From positions 1 through 51,687 of the forward strand of contig CALMYE010000114.1 in NCBI GenBank assembly GCA_937873425.1: a DNA stretch of 51,687 nt, given 5' to 3'. Numbering within the stretch: the first letter of the stretch is position 1; every line of letters begins with the position of its first letter. Positions 1-51,687 of the stretch are shown here, piece after piece. Both the position numbers and the translations under genes were made by a program. The DNA comes from an uncultured Sphingopyxis sp. GTDB taxonomy: Bacteria > Pseudomonadota > Alphaproteobacteria > Sphingomonadales > Sphingomonadaceae. The notes below the pieces were generated by a model that worked only from the letters and a program-made list of their open reading frames with translations, did not search any database and had not been told where the DNA came from.

Positions 1-111
1 GTGATAGACGATGCCCGACAGGTCGGTGTCCTCGAAATAGACGCGCAGCCGGTAATGATGCTCCGCGCCCGCAAAGGCGCCGGGAACGAAGGGAGGCGGA
101 ACGTCGCTCAT
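1..111 (-). CDS. ybgC: YbgC-type acyl-CoA thioesterase (5' end only)
   Basis: Only the first 37 codons are in the window; the gene runs off the left edge. The start is the ATG at 111-109. The visible N-terminus ends with the hotdog-fold 4HBT/YbgC signature RVYFEDTDLSGIVYH, in which the second Asp of EDTD is the family's catalytic position. YbgC proteins hydrolyse short acyl-CoA esters in the cytoplasm and are usually encoded just ahead of tolQRAB-pal. A ruvCAB-ybgC-tol order is common in alphaproteobacteria, so the Tol-Pal genes are expected beyond the left edge. Assignment is by motif and context; the rest of the protein cannot be judged. Confidence 0.85.
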   Translation of the reverse strand, partial: MSDVPPPFVPGAFAGAEHHYRLRVYFEDTDLSGIVYH

Positions 112-218
112 CGCGCCGACCGATAGCGATGCTTCGACTCGTCGCAAAGAGGATTAACGCGGTTCGTCGCGGCGAAGCGGCATTTGGTGGAGCTGCTGCA
201 CGATCTCATACCTCTCCG

Positions 219-324
219 TGCCCCTGCGAAGGCAGGGGCCCATCACCGGCCTTCGCGTGGCCCACCCACCGTCAGCGAATGGAGGCATCGGCAAGGAGAT
301 GGCCCCCTGCCTTCGCAGGGGCAC
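219..324. repeat. REP-like palindromic pair between ybgC and ruvB
   Basis: Two hairpin units (CCCCTGC-loop-GCAGGGG at 221-238 and 304-321) face each other as an inverted pair. Their arms of about 24 bp, 219-242 and 300-324, match with one mismatch. Related units with the core GCGAAGGC occur near 2518-2576 and 17690-17772. This fits a genome-dispersed REP/BIME element. It may also form a terminator-like structure after ruvB. Confidence 0.7.
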
Positions 325-326
325 GG

Positions 327-1349
327 TCACTTTCCGTTGTCGAACAGCCCGTCCTGCGCCCCTGCGGGGGGATTCAGCCCCAGATGCTTCCACGCGCTCG
401 CATTGAGGCAGCGCCCGCGCGCGGTGCGGGCGATCAGGCCGATCTGGAGCAGATAGGGCTCGATCACATCCTCGATCGTGTCGCGCGGTTCGGACAGGCC
501 CGCCGCGAGCGTCTCCACCCCGACCGGCCCGCCGCGGTAAATGTCGGCGATCATCGTCAGATAGCGCCGGTCCATCGCGTCGAGGCCGAGCGCATCGACT
601 TCAAGCCGGTTGAGCGCGGCATCGGCCACTTTCGCATCGACCGTCGCGGCCCCCGCCACGGTCGCGAAATCGCGCACACGGCGCAGCAGCCGGCCGGCGA
701 TGCGCGGCGTCCCGCGCGACCGTTTCGCGATCTCGAGCGCGCCGTCGGCCGCGATGGCGAGGCCGAGCAGACGTGCGGCGCGGGCGATGACCTGCTCCAG
801 CTCGCCGTGCGTATAGAAATTGAGCCGCACCGGAATGCCGAAGCGGTCGCGCAGCGGCGTCGTCAGCAGGCCTTGTCTGGTCGTCGCGCCGACGAGGGTG
901 AATTTGGGCAGGTCGATGCGGACCGAGCGCGCCGACGGGCCTTCGCCGATCATGATGTCGAGCGCGCGGTCCTCCATCGCCGGATAGAGGATTTCCTCGA
1001 CCGCGGGCGCCAGCCGGTGGATCTCGTCGATGAACAGGACGTCGCCGTCCTCGAGGTTGGTGAGCAGCGCGGCAAGGTCGCCCGCCTTGGCGATCACCGG
1101 GCCGCTGGTCGAGCGGAAGCCGACGCCGAGCTCGCGCGCGACGATCTGCGCCAGCGTCGTCTTGCCGAGCCCCGGCGGCCCGAAGAAGAGCACATGGTCG
1201 AGCGCATCGCCGCGCGCCTTCGCCGCCTCGACGAAGATGCGCAGATTTTCGCGCGCCGCCGCCTGTCCGACGAATTCGGCGAGCGACTTGGGCCGCAGCG
1301 CCGCGTCGGCGTCCTCGGGGGTGCGGATCGGGGTGGTGAGGTCGGTCAC
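327..1349 (-). CDS. ruvB: Holliday junction branch migration ATPase RuvB
   Basis: A 340-residue protein that begins with GTG at 1349. RuvB is the hexameric AAA+ motor that, with RuvA, drives branch migration of Holliday junctions during recombinational repair. Walker A is GPPGLGKT at residues 57-64 and Walker B is LFIDEIH ending at 111. The GATTR sensor motif and the C-terminal winged-helix region ([14 protein letters not shown]) are both present. Length is normal for the family. It lies downstream of ruvC, ruvA and a small unknown gene in the same orientation, and ahead of ybgC. The start lies 10 bp after the stop of the upstream gene, so co-transcription is likely. Confidence 0.98.
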
Positions 1350-1358
1350 GGATTCAGG

Positions 1359-1823
1359 TTAATCCTGCGAGTCAGCAGCAGCCAAGCGCGCGCGGCTCAG
1401 ATCCAATGTTGCGGGATCAAAGCGTTTGGGATGCCGCAAGGCGACGGCTTCAAAAGTTAGATCGAGCATATCGCGCTCCAGCAACATTCTGAATCCTTCT
1501 GACGCCGTTGGCTTGCCAATCAGCGATGAGACGGTGTCCAGTTCGCCCACGCGCTGGATCATCTGCCGGGTTCGCGACAACCGGACAGTCTTATGCCGTT
1601 CACTCGAAAGCGCGTCTTCCAGCGCGTGAATGCTTTGCCAAACATCGTGCTCAAGCGTTCCGGGTTCTGCGGACGGGAGGATCGAATAGAGTTGTAGCTG
1701 CGCGGCTCGCGCCACTTCGTCGATTCCCTTCTCTTTCGCGTTTCGGATTATCGCCCGCAGATCGTCCGGTTTCCGGCTGGTCGCAACGCGCGCTAACGCT
1801 TGGTCGATAAGTTCTCGTTTCAT
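1359..1823 (-). CDS. Unrecognised protein inserted between ruvA and ruvB
   Basis: A 154-residue product starting at ATG 1823; that ATG overlaps the ruvA stop as ATGA, implying translational coupling. A longer in-frame reading (start at 1874) would run back into ruvA and is less likely. The protein is mostly charged and predicted helical, with no signal peptide or membrane segment. It has a basic stretch ([18 protein letters not shown]) and a C-terminal region containing [14 protein letters not shown] do not recognise a named domain. Its G+C is visibly below that of ruvA and ruvB on either side, which suggests later acquisition. Location alone makes a link to recombination possible, but nothing in the sequence shows one. 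Confidence 0.75.
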
Positions 1824-2419
1824 TTTGCCGCCTTCTTGAGTGCCGTTCGGACCAGCGCATCGAGGCTTGCCCACGCGCCCAGCTCCTCGCTTGCCGCCGC
1901 AACCGCCGCGCTTGCTTCGCTGGGTTTGAAGCCGAGGCTGGTGAGGGCGGCGATGGCGTCCCCGAGGGGACCGGAGGTGGTCCCTCTGGCCGGACTCGAA
2001 CCCGCTATCCCGCCCAGCACTCCGGCCTTGTCCTTGAGCTCATGCGTAATCCGCTGCGCCAGTTTCGGCCCGACGCCGTTGGCTCGCGCGATCATCGCGC
2101 TGTCGCCGCTGGCGAGCGCGCGTTGCAGGTCGGCGACTTCGAGGGCGGAGAGGATCGCGAGGGCGACCTTCGCGCCGACGCCCTGAACGCTGGTGAGCAG
2201 GCGGAACCAGTCGCGTTCCTCCGCGCGGGCGAAGCCTAGCAGGCGCAGAAAATCCTCGCCCACCAGCATTTCGGTGTGGATGGTGACGTCGCCTCCGACC
2301 GCGCCGAGCGCGTCCAGCGTGCGCGCCGAAGCCTCGACCAGATAGCCGACGCCGCCGACGTCGATCACCGCATGGCCTGCGCCGCTGCTGTCGAGCCGTC
2401 CGGTGAGTTTTGCGATCAT
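1820..2419 (-). CDS. ruvA: Holliday junction DNA helicase subunit RuvA
   Basis: A 199-residue protein starting at ATG 2419 ([12 protein letters not shown], the typical RuvA N-terminus). RuvA binds the four-way junction as a tetramer and loads RuvB. The OB-fold N-terminal domain is followed by two helix-hairpin-helix units ([16 protein letters not shown] and [19 protein letters not shown]). The C-terminal RuvB-interacting domain contains [12 protein letters not shown]. The open frame extends further upstream to 2779 but only through repeat DNA and antisense to ruvC, so the ATG at 2419 is chosen. The stop overlaps the next gene's ATG. Confidence 0.97.
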
Positions 2420-2474
2420 GCGATGTGCGTAGCGTGGTGGGAATGAAAAGGGAACAGATTGGTTCGCGCGAAGA

Positions 2475-2604
2475 CGCGAAGACGCGAAGGGGTTTGTGTT
2501 TCCCTGATCAGGCCGTTCCCCGGCGAAAGCCAGGGTCCATGGACACGCTGTAACTGGACCCCGGCTTTCGCCGGGGAGCGCGCAATCTTCGCGTCTTCGG
2601 GTGA
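2475..2604. repeat. Inverted REP-like repeats between ruvC and ruvA
   Basis: The 190-bp gap between ruvC and ruvA holds a nested palindrome. The arms 2518-2538 and 2556-2576 are near-perfect inverted copies with the core GGCGAAAGCC/GGCTTTCGCC. Outside these, a direct GACGCGAA-type run near 2472-2490 is mirrored by TTCGCGTCTTCGG near 2588-2600. The element resembles the other REP-like units of the window. It separates two genes that normally form an operon. Confidence 0.65.
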
Positions 2605-2609
2605 ACCGA

Positions 2610-3083
2610 TCAAACACGCGGTCGGTGATGGGCGTGCGCGATCGCGACTGCCAGCGCGTCAGCCGCGTCCGGCCCCGCGACCTTCGCGCCGGGGAGCAGT
2701 ATGCGGAGCATCGCCTGCACCTGTTCCTTCGCCGCGCCGCCGGTGCCGACGATCGCCTTCTTGACGAGGCGCGGGGCATATTCGGCGACGGTCAGCCCGC
2801 CGCGCGCGCAGGCGAGGAGGGCGACCCCGCGGGCGTGCGCGAGCTTCAGCGTCGATTGCGGATTGTCGTTGACGAACACTTCCTCGACCGCTGCCTGTAT
2901 CGGGGCGTGGTCGGCGATCACCGCCGCCAGCACCGTGTCGAGATGCGCGAGCCGGTCGGGGAGGGCGGCCTTGGCGTCGGTCCTGATCTGGCCGTTGGCG
3001 ATGTGGGTCAGGCGGCTGCCTTCGGCGCGGACGATGCCCCAGCCGGTGCAGCTCAGCGAAGGGTCGAGGCCGAGGATGATCAT
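2610..3083 (-). CDS. ruvC: Crossover junction endodeoxyribonuclease RuvC
   Basis: A 157-residue Holliday junction resolvase starting at ATG 3083. The acidic catalytic residues are visible: D7 in [17 protein letters not shown]67 in AVEEVF, and the C-terminal pair in [16 protein letters not shown]. The product cleaves junctions symmetrically after RuvAB branch migration. Length is slightly short of E. coli RuvC (173) but complete. It lies first of the ruv genes on the minus strand, after a repeat-filled gap following yebC. Confidence 0.97.
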
Positions 3084-3090
3084 CGCCGTT

Positions 3091-3244
3091 CCTCTCCCCT
3101 TGGGGGAGAGGATAGGGAGGCTTGCCAGCTCGTCTGGCTAGCCGGACTTGGTGAGGGATTGCGGCGGAGACACACCCTCACCCAGCTACGACTAGCGGGC
3201 AAAGCCCGCAAGTCTTCGCATCCCTCTCCCCCAAGGGGAGAGGG
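3091..3244. repeat. Palindromic repeat pair between yebC and ruvC
   Basis: A self-complementary unit CCTCTCCCC-TTG-GGGGAGAGG at 3091-3111 is mirrored by CCCTCTCCCCCAAGGGGAGAGG near 3222-3244, with a 110-bp spacer that contains smaller dyads. This is a BIME-like arrangement of the CCCTCTCC/GGAGAGGG class. It fills the whole gap between the two genes, so it may also influence yebC-ruvC transcript structure. Confidence 0.65.
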
Positions 3245-3249
3245 TTTGA

Positions 3250-3996
3250 TCACCCCAGTTTCTCCATCACCGCGTCGGGGATCTCGTAATTGCCCCACAC
3301 GGTCTGCACGTCGTCGTCGTCATCCAGCGTGTCGATCAGCTTGAACAGGGTCTGCGCCGTCGCCTCGTCGGCGATTTCGCTCTTGAGCGTGGGTTTCCAC
3401 GCGAGCTTGACGCCTTCGGCCTCGCCGAGCTTCGCTTCGAGCGCCTTGGCGACTTCGTGCAGGCTGTCGACGCTGGTCCAGATTTCGTGGCCGTCCTCCG
3501 ACGATTCGACATCGTCGGCGCCCGCGTCGAGCGCCGCCTCGAACACCGTGTCGGCATCGCCCGCGCCCGCGCCGTAGCTGATCAGGCCGAGCCGGTCGAA
3601 GCCGTGGCTGACGCTGCCGCTGGTGCCCAGATTGCCGCCATTCTTGCTGAAGGCGGTGCGGACGTTGGTCGCGGTGCGGTTGCGGTTGTCGGTCAGCGCC
3701 TCGACGATCAGCGACACGCCGCCGGGGCCATAGCCTTCGTAGCGGATTTCCTCGTAATTCTCGCCTTCGCCGCCGCTCGCCTTGTCGATCGCGCGCTGGA
3801 TATTGTCCTTGGGCATCGACTGCGCCTTAGCCGCGTTGACCGCGGCGCGCAGGCGGGCGTTGGCGTCGGGGTCGGGCAGCCCCATCTTCGCCGCGACGGT
3901 GATCTCGCGCGCGAGCTTGGAAAAGAGGGCGCTGCGCTTTTTGTCCTGCGCGCCCTTGCGGTGCATGATGTTCTTGAACTTGCTATGGCCGGCCAC
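3250..3996 (-). CDS. YebC/PmpR (TACO1) family protein
   Basis: A 248-residue protein beginning with GTG at 3996, preceded by GGAGGT at suitable spacing. The N-terminus [20 protein letters not shown] is the family signature; [16 protein letters not shown] and [14 protein letters not shown] follow. Members have been described as transcriptional regulators (PmpR) and more recently as ribosome-associated factors that help translate proline stretches. The position next to ruvC is widely conserved. Length is standard, with an acidic [20 protein letters not shown] tail. Which of the two roles applies here cannot be told from sequence. Confidence 0.95.
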
Positions 3997-4053
3997 GGCC
4001 TACCTCCATCGGTATCTGCGGAATGTGGCGCCGCCCTAGCGCGACGGCCGCAT

Positions 4054-4371
4054 TCAGACAACCACGGCCGTTCCGCTCGCCGACACCATCAGCATCGACC
4101 CGTTCTGGCCCAGCACCTCATAGTCGAGGTCGACGCCGATCACCGCATTGCCGCCGAGCTTCGCCGCTTCGGCCTCCATCTCGGCGATGGCCTCCTTGCG
4201 GGCGCGGGCGAGGACGTCCTCATATTTGCCCGAGCGGCCGCCGACGATGTCGGTGATGCTGGCGAACAGGTCGCGAAAGATGTTGGCGCCGACGATCACC
4301 TCGCCGGTGACGATGCCCAGATAGTCGCGGACCGGACGGCCCTCGATAGCGTTGGTGGTGGTGCTGAACAT
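4054..4371 (-). CDS. YbjQ/UPF0145 family protein
   Basis: A 105-residue protein of the YbjQ family, a small cytoplasmic pentamer-forming fold sometimes called a heavy-metal-binding domain. Family features are the N-terminal [29 protein letters not shown], the central [21 protein letters not shown] helix and the [16 protein letters not shown] strand. I choose ATG at 4371 rather than the in-frame GTG at 4377 because AGGAG lies 7 bases before the ATG. Its biochemical role is unknown. It is co-oriented with gapR upstream and yebC downstream. Confidence 0.9.
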
Positions 4372-4402
4372 CGTCACTCTCCTCTTGAAGGGGCGCGAGG
4401 CG

Positions 4403-4645
4403 TCAGACGATGCCCAGCGCCGATTTATAGACGTCGAGGATCGCTTCCATCTCGCGGCGGTCGTGGACCGGCATTTTCCGCAGGCGGACGATCTGGCGCA
4501 TGATCTTTGCGTCGTAACCCTGCGATTTCGCTTCGTTATAGGTGTCGCGGATGTCGTCGGCGATGCCCTTTTTCTCTTCCTCCAGACGCTCGACGCGCTC
4601 GATGAAGAGGCGCAGTTGATCGTCGGACACGGTGGCTTCGCTCAT
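4403..4645 (-). CDS. gapR: GapR-type nucleoid protein (DUF2312)
   Basis: An 80-residue, highly charged, predicted coiled-coil protein. The stretch [20 protein letters not shown], followed by [15 protein letters not shown], a basic arm and [13 protein letters not shown], matches the DUF2312/GapR family. In Caulobacter GapR encircles overtwisted DNA ahead of polymerases and assists topoisomerases; it is essential or nearly so. The start at ATG 4645 has GGAG six bases upstream. It is the usual family length. The function is assigned from the family. Confidence 0.93.
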
Positions 4646-4708
4646 TTTCTACTCCGCTCATGTGGGTGGTGGGGGCGCGAGAATCGCCCTGGCGCGTCCC
4701 TAGCGGGG

Positions 4709-5029
4709 TCAGGGATTCTTCGCCATGCTTTCTTCCATCCGCCTGAGCTGTTCGGGCGTGGCGGGGGTGTGGTGGCGCGCTTTCCACTCGGCGGTCGACA
4801 TGCCGTGGACGATCGCGCGGCCCGTCTCCCTGTCCATGCCGCCCGCCTCGGCGATCCAGTCGCCCAGGCAGTTGCGGCAGAAGCCGGCGAGACCCATCAG
4901 GTCGATGTTGGCGGCGTCGCTGCGGTGGCGCAGCAGCCGGACGAGGCGGCGGAAGGCCGCGGCGGCGGCGGCATCGTCGAGGCTGTCGAGCGCATCGGCG
5001 GGGGCGGGCGTGTCGTCGCTGCAGGACAT
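4709..5029 (-). CDS. DUF1244 family protein
   Basis: A 106-residue protein of the alphaproteobacterial/eukaryotic DUF1244 family. The diagnostic block is FRRLVRLLRHRSDAANIDLM followed by GLAGFCRNCLGDWI and then IVHGMSTAEWKARH. The two cysteines in CRNC are conserved in the family and might bind a metal, although no function is established. The first 25 residues are low-complexity (Ala/Asp) and family-variable. It is transcribed divergently from pyruvate kinase, with about 105 bp between them. Confidence 0.9.
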   Translation of the reverse strand: MSCSDDTPAPADALDSLDDAAAAAAFRRLVRLLRHRSDAANIDLMGLAGFCRNCLGDWIAEAGGMDRETGRAIVHGMSTAEWKARHHTPATPEQLRRMEESMAKNP

Positions 5030-5135
5030 GGCGGATTTCCTTCGGTTGGCGCGATGAATAGCTATACGCGGCTTGCCTTGGCTGGGACAGACGGACTAGG
5101 CAAGCGGCCTCGATATTTCCCATGCCGGAGCATCC

Positions 5136-6590
5136 GTGGTCCAGAGTTTCACCCCCCGCCAGCGCAAGGTGCGCATCCTGGCGACGCTTGGTCCCGCGAG
5201 CGCCAATCGCGACATGATCGCCGCGCTGCACCGCGCCGGCGCCGACGCCTTTCGCGTCAATATGAGCCACGGCGACCATGCGGGCCACGCCAGGGTGATC
5301 GCCGCGATCCGCGCGCTGGAGAAGGAAACCGGCCGCCCGACGACGATCCTCGTCGATCTGCAGGGGCCGAAGCTGCGCGTCGGCACGTTCGCGGACGGTC
5401 CCGCCGAGTTGGTGAAGGGTGAGGGCTTCGTGCTCGACGCCGACCCGGCGCCGGGCGATGTGCGCCGCGTCCACCTGCCGCATCCCGAGCTGTTCGCGGC
5501 GCTCGAATCCGGCACGCGGCTGCTGATCGACGACGGCAAGCTGGTGCTGCGCGTGCGGCAGGTCGCGCCCGGGCGGATCGATACGGTCGTCGAAGTGGGC
5601 GGGCGGATTTCGGACCGCAAGGGCGTCAATGTCCCCGACGTCGTCGTGCCGCTCGCCGCGCTGACCGAGAAGGACCGGAATGATCTGTCCTTCGCGCTGG
5701 AGCAGCATGTCGACTGGGTCGCGCTCTCCTTCGTGCAGCGACCCGAGGATGTCGCCGAGGCGCGGCGGCTGATCGGCGGCAAGGCGGCGCTGCTCGTCAA
5801 GTTCGAGAAGCCGGCAGGGGTGCAGCGGCTGGAGGAGATACTGGAGCTGGCCGACGCGGCGATGGTCGCGCGCGGCGATTTGGGCGTCGAGCTGCCGCCC
5901 GAGGCGGTGCCGCCGCTCCAGAAGCGCATCGTCGCCACGGCGCGGCGGATGGGCAAGCCGGTGGTCGTCGCGACGCAGATGCTCGAATCGATGATCGTCT
6001 CGCCCTCGCCGACGCGCGCCGAGGTGTCCGACGTCGCGACCGCGGTCTATGACGGCGCCGACGCGATCATGCTGTCGGCCGAGACTGCGGCGGGGGCGTG
6101 GCCGGTGGAGGCGGTCACCATGATGGATATGATCGCGCGCTCGGTCGAAAGCGACCCCGACTATTATCGCCGCCTGCATTTCACCGAGACGCTGCCCGAC
6201 GCGACGACCGCCGACGCGCTCGCCGAGGCGGCGGGCGGGATCATCGCGACGATCGACGCCGATGCGATCATCTGTTTCACCGCCTCGGGATCGACCGCGC
6301 GTCGCGTCGCGCGCGAGCGGCCGGGCGCCCCTTTGCTGGTGCTGACGCCGAAGAAGGAGGCGGCGCGGCGCATGGGCCTGCTGTGGGGCGCGCATGCGGT
6401 GCCGACGCGCGACATCGGCAGCTTCGAGGAGATGATCGCCAAGGGCAAGCGCATGGCGCTGCGCCACGGCATCGGCCGCGCCGGGGCGAAGCTGGTGATG
6501 ATGGCGGGGGTTCCCTTCGGCACGCCGGGATCGACCAATGTGCTGCACGTCGCAACGCTGACCGGCGACGAATTGCGCGGCTACAGCTGA
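5136..6590 (+). CDS. pyk: Pyruvate kinase
   Basis: A 484-residue glycolytic enzyme that transfers phosphate from phosphoenolpyruvate to ADP. It starts with GTG at 5136, with GGAG five bases upstream. Recognisable pieces are KVRILATLGPAS (phosphate-binding N-terminus), RVNMSHGDH, the catalytic-lysine strand LLVKFEKPAG, MVARGDLGVELP and the regulatory-type C-terminal domain with ICFTASGSTARRVARERP. Length is normal for the bacterial enzyme. It stands alone; the next gene starts 189 bp downstream. Confidence 0.98.
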   Translation: MVQSFTPRQRKVRILATLGPASANRDMIAALHRAGADAFRVNMSHGDHAGHARVIAAIRALEKETGRPTTILVDLQGPKLRVGTFADGPAELVKGEGFVLDADPAPGDVRRVHLPHPELFAALESGTRLLIDDGKLVLRVRQVAPGRIDTVVEVGGRISDRKGVNVPDVVVPLAALTEKDRNDLSFALEQHVDWVALSFVQRPEDVAEARRLIGGKAALLVKFEKPAGVQRLEEILELADAAMVARGDLGVELPPEAVPPLQKRIVATARRMGKPVVVATQMLESMIVSPSPTRAEVSDVATAVYDGADAIMLSAETAAGAWPVEAVTMMDMIARSVESDPDYYRRLHFTETLPDATTADALAEAAGGIIATIDADAIICFTASGSTARRVARERPGAPLLVLTPKKEAARRMGLLWGAHAVPTRDIGSFEEMIAKGKRMALRHGIGRAGAKLVMMAGVPFGTPGSTNVLHVATLTGDELRGYS

Positions 6591-6779
6591 GGATTGATTC
6601 AGACCGGCACAAAGTTACCGGACGATTCAGAAAATTTTCGCGTCCGCGCGTTTCGGGACGCGCAAAACTGGTAAATCCCCTTTGCACCATCGGCGCGGCG
6701 CGGCATAGTCGGCGCCGAGCCATGCGTCGGGGGGCCTTGCGTTGGACCCTTGCGCGCCAGTTTCGGAGAAGCAGCCAGC

Positions 6780-7553
6780 GTGTCCGCCCCGTTCCGTTTC
6801 CCGCGTTTCTTCGTCACCAGCCCGGCGCCCTGCCCCTATCTGGCGGGCAAGACCGAGCGCAAGGTGTTCACCGAACTCGGCGGCCACAATGCCGGCGAAC
6901 TCAACGACGCGCTGGGGCGCATCGGTTTTCGCCGCAGCCAGTCGGTCGCCTATCGCCCGAGCTGCACCGATTGCGCCGCCTGCATCTCGGTGCGCGTCTG
7001 CACCGCCGACTTCGCGCCGAGCAGCTCGCAGAAGCGCAACCTGCGCCGCAATAGCGATCTGGTCGCCACCGCCTGCAAGCCCTGGGCGACGGGCGAGCAA
7101 TATGCGTTGTTGCAGAGCTATCTCCAGTCGCGCCATCCGACCGGCGGCATGGCCGACATGGACGAACAGGATTTCGCCGACATGGTCGAACAGACCCCGG
7201 TCGATTCCTGGATGATCGAATATCGCGAGCCCGCGGCGGACGGCGGACGCGGGCGGCTCGTCGGCTGCTGCCTGACCGACCGGCAGGGCGACGGGCTGTC
7301 GATGATCTACAGCTTCTTCGATTCCGCGCATCCGATGCGCGAGGGGCTCGGCACCTATATCATCCTCGACCATGTCCAGCGCGCCGCGAGGGCGGGGCTG
7401 CCCTATGTCTATCTCGGCTACTGGATCGAGGGATCGGCGCGCATGGCCTACAAGGCGCGCTTCCGCCCGCTCGAACGGCTCGGCCCCGACGGCTGGACGC
7501 GCTTCGAGCCGGTCGCGTCCGACCGGATCGCGGCGCATTTCGAGCTCGCCTGA
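6780..7553 (+). CDS. bpt: Aspartate/glutamate leucyltransferase (Bpt)
   Basis: A 257-residue aminoacyl-tRNA-protein transferase of the Bpt/Ate1 family, which attaches leucine to N-terminal Asp/Glu and so marks proteins for ClpAP/ClpS degradation. Conserved blocks are [49 protein letters not shown] and [20 protein letters not shown] followed by [15 protein letters not shown]. An upstream in-frame TTG exists at 6750, but GTG at 6780 has GGAGAA about nine bases before it and gives the usual family length and N-terminus. It is transcribed alone. Confidence 0.95.
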
Positions 7554-7581
7554 CGCCCGTTCATTTTCCCGCCGCCACCGG

Positions 7582-7610
7582 TTGACCTTTCCTCGCTTTC
7601 AAGGGCATAG
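7582..7610 (+). promoter_or_regulatory. Candidate promoter of the redox operon
   Basis: A TTGACC element near 7582 is followed after about 17-18 bases by CATAGC, resembling a vegetative -35/-10 pair. It lies in the only sizeable non-coding gap before the operon and roughly 75-80 bp ahead of the leader ATG. This is an inference by eye; no transcript start is visible. Confidence 0.35.
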
Positions 7611-7683
7611 CTTGCATTCAGGACATTAGTCCGGGTCGCATCCGTTTTGGTGATCGCCGGGGGGCTGGCGATAGGGGGAAAGG

Positions 7684-7755
7684 ATGCCCTTGCGCAGGTT
7701 CGTCATCATCAAGGCCGGTGATGAAAATGGCGATATCCTGGGGCGGCGCGCGTGA
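7684..7755 (+). CDS. 23-codon leader reading frame, coupled to the redox gene
   Basis: An ATG at 7684 is preceded by a strong purine-rich Shine-Dalgarno stretch (AGGGGGAAAGG). It opens a 23-codon frame whose product would be MPLRRFVIIKAGDENGDILG followed by RRA. Its TGA (7753-7755) overlaps the GTG start of the large redox gene at 7752 as GTGA. The large gene itself has no good ribosome site in front of its GTG. The leader may therefore set translation of the downstream gene by coupling. It has no clear run of a regulatory amino acid. Whether the peptide itself does anything is unknown. Confidence 0.5.
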   Translation: MPLRRFVIIKAGDENGDILGRRA

Positions 7756-10187
7756 GCGAGCCGGTCAAGGTCGCGATCATCGGGTCGGGCCCTGCGGGGC
7801 TGAGCGCCGCCGCGCGCGCGGGGCAGCTCGGGCTCAGCCATGTGCTGCTGGAAAAGACCGACCATCTCTCCGACACCATCTTCAAATATCAGAAGGGCAA
7901 GCGCGTGCTCGCGACGCCCGAGCGGCTCGATCTGCGCTCCGACTGCCGCTTCGCGGAGGGCGCGCGCGAATATATCCTCGGCAACTGGGACGAGGACGCG
8001 GCGAACAACAAGGTCAACGTCGCCTATCATGCCGATGTCGTCGAGGTGACGGGCGAGAAGGGTGCCTTCGCGATCAAGACCGCGAAGGGTGATGTCATCG
8101 AGGCCGAGAATATCGTCCTCGCCATCGGCACGCAGGGCAATCCGAACCGGCTGCGCTGCGAAGGCAACGACCTGCCGCACATCATCTATCAGGTCGATGA
8201 TCCGGAGGATTTCAAGGACAAGCATATCACCGTCGTCGGATCGGGCGACGCGGGGATCGAAAATGCGCTCGGTGTCGCCGAGGAGGCGCTGGAGAACACC
8301 GTCACCATCCTCAATCGCTCCAAGGATTTCGCGCGTGCCAAGGCGAAGAATGTCTCCGACATGATGGAGGCGGGCGAGAATGGCTTCATGTCGATTCGCA
8401 CCGAGACGCAGCCGAAGAAGGTCGAACCGGGCTGGCTGACGCTGGAAACCCCGACGGGCGACGAGAAGATCCAGTGCGATGTCATCGTCGCGCGGCTGGG
8501 ATCGGTCGCGCCGCGCACCTTCGTCGAATCGATGGGAATCGAATTCACCGGCCCCGACCGCGAGGCTTTTCCCAAATTGTCGCCGACCTTCGAATCGACC
8601 GTCCCCGGCATTTTCGTCATCGGCGCGCTCGCGGGCTATCCGCTGATCAAGCATTGCATGAACCAGGGCTATGACGTCGTCGAGTTCATCAACGGCAACA
8701 CCGGCCTGACTCCGGCCGACGAAAAGGATCTGGCGGCGGTCTTCGCCACCCTGCCGCAGAAGAAACCGGTCAGCGAATGGCTGGAATATCTGCGCGAGCG
8801 CGTCCGCATCTTCGCCGATGTCTCGCCGCTGCAGATGCGCGAGTTCATGCTCGATTCGAAGGTCGCCTATTATGCGAAGGGCGACGTGGTGTTCGAAAAG
8901 GGCGATCCCGGCTCGTCGCTCTTCGCCATCGCCGACGGTCATGCCGAGGTGGAGGTCGGACCCGGCATCACCGTGCCGATCGAGCAGGGGTCGATCTTCG
9001 GCGAGGTCGGCCTGATTTCGGGGCGCAAGCGCGGCGCGACGATCCGCGCCGGGGCGGACGGCATCTTCGTCGAGGTGTCGCGCACCGCTGCGCTCAAGCT
9101 GATGGCGTCGGTGCCGGGCGCCAAGCGCGTGATCGAGCGCATCTCGCTCGAACGGCAATTGCTCCAGATCTTCAAGGGCGGGCTGACCGTCGAGGATCTT
9201 CAGGGCGTCGTCGACGAGGCCGAGGTGATCCGCGTCCCCGCGGGCAAGATCGTGCTGACCGAGGGCGAGCAGGGCGACGACGTCTATGTCATCCGCTCGG
9301 GATCGATGGTGGTGGAGAAGGATATCGGCGGCAAGCCGATCTTCCTGCGCTACCTGCCCGCCGGCAGCTTCTTCGGCGAGATGGGCGTGCTGAGCGGCCA
9401 GCCGCGCAATGCGACGGTGAAGGCGGCGGTCGGCGCCGAGCTGATCAAGCTGACCGGCGAGGGATTCCGCAAGATGCTCGACGCGCGGCCGCAGGTGCGC
9501 GCCGCGACCGAGGCCGCGGTCGCCGAGCGCGCGCAGATGAATGACTTCATCGAATCGCGCAAGGCGAGCTATTCGAGCGCGGTCGATCTTTATTCGGACA
9601 CCGCCAGCTTCATCATGAAGGAGGGGCTGGGCGAAGCGACCGACGCGCTGCTGATCGACGAGAATCTGTGCGTCGGCTGCGACAATTGCGAAAAGGCGTG
9701 CGCTGACAGCCATGAAGGCCTGTCGCGGCTCGACCGCGAGGCGGGCAAGACCTTCGCCCACCTGCACGTGCCGACGAGCTGCCGCCACTGCGAGCATCCG
9801 CACTGCATGGCCGACTGCCCGCCCAACGTCATTCACCGCGGCCCCGACGGCGAGGTGTTCATGGAGCCGGGCTGCATCGGCTGCGGCAACTGCATGCGCA
9901 ACTGCCCCTATGGCGTGATCCGCATGGAAGCCGCGCCGCCGCCCAAGCCGGGGCTGCTAAGCTGGCTGCTGCTCGGCAAGGGGCCGGGGCCGGGCGAGCC
10001 CTCGCCCAAATGGACGAAGAAGCAGCTGGGCGACGAGAAGCCCAAGAAGATCGCGGTCAAATGCGACATGTGCAAGGGCATCGCGGGCGGCCCGGCGTGC
10101 GTGCGCGCCTGCCCGACCGGCGCCGCGATCCGCGTGTCGCCCGAGGAATTCCTGTCGATCGCGCGGCTCGACGAGGGGACGAACTGA
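7752..10187 (+). CDS. FAD/NAD(P) oxidoreductase - double cNMP-binding - four-cluster ferredoxin fusion
   Basis: An 811-residue soluble fusion. Residues 1-315 form a two-dinucleotide-binding-domain flavoprotein, with FAD motif GSGPAG at 11-16 and NAD(P) motif VGSGDAG at 162-168; the CxxC pair of true thioredoxin reductases is absent. Residues about 360-465 and 480-590 are two cyclic-nucleotide-binding domains. The second has a canonical phosphate-binding cassette (FGEMG...PRNATV at 541-556); the first reads FGEVG...RKRGATI. Residues 635-800 hold sixteen cysteines in four groups (640/643/646/650, 677/680/685/689, 708/711/714/718, 771/774/783/787), the pattern of a four-[4Fe-4S] DMSO-reductase-beta-like ferredoxin. 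Its stop overlaps the next gene's start (TGATG). Inferred role: NAD(P)H-to-FeS electron entry that responds to cAMP or cGMP. Confidence 0.88.
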   Translation: MSEPVKVAIIGSGPAGLSAAARAGQLGLSHVLLEKTDHLSDTIFKYQKGKRVLATPERLDLRSDCRFAEGAREYILGNWDEDAANNKVNVAYHADVVEVTGEKGAFAIKTAKGDVIEAENIVLAIGTQGNPNRLRCEGNDLPHIIYQVDDPEDFKDKHITVVGSGDAGIENALGVAEEALENTVTILNRSKDFARAKAKNVSDMMEAGENGFMSIRTETQPKKVEPGWLTLETPTGDEKIQCDVIVARLGSVAPRTFVESMGIEFTGPDREAFPKLSPTFESTVPGIFVIGALAGYPLIKHCMNQGYDVVEFINGNTGLTPADEKDLAAVFATLPQKKPVSEWLEYLRERVRIFADVSPLQMREFMLDSKVAYYAKGDVVFEKGDPGSSLFAIADGHAEVEVGPGITVPIEQGSIFGEVGLISGRKRGATIRAGADGIFVEVSRTAALKLMASVPGAKRVIERISLERQLLQIFKGGLTVEDLQGVVDEAEVIRVPAGKIVLTEGEQGDDVYVIRSGSMVVEKDIGGKPIFLRYLPAGSFFGEMGVLSGQPRNATVKAAVGAELIKLTGEGFRKMLDARPQVRAATEAAVAERAQMNDFIESRKASYSSAVDLYSDTASFIMKEGLGEATDALLIDENLCVGCDNCEKACADSHEGLSRLDREAGKTFAHLHVPTSCRHCEHPHCMADCPPNVIHRGPDGEVFMEPGCIGCGNCMRNCPYGVIRMEAAPPPKPGLLSWLLLGKGPGPGEPSPKWTKKQLGDEKPKKIAVKCDMCKGIAGGPACVRACPTGAAIRVSPEEFLSIARLDEGTN

Positions 10188-11065
10188 TGGCGACCCTGTT
10201 CCAGCGCCGCCGCAACAAGGCGACCCATGTCGAGCGCGTGCGCGAGCAGAAGCATGAAGGATTCCTTCGCTACGCCGGTTTCCGCTGGGCGAAGATTTCG
10301 GGCGCGCTCTGCCTGCTGATCATCGTCAGCTATGCTCTGGTCGACGTCACGCCGCGGCACAATGGCGGCAGCTGGTATGGTTATACGCTCGGCACGATCG
10401 GCGCGTTGCTGATTCTGTGGCTCACCGCACTCGGCTATCGCAAGCGCAGGATGACGAGCGATTACTGGTCGCTGAAGGCCTGGACCTCGGCGCATGTCTA
10501 TCTCGGGCTCAGCTTGATCGTCATCGGCACCTGGCACACGGGCTTCCAGCTCGGCTGGAATGTCCACACGCTCGCCTGGGTGCTGATGATGCTGGTCATC
10601 CTCTCGGGGCTCTACGGCGTGATCGTCTATGCGACGCTGCCGCAGGCGCTGTCGAACAACCGCGAACAGATGACGCAGATGCAGATGCTCGAGGCGATCC
10701 GCGCCTTCGACCGCCAGCTCCACACCGCCGCGCAGCCGCTGTCGCCCGCGGACACGGCGCCGGTGCTCGCCGCGCTCGACGAGGACCCTTTTGCGGGCAA
10801 TATGGTGACGCGGCTGACCGGCCGCTATCCGCGCTGCGCCACGGCGGCGGCGCTGCGCGCGCTCCAGTCGCGGCGTGGCGGCGATGCGGAGATCGAAAAG
10901 GTCGTCGGATTGCTCCAACAAAAGGAGGCGGCGCTGACCCGGCTGCGCAAACATCTGCGGATCAGGGCGCTGCTCGAAATCTGGCTCTATGTGCATGTGC
11001 CGCTGACCTTCGCGCTGATCGCGGCGCTGTCGGCGCACATCATCAGCGTCTTCTTCTACTGGTAG
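10187..11065 (+). CDS. Polytopic cytochrome-b-like membrane protein
   Basis: A 292-residue inner-membrane protein with about five hydrophobic segments (near 37-54, 64-84, 103-121, 127-149 and 264-291). The histidines H103 and H117, and again H270 and H284, are each 14 residues apart within helices; H127 is a further candidate. This is the spacing of bis-histidine two-haem b cytochromes of the ferric reductase/cytochrome b561 type. A soluble loop at about 155-260 separates helices 4 and 5. The ATG at 10187 overlaps the upstream stop. The likely role is to pass electrons across the membrane from the ferredoxin-fusion protein to the multihaem protein. No named family is claimed. Confidence 0.75.
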   Translation: MATLFQRRRNKATHVERVREQKHEGFLRYAGFRWAKISGALCLLIIVSYALVDVTPRHNGGSWYGYTLGTIGALLILWLTALGYRKRRMTSDYWSLKAWTSAHVYLGLSLIVIGTWHTGFQLGWNVHTLAWVLMMLVILSGLYGVIVYATLPQALSNNREQMTQMQMLEAIRAFDRQLHTAAQPLSPADTAPVLAALDEDPFAGNMVTRLTGRYPRCATAAALRALQSRRGGDAEIEKVVGLLQQKEAALTRLRKHLRIRALLEIWLYVHVPLTFALIAALSAHIISVFFYW

Positions 11066-11083
11066 GGCGAGAGGAGGGGGACC

Positions 11084-13018
11084 ATGAGCTTCATCCTGCG
11101 CCGTATCTCGACGACGAAGACCGGCAAGCAGATCGTCCGCGACCAGCCGCTGCCCGGCGACAGCATCACGCTGGGGCGCGAGGGCGACAATAATATCCAC
11201 GTCGCCGACTTGGCGGTGAACCCGCATCATGCGACGATCAGCAGCGCCGACGGACGCCACGTCCGGGTGCAGGCGCAGGAAGGGCTGGGCTTCGACCTCA
11301 ACGGCCGCGCGGTCGAAGTGGCCGATCTCGACAGCGCGGCGGGCGCCGAGCTGCGTTTCGGCGGCCACCGCCTGACCATCGCGCGCGAGGGCGACGACAT
11401 CATCCTGCTCGTCGAGCGGATCGACGAACTGTCGCAATCGTCGAAGGACGTCGACGAGGCGAAGGCCTTTTCGCTCGCGGGAGTGATGCCCGGCAAGCGC
11501 GTCGGCGCATGGACCTTCGCGGTGTTGATGCTGCTCGCCTTTCTCGTCGGGCCGATCTGGGCCTGGCACAGCTACCGCAATGTCGACGAGAGGCCGAAGG
11601 GGTTCCACGCCGACAGCGCCTGGCTGTCCGGGCCGCTGTCGAGCGCCCACGCCAAGCTGAAGGACGACTGCCAGTCGTGCCATGTCGAGCCCTTCGTGGC
11701 GGTCACCGATACCGCCTGCGTCAGCTGCCACACCGGCGAGCACAAGGCGATGAGCACGGCGCATGCGGGCGCGCCGACCGCGATGTTGCTCGCCGCGCGC
11801 GCGCCGAAAGGCGGCTTCGAGAAATTTCTCGCCAATGTCGGTGATGCCTTCAACCGGCCGCAGGGTCGCTGCGTCGATTGCCATACCGAGCATGAGGGCG
11901 CGGGGCCGATGGCGGCGACGCCGCAGAAATTCTGCGCCGACTGCCACGACGGGATGCAGGGCCGGCTGAAGGCGGCGGGGCATCCGACCTTGCTCGCCGA
12001 CGCCGCCGATTTCGGCACCGGCCATCCCGAATTCAGCCCCTATGTCCGCGCCGCGCCGGGCGCCAAGCCGGTGCGCACGCCGATGCGCGAGGGGATGGTC
12101 GATTACAACGGCCTCAAATTCCCGCACGACGTCCATCTGCAGGCGGCCGGCGGCGTCGCGCGCATGGCGGCGAGCTTCCGCGGGCGCTACGACTTCGGCA
12201 ACAAGCTGGAGTGCGAAAATTGCCACCGCGTCGAGTCCGACGGCATACGCGTGAAGCCGGTCGAGATGGAGCGCGACTGCGCGATGTGCCACAGTCTCGC
12301 CTTCGAGACGGTCGGCGGCGTCACGCGCACGCTGCGCCACGGCAAGCCCGATCAGGTCGTCGCCGACCTCATCGCCTATTACCGCTCGACCCCGCCGACG
12401 CGGCCGCTGCAGCTCGGCGGCATGGAGCGGCGGCGCCCCGGCCAATATGCGGAAGGCGAAGTGTACAACATCTATTTCCGCGAGGTCGCGGTGCGGCCGA
12501 CCCGCGCCGAGGATGCGGTGCGCGCGGTCTTTTCCAAGGGCGGCGCCTGTTACGACTGCCACACCATCTTCGCGCCCGCGTCGGGCAACAACTGGCGCGT
12601 GATGGCGGTGAACCAGACGCCGCGCTTCCTGGAGAAGGGCTGGTTCGACCATGACGCGCACCGCGAGACCGAATGCGCCGACTGCCACACCGCCGCCGCC
12701 GGGTCGAAGGCGGCGACCGACTTCCTCGTGCCGGGGCTGCGCCAGTGCCGCGACTGCCACGTCGGCGAGAGCGGCGCGCGGCTGGTGAAGGTCCAGACCG
12801 CGACCGAATCGCCCTGCGCCATGTGCCACGAATATCATTCGGACGGCGGCAAGCCGTGGCAGCCCGACCGGAAACGCAAGAAAACGACGGCCGCAATCAC
12901 AAATCAACCGTCCCGCGATATCTATGCTGTGAGCCTGATCACAGGCCCGACGCCGCGGAAACTCTATGATGTGACTTGGCGCACACCTGCGCTAAGACCC
13001 ACGCACGAGGGTGGATAA
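11084..13018 (+). CDS. FHA domain - membrane helix - decahaem c-type cytochrome
   Basis: A 644-residue protein in three parts. Residues about 10-110 form an FHA (phosphothreonine-binding) domain with ITLGREGDNNIHV at 28-40 and NPHHATI. One transmembrane helix lies at 142-161. The rest is presumed periplasmic and has ten CxxCH haem-attachment motifs (CQSCH, CVSCH, CVDCH, CADCH, CENCH, CAMCH, CYDCH, CADCH, CRDCH, CAMCH). There is no cleavable signal peptide; the internal helix would act as signal anchor. FHA plus decahaem is an uncommon combination. The last 45 or so codons (after KPWQPDRKRKK) look like intergenic DNA of lower G+C and contain two CRP-type sites, so the stop may have been lost or moved. 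Confidence 0.85.
   Translation: MSFILRRISTTKTGKQIVRDQPLPGDSITLGREGDNNIHVADLAVNPHHATISSADGRHVRVQAQEGLGFDLNGRAVEVADLDSAAGAELRFGGHRLTIAREGDDIILLVERIDELSQSSKDVDEAKAFSLAGVMPGKRVGAWTFAVLMLLAFLVGPIWAWHSYRNVDERPKGFHADSAWLSGPLSSAHAKLKDDCQSCHVEPFVAVTDTACVSCHTGEHKAMSTAHAGAPTAMLLAARAPKGGFEKFLANVGDAFNRPQGRCVDCHTEHEGAGPMAATPQKFCADCHDGMQGRLKAAGHPTLLADAADFGTGHPEFSPYVRAAPGAKPVRTPMREGMVDYNGLKFPHDVHLQAAGGVARMAASFRGRYDFGNKLECENCHRVESDGIRVKPVEMERDCAMCHSLAFETVGGVTRTLRHGKPDQVVADLIAYYRSTPPTRPLQLGGMERRRPGQYAEGEVYNIYFREVAVRPTRAEDAVRAVFSKGGACYDCHTIFAPASGNNWRVMAVNQTPRFLEKGWFDHDAHRETECADCHTAAAGSKAATDFLVPGLRQCRDCHVGESGARLVKVQTATESPCAMCHEYHSDGGKPWQPDRKRKKTTAAITNQPSRDIYAVSLITGPTPRKLYDVTWRTPALRPTHEGG
12928..12943. promoter_or_regulatory. 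CRP-type site 1 (perfect TGTGA-N6-TCACA)
   Basis: The 16 bases TGTGAGCCTGATCACA match both half-sites of the CRP/cAMP consensus exactly. The site lies in the 3' end of the decahaem reading frame. Its likely target is the phosphodiesterase gene that starts at 13328. Site 2 is centred exactly 42 bp further on, i.e. four helical turns, on the same face of the DNA. Confidence 0.6.
12970..12985. promoter_or_regulatory. CRP-type site 2 (TGTGA-N6-GCACA)
   Basis: The 16 bases TGTGACTTGGCGCACA match nine of the ten consensus half-site positions. The centre is 42 bp downstream of site 1. Together they suggest a CRP-family-controlled promoter reading rightward into the phosphodiesterase gene. An inverted-repeat element starting at 13046 separates them from that gene. 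Confidence 0.55.
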
Positions 13019-13045
13019 GAGAGGGCGGCCGGACCAGCCGGCTGA

Positions 13046-13311
13046 AGGGTCTGAACCCATGAACTACGCGTTCGAGGTTTGAAGCGATTTTGTTCAGGGC
13101 AAGGAAGCGAGGGGCAGGCATATGAACATATTCCAACACTCGCTGACGCAGCCATGGACAAAATCGGTCAAATCCCGAAGGGACGCCGAAATGGCTTCGA
13201 TCTCGGCCCCGCGCGGCCTTGCAGATGGAACCACCATATGCGGCGCCCACGCGAAGCCGATATCTTCGCCATTTCGGCGCCTCGAACGCGTAGTTCATGG
13301 GTTCAGACCCT
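13046..13311. repeat. 266-bp element with 32-bp perfect terminal inverted repeats (MITE-like)
   Basis: Positions 13046-13077 and 13280-13311 are exact reverse complements over 32 bp. An inner pair (GCCGAAATGGC at 13185-13195 against GCCATTTCGGC at 13268-13278) sits just inside the right arm. The 202-bp interior has no convincing reading frame. No clear target-site duplication is visible. The shape is that of a miniature inverted-repeat element. It lies between the CRP-type sites and the phosphodiesterase gene, so a transcript across it would form a large hairpin. Confidence 0.7.
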
Positions 13312-13327
13312 GGGGCAGGGGACGGAT

Positions 13328-14176
13328 ATGCTGATCGCCCAGATCACCGATATCCATATCGGGTTCGATCCGGACAATCCGGCCGAATATAACCGCAAGC
13401 GCCTCGACGAGGTGCTCGACGTGCTGATCGAGGGGCCGAACCGTCCCGACCTGCTGCTCGCCACCGGCGACATCACCGACCGCGGCGACGCCGACAGCTA
13501 CCGCCGGCTCGAAACCGCCTTCTCGCGCTGTCCCTTTCCCGTCTGGCCCAGCGTCGGCAACCACGACCTGCGCGACAATTTCCACGCCCGCTTTCCGGGC
13601 TACGACGACGGCAACGGCTTCGTCCAGTACACGATCGAGCTTCCCGAGCTGCGGCTGGTGACGATCGACACGCTGGAGGAAGGGCGCCACGGCGGCGCCT
13701 TTTGCGAGGCCCGCGCGGCGTGGCTCGACGCCGAACTGGCGAAGGCGCCCGCCAAGCCGACCTATATCGTCATGCACCACCCGCCGGTCGAAAGCGGTAT
13801 CGAGTGGATGAACACCGATCATCGCGAACCCTGGGTCGCGACCTTCACCGAGGTCGTCCGCCGCCACCCGCAGGTGCGCGGCCTGATCTGCGGCCACCTC
13901 CACCGCAGCGTCACCGTCGCGTGGGAGGGGCGCACCGTCGCCATCTGCTCCTCGACCGCGCCGCAGGTGTCGCTCGACCTCAGGCCCATCGACGAGGATG
14001 TGCCCGACGACCGCCCGATGATCGTCGCCGAGGACCCCGCCTATGCGCTCCATTACTGGAACGGGCGCGAACTCGTCAGCTTCTACGACTATGCCGGCGC
14101 CCACACGATGCTCGCCAAATATGACGAACGGCTGCAGCCGCTGGTGCGCGAACTGAAGGCCGAACGGCCGCGCTGA
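13328..14176 (+). CDS. CpdA/GpdQ-like class III metallophosphodiesterase
   Basis: A 282-residue calcineurin-fold metallophosphoesterase. The binuclear-metal motifs are in order: D8/H10 in ITDIHIG, D48 in TGDITDRGD, N78/H79 in VGNHD, MHHPP and CGHLHRS. It has the length and spacing of cAMP phosphodiesterase CpdA and glycerophosphodiesterase GpdQ. The start is ATG 13328 with GGGGA five bases upstream; the in-frame extension to 13079 would cross the inverted-repeat element and is rejected. cAMP as substrate is inferred from the CRP-type sites upstream and the cNMP-binding redox protein in the neighbouring operon. GpdQ-type phosphodiesters remain possible. Confidence 0.85.
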   Translation: MLIAQITDIHIGFDPDNPAEYNRKRLDEVLDVLIEGPNRPDLLLATGDITDRGDADSYRRLETAFSRCPFPVWPSVGNHDLRDNFHARFPGYDDGNGFVQYTIELPELRLVTIDTLEEGRHGGAFCEARAAWLDAELAKAPAKPTYIVMHHPPVESGIEWMNTDHREPWVATFTEVVRRHPQVRGLICGHLHRSVTVAWEGRTVAICSSTAPQVSLDLRPIDEDVPDDRPMIVAEDPAYALHYWNGRELVSFYDYAGAHTMLAKYDERLQPLVRELKAERPR

Positions 14177-14182
14177 GCGCGG

Positions 14183-14482
14183 TCAGGCCGGGCGAGGCTC
14201 GCTCACCTCATAGAGCCGCAGGTCGCGCTCGCCTATGCCGAGCACCGGCCACGAAGCGCGCCATGCGGCGATATGCGCCGAGGCGAAATGACGATCGAGC
14301 GCGGTCTGGTCGGACCATAGCTCCTTCACATGGATCAGCCCGGGATCGAGTATGTCCTCGGCATAACCATATTCGAAACAGCCCTCTTCGGCCCGGCTTG
14401 CCTCAATCATCGCGCGCATGGCCGGCCGCGCATCGGCCATACTCGTGGCGGGCAGGCGGACGGTTCCCACGATCAGCAGCAT
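14183..14482 (-). CDS. Antibiotic biosynthesis monooxygenase-domain protein (YgiN-like)
   Basis: A 99-residue dimeric ferredoxin-like ABM-domain protein. The features are MLLIVGTVRLPA, EGCFEYGYAEDILDPG, HVKELWSDQTALDRHFAS and HIAAW. Members act as putative quinol monooxygenases or small-molecule oxygenases without cofactors. It starts four bases after the stop of the dehydrogenase gene, so the two are probably co-transcribed. Substrate unknown. It converges with the phosphodiesterase gene, with six bases between them. Confidence 0.88.
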   Translation of the reverse strand: MLLIVGTVRLPATSMADARPAMRAMIEASRAEEGCFEYGYAEDILDPGLIHVKELWSDQTALDRHFASAHIAAWRASWPVLGIGERDLRLYEVSEPRPA

Positions 14483-14486
14483 GGCT

Positions 14487-15431
14487 TCAATACCCCAGCG
14501 TCAAATCCACCTGCGGCGCCACCGGTTCGCCCTTGTGCCAGCGGTCGAGGTTTTCGAGGAAGCGCTCCGCCGAGCGGACGAACATCTTGTCCTGTGCGCG
14601 GCCCGACAGGTGCATGGTGATATGGGCGTTGTCGAGGCTCCACAGCACATGGTCCTCGGGCAGCGGTTCGGGGGTGGTGACGTCGAGGAAGGCGGCGGCG
14701 ATGGTTTTCGCGTCGAGGGCGGCGACCAGCGCTTCCTGATCGACCACGCTGCCGCGCGCGATGTTGATCAGCGTGGCGCTCGGCTTCATCGCGTCGAGTT
14801 CGGCGGCGCCGATCATGCCGTCGGTCTCGGGCGTCGCGGGCACCGCTAGGATCACCCAGTCGAACTCGCCGAGCCGGTCGCGCCACTGGTCGGGCGTCAG
14901 CGTGTTCGGACCCGCCGAGCGGCGCACGACGGTGACGTCGACCGCGAAGGCCCGCAGCCGCTCCTCGACGAGCTTGCCGATCGCGCCATAGCCGAGCAGC
15001 AGTGCCTTCGACCCGAAGAGTTCGACCTTGCCCGGCGAATCCTGGAGCCATTCGCGCCGTTCCTGCGCGCGCACGACCTCGCGATAGCCCTTCGCGATCG
15101 TCAGCATGCCCATCACGACATATTCGGCGATGGTGATCGCGTTGATGCCGACGCCGTTGGTCAGCACCGTGCCGCGCTGGCGCAGCAGGTCGAGCGGGAT
15201 GCCGTCGACTCCGGCATAGATGGAGTTCAGCCATTTCAGCCGCGTCGCGGCGGTGATCGCGGCGGCCATGTCGGCCTTGTGATACATGTCGAACCAGCCG
15301 ATCTCCGCCTCCGGCGCGAGCGCCATCGCCTCCTCCTTCGACTGGAAGAAGCGCGGTTCGACCCAGCCGGGCAGCCGGCCCTCGACGAGCGGGCGGATCA
15401 GGCCGGACAGGACGGTGATGGTCTTGGTCAT
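14487..15431 (-). CDS. D-2-hydroxyacid dehydrogenase family protein
   Basis: A 314-residue NAD(P)-dependent dehydrogenase. The Rossmann motif is LLGYGAIGKLVEERL (a GxGxxG variant). The catalytic triad region is visible as NIARGSVVDQEAL (Arg), TTPEPLPEDHVLW (Glu) and NAHITMHLSG (His). It most resembles GhrA/GyaR-type 2-hydroxyacid dehydrogenases. The substrate is not evident. The ATG at 15431 overlaps the TGA of the upstream DUF559 frame (ATGA), but that frame reaches it only by reading through a REP-like repeat, so the coupling may be fortuitous. Confidence 0.93.
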   Translation of the reverse strand: MTKTITVLSGLIRPLVEGRLPGWVEPRFFQSKEEAMALAPEAEIGWFDMYHKADMAAAITAATRLKWLNSIYAGVDGIPLDLLRQRGTVLTNGVGINAITIAEYVVMGMLTIAKGYREVVRAQERREWLQDSPGKVELFGSKALLLGYGAIGKLVEERLRAFAVDVTVVRRSAGPNTLTPDQWRDRLGEFDWVILAVPATPETDGMIGAAELDAMKPSATLINIARGSVVDQEALVAALDAKTIAAAFLDVTTPEPLPEDHVLWSLDNAHITMHLSGRAQDKMFVRSAERFLENLDRWHKGEPVAPQVDLTLGY

Positions 15432-15879
15432 AAACGATCCTTTTGATCCTCCCCATCGACTTGCGATGGGGAGGTGGCATCGCGAAGCGATGACGGAGGG
15501 GCCTTGGCAAACGCTATCAGGCGACTTTCTATAATATCGACAATAGATTGGGCGACAGTTGAGGGCCTGTCCAGCACATCGCGCGCCGGAATGCGGATCG
15601 TGTCGATGCGATGGTCGCGAAGCCAAAGGTTGCGCCGGGCGTCCTGCGCCGGATTGCCGCTCATGTCATGCGCCATGCCGTCGATCTCGATCGCCAGATT
15701 GGCGCGGGCGCAGAAGAAATCGAGGATGAAGGGACCGGCGGGATGCTGCTTGCGGAATTTATGGCCATTGGGTGAGGTGCGGAGGATTTGCCAGAGCATT
15801 GCTTCGGGTGGGCTGAGGCCGCGACGCAGCCGTCGGGCGCGGCGGACGGATCGAGCGGTTTGTCAGGACGCATCGTCAT
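15428..15879 (-). pseudogene. DUF559 (Vsr-like endonuclease fold) gene with N-terminal frameshift
   Basis: The intact part (15799 down to 15428) encodes MLWQILRTSPNGHKFRKQHP, then AGPFILDFFCARANLAIEIDG and AHDMSG, the core of the DUF559 family related to very-short-patch-repair endonucleases. The expected N-terminus (RRARRLRRGLSPPEA) is encoded directly upstream in the same frame but has no start codon before an in-frame TGA. One base away, the start ATG CGT CCT GAC AAA lies in another frame (ATG at 15873 or 15879). Restoring one A in the AAA at 15859-15861 would join them. This is either a single-base deletion or a sequencing error. The C-terminus reads into a repeat. Without the PPE segment the fold is probably incomplete. 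Confidence 0.7.
15448..15505. repeat. REP-like unit, copy right of the dehydrogenase gene
   Basis: The hairpin CCTCCCCATCG-ACTTG-CGATGGGGAGG (15448-15474) is followed by GTGGCATCGCGAAGCGATGACGGAGGGGCC in part. An inverted copy of the same unit lies at 15889-15939. The two units bracket the DUF559 gene, and this one supplies the C-terminal codons of that frame. Confidence 0.75.
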
Positions 15880-15888
15880 TGCCCCTCC

Positions 15889-15939
15889 ACCACTCGCTTC
15901 GCGAGCGGTCCCCCTCCCCATCGCAAGTCGATGGGGAGG
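15889..15939. repeat. REP-like unit, inverted copy between cysS and DUF559
   Basis: CCTCCCCATCG-CAAGT-CGATGGGGAGG at 15913-15939, preceded by CCCCTCCACCACTCGCTTCGC, is the reverse complement of the unit at 15448-15505 with minor changes. It ends only a few bases before the cysS stop. Confidence 0.75.
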
Positions 15940-15943
15940 ATAT

Positions 15944-17449
15944 TTATGTCTCCAGCCGCCAGTCCCAGGCCAGCGGGTCGCCGTCCATCACCTCGACCCC
16001 GGCGGCGATGAGGTCGTCGCGTAGCGCGTCGGAAGTGGCGAAGTCCTTGGCCGCACGGGCTTCCTTGCGGCGGGTGAGGATGGCTTCGATTTCTTCCTCG
16101 GAGATAGTTGCTGCCTTAGGCTTTATACGGAGAACTCGCTGAGCCGAACCCGAGAAAAGACCCAACCCCAGCACTTCGTTCATTTGATGGGCGGCACGAA
16201 CAACCTGTCGAGCGTCCAACTTCTTGTTACCCAAAAGTTCTTCTAGCGAGACAAGTGCCGTCGCTGTGTTCAGATCATTGCTGATCGCAGCATCGAAGCG
16301 TTCAAGATACTGCTGAACCTCAGGCCCAAGCGTTACCGCTTCGTCAGGGATTGGTCCGCCATCAGGTGCTTGAACGTGCATACGAATCTGCGCGTTCTTC
16401 ACAGCTGAGTTTAATCGCTTCAATCGCGTAAATGTAGCCCCAAGCCCTTCCCACGAAAACTCCAGCTCGCTGCGATAGTGCGCCTGCAGGCACATCAGCC
16501 GATAGGCGAGTGGGTGATAGCCCCGGTCGATCAGCAGTTGCAGGCGCAGGAACTCGCCCGCGCTTTTCGACATCTTGCCGCTGCGCTCGACGAGGAAATT
16601 ATTGTGCATCCACAGCCGCGCGCCGCTGTGGTCCGAGCAGCTATGCGCCTGATTCTGTGCGATTTCGTTCGGATGGTGGATCTCGCGATGGTCGATGCCG
16701 CCGGTGTGGATGTCGAAGGGAAAGCCGAGCACCGCGCCCGACATCACCGAGCATTCGAGGTGCCACCCCGGCGCGCCGCGGCCCCAGGGCGAATCCCATT
16801 CCATCTGGCGCGTCTCGCCCGGCGGTGTCCGGCGCCAGATGGCGAAGTCGGCGGCGTGGCGCTTGCCCTCGACGGGATCGATGCGGCTCTCGCCCTCATC
16901 GGTGCCGTGGCGCGCGAGGCGGCCGTAGTCGGCAACCGTCGAGGTGTCGAAATAGAGGCCGCTCTCCAGTTCGTAGCAATGCCTGTCGGCGATGTCCTTT
17001 GCGAACGCGATCATCTGCGGGACATAGTCGGTCGCGACCGTCCACTGCGCGGGCTGGCGGATATTGAGCGCCCGCACATCGGCCCAATAGGCCTGCTTGT
17101 AATGCTCGGCGATGTCCCAGATCGACTGTTTCTGCGCCGCTGCGGCCTTTTCCAGCTTGTCCTCGCCCGCGTCGGCGTCGTCGGTCAGGTGGCCGACGTC
17201 GGTGATGTTGATGACATGGGTGAGCCGATAGCCCTTGAAGCTCAGCGTCCGCCCGAGCGTGTCGGCGAAGACATAGGCGCGCATGTTGCCGATGTGCGGA
17301 TAATTATAGACCGTCGGCCCGCACGAATAGACGCGCGCCTCGCCGGGGTGGACGGGCTCGAACGGCTCGAGGCTGCGCGTCAGGCTGTTGAACAGCCGGA
17401 GCGTCGCGCCGGAGGCGGGGGCAGGGGCGTCGGTCATCACCGCGCCCAT
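15944..17449 (-). CDS. cysS: Cysteinyl-tRNA synthetase
   Basis: A 501-residue class I aminoacyl-tRNA synthetase. Zinc-ligand Cys43 lies in YSCGPTVYNYPHIGN, with the HIGH motif as HIGN at 52-55; KMSKS is intact in VERSGKMSKSAGEF. The zinc-site regions WHLECSVMSG and GGIDHREIHHPNEIAQ are also present. An alternative start is the in-frame ATG at 17437. Length is slightly above E. coli CysS (461). The segment coding for roughly residues 330-455 (about 16,085-16,460) is much less G+C-rich than the rest of the gene and uses different codons, pointing to a recombined patch. The product still reads as an intact CysS. Confidence 0.97.
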   Translation of the reverse strand: MGAVMTDAPAPASGATLRLFNSLTRSLEPFEPVHPGEARVYSCGPTVYNYPHIGNMRAYVFADTLGRTLSFKGYRLTHVINITDVGHLTDDADAGEDKLEKAAAAQKQSIWDIAEHYKQAYWADVRALNIRQPAQWTVATDYVPQMIAFAKDIADRHCYELESGLYFDTSTVADYGRLARHGTDEGESRIDPVEGKRHAADFAIWRRTPPGETRQMEWDSPWGRGAPGWHLECSVMSGAVLGFPFDIHTGGIDHREIHHPNEIAQNQAHSCSDHSGARLWMHNNFLVERSGKMSKSAGEFLRLQLLIDRGYHPLAYRLMCLQAHYRSELEFSWEGLGATFTRLKRLNSAVKNAQIRMHVQAPDGGPIPDEAVTLGPEVQQYLERFDAAISNDLNTATALVSLEELLGNKKLDARQVVRAAHQMNEVLGLGLFSGSAQRVLRIKPKAATISEEEIEAILTRRKEARAAKDFATSDALRDDLIAAGVEVMDGDPLAWDWRLET

Positions 17450-17505
17450 GCCTTGCGCAGGGCCGATGCGTCAACCGAAACCAAATTGCCCGAAATCTGA
17501 ATCAC

Positions 17506-17611
17506 CGCCTCCCCGAGCGAAGTCGAGGGGCTCGTTCGAGCGCAGCGAGAATCGCACCGTCGCCGCCTCGACTTCGCTCGGCGGAGCCCCTCGACTTCGC
17601 TCGGGGAGGCG
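17506..17611. repeat. Inverted repeat (27-bp arms) upstream of cysS
   Basis: Positions 17506-17532 and 17585-17611 are perfect inverted copies with the core GAGCGAAGTCGAGGGG. Part of the motif recurs once more inside (CCTCGACTTCGCTCGG at 17566-17581). This CGAAGTCGAGG unit is a different REP-like family from the others in the window. It occupies the 5' flank of cysS, so it may lie in the cysS leader. Confidence 0.75.
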
Positions 17612-17635
17612 GTTCAGATTATGGCTCGATGCAAT

Positions 17636-17832
17636 AGGGGCTGTGGGGATTCGGATTGAATCCTCTTCCACAATGAAAAAGGGCCGTGTGCTCCCGCGAA
17701 GGCGGGAGCCCATCTCCGGTGGGTGCGAGATGGAACCGGCAGGAGATGGGTCCCCGCCTTCGCGGGGACACATGGTTTTTCCTTGTGACGCCTGGAACAG
17801 GCGATCCCCAACCTGAATCCCCACAGCCCCTA
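17636..17832. repeat. Nested inverted repeats at the 3' end of the TpsA gene
   Basis: An outer pair of 18-bp perfect arms (17636-17653 and 17815-17832; the right arm includes the TpsA stop codon) encloses an inner REP-like pair at about 17690-17716 and 17747-17772 with the core CCCGCGAAGGCGGG and a CCCATCTCC/GGAGATGGG extension. The 380-bp gap between cysS and tpsA therefore consists almost wholly of repeat elements. The outer dyad could serve as a large terminator-like structure. Confidence 0.7.
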
Positions 17833-20800
17833 ATCGACCGGCGGCGTCCACAGATCGTCGTTGCCCGCGCCCGTCACCGGATCGTCGAGCAGCGGCTCGC
17901 CGGTCAGCGGGTCGAGATCGCGCATGGTGATCAGCGGGATCGGCAGGCCCAGCCCGTCGGCATCCTCGCCTTCGCCCTCCTCCTCGCGCTCGATCACGTC
18001 CTGCACCGGGAAGCTGCTGCTGTGATGATGATCGTCGATCAGGACGACGCAGCTGGCGGGATTGGCGATGACGCAGCCGTTCACCGTCGATCCCGAATCA
18101 AAGGCCAGGCCGCTGCCGCTCAGCGGCCCGCTGCCGAGCACGAAGCCGTCGATCGACATCAGCGGAATGACGTCGAGGCCGGTGACCTGGCCCGACGAGC
18201 CGAGGTGAACGCCATTGATGACGATCCGCGAATTCGCGTCCTCGACGTTCACATTGAGCCCCAGCGGACCGAAGGTCAGCCCGCGCCGCTCGTCAAAGGC
18301 GGTGCCGGTGCCGCTGTTCTGGACATAGAAGCCGCCGGTGACGCTGACGTCGATCCCGCCCGCGAACAGCGCGCCATCGTCGAGGACAATGCCGTCGTTC
18401 TGCGCCAGCCGGTCGTTGATCGCGCCGATGCCCGTCGCCGAGCCGACGTCGCTGATTGCCGAAGCCGTGGCGACGATCACATCGTCGGACACCAGGTTCA
18501 ACATGCCGCCGGGGGCCGATCCGCTGCCGGTCAGCCGGATCGTGCCTTCGCCCAATATGACCTCCAGCGCATCGTCGGCGAATATGCTGAAGCTGTTGCT
18601 GTCCGACATGCCGGTGAGCGCGGCATCGCCGATCACGCGCGCCTTGCCCGGGGTCGCGATGGTCAGCGATCCGCTGGCGCCGATGTTCGACGTCGATCCG
18701 CCCGCGGTGACCGTGAAATCGTCGATGACGACGTCGGGCGGATCGCTGCTGCCGACGCTGGCGATCGGCACCGGCAGGGCGCCGGGCGCCAAGGCGACGA
18801 AGCCGCCCTGATTGCTGTTGATGCGCGGCGCAAAGATGGTGATGTCGTTGCCGAACAGCCGGGTCATCTCGTCGGCGTCGAGGTGATAGCTGGAGCGCGT
18901 CCCGGTGCCGCCGACGAAGGTCGTTTCGTCGGATGTATTGCGCACGTCGAGTATCTCGGTCGTGCCGCCGGTGCCGAGCCGCCCGTTCGCGCCGATCGCG
19001 ATGTCGTGCGATCCCAGCGACATCTGACGCCCGGTCACGCCGCCGTTCACGGTCAGCATGCCCGACGCCTCGCCGAACAGCGTCTCGTCGGCGGTGACCG
19101 ACCCCAGCGTCATGGTGTTGCTCGACTCCAGTTCGATGTCGGTCGCGGCGAGCTGGGTGATGTCCAGATTGAAGCCGGAACGCAGCGTCGCGGTGCCCGC
19201 CACCTGGCCGCTGGTGACCGACAGATTGCCGCTGGTGGTGACCGACGCGTCGCCGACGTCGGTTTCGAGCTGGCTGAAGACCAGCGAGCCGCCGCCGCTC
19301 GCGATCAGGATGCTGTCGGCGCTCGCCGTGACCGGCCCGGCGGAATTGAAACTGCCGATCTCGACATTGCCGCCAGCGCTGGTCAGCGTCGTCGGGCCGC
19401 CGCTGACGATCAGGCCGCCGATCACGCCGTCGGCGCCGTCGAGCGTCAGCGTGCCGCCCGCGCCGCTGACCGCCTGCTGGACATCGACCGTCGTTCCCGC
19501 GGTCAGCGACAGGTCGCCGCCGGCGCGCAGGACGCTGGCATCGATCGCATCGCTGGTCACGACGGTCAGATTGCGACCGGCGTTGATCGTATCGAGCACA
19601 GTGTTGTTCGGATCGACCAGCGTTGCCATCGTCACGCTGTCGGCGGTGATCGACGTGTCGCGCCCGCTGCGGATCGCGCCGGTGACGTCGACCACGCCGC
19701 TCGACTGGACATCGACATCGTCGAAGGCGTCGAGGCCGGACAGCGTGGCGTCGCCGCTTTGCGTGAAGATGCCGCTGGCGCCGCCGGTCTGGCCGAGGCC
19801 GAGCGTCGTCGCGCCGGTGACGGCCAGCGTCGTCGCGGCGTCGATGAAGATGTCGTCGCCCGCCGACAGGTCGGTCGCGGTGACCGAGCTGCCGGTCGAA
19901 CGCAGGTCGATGTCGGCGCCGTCGATCGAGGAGGCGCCCTCGCCCTGGCCGATGGTGAAGCCGCCGCTCGAGCTGTAGTTGAGCAGGAAGCCGTCGGGAC
20001 CGGCGCCCGTCGCGCTGGCGTCGGTCACCGTCACCGCGTCCGCCGCCCGCACGTCGAGGTCGTCGCCGACGGTGATGTGGGCCAGATCTGCGGTCGTCCC
20101 CGCGAGCACCAGCAAATCCTCGCCCGCGGTGACATGGGTCAGCGTGGCCGATCCGCCGGCGTTGACGCCGAACATGCCCGCGGCGCTGCTGTCGGTCAGC
20201 ACGACGTCGCCGGCCGCGTCGGTGAAAACATTGCCTGCGGTGTTGACGTCGCCGTTGCTGGGATCGGGCGCGCCGCCCGCGGCATTGGCGGTCACGATTA
20301 TGTCGGCGGCGGAACTCAGCGCGATGTCGCCGCCGGCATTGTAGATGCCGGTCAGGTCGCCCGCCGCGAAGACGCCGATATTGCCCGCGATGCTCGCCTG
20401 GCCGATGGCGACCGGCCCGCCGGTGCCGACCGCCGACAGCGATCCGCCCGCCGCGATCGAATCGACCGCGATGCTGCTGCCGTCGAGGAGGACGTCGGTC
20501 CCGGCGAGGATCGCCGTGCCCGCGATGCCTTCGCCCGGCGCGGAGCCGGTCGCATGCAGATCGACATAGTCGCCCGCGTCGAGCGTGACGAAGGCGATCG
20601 ACTGCGCATCGACGTCGATGAAGCCGCCTGCGGTCGAATTGCCGAGGTCGGCGGGGCCGTCCGCGGTGATGTCGATATTGCCGCCGGTGATGATCGAATT
20701 GAGCCCGGTCGAGAAGCTCGCCACATTGGCGGTGAAATCGTCGGCCGCTTCGCCATGTTCGACATGGAGATGGCCGGCGAGCACGGCCTCGACATTGCTG

Positions 20801-23800
20801 CCGATCTCTTCGCCTCCCGGATTCTCTCCGCTCGCGTTCATGAACGCGATGGTGACGTCGCCGCTGCCCTGAAGGAAAATGTCGTCGCCCGCCACCAGCC
20901 GGTTGAAGTCGCCGCCGTCCGCCGTCGTGATGGAAATGTCGCGGAACGATTCGATTTCGCCGGTCGAGGTGATGCCGCCGCTGGTCGAGGTCAGCTGGAC
21001 GAACGAACCCGACAAACTGCCGAGTTCGATGCTCGCGCCTTCGATGATCGCGCCGTTCCCCGCGCGCACATCGCCCGTCAGGCTGACCGCGCCGGTCGCA
21101 ATCGCGTCGAAACCGCCGTCGGTGTCGATGGTGCCGGTCGCGGTGATGTCGCCCGCCGATGCGAACAGCCCGACCGATCCGTTCGGCGCGGTGATGTTGC
21201 CGACGCTCACCTCGCTGCCCAGCGCGGCAAAGCCGACATTGGCGTTCACATCGCCGCCGACGTCGATCGCGCCGCCGCCCTCGAGCCGTCCGAAGAAGCC
21301 CGCGGTCAGTGCGCCGGTGCCGATCGACCCGTCCGCCGTGAACAGCAGGTTGCCGCCCGCCGTCGCCGCGCCGGTCGCGATATCGCCCCCGGCGACGAGG
21401 ATCAGGTCGATGCCCGCGTCGAGCTCGGCCACGTCGACGTCGCCCGCCGCGTCGATGTTCAGATTCTGCCCGGCCGCGACGATGCCGGTGCCGGTGACGC
21501 CGCCCGTCGTCGCGGTCAGGTCGATGCTGGTGCCGGCGAACAGATCGTTGAAGAGGATCGACGTGCCGCTGACCGTCACCGATCCCCCGGCGTCCGAATT
21601 GCCGAGATCGACGTCGCCGACGCTGTCGATGTCGATGTCGCCGCCGGTGATGATCGAATCGAGCCCGGTCGCGAAGCTGCCGACGATGGCGGTGAAGTCG
21701 TTGTCGGCCTCGGCATGTTCGACCGTCGTCGCGGCGGTCGAGCGGATGAAGATGTTGGACCCGTCGAGTTCGGAATCGAACCCGCTGCCGTCCGTGATCA
21801 GCGAGCCCGCTACGACGGTGCCGCCGATCAGGCTGATGTCGTCGCCCGCGCTCGCGTCGTTGACCGCGACCTCGTTCGCGGCGTTGGCGAACAGATCGTC
21901 GCCGCTGGTCGACGTGCCATAGACGTTGATCCGTCCCGCCTGTGCGATGAGGAAGGTCGATGTCTGGGCATCGAGCGAATCGACGTCGATCGCCCCGTCG
22001 ATGCCATTGACCACCATCGACAGGCTGTCGCCGGTGCTCACGAGGCCACCCTCCGCGCTGCGGATGCTGTTCACCGCGGTGAAGGACGCGCTGCCGCCGG
22101 TCTGGATCGTCGGTGCGTCGCCGTCGCGGAAATCGTGCCGGATATCGACCTGGTCCTCGACCGCGACGGTCAGGTCGCCGCCGACGTTCAACTGCCCGCT
22201 GCCCTGCGCATAGACGCCGACCGAGCTGCCCGTGGTCAGCGCCATCGCGCCGTCGGTCTGGATCAGCCCGCCGTCGAGGACGCTCATGAAGATGCCGCGC
22301 GGCGCGACGTCGGTGTCGTTGTTGGTGGGGTCGGCGAAGCCGGCCGCCTGGGCGGTCAGGCTCGTCATGGTGATCGTGCCTTCCGCGATCAGCTCGATCC
22401 GCCCGGCGATGAAGCCGTCGGTGTCGATGCTTGTGTCGCCGAGGCTGATCCGGCCGGTCTCCGATGCCGAATTCAATGCCTGGATGATACCCCTGCCGCC
22501 CTGATCGACGAAGCCCGAGCAGCAGCCGCCGCTGCCGCCGGTCCCGTCGCCGCCGTCGCCGCCGTCGCCCGACTGGCCCGTCGCGGAGAGGAAGACCGGC
22601 GCACCGTCCGAATCGATGGTCGCGCCGATCGCGGTCAGCTGCACCGTGCCGCCGATTCCCGCGCCGGCGATGCCGCCGTCGCCGCCGGTGAAGTTCACGA
22701 CCTCATCGTCCATGGTGCCCAGCTCGCCGTCGGGGCCGGGCAGGGTGACCGATCCGAAATTGTCGGCGCCGCGGCCGCCGTCGCCGCCGACGCCGTTGCT
22801 GCTCAGGCTGCCGGCCAGCGCCACCACCGCTCCGTCGCTGGCAAGGATGTTCAGCGTGCCGCCGTTGCCGTCGCCGCCGTTGCCGCCCGCCGGGCCGGCG
22901 ACGGCGGACATGAAGTCCACGAAGGCGTCCCCACCGTTGCCGCCGGTTCCCGTGGTGATGAAATTGCCCGCCGCGATGAAGGCTCGGCCGTCCTCGCCCA
23001 GGACCTCCACGGACGCGGTTCCGCCGCTGCCGAAGCCGCCGTTGCCGCCCGCGCCGTTCTGCCCGTTGCCGCCGTCGCCGCCGGTGGCGCCGGCGTCGAC
23101 GACCATCAGGTCCAGCGTTCCCGCGGGGATATTGTCGATGACGACCGCCGCGGTGCCGCCCTGGCCGCCGCCGCCGTCGCCGCCGGTGCTGTTGTTGCTG
23201 CCCGCGCCGCCTTCGCCGCGCGCCCGGACGGCGATCGTGTCGTTCGCCTCCGCATCCAGCGTCGCGAAGCGGATCGTCGCGATGCCGCCATGGCCCAGCC
23301 CGCCGCTGCCGCCCGCTCCGGCGCCGCCCGGCGTGGGGGTGGTGAACAGGATGACCTCGCCGCCCGCGCCGCCGATGCCGCTCGCGTCCGCGATCATTTC
23401 GTCGGTGTTCAGCGTCCCCGCGATCAGGTTGATTTCGGCGGTGCCGCCGAAGCTGTCGCCGCCGCTGCCGGTGCCGCCGGCCGATCCGCCGAACAAGAGA
23501 TAGTCGCCGCCGGCGCCGCCGAATCCCATCGCGGATGCGATGATCTCCGTCGCGCCGACATCCGTTGTGCCGTCGAGGTTGATCGTCGCCGTGCCGCCCC
23601 GGCCTTCGCCGCCGGCGGTCGCGGCTATGTCGTTGGCCGGATCGCCATCGCTGTAGCCGGCCTGCCCCGCCCCGCCGCTTCCTTCTGCATAGGCGACTAT
23701 CGTCTCGCCCCTGTATGTGCCGCCGTTGAAGTTGATCGTGGCGACGCCGCCTTCGCCGCGTCCGGCCGGCGCGTTCCCCAGCGCCGCGCCGCCCTCGCCG

Positions 23801-26800
23801 TCGGCGACGACCGACAGGTCGTTGATGAACGCGTCGCCGCCGCTCTGCCTGAAGGTCGCGGTGCCGCCGATGCCGGCGTTGCCTTCGCTCCCGCCCTCCG
23901 CGATGCCGCCGGAGCCGCCGGCGCTGAGGAAAACCTGGCTCGCGCTGAAAGTCCCGCCCTCGATCGCCAGCGTGACTTCGCCGCCCCGGCCGCTACCGCT
24001 GCCGCCCGGTTCCAGGCCGCCTTCGCCGAACACGCCCGACCCGCCGTCGGAACTCGCGAACAGCTCGTTTCCAATGGTCATGCTGCTGCCGCTGTCGGCC
24101 CCGACCCGGATCAGGATATTACCGCCCCGCAACACCGGCGGCGTTGCGGTTCCGAGCAGCGTAGCGCCGCCGGCAAAGCCGTCCGCGGCGAATTCCGCGT
24201 TGTTCGCGAAGCTGATCGTGCCGCCGTCGGCGATCACCTCTATGTCGCCGCCCGTCGCCGATGCCCCCTCGTCGCTGTAGCCGCCGATGGCGCTGGTCGA
24301 GAAAAATCCGCTCCCATCGGTGGCCGCAATCTCGCCGCCGCCGGTCGCCGTCAGGCTGATCGTTCCGCCCACCGCGGCATTGGTGGCGGGGCCGGAATGC
24401 GATGTCGCGGCATCGGCACGGAAAAACAAGCCGAGCGCGGTGATCGAGCCGCCGTCGGCGTCCAGCCTGATCGTTCCCCCCGTGCTGCTGCCCACCGAGT
24501 CGCGTTCGACGCTGGAGGCGCCGCTTCGGGCGAAGGCGTTGCCGGCGAGCAGGCCCGTGATCTCGATCGCGCCGCCCGTATTCGCGGTCAGGGTGATGTC
24601 GCCGCCGATGCTGCTCCCGACATTCCGGGCGAGCGGCGCGATGGCGCTGGCGTTCAGCGTGAGGCCATTGTCCACGCGCAGCGTGGAGCCGCCCGTGGCC
24701 GAGAACAGGATTTCGCCGCCCTCGCTGTCGCCCGAGCGGCCGGTCACGGAATCGAAGGAGGCGAAGCCGCTCTCGCCTCTGGCCTCGACATCCAGCGACG
24801 GGAATTCGATGGAGGCCCCCCCGGCGATCGCGACGGTGACGCTGCCGCCGAACCCCGCGCCGCCCTGCGCGCCCATGCCATCGCTGTTGCTGTGGCCGCC
24901 CACGCCGAAGGCGTTGAGCGTCGTATCGCCCAGATCGACGCTGGTTGACGTATCGCCGGTGATGCTGATCGTCACGTCGCCGCCCTGTCCCGTGCCGCCG
25001 TTCAGCGTCTGAAGGGCGCTGACGATGCTGCCGGCCCCGGTGCCGCCGGCGCTGAGGGTGGTGGCGATCGAATCGAGCGTGGAGGAATTGACCGTGGCGC
25101 CGGTGTCTTCCACTTCGATCGTCGCGGTGCCGCCGGTGCCGTCGCCCGATTGCGCGGTGCCGAATGCGCCGGTGCCGCTGGCGCTGACGACAAGGCTGTC
25201 ATTGGCCTCCAGCGTGCCGCCATTTTCCACGCGCACGGTCGCGCTGCCGCCCGTGCCGCTGCCGCCCACGGCGGCGAGATCGGTGCCTCCGGTGCCGTCG
25301 GCCGTGACCGCTATGTCGTCGGCGGTCAGGCTGCTGCCCGTTCCCGATACCAGGATCGAGGCATTGCCGCCCGTTCCGTCAAGCCCGTTGCTCGACGCAT
25401 CGATGCCGCCCTCTGCGTTCGCGGTCACCGAAATCGAAGTGGCGTCGATGACGCTGCCGTTCGTCACCTCCAGCCGCGCCTCTCCGCCCTGGCTTGATCC
25501 GTCGGCGTTCTGCGAACTGCTTGCCGTGACGAAGAGCGCGCCGGAGGTTATGTTTCCTCCTGCGGCCGAAAGCACCGACGTGTTGCCCGTAACGCGAAGG
25601 TCGCCGAATGTGACCAGATCGCCTCCGGCCACGATTTCCGTCGCGCCCGCCTCCGAGTCGATGATGAGCGTGTCGGCCTGGAACTGCGATCCCGGTGCGA
25701 TCGTCAGCGTCGTCCCCGCATTGCCCGCGAAATCGGCGTTCCCTTCCACGAGAATCCCGCCCGAGAGGGTGTCGCCCGCAAAATTGCCGCTGGCGCGGGC
25801 GATCGTGTGGCTCCGGAATGTCACATCCTCGATCGCGATTCCGGCGGCTGCGCCGTTCACCGGCGTTTCGGCGGCCGCGCCGTTCACGATGTCATAGCCG
25901 GCCGACAGCACGACCGCGCCTTGCGAATTGGTCCGCGCCACGACGGCATCCTGATAGCCGATGCTGCCCGACAACAGCATGCCCATCGCGTCATTCTTGG
26001 GAACCGCGACCATATAGATGCGGTGCGCCGGGGACCCGCCGGCCTGTTCGGGGCCGGTGGTCACTGCGCCGGCCGTATGTTCGATCAGCGCGCCGCCATC
26101 GCTGTCCGCCCCGACCGACACCGCGATATCGAACAGGCCGCTGTTGATGCGGATATCGACGGCCTCGGCCGCGACATAGGCGACCGACCCGTCTGCGGTG
26201 ACGGTGCCGTTCTGGACGATGCGCGGCGCCACGAGCGCGACATAGCTGCTGCCCGGGCTGCCCGGGAAGCCGGCGTTTATCGCGCCGTTCACGGTCACCG
26301 CCGCCGTGCTGCCCGAATCGCCGCGGAAGCGGATTTCGCCGCCGGGGCCGAACAGGCCGCCCGTGACGTCGATATCGTTGGCGGTCAGCACCAGGCTGCC
26401 GACGTTGATGACGCCGGTGCTGCCGATCAGGATGCCGCCGGCGTTATAGAACCAGATGTTGCCGCCGCGCGGGCCGGTCGTCGATCCGATCGTGCTGTTG
26501 ACGGTGCCGTTCAGCGCGATCTGGCGGCTCAGCGATCCGCCGCCGGCGTCGACGAAGCGGTTGAGGACGGTGTAATTGCCGGTGCCGACGAAGTTGAGCG
26601 TGTTGCCCGTCGGCAGGAAGTCGATCGCGCCGCCGGTCGGCGCGCTGTCGGTCGGCGTCCAGTGGACGATCGCCTGCGGGCTGGTCGTGGTGACGGTGGT
26701 GGCGCTCGGTCCGGGCGGGGTGATGGTTCCGGTGCCGCTGACGACATTGCCTGTCCCCGCGACCTGCGCGAGCGCCGGCCCGCCCATGGCGAGCGCGGCC

Positions 26801-26880
26801 AGCCCCGCGGCGATCGCGCAGCTCGTCAGCAGGCGTTGTTTGCCCGTGCGGGCGGACGAGGTCGAAACGGTCTTGCGCAT
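17830..26880 (-). CDS. Giant haemagglutinin-like exoprotein of a two-partner secretion system (TpsA)
   Basis: A 3016-residue secreted protein. The start ATG 26880 (MRKTVSTSSARTGKQ) has GAGGA seven bases upstream and gives a clean signal peptide ending ALAMGGPALAQ at about residue 39; an in-frame ATG at 26907 lacks such a site. Residues 40-240 carry the TPS/haemagglutination-activity domain, including GNIWFYNAGGILIGSTGVIN, the NPNG-type motif in its sphingomonad form. The body is beta-helix-like repeats. Long stretches are Gly-rich (GGxGGxG, coded about 22,500-25,300), then DIxL/DVxV repeats. Two blocks of about 100 residues are clear internal duplicates. The end has a His cluster (DDHHHSSS) and an acidic proline-containing tail. 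The partner transporter lies directly upstream in the same operon. Confidence 0.93.
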   Translation of the reverse strand: MRKTVSTSSARTGKQRLLTSCAIAAGLAALAMGGPALAQVAGTGNVVSGTGTITPPGPSATTVTTTSPQAIVHWTPTDSAPTGGAIDFLPTGNTLNFVGTGNYTVLNRFVDAGGGSLSRQIALNGTVNSTIGSTTGPRGGNIWFYNAGGILIGSTGVINVGSLVLTANDIDVTGGLFGPGGEIRFRGDSGSTAAVTVNGAINAGFPGSPGSSYVALVAPRIVQNGTVTADGSVAYVAAEAVDIRINSGLFDIAVSVGADSDGGALIEHTAGAVTTGPEQAGGSPAHRIYMVAVPKNDAMGMLLSGSIGYQDAVVARTNSQGAVVLSAGYDIVNGAAAETPVNGAAAGIAIEDVTFRSHTIARASGNFAGDTLSGGILVEGNADFAGNAGTTLTIAPGSQFQADTLIIDSEAGATEIVAGGDLVTFGDLRVTGNTSVLSAAGGNITSGALFVTASSSQNADGSSQGGEARLEVTNGSVIDATSISVTANAEGGIDASSNGLDGTGGNASILVSGTGSSLTADDIAVTADGTGGTDLAAVGGSGTGGSATVRVENGGTLEANDSLVVSASGTGAFGTAQSGDGTGGTATIEVEDTGATVNSSTLDSIATTLSAGGTGAGSIVSALQTLNGGTGQGGDVTISITGDTSTSVDLGDTTLNAFGVGGHSNSDGMGAQGGAGFGGSVTVAIAGGASIEFPSLDVEARGESGFASFDSVTGRSGDSEGGEILFSATGGSTLRVDNGLTLNASAIAPLARNVGSSIGGDITLTANTGGAIEITGLLAGNAFARSGASSVERDSVGSSTGGTIRLDADGGSITALGLFFRADAATSHSGPATNAAVGGTISLTATGGGEIAATDGSGFFSTSAIGGYSDEGASATGGDIEVIADGGTISFANNAEFAADGFAGGATLLGTATPPVLRGGNILIRVGADSGSSMTIGNELFASSDGGSGVFGEGGLEPGGSGSGRGGEVTLAIEGGTFSASQVFLSAGGSGGIAEGGSEGNAGIGGTATFRQSGGDAFINDLSVVADGEGGAALGNAPAGRGEGGVATINFNGGTYRGETIVAYAEGSGGAGQAGYSDGDPANDIAATAGGEGRGGTATINLDGTTDVGATEIIASAMGFGGAGGDYLLFGGSAGGTGSGGDSFGGTAEINLIAGTLNTDEMIADASGIGGAGGEVILFTTPTPGGAGAGGSGGLGHGGIATIRFATLDAEANDTIAVRARGEGGAGSNNSTGGDGGGGQGGTAAVVIDNIPAGTLDLMVVDAGATGGDGGNGQNGAGGNGGFGSGGTASVEVLGEDGRAFIAAGNFITTGTGGNGGDAFVDFMSAVAGPAGGNGGDGNGGTLNILASDGAVVALAGSLSSNGVGGDGGRGADNFGSVTLPGPDGELGTMDDEVVNFTGGDGGIAGAGIGGTVQLTAIGATIDSDGAPVFLSATGQSGDGGDGGDGTGGSGGCCSGFVDQGGRGIIQALNSASETGRISLGDTSIDTDGFIAGRIELIAEGTITMTSLTAQAAGFADPTNNDTDVAPRGIFMSVLDGGLIQTDGAMALTTGSSVGVYAQGSGQLNVGGDLTVAVEDQVDIRHDFRDGDAPTIQTGGSASFTAVNSIRSAEGGLVSTGDSLSMVVNGIDGAIDVDSLDAQTSTFLIAQAGRINVYGTSTSGDDLFANAANEVAVNDASAGDDISLIGGTVVAGSLITDGSGFDSELDGSNIFIRSTAATTVEHAEADNDFTAIVGSFATGLDSIITGGDIDIDSVGDVDLGNSDAGGSVTVSGTSILFNDLFAGTSIDLTATTGGVTGTGIVAAGQNLNIDAAGDVDVAELDAGIDLILVAGGDIATGAATAGGNLLFTADGSIGTGALTAGFFGRLEGGGAIDVGGDVNANVGFAALGSEVSVGNITAPNGSVGLFASAGDITATGTIDTDGGFDAIATGAVSLTGDVRAGNGAIIEGASIELGSLSGSFVQLTSTSGGITSTGEIESFRDISITTADGGDFNRLVAGDDIFLQGSGDVTIAFMNASGENPGGEEIGSNVEAVLAGHLHVEHGEAADDFTANVASFSTGLNSIITGGNIDITADGPADLGNSTAGGFIDVDAQSIAFVTLDAGDYVDLHATGSAPGEGIAGTAILAGTDVLLDGSSIAVDSIAAGGSLSAVGTGGPVAIGQASIAGNIGVFAAGDLTGIYNAGGDIALSSAADIIVTANAAGGAPDPSNGDVNTAGNVFTDAAGDVVLTDSSAAGMFGVNAGGSATLTHVTAGEDLLVLAGTTADLAHITVGDDLDVRAADAVTVTDASATGAGPDGFLLNYSSSGGFTIGQGEGASSIDGADIDLRSTGSSVTATDLSAGDDIFIDAATTLAVTGATTLGLGQTGGASGIFTQSGDATLSGLDAFDDVDVQSSGVVDVTGAIRSGRDTSITADSVTMATLVDPNNTVLDTINAGRNLTVVTSDAIDASVLRAGGDLSLTAGTTVDVQQAVSGAGGTLTLDGADGVIGGLIVSGGPTTLTSAGGNVEIGSFNSAGPVTASADSILIASGGGSLVFSQLETDVGDASVTTSGNLSVTSGQVAGTATLRSGFNLDITQLAATDIELESSNTMTLGSVTADETLFGEASGMLTVNGGVTGRQMSLGSHDIAIGANGRLGTGGTTEILDVRNTSDETTFVGGTGTRSSYHLDADEMTRLFGNDITIFAPRINSNQGGFVALAPGALPVPIASVGSSDPPDVVIDDFTVTAGGSTSNIGASGSLTIATPGKARVIGDAALTGMSDSNSFSIFADDALEVILGEGTIRLTGSGSAPGGMLNLVSDDVIVATASAISDVGSATGIGAINDRLAQNDGIVLDDGALFAGGIDVSVTGGFYVQNSGTGTAFDERRGLTFGPLGLNVNVEDANSRIVINGVHLGSSGQVTGLDVIPLMSIDGFVLGSGPLSGSGLAFDSGSTVNGCVIANPASCVVLIDDHHHSSSFPVQDVIEREEEGEGEDADGLGLPIPLITMRDLDPLTGEPLLDDPVTGAGNDDLWTPPVD

Positions 26881-26908
26881 GGCGAAGGTCCTCGAAACAA
26901 AGCTCATC

Positions 26909-28732
26909 TCAGCGCGCCTTCACGCCGAACTGGGTGGTGAAGGAGAGCAGGAAACGCGGGTCGGGCCGCTGCGGCAGGAAAGTCGGACGGTTGAGCGGCA
27001 CCGCGACCGTCAGGTCGAGCCGCCCGACGTCGCCATAGGCGAGGCGCAGGCCGCCGCCCGCCGAATAGAGCTTCTGCGGGTTGAACCCGTTGAAGGCGGC
27101 ATCCTTGTTCCACACCCAGGTGGCGTCGAAGAAGGCGAAGGGCTGAAAGGCCACGCTTTCGCGGTTGGCGGGGATCAGCGAGCCATATTTCGCCTCGAGC
27201 GCGACCGCGACGCCGCTGTCGCCGATCACCGTGCCGGGGTCGAAGCCCCGTCCGACGGTGAAATTGCCGCCCGAAAATTCCTCATAGGCGAGCAGCGGGT
27301 CGCTCGCCCATTGCGCGCGCGGCGCCGCCGACAGGGTGAGCTGCTTGACCGGTCGCCATTCGGCGAGCGCGCTGGCGCGCAACAGGAAGGCGTCGGGTTT
27401 GCCCTCGACGCGGGTCAGCGGGATCGCGCCGGGCGCGAAGCAGGCGGCACCGGCCGGGCCGCAATCGTCGCTCGCGCCGAGGAACTTCACGCCCTGCCGC
27501 GCTTCGAGCGAGCCGCCCATATACCAGCGCGGCTCGGCCGGGCTGAAACCGCCGCGCCCGGCGACCGAGGCGGGGTCGGTCCAGCTCGCGTCGGCGCGCA
27601 GGTTGAAGACGCGCAGCCGGTCGCGGTTGATCGGCACGCCGCCGAAGGCGATGTCCTGGTCGATGAAGTCGAGCCCGCCGCCGATGGTCAGCCGCCGTGC
27701 CTGCGTCAGCACCAGCGGATAGGATGCGAACAGGCTGACGATCTGGGTCTCCGACTTGATCGGCAGTCCCGCGACATCGGGCTTGGTCCAGGCATAGGTG
27801 AAGCTGCCGCCCAGCTTCAGCCCCTCGCTGCCGACGCGGAATTCATGCGCGACTTGCGCGACATTCTGTTCCTCGAAATCGGGGGTCGAATAGAAGCTGA
27901 CCGTGGTCAGGTCGCCCATGCCGGTCAGGCCGGGGATGCGCGCCCGCACGATGCCGCCCCAGCGCCCGACGTCCTTCGACCCGAAATTCTGGATATTGGC
28001 GTCGAACAGCGCGGCGGTGCGCTCGACCGTCACCTCGCCGACGACCTCGCCGGGGGCGGCGCCGGGGCGCAGCGTCAGCCGCGCCGACAGGCCGGGAATG
28101 TCGCGCGCGAGCAGCAGATAGCGCTCGGCATCGACGATGTTGAACACCGGCTGGTCGTCGAGGTGCGAGAGGTAGCGTTGCAGCAGCTTCTCGGATCGCC
28201 CGGCGTCGCCGCGCACCTCGATGCGGCTCATCCGCGCCGCCAATATGTCGAATCGCACGACCCCGTCGTCGATGGTCTGCGGCGGCACGCGCACCGCGGC
28301 CAGATAGCCCTTCGACCGCAGGATCGTCGCCGCGCGGTCGCGAATGTCGCACACCGCCGCGATCGGCAGATCCTGTCCGACGCGGTCGCTCCAGGCGGGG
28401 CCGAGCATGGCGGGGTCGATGCCCTCGACCGGCGAAAATTGCACGTTGCGCAGCGTGATGCGGATATGCGCGAATTCGGGGTTGGCGAGCGGGCAGGGCG
28501 CGCGCTCGATCGCGTCGTCGGCGGTGACGATCTGCTCGCTCGGGAGCGGCGTGGCGGGCGGCGGCGGGCGCTGGATTTCCTCGCGCGTCGGAATCTGCGG
28601 CGTCCCCTGCGCCTGCGCGGCGACTGGCAGCACCGCCGCCAGGATCAGCCCGGAGCCGGCGAGAATCGCCGCTCGCAGATGCCGCACCGGACGGTTCTCG
28701 CCCGTCTGCTTCCGAAGCCCCTTGCCGTTCAT
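26909..28732 (-). CDS. ShlB/FhaC-family outer-membrane transporter (TpsB)
   Basis: A 607-residue protein starting at ATG 28732 with AAGGGGG upstream. It has a signal peptide to about residue 42 (AAVLPVAAQAQ) and a proline-rich linker. Two POTRA-like regions follow (about 70-240, including HIRITLRNVQFSPVEGID and MSRIEVRGDAG), then a beta-barrel rich in alternating aromatic/hydrophobic strands. The loop-6 motif of the Omp85/TpsB superfamily appears as GRGFDPG. It should export the TpsA exoprotein across the outer membrane. Its stop is 28 bases before the TpsA ATG. Confidence 0.95.
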   Translation of the reverse strand: MNGKGLRKQTGENRPVRHLRAAILAGSGLILAAVLPVAAQAQGTPQIPTREEIQRPPPPATPLPSEQIVTADDAIERAPCPLANPEFAHIRITLRNVQFSPVEGIDPAMLGPAWSDRVGQDLPIAAVCDIRDRAATILRSKGYLAAVRVPPQTIDDGVVRFDILAARMSRIEVRGDAGRSEKLLQRYLSHLDDQPVFNIVDAERYLLLARDIPGLSARLTLRPGAAPGEVVGEVTVERTAALFDANIQNFGSKDVGRWGGIVRARIPGLTGMGDLTTVSFYSTPDFEEQNVAQVAHEFRVGSEGLKLGGSFTYAWTKPDVAGLPIKSETQIVSLFASYPLVLTQARRLTIGGGLDFIDQDIAFGGVPINRDRLRVFNLRADASWTDPASVAGRGGFSPAEPRWYMGGSLEARQGVKFLGASDDCGPAGAACFAPGAIPLTRVEGKPDAFLLRASALAEWRPVKQLTLSAAPRAQWASDPLLAYEEFSGGNFTVGRGFDPGTVIGDSGVAVALEAKYGSLIPANRESVAFQPFAFFDATWVWNKDAAFNGFNPQKLYSAGGGLRLAYGDVGRLDLTVAVPLNRPTFLPQRPDPRFLLSFTTQFGVKAR

Positions 28733-28885
28733 TACGCCCCCTTGCGTCCGAACCCGCGCGGCGCCGGCGCCGCACGTTCAATTCTTACTGCGCGGCCGGG
28801 GAGTCCGGCTGCGCGAATGTTCGACCCAAGGAAAGGACTGGCCGCTCTGGCGGCAGCTTTTCAATTCATTGTTATCAGATGGATC

Positions 28886-28906
28886 GGGCGGGTTCAATGC
28901 CCGCCC
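28886..28906. terminator. Hairpin between the small exported protein and TpsB
   Basis: A GGGCGGG-N7-CCCGCCC stem-loop lies 9 bp past the stop of the upstream minus-strand gene (28915). It has no U-run on the minus strand, so it is at best a weak terminator or attenuator. The 182-bp gap otherwise should hold the tpsBA promoter; no convincing -35/-10 pair was identified. Confidence 0.4.
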
Positions 28907-28914
28907 GGCTCCAT

Positions 28915-29676
28915 TCATCCCGTTGCGTTTTCCTCCGCCGACATCGCATCGACCAGCCGGTCGAGCTGCGGCGAGCAGCCCTTCGCCACCAGCATGTCGG
29001 CCGACGCTTCGGGGGTTTCCGGCATCGCCTCGAGCGGGGCGAAGCGCACCGTCACCGGCGCGGCGAGTCCGCCGCCCGAAAAGCGGTAGTCGATGTCATA
29101 TTGCAGCGGCACTTCGGCCGGCCAGCGCTTGAACTGCGCATCCTTCTTGAGCTCGGTGCTGCCGGCCTTGCCGGCACCCTCGACCCGCACCACCGTGTCG
29201 GCGCTGGCGTCGGGGCGCCACAGCAGCAAGGTCGCGGGGTCGGCGACGCAGAAGGTGCCGCCCTCGCGATAGTCGAGCAGCCACAGGTTCGGCGCGCGGA
29301 CGATGGCGGGCGCTTCCTCTTCCGGGCCGCGGGTGAATCCGCCGCGCGACTGCGTCGGCGGGCGCTTGGCGATCATCCGCGTCACGGTGGTGCCCATCGA
29401 CTGGCTCAACTGCACCGGCGCGCTGGTGTTGAAGGTGCCGGCGCCGGTCAGCGTCCGGGTCTTGCCGTCCTGAATCAGCACCAGCCGGTCGCCGGCGACC
29501 AGCGTCACGCGCTCGCCGGCCTTGAACTTGGTGCCGGTCGGATATTGGCTCGCCGATGGCCCTGTGGATCGCACCACCATCGACTGTGCGGCGGCGGTGC
29601 CCGCAACGGCCATCGCCGCGACGGCTGCAGCGGTGGTCAATGCCAGGCGGCTCATACGGATGTCAGGAAAGGACAT
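28915..29676 (-). CDS. Exported protein of unknown function with FecR-like segment
   Basis: A 253-residue protein with signal peptide MSRLALTTAAAVAAMAVAGTAAAQ. The following segment (YPTGTKFKAGERVTLVAGDR, LVLIQDGKTRTLTGAGTF) has the shape of a FecR/surface-layer beta domain, but this is a resemblance only. The C-terminal half has single Cys residues in FCVADPATLLLW and AKGCSPQLDRLVD that could pair in the periplasm. ATG 29676 has AGGAG six bases upstream and overlaps the end of the cyclase gene by 14 bases, so the two are translationally linked. It is probably a periplasmic partner of the cyclase or CHAT protein. Confidence 0.7.
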   Translation of the reverse strand: MSFPDIRMSRLALTTAAAVAAMAVAGTAAAQSMVVRSTGPSASQYPTGTKFKAGERVTLVAGDRLVLIQDGKTRTLTGAGTFNTSAPVQLSQSMGTTVTRMIAKRPPTQSRGGFTRGPEEEAPAIVRAPNLWLLDYREGGTFCVADPATLLLWRPDASADTVVRVEGAGKAGSTELKKDAQFKRWPAEVPLQYDIDYRFSGGGLAAPVTVRFAPLEAMPETPEASADMLVAKGCSPQLDRLVDAMSAEENATG

Positions 29677-31744
29677 AGCTTTCTCCTGTTTCGGTCTCGT
29701 TCAATCGTTCTATCAAGAACATTATGGCTGTATCCTGACTGAATTCGGCGCCGATCGCTGTGGCGTGCGTCACATAGGCATTTTTATCGCCCGCGGCGTG
29801 CGCTGCAACCATTTCGGCGATTCGCGCCCGCTGATCGGGCGTCAGGTCGCCGCGCGGGGTCAGCACATCGACCGGCTGTGCGCGCCCGCGCAGCGTGACC
29901 CGGCCCATCGGCACCAGATCGTCGCGCCCGGCGCGCGCCGCCGCCTCGGCGGAGATCAGCACGCCGGTCCTGATGCTCTTGTTCGCGGCCTCGAGTCGCG
30001 ACGCGGTGTTCATGCTGTCGCCGAGCGCGGTATACTGGATGCGATCCTCGCCGCCGAAATTGCCGACGATCGCGTCGCCGACATGCAGCCCGACGCGCGT
30101 CATGCCGATGGGCGGAACATCCTCGGCGGCCAGATCGATGCGGAATTTCTCGCCCGCCTCGTACATCGCGAGCGCCGCCGCTGCGGCGCGCGGCCCGTCG
30201 TCGGGCCGGCTGAGCGGCGCCCCCCAGAAGGCGACGACCGCGTCACCGACGAACTTGTCGATCGTCCCGCCATGATCGAGCACGACGTCGGAGAGGCGGT
30301 CGAGATATTCGTTGAGCAGCCGCGCGACCGTTTCCGGCGTCGTCGCATGGCTCATCTTGGTGAAGCCTTCGAGGTCGGTGAAGACGCAGAAGATGTTGCG
30401 CCGCTCCCCGTGCAGCGACAATTGCTCGGGATCGCGCATGATCTGCGCCGCGACGTCGGCGGGCAGATATTTGCCGAGCGCCGACTGGGCGAAGGCGCGC
30501 TGCTGCGACCCGATGGTGCGCGCCGCGGTGCCGACCGCGGCATAGCCGAACAGCCAGCCGAGCGCCTGTCCGAAGGCGGGCAGGCCGGTGGTATCGACGC
30601 CGACCTTCTGCAGCCAGAAGGGATAGGCGAGGAAGAAGGCCATCTGCCCGATGAAGATAAGCACCACCCAGCGCGTCCTGAGGTCGATCAGGCTGGTCAG
30701 CCCGCCCGCGAGCACGACGAGCAGCGCGAGCGTCCACAGCGCCCAGCCGGGGATCGGTTTCGCCCAGGCCCCGTCGAGCTGTTGCGCCAGCATATGCGCG
30801 TGGACCTCCAGCCCCACCATCGTCTCGCGCTCGCCCGACTGCAGGTCGGGCAGGCGCGACAGCGGCGTCGCGAACTGGTCGGTGTCGATGATGTCGCCGC
30901 CGATCAGCACATAGCGGTCCTTCACCAACTCTCCGAAGCCGGCCAGCGTGTCTTCGTCCATCTGCATCGCGAAGCCGTCGATGGGGATATTGGCGAAGAC
31001 CGGCTCTTCCTCGCCCTCGGTCGCGCGTGCGGGCATCAGGAAGCGGATATTGCCCTGATAGTCGGCATGGGCCGGATCGATCGGCGCCATCGCATTGGCC
31101 ATCAGCGGCGGCAGCCCCTCCGGCCGGTCGGGCCATTTGCGGATGACCCCGTCGGCCTCGACGCTGAAGCGAACGCTCGTCGGCTTCGTCTTCGCCGTCG
31201 CCACATCGGCGATGAAGCCTTCCAGAAACTTCTGCTGTTCATAGAAGATGGTGTTGGGATTGCTCGCCTGCTCGACATAGGCGATCCAGGTGGGCGTCCG
31301 CATCGCCCGGAGCTGCGTCTGCAGCACATCGTCGTCGGGGCGCGGGGAATCGAAACCGATATCGATGCCGATCGCCTTCGCCCCCATCCGGTCGATGTTG
31401 GCGAGCGCATTGGCGAGCAAAGTGCGGTCGAGCGGCGACCTGATGCCGGTGTTGAACAAGGTCTCGTCATTATAGGTGATCATGACGATGCGCGGGTCCT
31501 GGCCGACGTGCGGTGCCATCAGGGTCGCGCGGCTGTCGTAGAGCGCACGCTCGGCATCGCCGATCAGCGGCAGGCCCCAGCTCGTCCGCGCGATCAGCAC
31601 GGCGACGAGCAGGAACAATAGCGTCGTCGCCATCCGTGCCGGGCCAAGCTGGGTGAACAGCCGCCGCAGCCGCCGGCGCAGCGGGACGGCGGGAGGCCGG
31701 TCCGGCTGACCTGCCTCGATTTCAATCGGCGGCGCGTCGGTCAT
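29663..31744 (-). CDS. CHASE2-domain class III adenylate/guanylate cyclase
   Basis: A 693-residue inner-membrane receptor cyclase. After an N-terminal helix (about 39-52) comes a large periplasmic CHASE2 domain (about 60-320, with DSRATLMAPH, IGIDIGFDSPRPDDD and YVLIGGDIIDTDQF). Three closely spaced helices follow (about 335-415), then the cytoplasmic class III cyclase domain. The metal-binding aspartates are present (D457 in FTDLEGFTKMS, D501 in DKFVGDAVVAFWG), as are GLHVGDAIVGNFG and TALGDSMNTASRLE, so it should be active. The start is four bases after the CHAT gene stop. The signal sensed is unknown; the context suggests envelope or surface events. Confidence 0.94.
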   Translation of the reverse strand: MTDAPPIEIEAGQPDRPPAVPLRRRLRRLFTQLGPARMATTLLFLLVAVLIARTSWGLPLIGDAERALYDSRATLMAPHVGQDPRIVMITYNDETLFNTGIRSPLDRTLLANALANIDRMGAKAIGIDIGFDSPRPDDDVLQTQLRAMRTPTWIAYVEQASNPNTIFYEQQKFLEGFIADVATAKTKPTSVRFSVEADGVIRKWPDRPEGLPPLMANAMAPIDPAHADYQGNIRFLMPARATEGEEEPVFANIPIDGFAMQMDEDTLAGFGELVKDRYVLIGGDIIDTDQFATPLSRLPDLQSGERETMVGLEVHAHMLAQQLDGAWAKPIPGWALWTLALLVVLAGGLTSLIDLRTRWVVLIFIGQMAFFLAYPFWLQKVGVDTTGLPAFGQALGWLFGYAAVGTAARTIGSQQRAFAQSALGKYLPADVAAQIMRDPEQLSLHGERRNIFCVFTDLEGFTKMSHATTPETVARLLNEYLDRLSDVVLDHGGTIDKFVGDAVVAFWGAPLSRPDDGPRAAAAALAMYEAGEKFRIDLAAEDVPPIGMTRVGLHVGDAIVGNFGGEDRIQYTALGDSMNTASRLEAANKSIRTGVLISAEAAARAGRDDLVPMGRVTLRGRAQPVDVLTPRGDLTPDQRARIAEMVAAHAAGDKNAYVTHATAIGAEFSQDTAIMFLIERLNETETGESYVLS

Positions 31745-31748
31745 CGGT

Positions 31749-34700
31749 TCAGCGCGCGGCGCGGCCCGCCGTCTCGCCGGCCGCGGCTGCCGCCGTGCCT
31801 CCGTGCAGCAGCGCCTGGCCGCCGTCGCCGATGATCGCGAAGCCCGCCCAATAGAAGGGGTGCGACGTCTGCCTGTCGTCCATCAGCCGGACCTGCGCGG
31901 TCCATAGTGCGTCGGCGACGCTTTCGCCCTGCCGCGCGGCGAACAGGCCGCCGATCAGCCGCTTGGTCGCGTCATAATCGTCGGGCGCGGGCCAGTGGCT
32001 GGCGATCACCGACCGGCCGCCGGCGCCGATAAAGGCGCGCACCAGCCCGTCGAGCGCATTGCCGCCGCCGCTGGCGAGGCCCGCCTCGCGCGTCGCGCTG
32101 ACCGACGCCGCGCCCGCCGTGTCGCATGCCGACAGGATGACGAGGTCGGCGTTGATCTTGAGGTCGTAGATTTCCTGGAAGGTCAGCAGCCCGTCCGAAT
32201 CGCCGTCGCCGAAGGAGGTGACGAGCGCCGGGCGCGCGGGGCAGGAGGGACGCGGCGCGGTGACCAGCCCATGGGTCGCGAAATGGATGATGCGATAGTC
32301 GCCGAGGTCGCCGCGCGCCTTGACCGCCGTGTCGGTGAAGGCGCCGCCGGTGAGCAGCGCGCCCGCCGCACCGCCCATCGCGCTGCGCGCGGTGACCAGT
32401 TCGTCGGCGGAGATCGGCCGGTTCCACTGGCCGAGGTCCCACAGGCAGCTTTCGTCGACCCCGCCCGCCGCGCCGCGCGTGCCGAGCGAAGGCAGGACGT
32501 CGCCGACCGGCTGGTTCTCGCCCAGCCCGAAATATTGGTTGGCGGCGTTCGACGGCGCCGCCTGCCGCGCGTTGCGGAAGGCGAGGGCGGACACCGCGGT
32601 GCTCGGCCGCGTCGTCCGCCCGAGCCACGCGATGCGCCGCATGTCGAAGGCGTCGGCCTCCGGATCGAGCAGCTTGTCCTCATATTCGGCAAGGCCGGTG
32701 TCGGCGACGACCAGCAGGTTGATCGGCAGCCGCAGCATCGCGCCGTCGGGCTCGAAGATCAGATGGGCGACGCCCGGCAGCCTTGCCGCGACCGGCCCGA
32801 ACAGGCGGGTGTAAAGGTCGTGCGCCATCGTCGCGTCGAATGGATAGGTGACGCGGCGCCCGCTCTCGACGACCGAGATGGTCGCGCGCAGCCCATCGAC
32901 CGCCGTGTCGAGTTCGCGCGCCGACAGGCCCGCGCGCCACAGCTGCGCGCCGCCCGGTTCGATCAGCATCGCATAGACGGCGTCGCCGACGACGAGCATC
33001 TTGAGATAGGCCTCGTCGGCGCGCAGCGCCTGTTGCAGCTCGGGCAGGTCGAGCTTGCCCGGCGCGACGACGCGATATTGCGGGAAGTCGGACAGGCGCG
33101 CGACCGTCTCCGCCTGCTGGAAGGCGAGATTGTCGAGCCGCGTCTTGAGGTCGGCGCGCAGCGCGGCGATCTCGGCCGACGCGGGAAGCTGGGCGAGCCG
33201 CGCATCCTCGATCCGCGCGCGCTCGATGTCGCGGTTCAGCGTCGTCGCCTGGCGGAACAGCCGCGCCCCCTCGCTGCTGCCGCTCGACAGCTCGCGCGCG
33301 AGCACCGCCTGGGTATCGGCGACGCCGGGGCGGACCTGCAGCTGGCTCGCGACGAAGAAATCGTCGAGCGCCGTCCGGTCGGTCGCGGCGCGATCGGCGA
33401 GCAGGCGGTAATAGGGCGCCATCATGTTCGCCATGCCCGTCGTCGAGCGCTGCGAGCCTGCGAGCGCGGCGACGACGCCGCGATAGATGTCGAGCGCCTC
33501 CGCCTCGCGCCCGTGGCGGGTCAGGAAGGCGGCATAGCGCGCACGCGCCGAGGCGAGCGCGTGCGTTTCGGGATATTCGACCGCGAGCGCCGCGACCGAT
33601 TCGAGGAAGCGCGCGTCGGCGGCGCCGACGTCGCCCGCGGCCTCCTCGGCCAGCGCCAGTTCGCCCAGCATCTGCGAGCGCAGCCGCACGATCGACGTCA
33701 CGCGGCCTTCGCGCACCGCGATGGCGTCGGTCAGGCCCTTGACCTGCGCTGCCTTCGCCGCCTGCGGATTGCCGCGCAGCCGCTCGACCGTGCCGAGCAG
33801 GTGGACCGCCTGCGCGTCGATGATCTGCGCGCGTTCGAGCGGGGTCAGCCGTTCGCGGTCGTCGCTCTGGCGAACCGCGCGCGAACTGTGGCCGCTGTTC
33901 ACTCCGGCGACGATCTCCGGGGTCAGCGTCACCGCCGTCCCTTCGACCGTCACCGCGCTGGTCAGCGGCGGAATGGGGGTGCCCAGCAGGGCGGCGGCGC
34001 GGTCGTAGTCGCGCTGGTTAAGCGCGTCGATCGCGCGGAAATTGCGGCGCAGGCGCAGCTGCACCGCGTCGGTGGTCGGGATCGCCTCGACCTCGGCGAA
34101 CAGCCGTTCGGCCTCGGCGAATTCGCCGAGGTTCGACCGTTGCAGCGCGCGGTTCAGCGTGAATTCGGTCGGGTCGATGTCGGCCGACGCCTGCTCCTCC
34201 AGCGCGCGGCGCGACAGCGCCTCGAAGAATTCGGCTGCCTCGGCATAATCGCCGCTGTGGTTGCGGCGATAGCCCTCCGCCAGCGCGCGGTCGACGTCGA
34301 TCGTCCCCGCGAGCGTGCGCGCAAAGCCGTCGTTGCCGCCGATCGAGGTCGTCGCGACGCTGATCACGCCCGGCATCACCCGGCGCTGCCGCACAGATTC
34401 GAGCGCCAGCCGCAGCGCGTCGTCATAGGCGGCGAAGCCCTCGACGGCATAGGCGGTGTTGCCGTCGGCGACGATGCGCGTGTTCCACTGGACGTCGCTG
34501 TCCCGGACCGTGCAGGCGGTCGGGGCGGTGCAGACGATCGTCCCGGCGCGCCCGCGCTCAATGCGCGCCTGCGCCTCGCCGGGGGTCGCGCGCAGCATGC
34601 GCAGATAACCGACCGGCTGGCTCGCGTCGCGGCACAGGATCATCCAGGCGCGGTCGAACATCCCCGAAATCACCGAATCGCGCACCGTGGCCTGCACTTC

Positions 34701-34853
34701 GCACAGCGATCCGCCGCGGTCGCCGATCGCGAAGCCGTCGCGCAGCGTCGGGTCCTGCATCGGCTGGGCCGCCGCCGGAGCGGGCTGGGCCAGCGCGAGA
34801 GCTGCCAGAATCGGCCCCAGAAGTGCCAGTGCAAACGGACGTCGAGCGGTCAT
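31749..34853 (-). CDS. Exported TPR-CHAT protein (caspase-like protease fold)
   Basis: A 1034-residue protein with signal peptide MTARRPFALALLGPILAALA to about residue 36. The start ATG 34853 has GGGGGA eight bases upstream; an upstream TTG is less likely. An N-terminal region with several Cys residues is followed by tetratricopeptide-like helical repeats (about 190-600) and a C-terminal CHAT domain (about 690-1015). Both members of the caspase-type dyad are intact: H861 in IIHFATHG and C910 in VILSACDT, with a C-terminal VIASHWPAPDD block. A secreted CHAT protein would act in the periplasm or at the surface. It is the first gene of an operon with the CHASE2 cyclase. Confidence 0.92.
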   Translation of the reverse strand: MTARRPFALALLGPILAALALAQPAPAAAQPMQDPTLRDGFAIGDRGGSLCEVQATVRDSVISGMFDRAWMILCRDASQPVGYLRMLRATPGEAQARIERGRAGTIVCTAPTACTVRDSDVQWNTRIVADGNTAYAVEGFAAYDDALRLALESVRQRRVMPGVISVATTSIGGNDGFARTLAGTIDVDRALAEGYRRNHSGDYAEAAEFFEALSRRALEEQASADIDPTEFTLNRALQRSNLGEFAEAERLFAEVEAIPTTDAVQLRLRRNFRAIDALNQRDYDRAAALLGTPIPPLTSAVTVEGTAVTLTPEIVAGVNSGHSSRAVRQSDDRERLTPLERAQIIDAQAVHLLGTVERLRGNPQAAKAAQVKGLTDAIAVREGRVTSIVRLRSQMLGELALAEEAAGDVGAADARFLESVAALAVEYPETHALASARARYAAFLTRHGREAEALDIYRGVVAALAGSQRSTTGMANMMAPYYRLLADRAATDRTALDDFFVASQLQVRPGVADTQAVLARELSSGSSEGARLFRQATTLNRDIERARIEDARLAQLPASAEIAALRADLKTRLDNLAFQQAETVARLSDFPQYRVVAPGKLDLPELQQALRADEAYLKMLVVGDAVYAMLIEPGGAQLWRAGLSARELDTAVDGLRATISVVESGRRVTYPFDATMAHDLYTRLFGPVAARLPGVAHLIFEPDGAMLRLPINLLVVADTGLAEYEDKLLDPEADAFDMRRIAWLGRTTRPSTAVSALAFRNARQAAPSNAANQYFGLGENQPVGDVLPSLGTRGAAGGVDESCLWDLGQWNRPISADELVTARSAMGGAAGALLTGGAFTDTAVKARGDLGDYRIIHFATHGLVTAPRPSCPARPALVTSFGDGDSDGLLTFQEIYDLKINADLVILSACDTAGAASVSATREAGLASGGGNALDGLVRAFIGAGGRSVIASHWPAPDDYDATKRLIGGLFAARQGESVADALWTAQVRLMDDRQTSHPFYWAGFAIIGDGGQALLHGGTAAAAAGETAGRAAR

Positions 34854-35065
34854 TGTCGCAATCCCCCAAACCAAGCGTCAGCGCGCCCTGCCCGCCCTTC
34901 GGCGGCAAGGCGCAATCTTCGTTGCTGCGGTACGACCCAATTCCCGTCGCGGCCGACCCTAAACCCTTCGCCTGCAAAAGGGAAGTGACCTGCGGCACAG
35001 GCGCCTTGCGCCGCATCGCCGGGCAACCTATCTGCGAGGGACAGGGCAACGCCGAAGAGGAAGAG

Positions 35066-35389
35066 ATGAGCACATTCGACGACCGCGAAAAGGCTTTCGA
35101 GGCGAAATTCGCCCGCGATCAGGAGGTGCAGTTCCGCATCACCGCGCGCCGCAACCGGCTGGTCGGCGAATGGGCGGCGCAGCGCATGGGGCTGACGCCC
35201 GAGGAGACCGACGCCTATGCCAAGGCGGTCGTGCAGGCCGATTTCGAGGAAGCGGGCGACGAGGACGTGATTCGCAAGCTCGTCGGCGACCTGACCGCCG
35301 CGGGGGTCGAGATCGGCGATGCCGAGATTCGCGAGGCGCTGGGCGAGAAGGCGGTCGAGGCGCGCCGCCAGTTCATCGACAGCCTGTAA
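35066..35389 (+). CDS. DUF1476 protein (F1-ATPase zeta-type inhibitor family)
   Basis: A 107-residue, largely helical and acidic protein. MSTFDDREKAFEAKFARDQE, RRNRLVGEWAAQRMGL and the segment VVQADFEEAGDEDVIRKLVG are characteristic of DUF1476. In Paracoccus the member is the zeta subunit, which inhibits ATP hydrolysis by the F1Fo-ATP synthase through its N-terminal segment. ATG 35066 follows GAGGAAGAG. Conservation of inhibition in this lineage is not certain, since zeta function varies among alphaproteobacteria. It precedes bolA and glutaredoxin genes in the same orientation. Confidence 0.92.
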   Translation: MSTFDDREKAFEAKFARDQEVQFRITARRNRLVGEWAAQRMGLTPEETDAYAKAVVQADFEEAGDEDVIRKLVGDLTAAGVEIGDAEIREALGEKAVEARRQFIDSL

Positions 35390-35400
35390 GGGCGCGCGCG

Positions 35401-35634
35401 ATGGGCATGGCCGAATCCGAATTGCGGGCGATGATCGTCGCGGCCTTTCCCGATGCCGAGGTGACGATCACCGATCTGGCCGGCGACGAGGATCATTATG
35501 CCGCGCATGTCGTCAGCGCCGCCTTTCGCGGCATGACCCGCGTCGCGCAGCACAAGGCGGTCTATGCCGCGCTCGGCGGGCGCATGGGCGGCGTGCTTCA
35601 TGCCTTGCAATTGACCACCGCCGTCCCTTCATAG
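35401..35634 (+). CDS. bolA: BolA/IbaG family protein
   Basis: A 77-residue class-II-KH-like BolA-family protein. The conserved block is FRGMTRVAQHKAVYAALGG, with the His that helps coordinate a [2Fe-2S] cluster when paired with a CGFS glutaredoxin. The preceding DEDHYAAHVVS segment also fits. An alternative start is ATG 35407. The gene is 51 bases upstream of a CGFS glutaredoxin gene, the known physical partner. A role in Fe-S cluster trafficking or iron sensing is inferred. Confidence 0.93.
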   Translation: MGMAESELRAMIVAAFPDAEVTITDLAGDEDHYAAHVVSAAFRGMTRVAQHKAVYAALGGRMGGVLHALQLTTAVPS

Positions 35635-35684
35635 GGACGAGAAGGATTTTCCGGACGCAAGCCGCGCCCCGACGGAGACAAGAC

Positions 35685-36017
35685 ATGACCGACACAACCG
35701 CCCATGATCGTATCGCCGCGCTGGTCGCCGACCATCCCGTGCTTCTGTTCATGAAGGGCACGCCCTTGTTCCCGCAATGCGGCTTTTCGATGCGCGCGGT
35801 GCAGTTGCTCGACCAGCTCGGCGTCGAATATGACAGCGTCGACGTGCTGCAGGACATGGAAATCCGCCAGGGCATCAAGGAATTTTCCGACTGGCCGACC
35901 ATCCCCCAGCTCTATGTGAAGGGCGAGTTCGTCGGCGGCAGCGACATCATGACCGAGATGTGGGAAGCGGGCGAACTGCACCAGCTGATGGACGGCGTCC
36001 CGACGCGGGCGGCGTAA
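35685..36017 (+). CDS. grxD: CGFS monothiol glutaredoxin (Grx4 family)
   Basis: A 110-residue monothiol glutaredoxin with active site CGFS (C32) in MKGTPLFPQCGFSMRA. The glutathione-binding features WPTIPQLYVKGEFVGGSDIM are present. Such proteins bind a [2Fe-2S] cluster with glutathione and pass it to targets, often together with BolA, whose gene lies immediately upstream. Length is normal. Naming follows E. coli GrxD by family. Confidence 0.96.
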   Translation: MTDTTAHDRIAALVADHPVLLFMKGTPLFPQCGFSMRAVQLLDQLGVEYDSVDVLQDMEIRQGIKEFSDWPTIPQLYVKGEFVGGSDIMTEMWEAGELHQLMDGVPTRAA

Positions 36018-36036
36018 AGGTCGAGCCAGCACCATC

Positions 36037-36132
36037 CCCCTCCCTTCCAGGGAGGGGTTAGGGGTTCGATAGGGCCGTTTCCTGAAACCAAAAGCGTCCG
36101 GGGGGCGGGGCCTTTCGGCCGCTCCGCCCCCC
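36037..36132. repeat. Two strong hairpins after the glutaredoxin gene
   Basis: CCCTCCCT-TCC-AGGGAGGG lies at 36037-36057, 20 bp after the glutaredoxin stop, and could end transcription. A second, very G-rich stem-loop pairs GGGGGGCGG (36100-36108) with CCGCCCCCC (36124-36132). The rest of the 418-bp gap up to 36435 holds G-rich DNA without a gene, then the blaI-type promoter region. Confidence 0.55.
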
Positions 36133-36383
36133 GTCGGCTCGGGGGCAAGTGGGGATTTCCCGGTGGGGGCGAGGGGTGCCGGGGACCAGACCGATACCCC
36201 CCGCCGCTCCTTTGAGCGGAACACTCGGGAACATCCGATACCATACAATTGCCGTGCCATTTCGGCGGCACCCCGCTTTTCGGCGGCACACGCTGGTTAG
36301 CGATTCCTTACCGGCCGCGCGGGGTGTCAAAAAAACCGACACGCCGCACCCTGCATCCCGTTCAGCCAGCGTTCAGCCAATCG

Positions 36384-36398
36384 ACTACATTTGTAATC
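36384..36398. promoter_or_regulatory. Predicted BlaI-type operator
   Basis: CTACATTTGTAAT contains the TACA-N2-TGTA dyad at 36386-36395 that BlaI/MecI repressors recognise. It lies about 40 bp before the ATG of the BlaI-type regulator gene, in the only AT-rich part of the gap. This is consistent with autoregulation of the regulator-peptidase pair. Confidence 0.6.
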
Positions 36399-36435
36399 GT
36401 GTTGCAGACATGAAGCCGAAGGGAGGGGTTCCGCC

Positions 36436-36804
36436 ATGGCCGAACGCGCAAGCGAATCCGAAATGCAGGTACTCTCCGCGCTGTGGGAGGAATCCCCGCA
36501 GACCGCGGCCGACCTTGCCGGGACAGTGGGCACCGCCAACGGCTGGACGCTGGCTACCGTCAAGACCCTGCTCGCGCGCCTCGTCCAGAAGGGCGCGGTG
36601 ACCGCCGAGGCCGAAGGACGGCGTTATCTCTATCGCCCCGCGGTCGCGCGCGCCGATGCGGTGGGTGAGGAATCGCAGCGCTTCGTCGATCGCCTGTTCG
36701 GCGGCCGCGTCAGCCCGCTGATCGCGCATCTCGCCGAGCGCGAGGCGCTGTCCGACACCGACATCGCCGAGATCGAGGCGCTGCTGCGGAGGCTCAAGTC
36801 ATGA
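36436..36804 (+). CDS. BlaI/MecI/CopY-family transcriptional repressor
   Basis: A 122-residue winged-helix regulator: ESEMQVLSALWEESPQTAAD, the recognition-helix region WTLATVKTLLARLVQKG, then EGRRYLYRPAVAR and a dimerisation tail. Repressors of this family are inactivated by cleavage through a partner M56 membrane peptidase, which is encoded next with an ATGA overlap. ATG 36436 has GGAGGG a few bases upstream. No beta-lactamase gene is nearby, so the inducer and targets are unknown. Confidence 0.95.
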   Translation: MAERASESEMQVLSALWEESPQTAADLAGTVGTANGWTLATVKTLLARLVQKGAVTAEAEGRRYLYRPAVARADAVGEESQRFVDRLFGGRVSPLIAHLAEREALSDTDIAEIEALLRRLKS

Positions 36805-38507
36805 GCGCCGCCATGCTGCTCCAGGCGTGGGGCGACACGCTCGTCACCACCGCCGCGCTCGTCCTGGCGATCCTCGTCATCCGCAAGCCCTTCGCGCGCC
36901 ATTTCGGCCCGCGCCTCGCCTATGCGCTGTGGGCGGTGCCGGCGCTTCGGCTGCTCCTGCCGCCGCTGCCCTTCGCCGATCCGGTTCCGGCGGAGGCGGT
37001 CGCCGTGGCGCAGCCCGGCGCCGAACTCGTCTATCTGCTGCCGGCCGACTGGCCCGAGGCGGCACCCGCCGCCGCCGTCCCGCTCTGGTCGTTCGCCGAC
37101 CTGCTGCCGTTCCTCTTCGCGGTCTGGGTGGTGGGGCTCGTCGCGGTGCTCGCCGCCGCGCTGCTCGCGCACCGCCGGTTCCGCCGCGAGGTGCTGACCG
37201 AAGCGGTCGCGCTCGAACCGATCGGCACGATCCGGCTGGTGATGAGCGAAGCGGTCGACGGCCCCGTCGCCTTCGGCCTGTGGCGCCGCTATGTCGCGGT
37301 GCCGCGCGATTTCTTCGCGCGCTATGCGGCCGAGGAGCGCGCGCTGGCGATCGATCACGAACTGGCGCACCACCGCCATTTCGACCTCTGGGCCAATGCC
37401 GCGGCGCTGCTGCTGCTCGCGGTGCAATGGTTCAACCCCTTCGCCTGGCGCGCGATCCGCGCCTTTCGTTTCGACCAGGAGGCCGCGTGCGACGCGCGGG
37501 TGCTGACGATGGAAGACGCGGCGGCGCGCAGCGAGCGCACCGCCCGCTATGCGACCGCGATCGCCAAGGCGGCGGTCGGCTCGCGCCTGTCGCTCGCCGC
37601 GCCGATGGCGGTCCACGACAATTTGCAGGAGAGACTGACGATGCTGATGCGGCAGGATATTTCGAGGGAGCGCGGCCTCGTCGGCCGGCTGCTGGTCGGC
37701 GGGACGGCGCTCGCCGTGCTGGCGACGACCGCGACGCTGGTGCCCGCGGGCATCGCGACCGCCAAGGCGCAATCGGGCGAGCTTGCCGCGCCCCCGGCGC
37801 CGCCTGCACCGCCGGCCGATCCCGATGCGCCGCCGCCCGCCGTGGAGCGCAAGGAACAGCGGATCATGATCGTCACCACCGGCGGCGAGACGAGCGAAAC
37901 CGTGTCCGAAGACGGCAAGACGCGCGAGGTGACGCGCATCGTCGTCCGCAATGGCGAGCAGGTGGACGGCAAGGGCAAGGTGATGGTTTTCGCGCCCGGC
38001 GCCCCTGACGGTGCCGCGCCCCACGCGCGCCGCTTCGAATTGCGCATGCCGGGCACCCTGTCGCGCGATGACATCCTCGCGACGCTCAGGGAACAGGGCG
38101 TCACCGGCAAGCGCGCCGAGGCGATCGCCGACAAGCTGGAGGCGAAGCGCAAGGAAGGCTTCCGCACCGCGCTCGCGCCGATGCCGCCGATTCCCCCGAT
38201 CCCGCCCGTTCCGCCGATGAACTGGTCGGCGATCGACGGCAAGAGCTTCGCCATCGCGCACTGCGCGAAGGGCGAGGTGCCGATCGTCGATCGCGAAGAC
38301 AGGGACGGCAATCAGCGCAACCGCGTGATGATGCTGCGCTGCGGTGACGGCGGCCTCGACAAGGCCGCGCAGGCGGCCGCGCTGAAAAAGGCGCGCGACC
38401 GCTTCGCGCAGGGCGAGGCGTCGAAGCGCATGTCCGACGATATTCGCGCCAAGGTCGTCGCCGACCTCGACAAGGCGATCGCCGAGCTCGAGAAGGCGGG
38501 CGACTGA
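36801..38507 (+). CDS. M56 (BlaR1-like) membrane metallopeptidase
   Basis: A 568-residue protein with helices near 14-28, 36-53 and 100-123 and a further one near 290-315. The zinc site is HELAH at 186-190 with E226 in FDQEAACD as the likely third ligand; this is the cytoplasm-facing gluzincin of BlaR1 proteins. The C-terminal half (about 320-568) has no penicillin-binding domain. It contains proline-rich linkers (APPAPPAPPADPDAPPP and MPPIPPIPPVPP) and a charged helical end. It therefore probably senses something other than beta-lactams. The start overlaps the repressor gene stop, as expected for a two-gene signalling unit. Confidence 0.92.
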   Translation: MSAAMLLQAWGDTLVTTAALVLAILVIRKPFARHFGPRLAYALWAVPALRLLLPPLPFADPVPAEAVAVAQPGAELVYLLPADWPEAAPAAAVPLWSFADLLPFLFAVWVVGLVAVLAAALLAHRRFRREVLTEAVALEPIGTIRLVMSEAVDGPVAFGLWRRYVAVPRDFFARYAAEERALAIDHELAHHRHFDLWANAAALLLLAVQWFNPFAWRAIRAFRFDQEAACDARVLTMEDAAARSERTARYATAIAKAAVGSRLSLAAPMAVHDNLQERLTMLMRQDISRERGLVGRLLVGGTALAVLATTATLVPAGIATAKAQSGELAAPPAPPAPPADPDAPPPAVERKEQRIMIVTTGGETSETVSEDGKTREVTRIVVRNGEQVDGKGKVMVFAPGAPDGAAPHARRFELRMPGTLSRDDILATLREQGVTGKRAEAIADKLEAKRKEGFRTALAPMPPIPPIPPVPPMNWSAIDGKSFAIAHCAKGEVPIVDREDRDGNQRNRVMMLRCGDGGLDKAAQAAALKKARDRFAQGEASKRMSDDIRAKVVADLDKAIAELEKAGD

Positions 38508-38564
38508 GCGATCTTCCCGTCGCGGGCGCTCCCTCCCCGGTGGGCGTTCGCGGCAGGGGCGGGG

Positions 38565-38592
38565 AAAGGGAGCGGGCAACCGCTCCCTTTTT
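38565..38592. terminator. Bidirectional rho-independent terminator
   Basis: AAAGGGAGCGG-GCAA-CCGCTCCCTTT forms an 11-bp stem with a four-base loop, followed by two further T residues. It lies between the convergent M56 peptidase and PilZ genes. The A-tract on the other side lets it work in both directions. Confidence 0.85.
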
Positions 38593-38614
38593 CATGCGCA
38601 ACCGTTCGCGTCGT

Positions 38615-38986
38615 TTAGCTCAACCCGCGCCGTCCGAAACTCGCCGGCCGCATGCTGCGGAACACCTGCGCCGGTTCGCTCGGCCAGGCGCTGCGCGCGC
38701 GTTCGAGCGCGTTGTAGAGCGGGCCGTCATTGAGCTCATAGGGGAAGCGCACGCCCATGCGGTCGACCTCCGCCCACATGACGATCGCATAGGTGGTCTG
38801 GCCCGCATATTGGATCTCGCAGCGCGAGCGCACCGGCAGGATCACGCCGCCCTCGATCCGCGCGCCGCCTTCCGACAGGTCGGTGATGCGGCCCTCGATA
38901 TAGTTGAGCACGCCGTTGACGGTGACGTCGATCGACACGGAAGTGCGCACATGCTGGCGCGGGCGGGGAGAGGGCGTGGTGGTCAT
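38615..38986 (-). CDS. PilZ-domain protein
   Basis: A 123-residue single-domain protein with both c-di-GMP-binding signatures of PilZ: the RQHVR (RxxxR) motif near the N-terminus and DLSEGGARIEGG (D/NxSxxG). The beta-barrel strand pattern follows (SRCEIQYAGQTTYAIVMWAE and MGVRFPY). It should bind c-di-GMP and act on an unknown partner. No secretion or polysaccharide gene adjoins it. A GGDEF-EAL-PilZ protein is encoded about 6 kb away. Confidence 0.93.
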   Translation of the reverse strand: MTTTPSPRPRQHVRTSVSIDVTVNGVLNYIEGRITDLSEGGARIEGGVILPVRSRCEIQYAGQTTYAIVMWAEVDRMGVRFPYELNDGPLYNALERARSAWPSEPAQVFRSMRPASFGRRGLS

Positions 38987-39157
38987 GTGGCGACGCTAAG
39001 GCAGATATGGTAAATTTTCCGGTAACGATGGGTGCCTGTTCGGCCGGCATGGAATGGCGGGCGAAAAAGCCTTTCCTAAAATCCCCTGCCATGCTTCACC
39101 CTGATCGATGAAGCACACGCCTCTTCTTTCCACCGGATTTTCCGTCTCGCCGCCATC

Positions 39158-39224
39158 GCCGCTTAAAGCCACAAAGGACTCATTTCCGGCCCGCGTGTCC
39201 GTGTCTTTTGTGGCTTTAAGCGGC
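39158..39224. repeat. Perfect 18-bp inverted repeat in the gap before lysK
   Basis: GCCGCTTAAAGCCACAAA (39158-39175) is mirrored exactly at 39207-39224, with a 31-base spacer that contains a weaker inner dyad. The repeat lies in the 384-bp gap between the divergent PilZ and lysyl-tRNA synthetase genes, about 145 bp before the lysK start. It does not resemble the G+C-rich REP families of the window. It could be a terminator-like RNA hairpin, a protein-binding dyad or a repeat element. Confidence 0.65.
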
Positions 39225-39370
39225 TTCGGCGCTATCCCGCCGGTTCGGTCCCGGCCGGGCGGATACACCGAATCCACAGTGAAGTTCGGCGGATTTCCGC
39301 GCCCCCGCCATTCCGCTCAGTCGCGCCGGGCGCGCAAATTTAGCCTTTCGCCCCGCCGCCGCTTGCCGCT

Positions 39371-40984
39371 ATGGCGCGCGCCATGACCGACCTGCATCTT
39401 CATCCGTCGCTGCGCATCCCTGCGCAAACGTCCAAGGCCTGGCCGTTCGAGGAAGCGCGCAAGCTGGTCAAACGCTATCCCGAAGGCAAGCCGGGCGGCG
39501 AACCGATACTGTTCGAGACCGGCTACGGCCCCTCGGGCCTGCCGCATATCGGGACGTTCAACGAGGTGCTGCGCACGACGATGGTGCGCCGTGCCTATGA
39601 AACGCTGACAGGTGGCGCGCCGACGCGGCTGGTCGCGTTCAGCGACGACATGGACGGGCTGCGCAAGGTGCCCGACAATGTGCCGAACGGCGACATGCTG
39701 CGCGAATATCTCGGCAAGCCGCTGACCGCCATCCCCGATCCGTTCGGCAAATATGAAAGTTTCGCGCATCACAACAATGCGATGCTGCGCGACTTTCTCG
39801 ACCGTTTCGGCTTCGATTACGAGTTCGTCAGCTCGACCGAGCGTTACCGGTCGGGCGCGTTCGACGCGGCGCTGAGGAATGTCCTGCGCCACAATCAGGA
39901 CATTCTCGACATCATGCTGCCGACGCTGCGCGCCGAGCGCGCCGCGACCTATTCGCCCATCCTGCCGGTCAGTCCGAAGTCGGGCATCGTGCTGCAGGTG
40001 CCGGTGACCGTCGTCGATGCCGACGCCGGCCTCGTCTCGTTCGAGGACGAGGGCGAGACGATCACGCATTCCATCCTGTCCGGCGGCGCCAAGCTGCAAT
40101 GGAAGGTCGACTGGGCCATGCGCTGGGTCGCGCTGGGCGTCGATTATGAGATGTACGGCAAGGATCTGACCGACAGCGGCGTCCAGTCGGGGCGGATCGC
40201 CAAGGCGCTCGGCGGGCGCAAGCCCGAGGGGCTGATCTACGAGATGTTCCTCGACGAAAAGGGCGAGAAGATTTCCAAGTCGAAGGGCAACGGCCTGTCG
40301 ATGGAGCAATGGCTGACCTATGGCAGCGAGGAGAGCCTCGCCTTCTTCGCCTATCGTGAGCCCAAGGCCGCGAAGCAACTCCACATCGGCGTCGTGCCCA
40401 AGGCGATCGACGAATATCTCCAGATGCGAGGGCATTATCCGGCGCAGGAGCCCGAGAAGAAGCTCGGCAATCCGGTGCATCATGTCCATGCCGCGCGCGG
40501 CGAGGATGTGCCGGCGACCGAATTGCCGGTGACCTTCGGCCTGCTGCTCAACCTCGTCGGGGTGATGGGCGCCGATGCGTCGAAGGAGCAGATCTGGCGT
40601 TACCTCGGCCAATATGTCGCGGGCGCCGATGCGGCGGCCTGGCCCGAGCTCGATCGGCTGATCGACAATGCGATGGCCTATAACCGCGACTATGTCGCGC
40701 CGACGCTGAACCGCCGCAAGCCGGCGGGGAGCGAGATTGCGGCGCTCCGCGAGCTCGACGAACGACTCGCCGCGCTGCCCGCCGACGCCCCCGCCGACGC
40801 GATCCAGAACATCGTCTACGAGATCGGCAAGGACGAGGCTCATGGCTTCGAAAATCTGCGCGACTGGTTCAAGGCGCTCTACGAGACCCTGCTCGGGTCG
40901 AGCGCGGGGCCGCGCATGGGCAGCTTCATCGCGCTGTTCGGGATCGACAACACGCGGCGGCTGATCGCGGAGGCATTGGCGTGA
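39371..40984 (+). CDS. lysK: Class I lysyl-tRNA synthetase
   Basis: A 537-residue class I (archaeal-type) LysRS, which many alphaproteobacteria use instead of class II LysS. The HIGH motif is HIGT at 59-62 in GPSGLPHIGTFNE, and the KMSKS motif is KISKS starting at residue 300. Other family blocks are DDMDGLRKVPDN and YGKDLTDSG. An alternative start is ATG 39383; neither has a strong ribosome site. It stands alone, with a repeat array downstream. Confidence 0.96.
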   Translation: MARAMTDLHLHPSLRIPAQTSKAWPFEEARKLVKRYPEGKPGGEPILFETGYGPSGLPHIGTFNEVLRTTMVRRAYETLTGGAPTRLVAFSDDMDGLRKVPDNVPNGDMLREYLGKPLTAIPDPFGKYESFAHHNNAMLRDFLDRFGFDYEFVSSTERYRSGAFDAALRNVLRHNQDILDIMLPTLRAERAATYSPILPVSPKSGIVLQVPVTVVDADAGLVSFEDEGETITHSILSGGAKLQWKVDWAMRWVALGVDYEMYGKDLTDSGVQSGRIAKALGGRKPEGLIYEMFLDEKGEKISKSKGNGLSMEQWLTYGSEESLAFFAYREPKAAKQLHIGVVPKAIDEYLQMRGHYPAQEPEKKLGNPVHHVHAARGEDVPATELPVTFGLLLNLVGVMGADASKEQIWRYLGQYVAGADAAAWPELDRLIDNAMAYNRDYVAPTLNRRKPAGSEIAALRELDERLAALPADAPADAIQNIVYEIGKDEAHGFENLRDWFKALYETLLGSSAGPRMGSFIALFGIDNTRRLIAEALA

Positions 40985-40990
40985 ACCAAT

Positions 40991-41122
40991 CCTCCCCGCA
41001 AGCGGGGAGGGGGACCATGCGAAGCATGGTGGAGGGGGGTGGCGTCCTGACGCGAAGTTGCGCGAGGACGCGAACCCCCTCCGTCAGCCCTGCGGGCTGC
41101 CACCTCCCCACAAGTGGGGAGG
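40991..41122. repeat. BIME-like repeat pair between lysK and the asparaginase-domain gene
   Basis: A left unit (CCTCCCCGCAAGCGGGGAGG at 40991-41010, then ACCATGCGAAGCATGGTGGAGG) faces a right unit (CCCTCCGTCAGCCCTGCGGG..., ending CCTCCCCACAAGTGGGGAGG at 41103-41122). The right unit shares a 33-base exact core with the one at 50928-50975. This is a dispersed repeat family of the genome. Confidence 0.8.
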
Positions 41123-41151
41123 AATGGCGAGGCGCATGGGAAGGGATTGAA

Positions 41152-41634
41152 ATGATCGACATCTTCACCACCGGCGGCACCATCGACAAGGTCTATTTCG
41201 ACGCGCTCAGCGAGTACCAGATCGGCCCGGCGGCGATTCCCGACATGCTGCGCGAGAATAATGTCCATGTCCCGCACCGCGTGACGCAGCTGATGCGCAA
41301 GGACAGCCTCGAACTGGACGATGCCGACCGCGCGGCGATCCGCGCCGCCGTCGCGGCGAGCGATGCGGCGCGCATCCTCGTCACCCACGGCACCGACACG
41401 ATGGTGACGACGGCGCGCGTGCTGGCTGACGTTCCGGGCAAGACGATCGTGCTGACCGGCGCGATGCAGCCCGCTTCGCTGCGCGCGAGCGACGCCGAAT
41501 TCAACGTCGGCTTCGCGCTCGCCGCGGTGCAGACGCTGCCGCCCGGCGTCCATATCGCGATGAACGGCATGATCTTCGACCCCGCCAGGACGGAGAAGGA
41601 CCGCGCGGCGGGACGCTTTCGGTCGGAGCGCTGA
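41152..41634 (+). CDS. Short asparaginase-domain protein
   Basis: A 160-residue protein equivalent to only the N-terminal domain of L-asparaginases. It has the nucleophile loop (IFTTGGTIDKVYF) and the second catalytic block (ILVTHGTDTMVTTARVL), then VLTGAMQPASLRASDAEFNVGFA. The C-terminal domain of about 150 residues found in full-length enzymes is missing, and no remnant follows. Proteins of this short form occur in other bacteria as stand-alone genes. ATG 41152 is preceded by AAGGGA. Activity is uncertain. Confidence 0.88.
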   Translation: MIDIFTTGGTIDKVYFDALSEYQIGPAAIPDMLRENNVHVPHRVTQLMRKDSLELDDADRAAIRAAVAASDAARILVTHGTDTMVTTARVLADVPGKTIVLTGAMQPASLRASDAEFNVGFALAAVQTLPPGVHIAMNGMIFDPARTEKDRAAGRFRSER

Positions 41635-41654
41635 CGCCGATTTTCTCTTCCCTG

Positions 41655-41666
41655 TGATCGAGATCA
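41655..41666. promoter_or_regulatory. CRP/FNR-family dyad upstream of the bufferin-like precursor
   Basis: TGATCGAGATCA is a perfect dyad (TGATC-GA-GATCA). With its flanks it reads TGTGA-N6-TCATG, eight of ten CRP positions, and it also contains the TGAT-N4-ATCA core of FNR/FixK sites. It lies about 95-100 bp before the precursor ATG, in the only non-coding gap there. Confidence 0.4.
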
Positions 41667-41758
41667 TGCCACTATGCCGCCGGGTCGTGTGAAAAAGACC
41701 GGGGAGCGGTGAGTCGCTGCTCCGCCTCGACTGGACAGCCAAAAGGGAAGGGACGTTC

Positions 41759-42232
41759 ATGACCAGCAACAAACTCGCGGGCCTCATCGCCGCATCGGCG
41801 ACCGCCATCGCCCTGTCGGGCGCGGCGCATGCCGCCGACAGCCCGGTGTCGGGCGTGATCGGCGCCGCCCAATATTATGGCACCAACGGCTGCGGCGGCC
41901 CCGGCGGCTGCGGCGCCGCCGATGCGAAGGCCGACGCCAACAAGTGCAAGGGCGACGCAAGCTGCAAGGGCGACGCCAAGAAGGACAAGGCCGACGCGAA
42001 GGCCGATGCGAACAAGTGCAAGGGCGCTGCCGGCTGCAAGGGCGACGCCAAGGCCGACGCGAACAAGTGCAAGGGTGCGGCAGGCTGCAAGGGCGATGCG
42101 AAGGCCGATCCGAACAGCTGCAAGGCGGACGCCAGCTGCAAGGGCAAGGCCGACGCCAAGGAAGACGCGAGCAGCTGCAAGGCCGCGGGCGGCTGCGGCG
42201 CGGCCGGCTTCAAACAGATCGCCGGCCTCTGA
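41759..42232 (+). CDS. Bufferin-like RiPP precursor with six CX5C motifs
   Basis: A 157-residue exported protein with signal peptide MTSNKLAGLIAASATAIALS to the AHA-A junction at about residue 25. The mature part consists almost only of Ala, Asp, Lys, Gly, Asn, Ser and Cys. It contains twelve cysteines arranged as six CX5C units: CGGPGGC, CKGDASC, CKGAAGC, CKGAAGC, CKADASC and CKAAGGC. The last five are set in repeats of about 16-24 residues separated by DAKADAN-type linkers. The next two genes are DUF692 (MNIO) and DUF2063, the enzyme pair that modifies cysteines in secreted bufferin-type precursors. The role inferred is binding of a transition metal such as copper outside the cytoplasm. It does not show the EGKCG pattern that I associate with known bufferins. 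Confidence 0.82.
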   Translation: MTSNKLAGLIAASATAIALSGAAHAADSPVSGVIGAAQYYGTNGCGGPGGCGAADAKADANKCKGDASCKGDAKKDKADAKADANKCKGAAGCKGDAKADANKCKGAAGCKGDAKADPNSCKADASCKGKADAKEDASSCKAAGGCGAAGFKQIAGL

Positions 42233-42315
42233 CCGGCGGCATATGATCCCGTGACGGCGGGACCGGCGCACGCCCGTTGACGCGCGCCGGTTCCGTCCCG
42301 GGGACGGAAGGGCCT

Positions 42316-43162
42316 ATGCGCGACGCCGATCGCAGGACCATCGCCTCGCCCGGCTTCGGCCTCGGCCTGCGCCCCGTCCATTATCCCGATTTCCTCGCCG
42401 GCCCGCAGCGGGTCGAGTGGCTGGAGATCATCTCCGAAAACTATATGGTTCCCGGCGGCCGGCCGATAGCGATGCTCGACCGCATCCGCGCCGACTATCC
42501 GATCGTGATGCACGGCGTGTCGCTGTCGATCGGATCGGACGAGCCGCTCGACATGCGCTATCTCGCCGATTTGAAGGCGCTCGCCGAGCGCGTCGAGCCC
42601 TTGTGGATATCCGACCATCTCTGCTGGACCGGCCTCAACGCGCACAATACGCACGACCTGTTGCCGCTCCCCTATGACGCGCCGGCGCTGCGCTGCGTGG
42701 TCGACAATATCGCCCGGGTGCAGGATTATCTCGGCCGCCGCATCCTGATCGAGAATCCGTCGAGCTACGTCACCTTCCGCTCGTCGGACCGCAGCGAATG
42801 GGACTTCATCGCCGACATGGCCGAGCGCGCCGACTGCCTGCTGCTGCTCGACGTCAACAATATCTACGTCAGCGCGCGCAACCACGGCTTCGACCCGGTC
42901 GACTATCTCGCGGGCCTGCCGGGCCACCGCATCCAGCAGATCCATCTCGCGGGCCATACCGACATGGGCGCCTATGTCATCGACACCCACGACCATGACG
43001 TCTGCGACCCGGTATGGGACCTCTACGCCCGCGCCGTCGCGATGTTCGGGCCGGTCGCGACGATGATCGAGCGCGACGACGACATTCCGCCGCTCGCCGA
43101 CGTCATCGCCGAACTCGACCGCGCGCGCGCCGTTTCCGACGCGGCGCACCGCGAGCCCGCGC

Positions 43163-43170
<8 letters not shown>
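42316..43170 (+). CDS. bufB: DUF692 multinuclear non-haem iron oxidative enzyme (MNIO; BufB-like)
   Basis: A 284-residue TIM-barrel enzyme of the MNIO (DUF692) family. Typical blocks are [75 protein letters not shown] and [11 protein letters not shown]; the conserved His, Glu, Asp and Asn residues would hold two or three iron ions. Members convert Cys residues of precursor peptides to oxazolone-thioamide or thiooxazole groups. The start is ATG 42316, with AAGGG upstream; the frame stays open to a TTG at 42277, which is not favoured. It lies 83 bp after the precursor and overlaps the DUF2063 gene by eight bases. Confidence 0.95.
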
Positions 43171-43957
<787 letters not shown>

Positions 43958-45115
43958 CGCAGCACCGCCGCATAGCTCGGCGCGATCGTCATCGCCTCAT
44001 GCTTGCCGGCGCGGCCCAGCGCGGCGTGGACTTCGGGAAGGCGATAGCAGGGCACACCCATGAACAGATGATGCTCGGCGTGATAATTGACCCAGTAGGG
44101 CGCGACCGTCGCGCGGGCGAGCCACCCCGCGCGCGTCGTGCGGGCATGGCTGAACGGGTCCTGGCTGCCCGTCGTGGTGCAGGCATGTTCGGCGATGTTG
44201 CGGATGCGCAGATAGAGCTGGAAGGTCGTCGCGAGGCCCGCCAGCCACAGCAGATAGGGCGTCCAGCCATAGAGGGCGAGCGACAGCGCCAACAGCACCG
44301 CCTGCACCGTCAGAAAGCGCCCCACCGCGCGCGTCACCGCCATCGCGCCCGCCGCATCGACTGCCGGCGCGGTGACCCCGTCGTCCGACTGCTTGTTGAA
44401 CGGCGTCCCGGCGCGGGTGCTTGCGCCCTTCTTCTCCGCCTTTTCGCCGCGCAGCATCGCCTTCAGCCCCTTGATGGCGAGGCCGAACTGCGCGACGCGC
44501 TGCTTGAAGAAGGTCTGGCCGGTCAGGTCGCGCAGCACCTTGCGCCAGAGGCTCGCGCGCGTGGTGGGGAAGGGCTTCGACAGCATCAGGTCGGGGTCTT
44601 CCGCCTGCTGTGTGAATTTGTGATGCTGCAAATGATAGGTGCGATAGGCGATCAGGTCCGACCCGACGGCGGCGCCGGTCAGCCAGTCGCCGAGGACATT
44701 ATTGACCTTGCGATTCGGGTGCAGCGCGCCGTGCGCCGCGTCGTGCATCAGGATCGCGAAGCCGAGCTGGCGCCCGCCGACGATGATGACCGCCGCGAGC
44801 CAGCCGAGCGGGTTGCCCAACCAGGCGGCGAGGCCGACCGCACCGATGCTGACGATCCAGCCGTGCGCGACGAGCCAGATGCCGCGCCACGGCGAAACGC
44901 GCGTGATCGCGGCCCATTCGTCACGGTCGAAAAACTGGTTTGGCGGCAAGAGGCGTACGGCAGGCATGGGGCGAATCTAACAGTTGCCAATGAAAACTCA
45001 ATATATCCCGTTTTGGAGCGTTTTCGTGAACTTACGCCCCGCGAGGATAAGATTTTGGAAACCCTCTTCTGCCACCGCAGCGGGCAGGACCGGTCGGGGC
45101 GAGAGCTCCGCATGA

Positions 45116-47761
45116 GTGGGATTTGCGGGATTGGGGTTGAAGCGGGCCATAGTGCGGCCGGTGGGCGGCGATGTCATATCCGACGAATCGCTGTTCGATT
45201 CGCCGGAGTTCGTGGCGCGGCTGACCCGCGTCGCGCAGCTGTGGCACTATGTGCTCGTCAGCCGCGTGCTCGTCTTTTTCGCCTGCGCCTTCTTTCCCGG
45301 CCTGCCCGGTTTCTTCGACCGGCCGTCGCAATGGCTGCTGCTCATGTTCGGCATCGGCTGCGACCTTGTCCTCACGGTGATCGGCCAATGGTCGCGCGCG
45401 CCGGGGCGCGGCGTGCCCGAACGCCCCGGCCTGTGGTGCGCCGCCGTCATGCTGCTGATCGCGGTCGGGACGCTCGCGGCGAGCATCGCGATGTTCGTGC
45501 CGGCGGACCCCGCCGCGATCCCGCATGCCGACGCTTTCGCCGCGATCAGCGTCGGCGCGATCCTGGTTGCCGCCTCGGCGGTCGCGATCGTGCGCCCGGC
45601 GCTCTTCGCCTTCGCCGGCGCGACCGCGCTCGGCGGCGCGATCGGCAAGGCGTCGGTTCCCTTCGCGCTCGCCGCGATGCTGTTCCTCGCGCTGCTGATC
45701 GTCATGGCGCGCGAGGATGCGCGGCACCAGCGGCGCGCGGGTCGCGCCAAACGCAAGCAGGTCAGCGACCAGGAGCGCGCGCTGAACCTGGTGCGCGATT
45801 TCGAACGCGCGGGACGCGGCTGGTTCTGGGAAACCGACCGCCACGGCCAGCTCGTCTATATCTCGCAGACCGTCGCCGCGAAGCTCGGCCGGCCGCTCGC
45901 CGACCTGCTCGGCCGGCCGTTCACCGACATCATCCGCAAGCGCATCGGCAACGATGACAGCGAGGAGCGCACGCTGGGCTTCAGCCTGTCGTCGCGCACG
46001 CCGTTCAAGGAACTGACGGTGCAGGCGGCGGTCGAGAGCGAAGAGCGCTGGTGGTCGATCTCGGGCCATCCGATCAGCAACGAGCTCGGCAATTTCCAGG
46101 GCTTTCGCGGCAGCGGCACCGACCTCACCGAAAAGAAGAAGTCGGAGCGGGAGATCAACCAGCTCGCGCGCTACGACACGCTCACCGGGCTCGCCAACCG
46201 GCTCCACATCACCGACCTGCTCGAACGCGCGCTCCGGAACCATATCGGCCAGCCGCAGCCCTGCGCGCTGCTGCTGATGGACCTCGACCGCTTCAAGGCG
46301 GTCAACGACACGCTCGGCCACCCGGTCGGCGACCAGCTGCTGCAACAGGTGGCGGGGCGGCTCGCGCAGGTCATCGGCGACAAGGGGCAGGTCGGCCGTC
46401 TCGGCGGCGACGAGTTCCAGATCGTGCTGCCGCAGATCACCCATCCCGACCGGCTGGCGAGCATCGCCAACGCGATCATCCTCAGCCTGTCCAAGCCCTT
46501 CGCGATCGAAGGCGAACAGGTGCGGATCGGATCGTCGATCGGCATCGCGGTGTCCGAGGGCGCGGGCGTGTCCGCCCCGGCGCTGGTGCGCAACGCCGAC
46601 CTCGCCCTCTATGCCGCCAAGGATGCGGGGCGCGGCGTCTATCGCTTCTATGCCGACGCGATGCACGATCAGGCGAGCGAGCGGAAGGCGATCGAGGACG
46701 CGCTGCGCGAGGCGCTGGCCAGGGACGAACTCAGGCTCGCCTATCAACCCATCGTCGACGTCGCGAGCGAGCGCATCACGGGCTTCGAGGCACTGATCCG
46801 CTGGCAGCGTGGGCATGAAACGGTGGTCAGCCCCGCGAAGTTCATCCCGATCGCCGAGGATTCGAACCTGATCATCCCGATCGGCGAGTGGATCATCCGT
46901 TCGGCCTGCGCCGCGATCGCGGAGTTCGGCCCAGGCTACCGCGTCGCGGTCAATGTGTCGCCGCGCCAGTTCGCCAACGACAAGCTGCCCGCCACGATCC
47001 TGAGCGCGGTGTCGGCGGCGGGCATCCGCCCCGAACAGCTCGAGCTCGAGATCACCGAAGGCGTCTTCCTCGACGAAAGCCCCGAGAATCTCGAGATGTT
47101 CCAGCGGCTGAAACGCACCGGCGTGCGGCTCGCGCTCGACGATTTCGGCACCGGCTATTCGGCGCTCGGCTATCTGAAGAAGGCGCCGTTCGACAAGATC
47201 AAGATCGACCAGAGCTTCGTGCGCGGCGCCGCCGACAAGAGCGGGATGAACGCCGCGATCATCTCGTCGATCGTCGGCCTCGCCAGCGCGCTTAAGATGG
47301 AGACGACGGCGGAAGGGGTGGAGACGCACGACGACCTCGACCTGATCCGCGGTCTCGGGTGCAGCCATGTCCAGGGCTATATCTATGGCAAGCCGACGGA
47401 CCTGGGCGAGGCGCTGGCGCTGCTGCGCGCCGGCGACGGGCGCGCCACCGCCAAGGGCTACAAGAGCGCGCGCGAGCCCCGCAGCCGCACCTTCCGCACC
47501 ATCCATGCCGAAAGCGGCGGCCATCGCTATGAGGTGATCGTACGCAACCTGTCGGCGCAGGGAGCGCTGATCGAGGGGCTGTGGAACGTGCCGGAGGGCA
47601 CCGGCTTCTCGCTGATCTTCGGGCCCGGCCTGGTGGTCGAGGCCGAGGCGCGCTGGTCGGACGCCAACCGCGTCGCCGTGCAATTCGCCAGCGAGGTCGA
47701 AATAGCGGCGCTGATGGGCGGCACGGGCAGCACGCGACCGCCCGCCGAGCGCGCGGCTTGA
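45116..47761 (+). CDS. Membrane-bound PAS-GGDEF-EAL-PilZ c-di-GMP protein
   Basis: Up to 881 residues. The GTG at 45116 opens the frame, but GTG 45152 is a plausible later start. About five membrane helices (40-205) are followed by a PAS domain (about 230-345, GRGWFWETDRHGQLVYISQT), GGDEF (intact GGDEF at 430-434 in RLGGDEFQI), EAL (intact EAL at 558-560, with DDFGTGYSALGYL) and a C-terminal PilZ domain (about 775-870) with RSRTFR and NLSAQGALIEG. Both synthesis and breakdown of c-di-GMP look possible, with a built-in c-di-GMP receptor that may give feedback control. It ends one base before the convergent amidohydrolase gene. Confidence 0.93.
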   Translation: MGFAGLGLKRAIVRPVGGDVISDESLFDSPEFVARLTRVAQLWHYVLVSRVLVFFACAFFPGLPGFFDRPSQWLLLMFGIGCDLVLTVIGQWSRAPGRGVPERPGLWCAAVMLLIAVGTLAASIAMFVPADPAAIPHADAFAAISVGAILVAASAVAIVRPALFAFAGATALGGAIGKASVPFALAAMLFLALLIVMAREDARHQRRAGRAKRKQVSDQERALNLVRDFERAGRGWFWETDRHGQLVYISQTVAAKLGRPLADLLGRPFTDIIRKRIGNDDSEERTLGFSLSSRTPFKELTVQAAVESEERWWSISGHPISNELGNFQGFRGSGTDLTEKKKSEREINQLARYDTLTGLANRLHITDLLERALRNHIGQPQPCALLLMDLDRFKAVNDTLGHPVGDQLLQQVAGRLAQVIGDKGQVGRLGGDEFQIVLPQITHPDRLASIANAIILSLSKPFAIEGEQVRIGSSIGIAVSEGAGVSAPALVRNADLALYAAKDAGRGVYRFYADAMHDQASERKAIEDALREALARDELRLAYQPIVDVASERITGFEALIRWQRGHETVVSPAKFIPIAEDSNLIIPIGEWIIRSACAAIAEFGPGYRVAVNVSPRQFANDKLPATILSAVSAAGIRPEQLELEITEGVFLDESPENLEMFQRLKRTGVRLALDDFGTGYSALGYLKKAPFDKIKIDQSFVRGAADKSGMNAAIISSIVGLASALKMETTAEGVETHDDLDLIRGLGCSHVQGYIYGKPTDLGEALALLRAGDGRATAKGYKSAREPRSRTFRTIHAESGGHRYEVIVRNLSAQGALIEGLWNVPEGTGFSLIFGPGLVVEAEARWSDANRVAVQFASEVEIAALMGGTGSTRPPAERAA

Positions 47762-47762
47762 C

Positions 47763-49034
47763 TCAATCGGCGATGCGGCCGCGCACCATCACCCACTCGA
47801 CCTTTTCCAGCGCCGTGACGTCGGTCAGCGGGTCGCCCGATACCGCGATCATGTCGGCCGACAGTCCCGGCGCGATGCGGCCGATCTGATCCTCCATCGA
47901 CAGCGCCCGCGCCGCGACCGTCGTCGCGCTCGCCAGCGCCTCGCGCGGGGTCAGCCCGGCCTTGACCAGCAGCGCGAACTCGCCGGCGTTGCGGCCATGC
48001 TCGAAGACGCCGGCGTCGGTGCCGAAGGCGACCGGGACGCCGAGCGCCTTGGCGCGCGTCACCGCCTTGCCGACCTCGCCCAGCGTCATGCGAACCTTTT
48101 CCTCGACCGTCGGCGTGAAGATGCCCTTGCCGAGCCGCTCGCGCACCCCCTCGAACGCCATCAGCGTCGGGACGAGATAGGTGCCCTTCGCCTTCATCAC
48201 CTTCAGCGCCGCGTCGTCGGCGAAGGTGCCGTGGTCGATCGTATCGATCCCTGCCGCGGCGGCGTCCTCGATCCCGCGCGCGCCATGGGCGTGCGCCATC
48301 ACCTTCAGCCCCAGCGAATGCGCCGTGTCGGCAATGCTTTGCAGTTCGGCCTTGGAGAAATGCCCTTCGAGCCCGCGCCCCTGCTGCGACAGCACGCCGC
48401 CGGTCGCGGTGATCTTGATGACGTCCGCGCCGGCGCGCGACGCCTTGCGGACCTTCTCGGCGCATTCGACCGGCCCGGTGCAGCTGTAGCCCGAACCGAG
48501 CAGCGCGTTCACATCCTCGCGAAAGCCGGTGGCGTCGCCATGCCCGCCGACGATCGACAGGCCGGGACCGGCGGCGATGATGCGCGGACCCTCGATGAAG
48601 CCGGCGGCGGTGCCGCGGCGCAGCGAAAAGGCGCCATATTGCGACGATCCCGCCTCGCGCACCGTGGTGAAACCGGCGCGCAGCGTGATGGCGGCATTCT
48701 TCACCCCGACGACGACGCCCCATTCGCTCGGCTCGACCGCGCGGTTGCGATAGTCGCCGCCCGGATCGCCGGTCAGGTGGACGTGCAGGTCGATCAGGCC
48801 GGGGAGCAGCGTCCGTTCGCCCAGGTCGACGACCTCGGCCCCGGCGGGCGCCTCGGCGCGGCCGGGGACGATCGCGACGATGCGGTCGTCGGTGACGGTG
48901 ACGGTCGAGGGGCCCAGCGTGGGCTTTTCGGCGTCGGCGATCACCCGCCCGGCATAGATGACGACGGTCTTCGCCTCGGCGGCCGTGGCGAACAGCGCCA
49001 GCATCGCGGCGGCGGCCAGTCCCGGTTTGCGCAT
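47763..49034 (-). CDS. Exported metal-dependent amidohydrolase
   Basis: A 423-residue amidohydrolase-superfamily enzyme of the imidazolonepropionase/prolidase-like exported group. ATG 49034 follows GGGGGAGAG and gives signal peptide MRKPGLAAAAMLALFATAAE. The metal-site motifs are LIDLHVHL (HxH), DVIKITATGG (the Lys normally carboxylated), AHAHG, a further His in TIDHGTF, and FGTDAGVF (Asp). Homologues hydrolyse dipeptides or Xaa-Pro/Xaa-Arg substrates in the periplasm; the substrate here is unknown. It converges on the c-di-GMP gene. Confidence 0.93.
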   Translation of the reverse strand: MRKPGLAAAAMLALFATAAEAKTVVIYAGRVIADAEKPTLGPSTVTVTDDRIVAIVPGRAEAPAGAEVVDLGERTLLPGLIDLHVHLTGDPGGDYRNRAVEPSEWGVVVGVKNAAITLRAGFTTVREAGSSQYGAFSLRRGTAAGFIEGPRIIAAGPGLSIVGGHGDATGFREDVNALLGSGYSCTGPVECAEKVRKASRAGADVIKITATGGVLSQQGRGLEGHFSKAELQSIADTAHSLGLKVMAHAHGARGIEDAAAAGIDTIDHGTFADDAALKVMKAKGTYLVPTLMAFEGVRERLGKGIFTPTVEEKVRMTLGEVGKAVTRAKALGVPVAFGTDAGVFEHGRNAGEFALLVKAGLTPREALASATTVAARALSMEDQIGRIAPGLSADMIAVSGDPLTDVTALEKVEWVMVRGRIAD

Positions 49035-49097
49035 GTCTCTCCCCCTTGCTCGATGCGCCATGGTGGCGCGGCGGACGGGGGAGGGCAAGCGCATAAA

Positions 49098-49122
49098 GAA
49101 GGGCCGGCAAAGCCGGCCCTTC
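49098..49122. terminator. Rho-independent terminator after the RcnB-like gene
   Basis: GAAGGGCCGGC-AAA-GCCGGCCCTTC makes an 11-bp perfect stem with a three-base loop, 22 bp past the stop of the minus-strand RcnB-like gene. Read on the minus strand, the stem is followed by TTTAT. It separates this gene from the amidohydrolase gene. Confidence 0.8.
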
Positions 49123-49143
49123 GCAACTCTGGTCTTCGCGCGG

Positions 49144-50028
49144 TTACCAGAAGAAGTCGTGGATCACGTCGACCACCTGGCCCGTGTAGATATCGACGAG
49201 CAGCGCATCGTCATAATAGCGCACCCAGCGATAGGAGCCATAGGCCGGCGGCAGGCGGTAATACCAGGGATCGTTGATCCAGTAGCGCTGGCCGTAGAAG
49301 AGCGAGCCCAGAGTGAAACCGATGCTGAACCGCGTGTAGCGGTGGTTGTGATAGGGCGCGTAATAGCGCGGCAGGCGGTAATAATTGCGGTTCGTCTGGC
49401 GATAGCTGCGCCAGTCGTAGCGCCGGTCGTTGCGCCATTCGCGGTTCCAGTTGTTGCCGCGATTGCGGTTGTCACGATAGTTGCGGTTGTCACGATAGTT
49501 GCGGTCGCGGTCGTAGCGGTTGTTGTTGCCGCGATCCCAGCGGCGGTCGCCCTGGTTGTTGTTGCGGTCGCGATTCCATTGCTGGTTGCCCTGGTTGTTG
49601 CGGTTCCGGTCCCATTGACGGTTGTCCCGGCCGTCGCGGTTGCGGTCAACACCCCCGCCCTGACGCTGGGCCTGCTGGCGCTGCGCCTGCTGACGTTGGG
49701 CCTGCGCATTGCGGTCGCGGTTCAGCGACCAGTCGCGGCGCTGGGCCTGCTGCGGCTGGGGCCGCTGGCGTTCGGCCTGCTGCTGGCGCGGTTGCTGGAC
49801 CTGCTGACGCTGGACTTGCTGGCGCTGCTGCTGGCGCGGCTGTTCGCGCTGCACACGCTGTTCGCCGCCGCGGTCGCCGCGGTTCATGCCGGGGCCGCGA
49901 TTGCCGCCGCGGTCCCCGCGGTCGCCGCGCTGACCCCATTGCTGGCCGTCGCGCGCCTGCGCGAAGGCCGGGGTGATCGGGGTGAGCATCGTCGCGGCGA
50001 TGAGCAACCCACCGATAAGCTTCTTCAT
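49144..50028 (-). CDS. RcnB-family periplasmic protein with long Q/R/N-rich region
   Basis: A 294-residue protein with signal peptide MKKLIGGLLIAATMLTPITP to AFA-Q. A long low-complexity region follows: first Gly/Arg/Asp, then Gln/Arg repeats (RQQQ, QAQRQQAQRQQ), then Asn/Arg/Asp repeats (NRDRNNN, YRDNRNYRDNRN). The last 80 residues form the RcnB domain (YHNHRYTRFSIGFTLGSLFY, QRYWINDPWYYRLP and DDALLVDIYTGQVVDVIHDF). E. coli RcnB is a periplasmic protein tied to nickel/cobalt export. The repeat region is far longer than in that protein and is probably disordered. An upstream in-frame extension to 50127 is rejected because the signal peptide begins at 50028. Confidence 0.88.
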   Translation of the reverse strand: MKKLIGGLLIAATMLTPITPAFAQARDGQQWGQRGDRGDRGGNRGPGMNRGDRGGEQRVQREQPRQQQRQQVQRQQVQQPRQQQAERQRPQPQQAQRRDWSLNRDRNAQAQRQQAQRQQAQRQGGGVDRNRDGRDNRQWDRNRNNQGNQQWNRDRNNNQGDRRWDRGNNNRYDRDRNYRDNRNYRDNRNRGNNWNREWRNDRRYDWRSYRQTNRNYYRLPRYYAPYHNHRYTRFSIGFTLGSLFYGQRYWINDPWYYRLPPAYGSYRWVRYYDDALLVDIYTGQVVDVIHDFFW

Positions 50029-50163
50029 CCTGTGTCTCCGAGCACGCGTCCCGTGGCCGGCGGGCAGCCGGCCGGGAAGATGAAAGAAAGTTAAGCCCCG
50101 CAAGATGAGTGACGGCTGAACCGCCATGTTGCCTGCGGTTCAGCTAGATGAACGGCAAGGCTT

Positions 50164-50709
50164 TCAATCGCGCGGCGGCACGCGCATCGCCGGGACCGCG
50201 CCGGCGGCGTCCTGCGGGCGGATGCCCGGCGGCGGCGCGGCGGCGATGCGCTCCTCGCCGCGCAGCACACGGCTGGCCAGGCGGATCGCGGCGCGGATGC
50301 GCGGATAGGTGCCGCAGCGGCAGATTCCCGTCATCGCCGCGTCGATCTCGGCGTCGCTCGGATTGCGGTTGGTGCGCAGCAGGGCGGCCGCCGCCATGAT
50401 CATCCCCGACTGGCAGAAGCCGCATTGCGGCACCTGCTCGGCGACCCATGCCTGTTGCACCGGATGACTGCGGTCGCGCGACAGTCCCTCGATCGTCGTG
50501 ACGAAGCGCCCCTCGCATTCGGCGATGGTGACCAGGCAGCTGCGAATCGCCTCGCCGTCGATGTCGACGGTGCAGGCGCCGCAGTCGCCGGTGCCGCAGC
50601 CATATTTGGTGCCGGTCAGGTTCGACGCGTCGCGCAGCGCCCAGAGCAGCGGCGTTTCCGGGTCCATCCGATATTCGACCGGCCGCTCGTTGACCGAGAA
50701 TCGTGTCAT
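50164..50709 (-). CDS. [2Fe-2S] small subunit of a molybdenum hydroxylase (IorA-like)
   Basis: A 181-residue iron-sulfur subunit of the xanthine-oxidase family. The plant-ferredoxin-like cluster is CGTGDCGACTVDIDG with a further Cys in RSCLVTIAE. The second cluster is held by CGFCQSGMIM and ICRCGTYPRIRAAI. It resembles isoquinoline 1-oxidoreductase alpha subunits more than CoxS. Such subunits pass electrons from a molybdopterin-containing large subunit, but no large-subunit gene lies on either side within the window. A C-terminal Ala/Pro-rich tail (AAAPPPGIRPQDAAG) is extra. Confidence 0.92.
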   Translation of the reverse strand: MTRFSVNERPVEYRMDPETPLLWALRDASNLTGTKYGCGTGDCGACTVDIDGEAIRSCLVTIAECEGRFVTTIEGLSRDRSHPVQQAWVAEQVPQCGFCQSGMIMAAAALLRTNRNPSDAEIDAAMTGICRCGTYPRIRAAIRLASRVLRGEERIAAAPPPGIRPQDAAGAVPAMRVPPRD

Positions 50710-50766
50710 GCGTGGGTCAATAGCCGACTGACCGGCGTAGAGCCTGCTTTTTCTTCGGAGGCTCCG

Positions 50767-51083
50767 TCATTGCGAGGAGCGAAGCGACGAAGCAATCCAG
50801 AGGCGATTATATATCTTGCAAATCCAGACGGCCCCCCGGTTGCCGGCGTGAAATTCCTCCCCGGAACGGGGAGGGGGACCGCGAAGCGGTGGAGGGGCCG
50901 GGACGATGCGTGGTGACGAGAGGTTTCGACCCCTCCGTCAGCCCTGCGGGCTGCCACCTCCCCGTTCCGGGGAGGAACTCAGGCCCGTGACCGCCCATCC
51001 CCGCCTTGTGTTTGCAAACGAATAGTCACCAATCCAGAGCGGTGTCGTGCTGCTCTGGATTGCTTCGCTGCGCTCGCAATGAC
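50767..51083. repeat. Nested palindromic repeat array
   Basis: An outer inverted pair (50767-50802, TCATTGCGAGGAGCGAAGCG..., and 51053-51083, its near reverse complement ending CTCGCAATGAC) encloses an inner BIME pair with hairpins CCTCCCCGGAACGGGGAGG (50856-50874) and CCTCCCCGTTCCGGGGAGG (50957-50975). A third dyad, CCAGAGC...GCTCTGG, is near 51033-51059. The whole 409-bp gap between the [2Fe-2S] gene and the aldolase gene is repeat DNA. The outer unit belongs to the widespread CATTGCGAG-type repeats. Confidence 0.8.
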
Positions 51084-51086
51084 GAG

Positions 51087-51109
51087 TAAATAGGGACTGT
51101 CCCTATTTA
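51087..51109. terminator. Palindrome after the class II aldolase gene
   Basis: TAAATAGGGA-CTG-TCCCTATTTA is a 10-bp perfect stem with a three-base loop, starting 10 bp past the aldolase stop on the minus strand. It may act as terminator. The sequence also resembles AAATAGGGACNGTCCCTATTT repeats scattered in many genomes, so a repeat origin is possible. Confidence 0.55.
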
Positions 51110-51118
51110 TCGGCCGGA

Positions 51119-51687
51119 TCAGTCACGCCAGCTCGTGTCGATCTTGTCGACCTTGCGCACCATCGCCTCGAATTCGGCGCGGCCCGATCCGCCGGGGATC
51201 TGCGCCATATACAGGTCGCGCTGATGCACCTTGATCACCTCGTCGGGGACGAGGATCGGCTTGCCCATGCTCATCGTCGCGAGCTGGATCTCGCAAGCGC
51301 GCTGCAGCGCCCAATATTTGATGAAGGCGTCGGGCAGCGTCTTGCCCATCACCACGGGGCCGTGGTTCTTCAGCATCAGGATGCGCTTGTCGCCCAGATT
51401 CTCCAGCAGACGGACGCCCTCCTCCTCGCGCACCGTCACGCCCTCGAAGTCGTGATAGGCGAGCTGGCCCATGAAGTTGCAGGCATAGAAGTTGGTCGGT
51501 TGCAGCCCGCCTTCCAGCCCGCACACCGCCATCGTCGCGGTGGTGTGGGTGTGGATGATCGCATGGGCGTCGTCCAACGCACGATGGAACAGGCTGTGCT
51601 GGACGAAACCCGCCTTGTTGACGTGCCAGGGGTTGTCGGCGTCGACCTTGTTGCCGTCGATGTCGATCTTGATCAGGCTGGACGCGG
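51119..51687 (-). CDS. Class II aldolase/adducin-domain protein (3' part)
   Basis: The gene is cut by the right edge of the window; about 188 C-terminal codons are visible and the start lies beyond 51687. The zinc-site motif HTHT is in AIIHTHTTATMAVCGLEGGL, preceded by the segment DIDGNKVDADNPWHVNKAGF and HSLFHRALDDAH. Later come LMLKNHGPVVMGKTLPDAF and a charged C-terminus ending VDKIDTSWRD. It resembles the class II aldolase/adducin proteins of unknown substrate found beside oxidoreductases in proteobacteria. Specific activity cannot be assigned. Confidence 0.9.
   Translation of the reverse strand, partial: ASSLIKIDIDGNKVDADNPWHVNKAGFVQHSLFHRALDDAHAIIHTHTTATMAVCGLEGGLQPTNFYACNFMGQLAYHDFEGVTVREEEGVRLLENLGDKRILMLKNHGPVVMGKTLPDAFIKYWALQRACEIQLATMSMGKPILVPDEVIKVHQRDLYMAQIPGGSGRAEFEAMVRKVDKIDTSWRD

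Follow-up and report, generated by a model that had tools for sequence, protein, structure and literature searches.

Putative porin-cytochrome clusters of the types PCC3 and PCC4, described by He et al. in 2017, share an inner-membrane protein of about 300 amino acids with five transmembrane helices, which carries an SGXXG motif in helix 4 and WX3HX13H motifs in helices 3 and 5 (PMC5566968). In PCC3 this protein is encoded next to multihaem cytochromes and a porin, the medians for the periplasmic and extracellular cytochromes being about 21 and 34 haems, respectively; PCC4 comprises a porin and cytochromes with 4, 5 and 10 haems, with an Fe-S gene upstream in subgroup II (PMC5566968). Neither CNB nor FHA domains are mentioned in the main text of that study (PMC5566968), and our literature search did not find a tested function for this inner-membrane protein family. 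Separately, Table 1 of a study of iron oxidisers lists a 10-haem 'Forkhead-associated protein' of Gallionellaceae (cluster 403) for 27 of 87 genomes (PMC10734462). Here we analyzed a 51,687-nucleotide stretch of DNA from an uncultured Sphingopyxis sp. (the window), in which three genes, P1, P2 and P3, encode candidate parts of an electron conduit. A sequence-only reading of this locus knew of no characterised system of its kind. We found none either, but the P2 type had already been described (PMC5566968), and a 10-haem FHA protein stands in the table just cited (PMC10734462).

The three proteins of the locus

The features of P1, P2 and P3, all on the + strand, are as follows.

7752..10187, +: P1, 811 aa, NAD(P)H-type flavoprotein with two CNB domains and a four-cluster ferredoxin (open reading frame, Pfam)
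7752..8741, +: P1 flavoprotein domain, about aa 1-330, Pyr_redox/YpdA-like, without CxxC (profile matches)
8844..9161, +: P1 CNB domain 1, about aa 365-470, cassette FGEVGLISGRKRGAT at 416-430
9204..9551, +: P1 CNB domain 2, about aa 485-600, cassette FGEMGVLSGQPRNAT at 541-555
9648..10151, +: P1 ferredoxin domain, about aa 633-800, sixteen Cys
10187..11065, +: P2, 292 aa, predicted di-haem b inner-membrane protein (motifs, conservation)
11084..13018, +: P3, 644 aa, FHA-type domain, one transmembrane helix and decahaem c-type domain
11084..11398, +: P3 FHA-type domain, about aa 1-105, GR retained, phosphate-contact Ser lost
11648..12853, +: P3 decahaem region, about aa 189-590

P1 starts at the GTG at 7752 and not at 7684, where an ATG leads to a stop after 23 codons. 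The composition given by the sequence-only reading held up: Pfam places Pyr_redox_2 at residues 6-306, two cNMP_binding stretches (9.8e-32) behind it and 4Fe-4S dicluster matches in the ferredoxin part, where sixteen Cys lie at 640-787 in four groups. All sixteen are invariant in the 33 aligned family members (the window plus 32 loci) and, together with both CNB cassettes, in all 28 flavoprotein-bearing relatives outside the family. In the phosphate-binding cassette of a CNB domain, G-E and Arg are the residues of a working pocket; both P1 domains possess them, and G-E...R is intact in both cassettes of 61 of 61 proteins from many families (33/33 within the family and 28/28 outside it), so that ligand-free CNB domains are not expected. 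The residue following the cassette Arg is G in domain 1 and T, N or S in domain 2 throughout the family; a preference for cGMP over cAMP was considered from this position and dropped as too weak. The nearest named relatives of the flavoprotein domain are the YpdA/Bdr and thioredoxin reductase flavoproteins. Against YpdA/Bdr bacillithiol disulfide reductase P1 scores 129 bits, below the curated cut-off of 339.9 of TIGR04018, and thioredoxin reductase is ruled out as a label, as had been anticipated, because P1 has no CxxC before residue 640.

P2, which overlaps P1 by one base, contains W99-x3-H103-x13-H117, S140GLYG144 and W266-x3-H270-x13-H284. The two His pairs noticed earlier, H103/H117 and H270/H284, are thus present with a spacing of 14 each, and the four residues are invariant across the 33 aligned family members, as are the Cys and cassette residues of P1, an agreement beyond what chance would give. 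Only 11 columns are invariant among 33 divergent P2 sequences (down to about 19% identity), four of them the motif His; the W, H and SGXXG motif residues are unchanged over 33 sequences. P2 fell below every cut-off in the Pfam scan and a PDB profile search returned nothing useful for it; its hydropathy profile has four strong transmembrane segments and a weaker helix 3 (1.25). With two WX3HX13H motifs and one SGXXG in the same arrangement as in He et al., P2 by its motifs matches the inner-membrane protein of PCC3 and PCC4 (PMC5566968).

The only strong hydrophobic helix of P3 spans 140-158, and the protein has exactly ten CxxCH motifs, again in agreement with the sequence-only reading. The count is exactly 10 in all 32 family loci and 10 in 76 of 79 named loci, the remaining three being two proteins cut by contig ends (0 and 5 motifs) and one full-length protein with 9. 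Behind the helix nine further His are invariant in 45/45 sequences and, as expected, would fit as second haem ligands. The FHA domain is recognised marginally, at 20.4 bits for the whole protein against a Pfam cut-off of 20.7, and at 24.1 bits in the genome scan. In FHA domains a Ser and an Arg contact the phosphate of phosphothreonine, and the Asn of NG is also typical. The Arg is kept in 33/33 family members and 27/27 others and the Asn in 12/33 and 19/27, respectively; the Ser is missing from at least 31 of the 33 family members. Among the 27 others it aligns in only 3, in an alignment that is less sure at this site, where the neighbouring His aligns in 13/27. (Locus L036, whose automatically set end overran the stop codon, was left out of the P3 profile alignment and retained in the 33-member counts.) Judged by Arg, Ser and Asn together, the domain does not qualify as phosphothreonine-binding. 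Its occurrence follows that of the flavoprotein domain: 59 loci have both, 9 have neither, and there is one apparent exception. In clusters without FHA a Cys-rich domain takes its place. The protein of the single mismatched locus still has an FHA-like start. Because the usual Ser is missing and the domain tracks the flavoprotein domain, it looks, from these sequence patterns, like a dock rather than a phosphothreonine sensor. Sensing was rejected on the same two grounds, and the phosphoprotein-responsive output that had been proposed is not supported.

Conservation of the locus and its putative, separately encoded outer half

In the close relatives examined the three architectures recur together in the same order, which is the check that the sequence-only reading had proposed. 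Wherever a named locus has sufficient flank, P1 lies directly upstream of P2 (72/72) and a decahaem gene directly downstream (77/77), the median gaps being -1 base (P1-P2) and 10 bases (P2-P3). In two genomes a single open reading frame (1123 and 1118 aa) covers P1 and P2, both motif pairs being present, and an FHA 9-haem protein follows. The search for relatives covered the best 80 of 587 matches, so that its counts lean to close relatives; loci cut by contig ends were left out of each gene-order count, and the gene calls in mapped loci, made with our own script, contain errors. In a tree of P2, from which weak or short matches (L072, L073, L112, L115, L120) and loci without a called P2 (L252, L256) were left out, the P1-P3 type forms a third clade apart from PCC3-like and PCC4-like proteins. 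On this evidence P1-P2-P3 would be its own third type of a kind of system already known but uncharacterised. Upstream of P1, we found no perfect FNR, CRP, Dnr or EcfG site and no convincing shared regulator site in 72 stretches. The best FNR matches, with 3 mismatches, occur in 34 stretches against 18.6 expected from shuffles; nothing was drawn from this excess because many stretches are from near-identical Sphingopyxis.

Elsewhere in the genome lie genes for a 4-haem cytochrome, an HbpS-like protein, a porin-like protein and a 10-haem LVIVD cytochrome, which we regard as the putative outer half. The 10-haem cytochrome occurs in exactly those 39 of 196 genomes of the order that have a strong P2 match (13 weak matches, of which G145, G171 and G188 belong to the window's family, were left out of this table). 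The cyclase described below was first taken as a negative control and came out positive; an MNIO gene of the same window then served as control and is weakly associated with P2 (25/39 versus 74/157, P 0.07, kinship ignored). The co-occurrence P-values ignore the kinship of genomes. Two other points are stronger. P2 and the big cytochrome lie on one contig yet far apart in six genomes (G035, G065, G080, G110, G119, G193), and within genera g1, g3, g4, g6 and g15 there are genomes (G088, G091, G025, G050, G117) that lack both. Altogether, 17 of the 39 genomes do not have the two genes within 40 kb of each other on a single contig. In 11 of these the partners are on different contigs, possibly through a contig break instead of true distance; a break is likely in G159, because the phosphodiesterase-like gene adjoins the big cytochrome there. 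Of seven separated outer loci, six have the whole run of 4-haem cytochrome, HbpS-like protein, porin-like protein and 10-haem cytochrome, and the seventh has part of it. The suggested porin assignment rests on the C-terminal residue, Y or F in 36/36 proteins; the strand count is raised only modestly, by a measure that also failed on TpsB, a barrel by Pfam, and a PDB profile search with the porin-like protein gave no match. The genome itself has a c-type cytochrome assembly gene.

Cyclic-nucleotide genes and the proposed electron route

Two further genes of the window bear on the CNB domains.

13328..14176, +: metallophosphoesterase resembling class III cyclic-nucleotide phosphodiesterases (SpdA/CpdA-like), the fourth cluster gene
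29663..31744, -: CHASE2 and class III cyclase with adenylyl-type residues, not adjacent to P1-P3

The phosphodiesterase-like gene lies downstream of P3 in 72 of 73 named loci with enough flank. Its product carries D-x-H, GD, GNH[DE] and GH-x-H, the metal motifs of class III cyclic-nucleotide phosphodiesterases, in 75/75 cases and scores below the equivalog cut-offs (SpdA, 142.5 of 400 bits; CpdA, 81.2 of 225). The gene is found in 39/39 P2 genomes and, without the conduit, in nine others, eight of them of genus g12. Outside sphingomonads the CNB domains are kept, and a relative of the phosphodiesterase occurs in one of 56 mapped loci (L239), four genes off. The cyclase, a candidate source of the cAMP signal, is present in 36/39 P2 genomes, 28 of which have it at most 31 kb from P2 or from the outer-half cytochrome. 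It also occurs without the conduit in seven genomes, all of genus g12. Since both genes occur without the conduit, they may serve something else. The two-partner-secretion genes at 17830-28732 of the window call for similar caution: TpsB near the cyclase is found in 35/39 P2 genomes versus 12/157 others, which is almost the pattern of the cyclase, so that a co-inherited island could explain the cyclase link. Among 58 full named loci (about 20 kb) TpsB occurs in none, for which reason these genes were not counted as parts, and the cyclase in four.

Based on the present data, we propose that P1, P2 and P3 together form the inner-membrane half of a PCC3/PCC4-like porin-cytochrome conduit. Electrons from NAD(P)H would pass through FAD and four [4Fe-4S] clusters, all in P1, to two stacked b haems in P2, cross the membrane to the anchored decahaem P3, and probably continue outward to the separately encoded 4-haem cytochrome, HbpS-like protein, porin-like barrel and 10-haem LVIVD cytochrome. 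The FHA domain would dock P3 onto P1, and the two CNB domains would set the flow by cAMP, which the CHASE2 cyclase may make and the phosphodiesterase encoded just behind P3 may remove. That there is a transmembrane electron conduit, the core of the sequence-only reading, is well supported by conserved order, two fusions, invariant ligands and the co-occurring outer half. Cyclic-nucleotide control is plausible, given intact cassettes, an adjacent phosphodiesterase-like gene and a co-occurring cyclase, none of which had entered into the sequence-only reading. We hold the proposal as a whole, a third-type conduit half with an FHA dock and a cAMP-set flow, to be somewhat more credible than not. 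Its strictest form, a wire that cAMP opens or closes directly, served by a cyclase and a phosphodiesterase of its own and with a degenerate FHA domain docking flavoprotein to decahaem, is put forward tentatively. The range of this form would take in 39 of the 196 genomes sampled from the order, together with other Pseudomonadota.

The conduit could be real but ungated, with CNB domains that are structural or have no physiological ligand, and with cyclase and phosphodiesterase as passengers of an island. PCC3-like flavoprotein-ferredoxins do without CNB domains, six of 67 genes called as flavoprotein plus ferredoxin have none, and both the near-equal co-occurrence of TpsB and the conduit-free genes of genus g12 fit this explanation. 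It is nonetheless doubtful in view of the cassettes kept in 61/61 proteins, of a phosphodiesterase-like gene that stays behind P3 where TpsB and cyclase are hardly seen, and of PCC4-like relatives whose ferredoxins likewise bear CNB domains. Gating of the output protein P3 by phosphothreonine binding to its FHA domain is highly improbable: in its favour, an FHA fold can still be recognised, and all family members keep the GR arginine and the His after it, but the loss of the contact Ser, the tracking of the flavoprotein domain and the Cys-rich replacement all argue against it.

Two further explanations concern where the electrons go. Sphingomonads are heterotrophs, and transfer from NADPH to a multihaem cytochrome runs downhill, the reverse needing energy input. 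Both facts make it unlikely that electrons enter from an outside donor (Fe(II), another cell or a reduced compound) to reach NAD(P)H or quinone, and an input made of flavoprotein and ferredoxin suggests that the partner is soluble NAD(P)H, not quinone. In favour of inward flow, the model of He et al. for PCC3 and PCC4 leads electrons of iron oxidisers from a donor outside the cell into the quinone pool (PMC5566968), and the listed 10-haem FHA protein belongs to iron-oxidising Gallionellaceae (PMC10734462). It is a little less probable still that the chain is no general extracellular conduit and feeds the LVIVD cytochrome as a specific reductase for one substrate, e.g. an oxyanion, in the periplasm or at the outer membrane. 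Its best NCBIfam match is indeed ExtM of selenite/tellurite clusters (64 bits, Sphingobium copy); however, this is far below the NF040943 cut-off of 800, with a best stretch of about 50 residues, and its gene accompanies that of the porin-like protein, which ends in an aromatic residue throughout.

If cAMP switches the wire, this would represent a novel form of control over transmembrane electron flow and a redox counterpart of the cyclic-nucleotide-gated ion channel. To our knowledge, second messengers act through transcription in known electron conduits, e.g. that of Shewanella; CNB domains in the input enzyme and an adjoining phosphodiesterase-like gene would allow electron export to be switched at the protein level. 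Under this proposal the inner-membrane proteins predicted by He et al. would have a specific, testable role and common heterotrophs a likely conduit, and the natural P1-P2 fusions offer material for biochemistry.

Comparison with known systems

Our literature search found no paper on such a system in sphingomonads. The passages available from the Sphingopyxis granuli literature do not mention these genes, the available part of PMC11475568 holds nothing on the conduit subjects except the inner membrane, and PMC4999443, as far as available, was a false lead. One close likeness is to PCC3, whose inner-membrane motifs P2 shows exactly and which the group IV loci of our sample resemble. The present system differs in that P3 and the outer cytochrome have 10 haems each instead of about 21 and 34, in that a PCC3-like flavoprotein-ferredoxin examined by Pfam has no CNB domain, and in the clade of P2. 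With PCC4 it shares an inner-membrane protein, a 10-haem cytochrome, a porin and an Fe-S gene; the group III loci look like PCC4, and one of their Fe-S proteins, scanned with Pfam, bears CNB domains. However, the group III loci lack flavoprotein and FHA domains (9/9 readable), and the 4/5/10-haem set is unmatched in the genome itself, where P3 has 10 haems, 4- and 10-haem cytochromes accompany the porin-like protein, and neither the window nor the 10-kb contig C190 holds a 5-haem gene. Cluster 403 of Gallionellaceae resembles P3 in its ten haem motifs and FHA annotation; it is listed under 'Other', with neither gene neighbours nor a model in that listing, and the likeness is one of description only (PMC10734462). 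MtrCAB and MtoAB are similar in combining decahaem cytochromes with a barrel-type protein for crossing the outer membrane, but P3 reaches only 22.5 bits against MtrA/DmsE, below the curated cut-off of 192.2 of TIGR03508. Conduits of the MtrCAB/MtoAB type receive their electrons from a CymA-type quinol oxidase, whereas the input of the P1-P3 system would be an NAD(P)H-type flavoprotein-ferredoxin.

A conserved three-gene cluster for a probable electron conduit

Three genes on contig C114, part of a 4.34-Mb genome, encode proteins here called P1, P2 and P3:

7752-10187, + strand: P1, with a GTG start
10187-11065, + strand: P2, overlapping P1 by one base
11084-13018, + strand: P3, behind an 18-base gap after P2

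The sequence-only reading had described a flavoprotein with cNMP-binding (CNB) domains and a ferredoxin, a membrane protein with histidine pairs, and an FHA domain tied by a helix to ten CxxCH motifs, and these domains and motifs were indeed found. P1 combines a Pyr_redox flavoprotein with two CNB domains and a ferredoxin region that holds sixteen cysteines. In P3 a single helix ties an FHA-type domain to ten CxxCH motifs. P1 does not begin at 7684, where the ATG runs into a stop after 23 codons. P2 matched no family above the cut-off; its sole match, a weak one to cytochrome b561, was seen in 15 of the 33 P2 proteins scanned (best value 2.4e-6).

Relatives of P2 were detected in 52 of 196 genomes of the order, 39 of them strong (below 1e-80). 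At class level 57 of 385 genomes had one, and at phylum level 57 of 398; many matches at phylum level are partial. The expectation that the three architectures occur together in the same order was borne out. Segments of roughly 20 kb, one of them shortened by a contig end, were taken from the surroundings of 30 of the 38 strong P2 genes outside the window's genome and from two Sphingobium plasmids; homologues of P1, P2 and P3 were present in 32 of 32 cases, every P3 carrying ten CxxCH motifs. The closest named P2 relatives come from Sphingopyxis. Among 80 named loci (the best 80 of 587 matches), where there was enough flank, P1 lay within 3 kb upstream of P2 (72/72), a decahaem gene within 1.5 kb downstream (77/77) and a phosphodiesterase-like gene within 3.5 kb downstream (72/73).

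The sixteen cysteines, four histidines and both CNB cassettes were invariant in the family alignment (33 rows), and the sixteen cysteines and both cassettes were again invariant in 28 of 28 P1 relatives from outside the family that bear the flavoprotein domain. At two loci, L248 and L251, a single ORF (1123 and 1118 aa) joins P2 to the flavoprotein, both CNB domains and the ferredoxin; an FHA protein that has nine CxxCH motifs and one longer haem-type motif follows. These fusions support physical association of P1 with P2; as the two genomes share a genus, the fusion may have been a single event. We consider it likely that P1, P2 and P3 form an electron conduit.

The putative outer half

At 14 of 20 loci from other alphaproteobacterial families, a 10-haem LVIVD cytochrome (the big cytochrome) was encoded in the same stretch as a porin-like protein, the two being preceded in such loci by an HbpS-like protein; some of the remaining loci had 4- and 5-haem cytochromes instead. 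One outer-half protein per type was checked from these loci and from sphingomonad loci. In the window's genome contig C190 carries the outer run, which includes a 4-haem C554-type cytochrome; the big cytochrome is split by the contig end, its C-terminal part standing at the end of contig C123. In the outer-half run of L207 (5768-7780) and relatives, an HbpS-like domain protein separates the 4-haem cytochrome from the porin-like protein.

The big cytochrome (counted below 1e-50) was present in 39 of the 196 order genomes, the same 39 that have a strong P2. The two genes were at most 40 kb apart in 22 genomes, distant on one contig in 6, and on different contigs in 11, where a contig break is possible. 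Five genomes (G088, G091, G025, G050 and G117) have neither gene, while other genomes of their genera carry both. Where the halves lie apart, six of seven outer loci fetched contained the four-gene run; gene calls at the seventh, L265, gave just an HbpS match and a single long 10-haem ORF. The last residue ahead of a true stop is Y or F in all 36 porin-like proteins, as is usual for outer-membrane barrels. A simple strand count was raised in them, to a lesser degree than in PCC3 porins, and it failed on TpsB, the window's ShlB/FhaC-type transporter and a known barrel type, so it is of little weight. Electrons probably flow outward.

Signalling genes and possible control of the conduit

A class III phosphodiesterase-like enzyme is encoded behind P3 (SpdA 142.5 bits and CpdA 81.2 bits, both under the cut-off). 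Its metal motifs are present in 75 of 75 relatives. A point against its link with the conduit is that only 1 of 56 mapped loci outside the sphingomonads has a relative of this gene. Further genes in the window are:

29663-31744, - strand: CHASE2 cyclase, with the Lys and Asp that mark adenylyl cyclases
31749-34874, - strand: 1041-aa protein with a C-terminal CHAT domain, adjoining the cyclase
17830-28732, - strand: 3025-aa repeat-rich secreted-type protein (no Pfam match) alongside the ShlB/FhaC-type transporter, resembling a two-partner secretion pair
41759-43957, + strand: short Cys-rich protein, then an MbnB/TglH/ChrH (MNIO) enzyme and a DUF2063 protein, arranged as in a bufferin-type RiPP set

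The cyclase search of the order genomes, set up as a control, gave 36 of 39 P2 genomes versus 7 of 157 others; the corresponding numbers were 39/39 versus 9/157 for the phosphodiesterase-like gene, which was present in all 43 cyclase genomes, and 25/39 versus 74/157 for the MNIO control gene. In 28 of the 36 genomes the cyclase was no more than 31 kb away from P2 or the outer cytochrome, P2 being nearest in 5 and the cytochrome in 23. An island effect possibly accounts for this co-occurrence, since TpsB behaves similarly (35/39 versus 12/157; no farther than 31 kb away in 19 of the 35) and since genus g12 (G103, G112, G120, G141, G166, G190 and G195) has the cyclase and the phosphodiesterase-like gene without a strong P2 or the conduit. 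Genus g12 may be a natural separation of signal from output. On balance, we lean slightly towards cyclic-nucleotide control of the conduit.

Phosphothreonine control, which the sequence-only reading had proposed for the FHA domain, is unlikely. Among 69 loci with both subunits readable, flavoprotein and FHA were both present in 59 and both absent in 9, where a Cys-rich domain stands ahead of the helix at the FHA position; the one discordant locus, L107, shows by eye an FHA-like start of the form GR...HH. Because FHA presence follows flavoprotein presence, we infer that FHA serves as the dock for the flavoprotein. The pairing probably reflects a single evolutionary split, so that the correlation rests on few events.

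Relation to known porin-cytochrome clusters

Across 33 P2 proteins of four architectures, G69, H103, G107, H117, S140, G141, G144, W266, H270, P272 and H284 were invariant. These columns form the WX3HX13H / SGXXG / WX3HX13H pattern that He et al. 2017 (PMC5566968) report for the inner-membrane proteins of the putative porin-cytochrome clusters PCC3 and PCC4 and interpret as two b haems. In a midpoint-rooted tree of 71 P2 sequences, all 40 flavoprotein-CNB-ferredoxin loci fell within one clade of 42 (support 0.91), all 13 PCC3-like loci within one clade of 15 (support 1.0), and the 8 PCC4-like loci in one clade of 10 whose node is without support (0.03). Judged by these clades, the P1-P3 cluster seems to represent a third type in addition to PCC3 and PCC4. 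At the PCC4-like loci L113, L114, L116, L117, L118, L119, L120, L244 and L245, it is the ferredoxin protein that carries the CNB domains, and the 10-haem protein has a Cys-rich domain at its N-terminus instead of FHA.

We recognised no paper describing this cluster within the accessible portions of the open-licence literature on CNB/FHA/multihaem proteins, sphingomonad multihaem proteins or extracellular electron transfer, PCC4, LVIVD and S. granuli. Table 1 of PMC10734462 lists a cluster 403 'Forkhead-associated protein' with ten motifs in 27 of 87 genomes. He et al. also mention further cytochromes adjoining similar inner-membrane proteins, and judge extracellular transfer less likely because most such clusters are without a porin gene (PMC5566968). 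A separately encoded porin operon, such as the outer run described above, is a possible answer to this missing porin. The whole is a variant of a putative, uncharacterised kind of cluster, and the variant itself is new.
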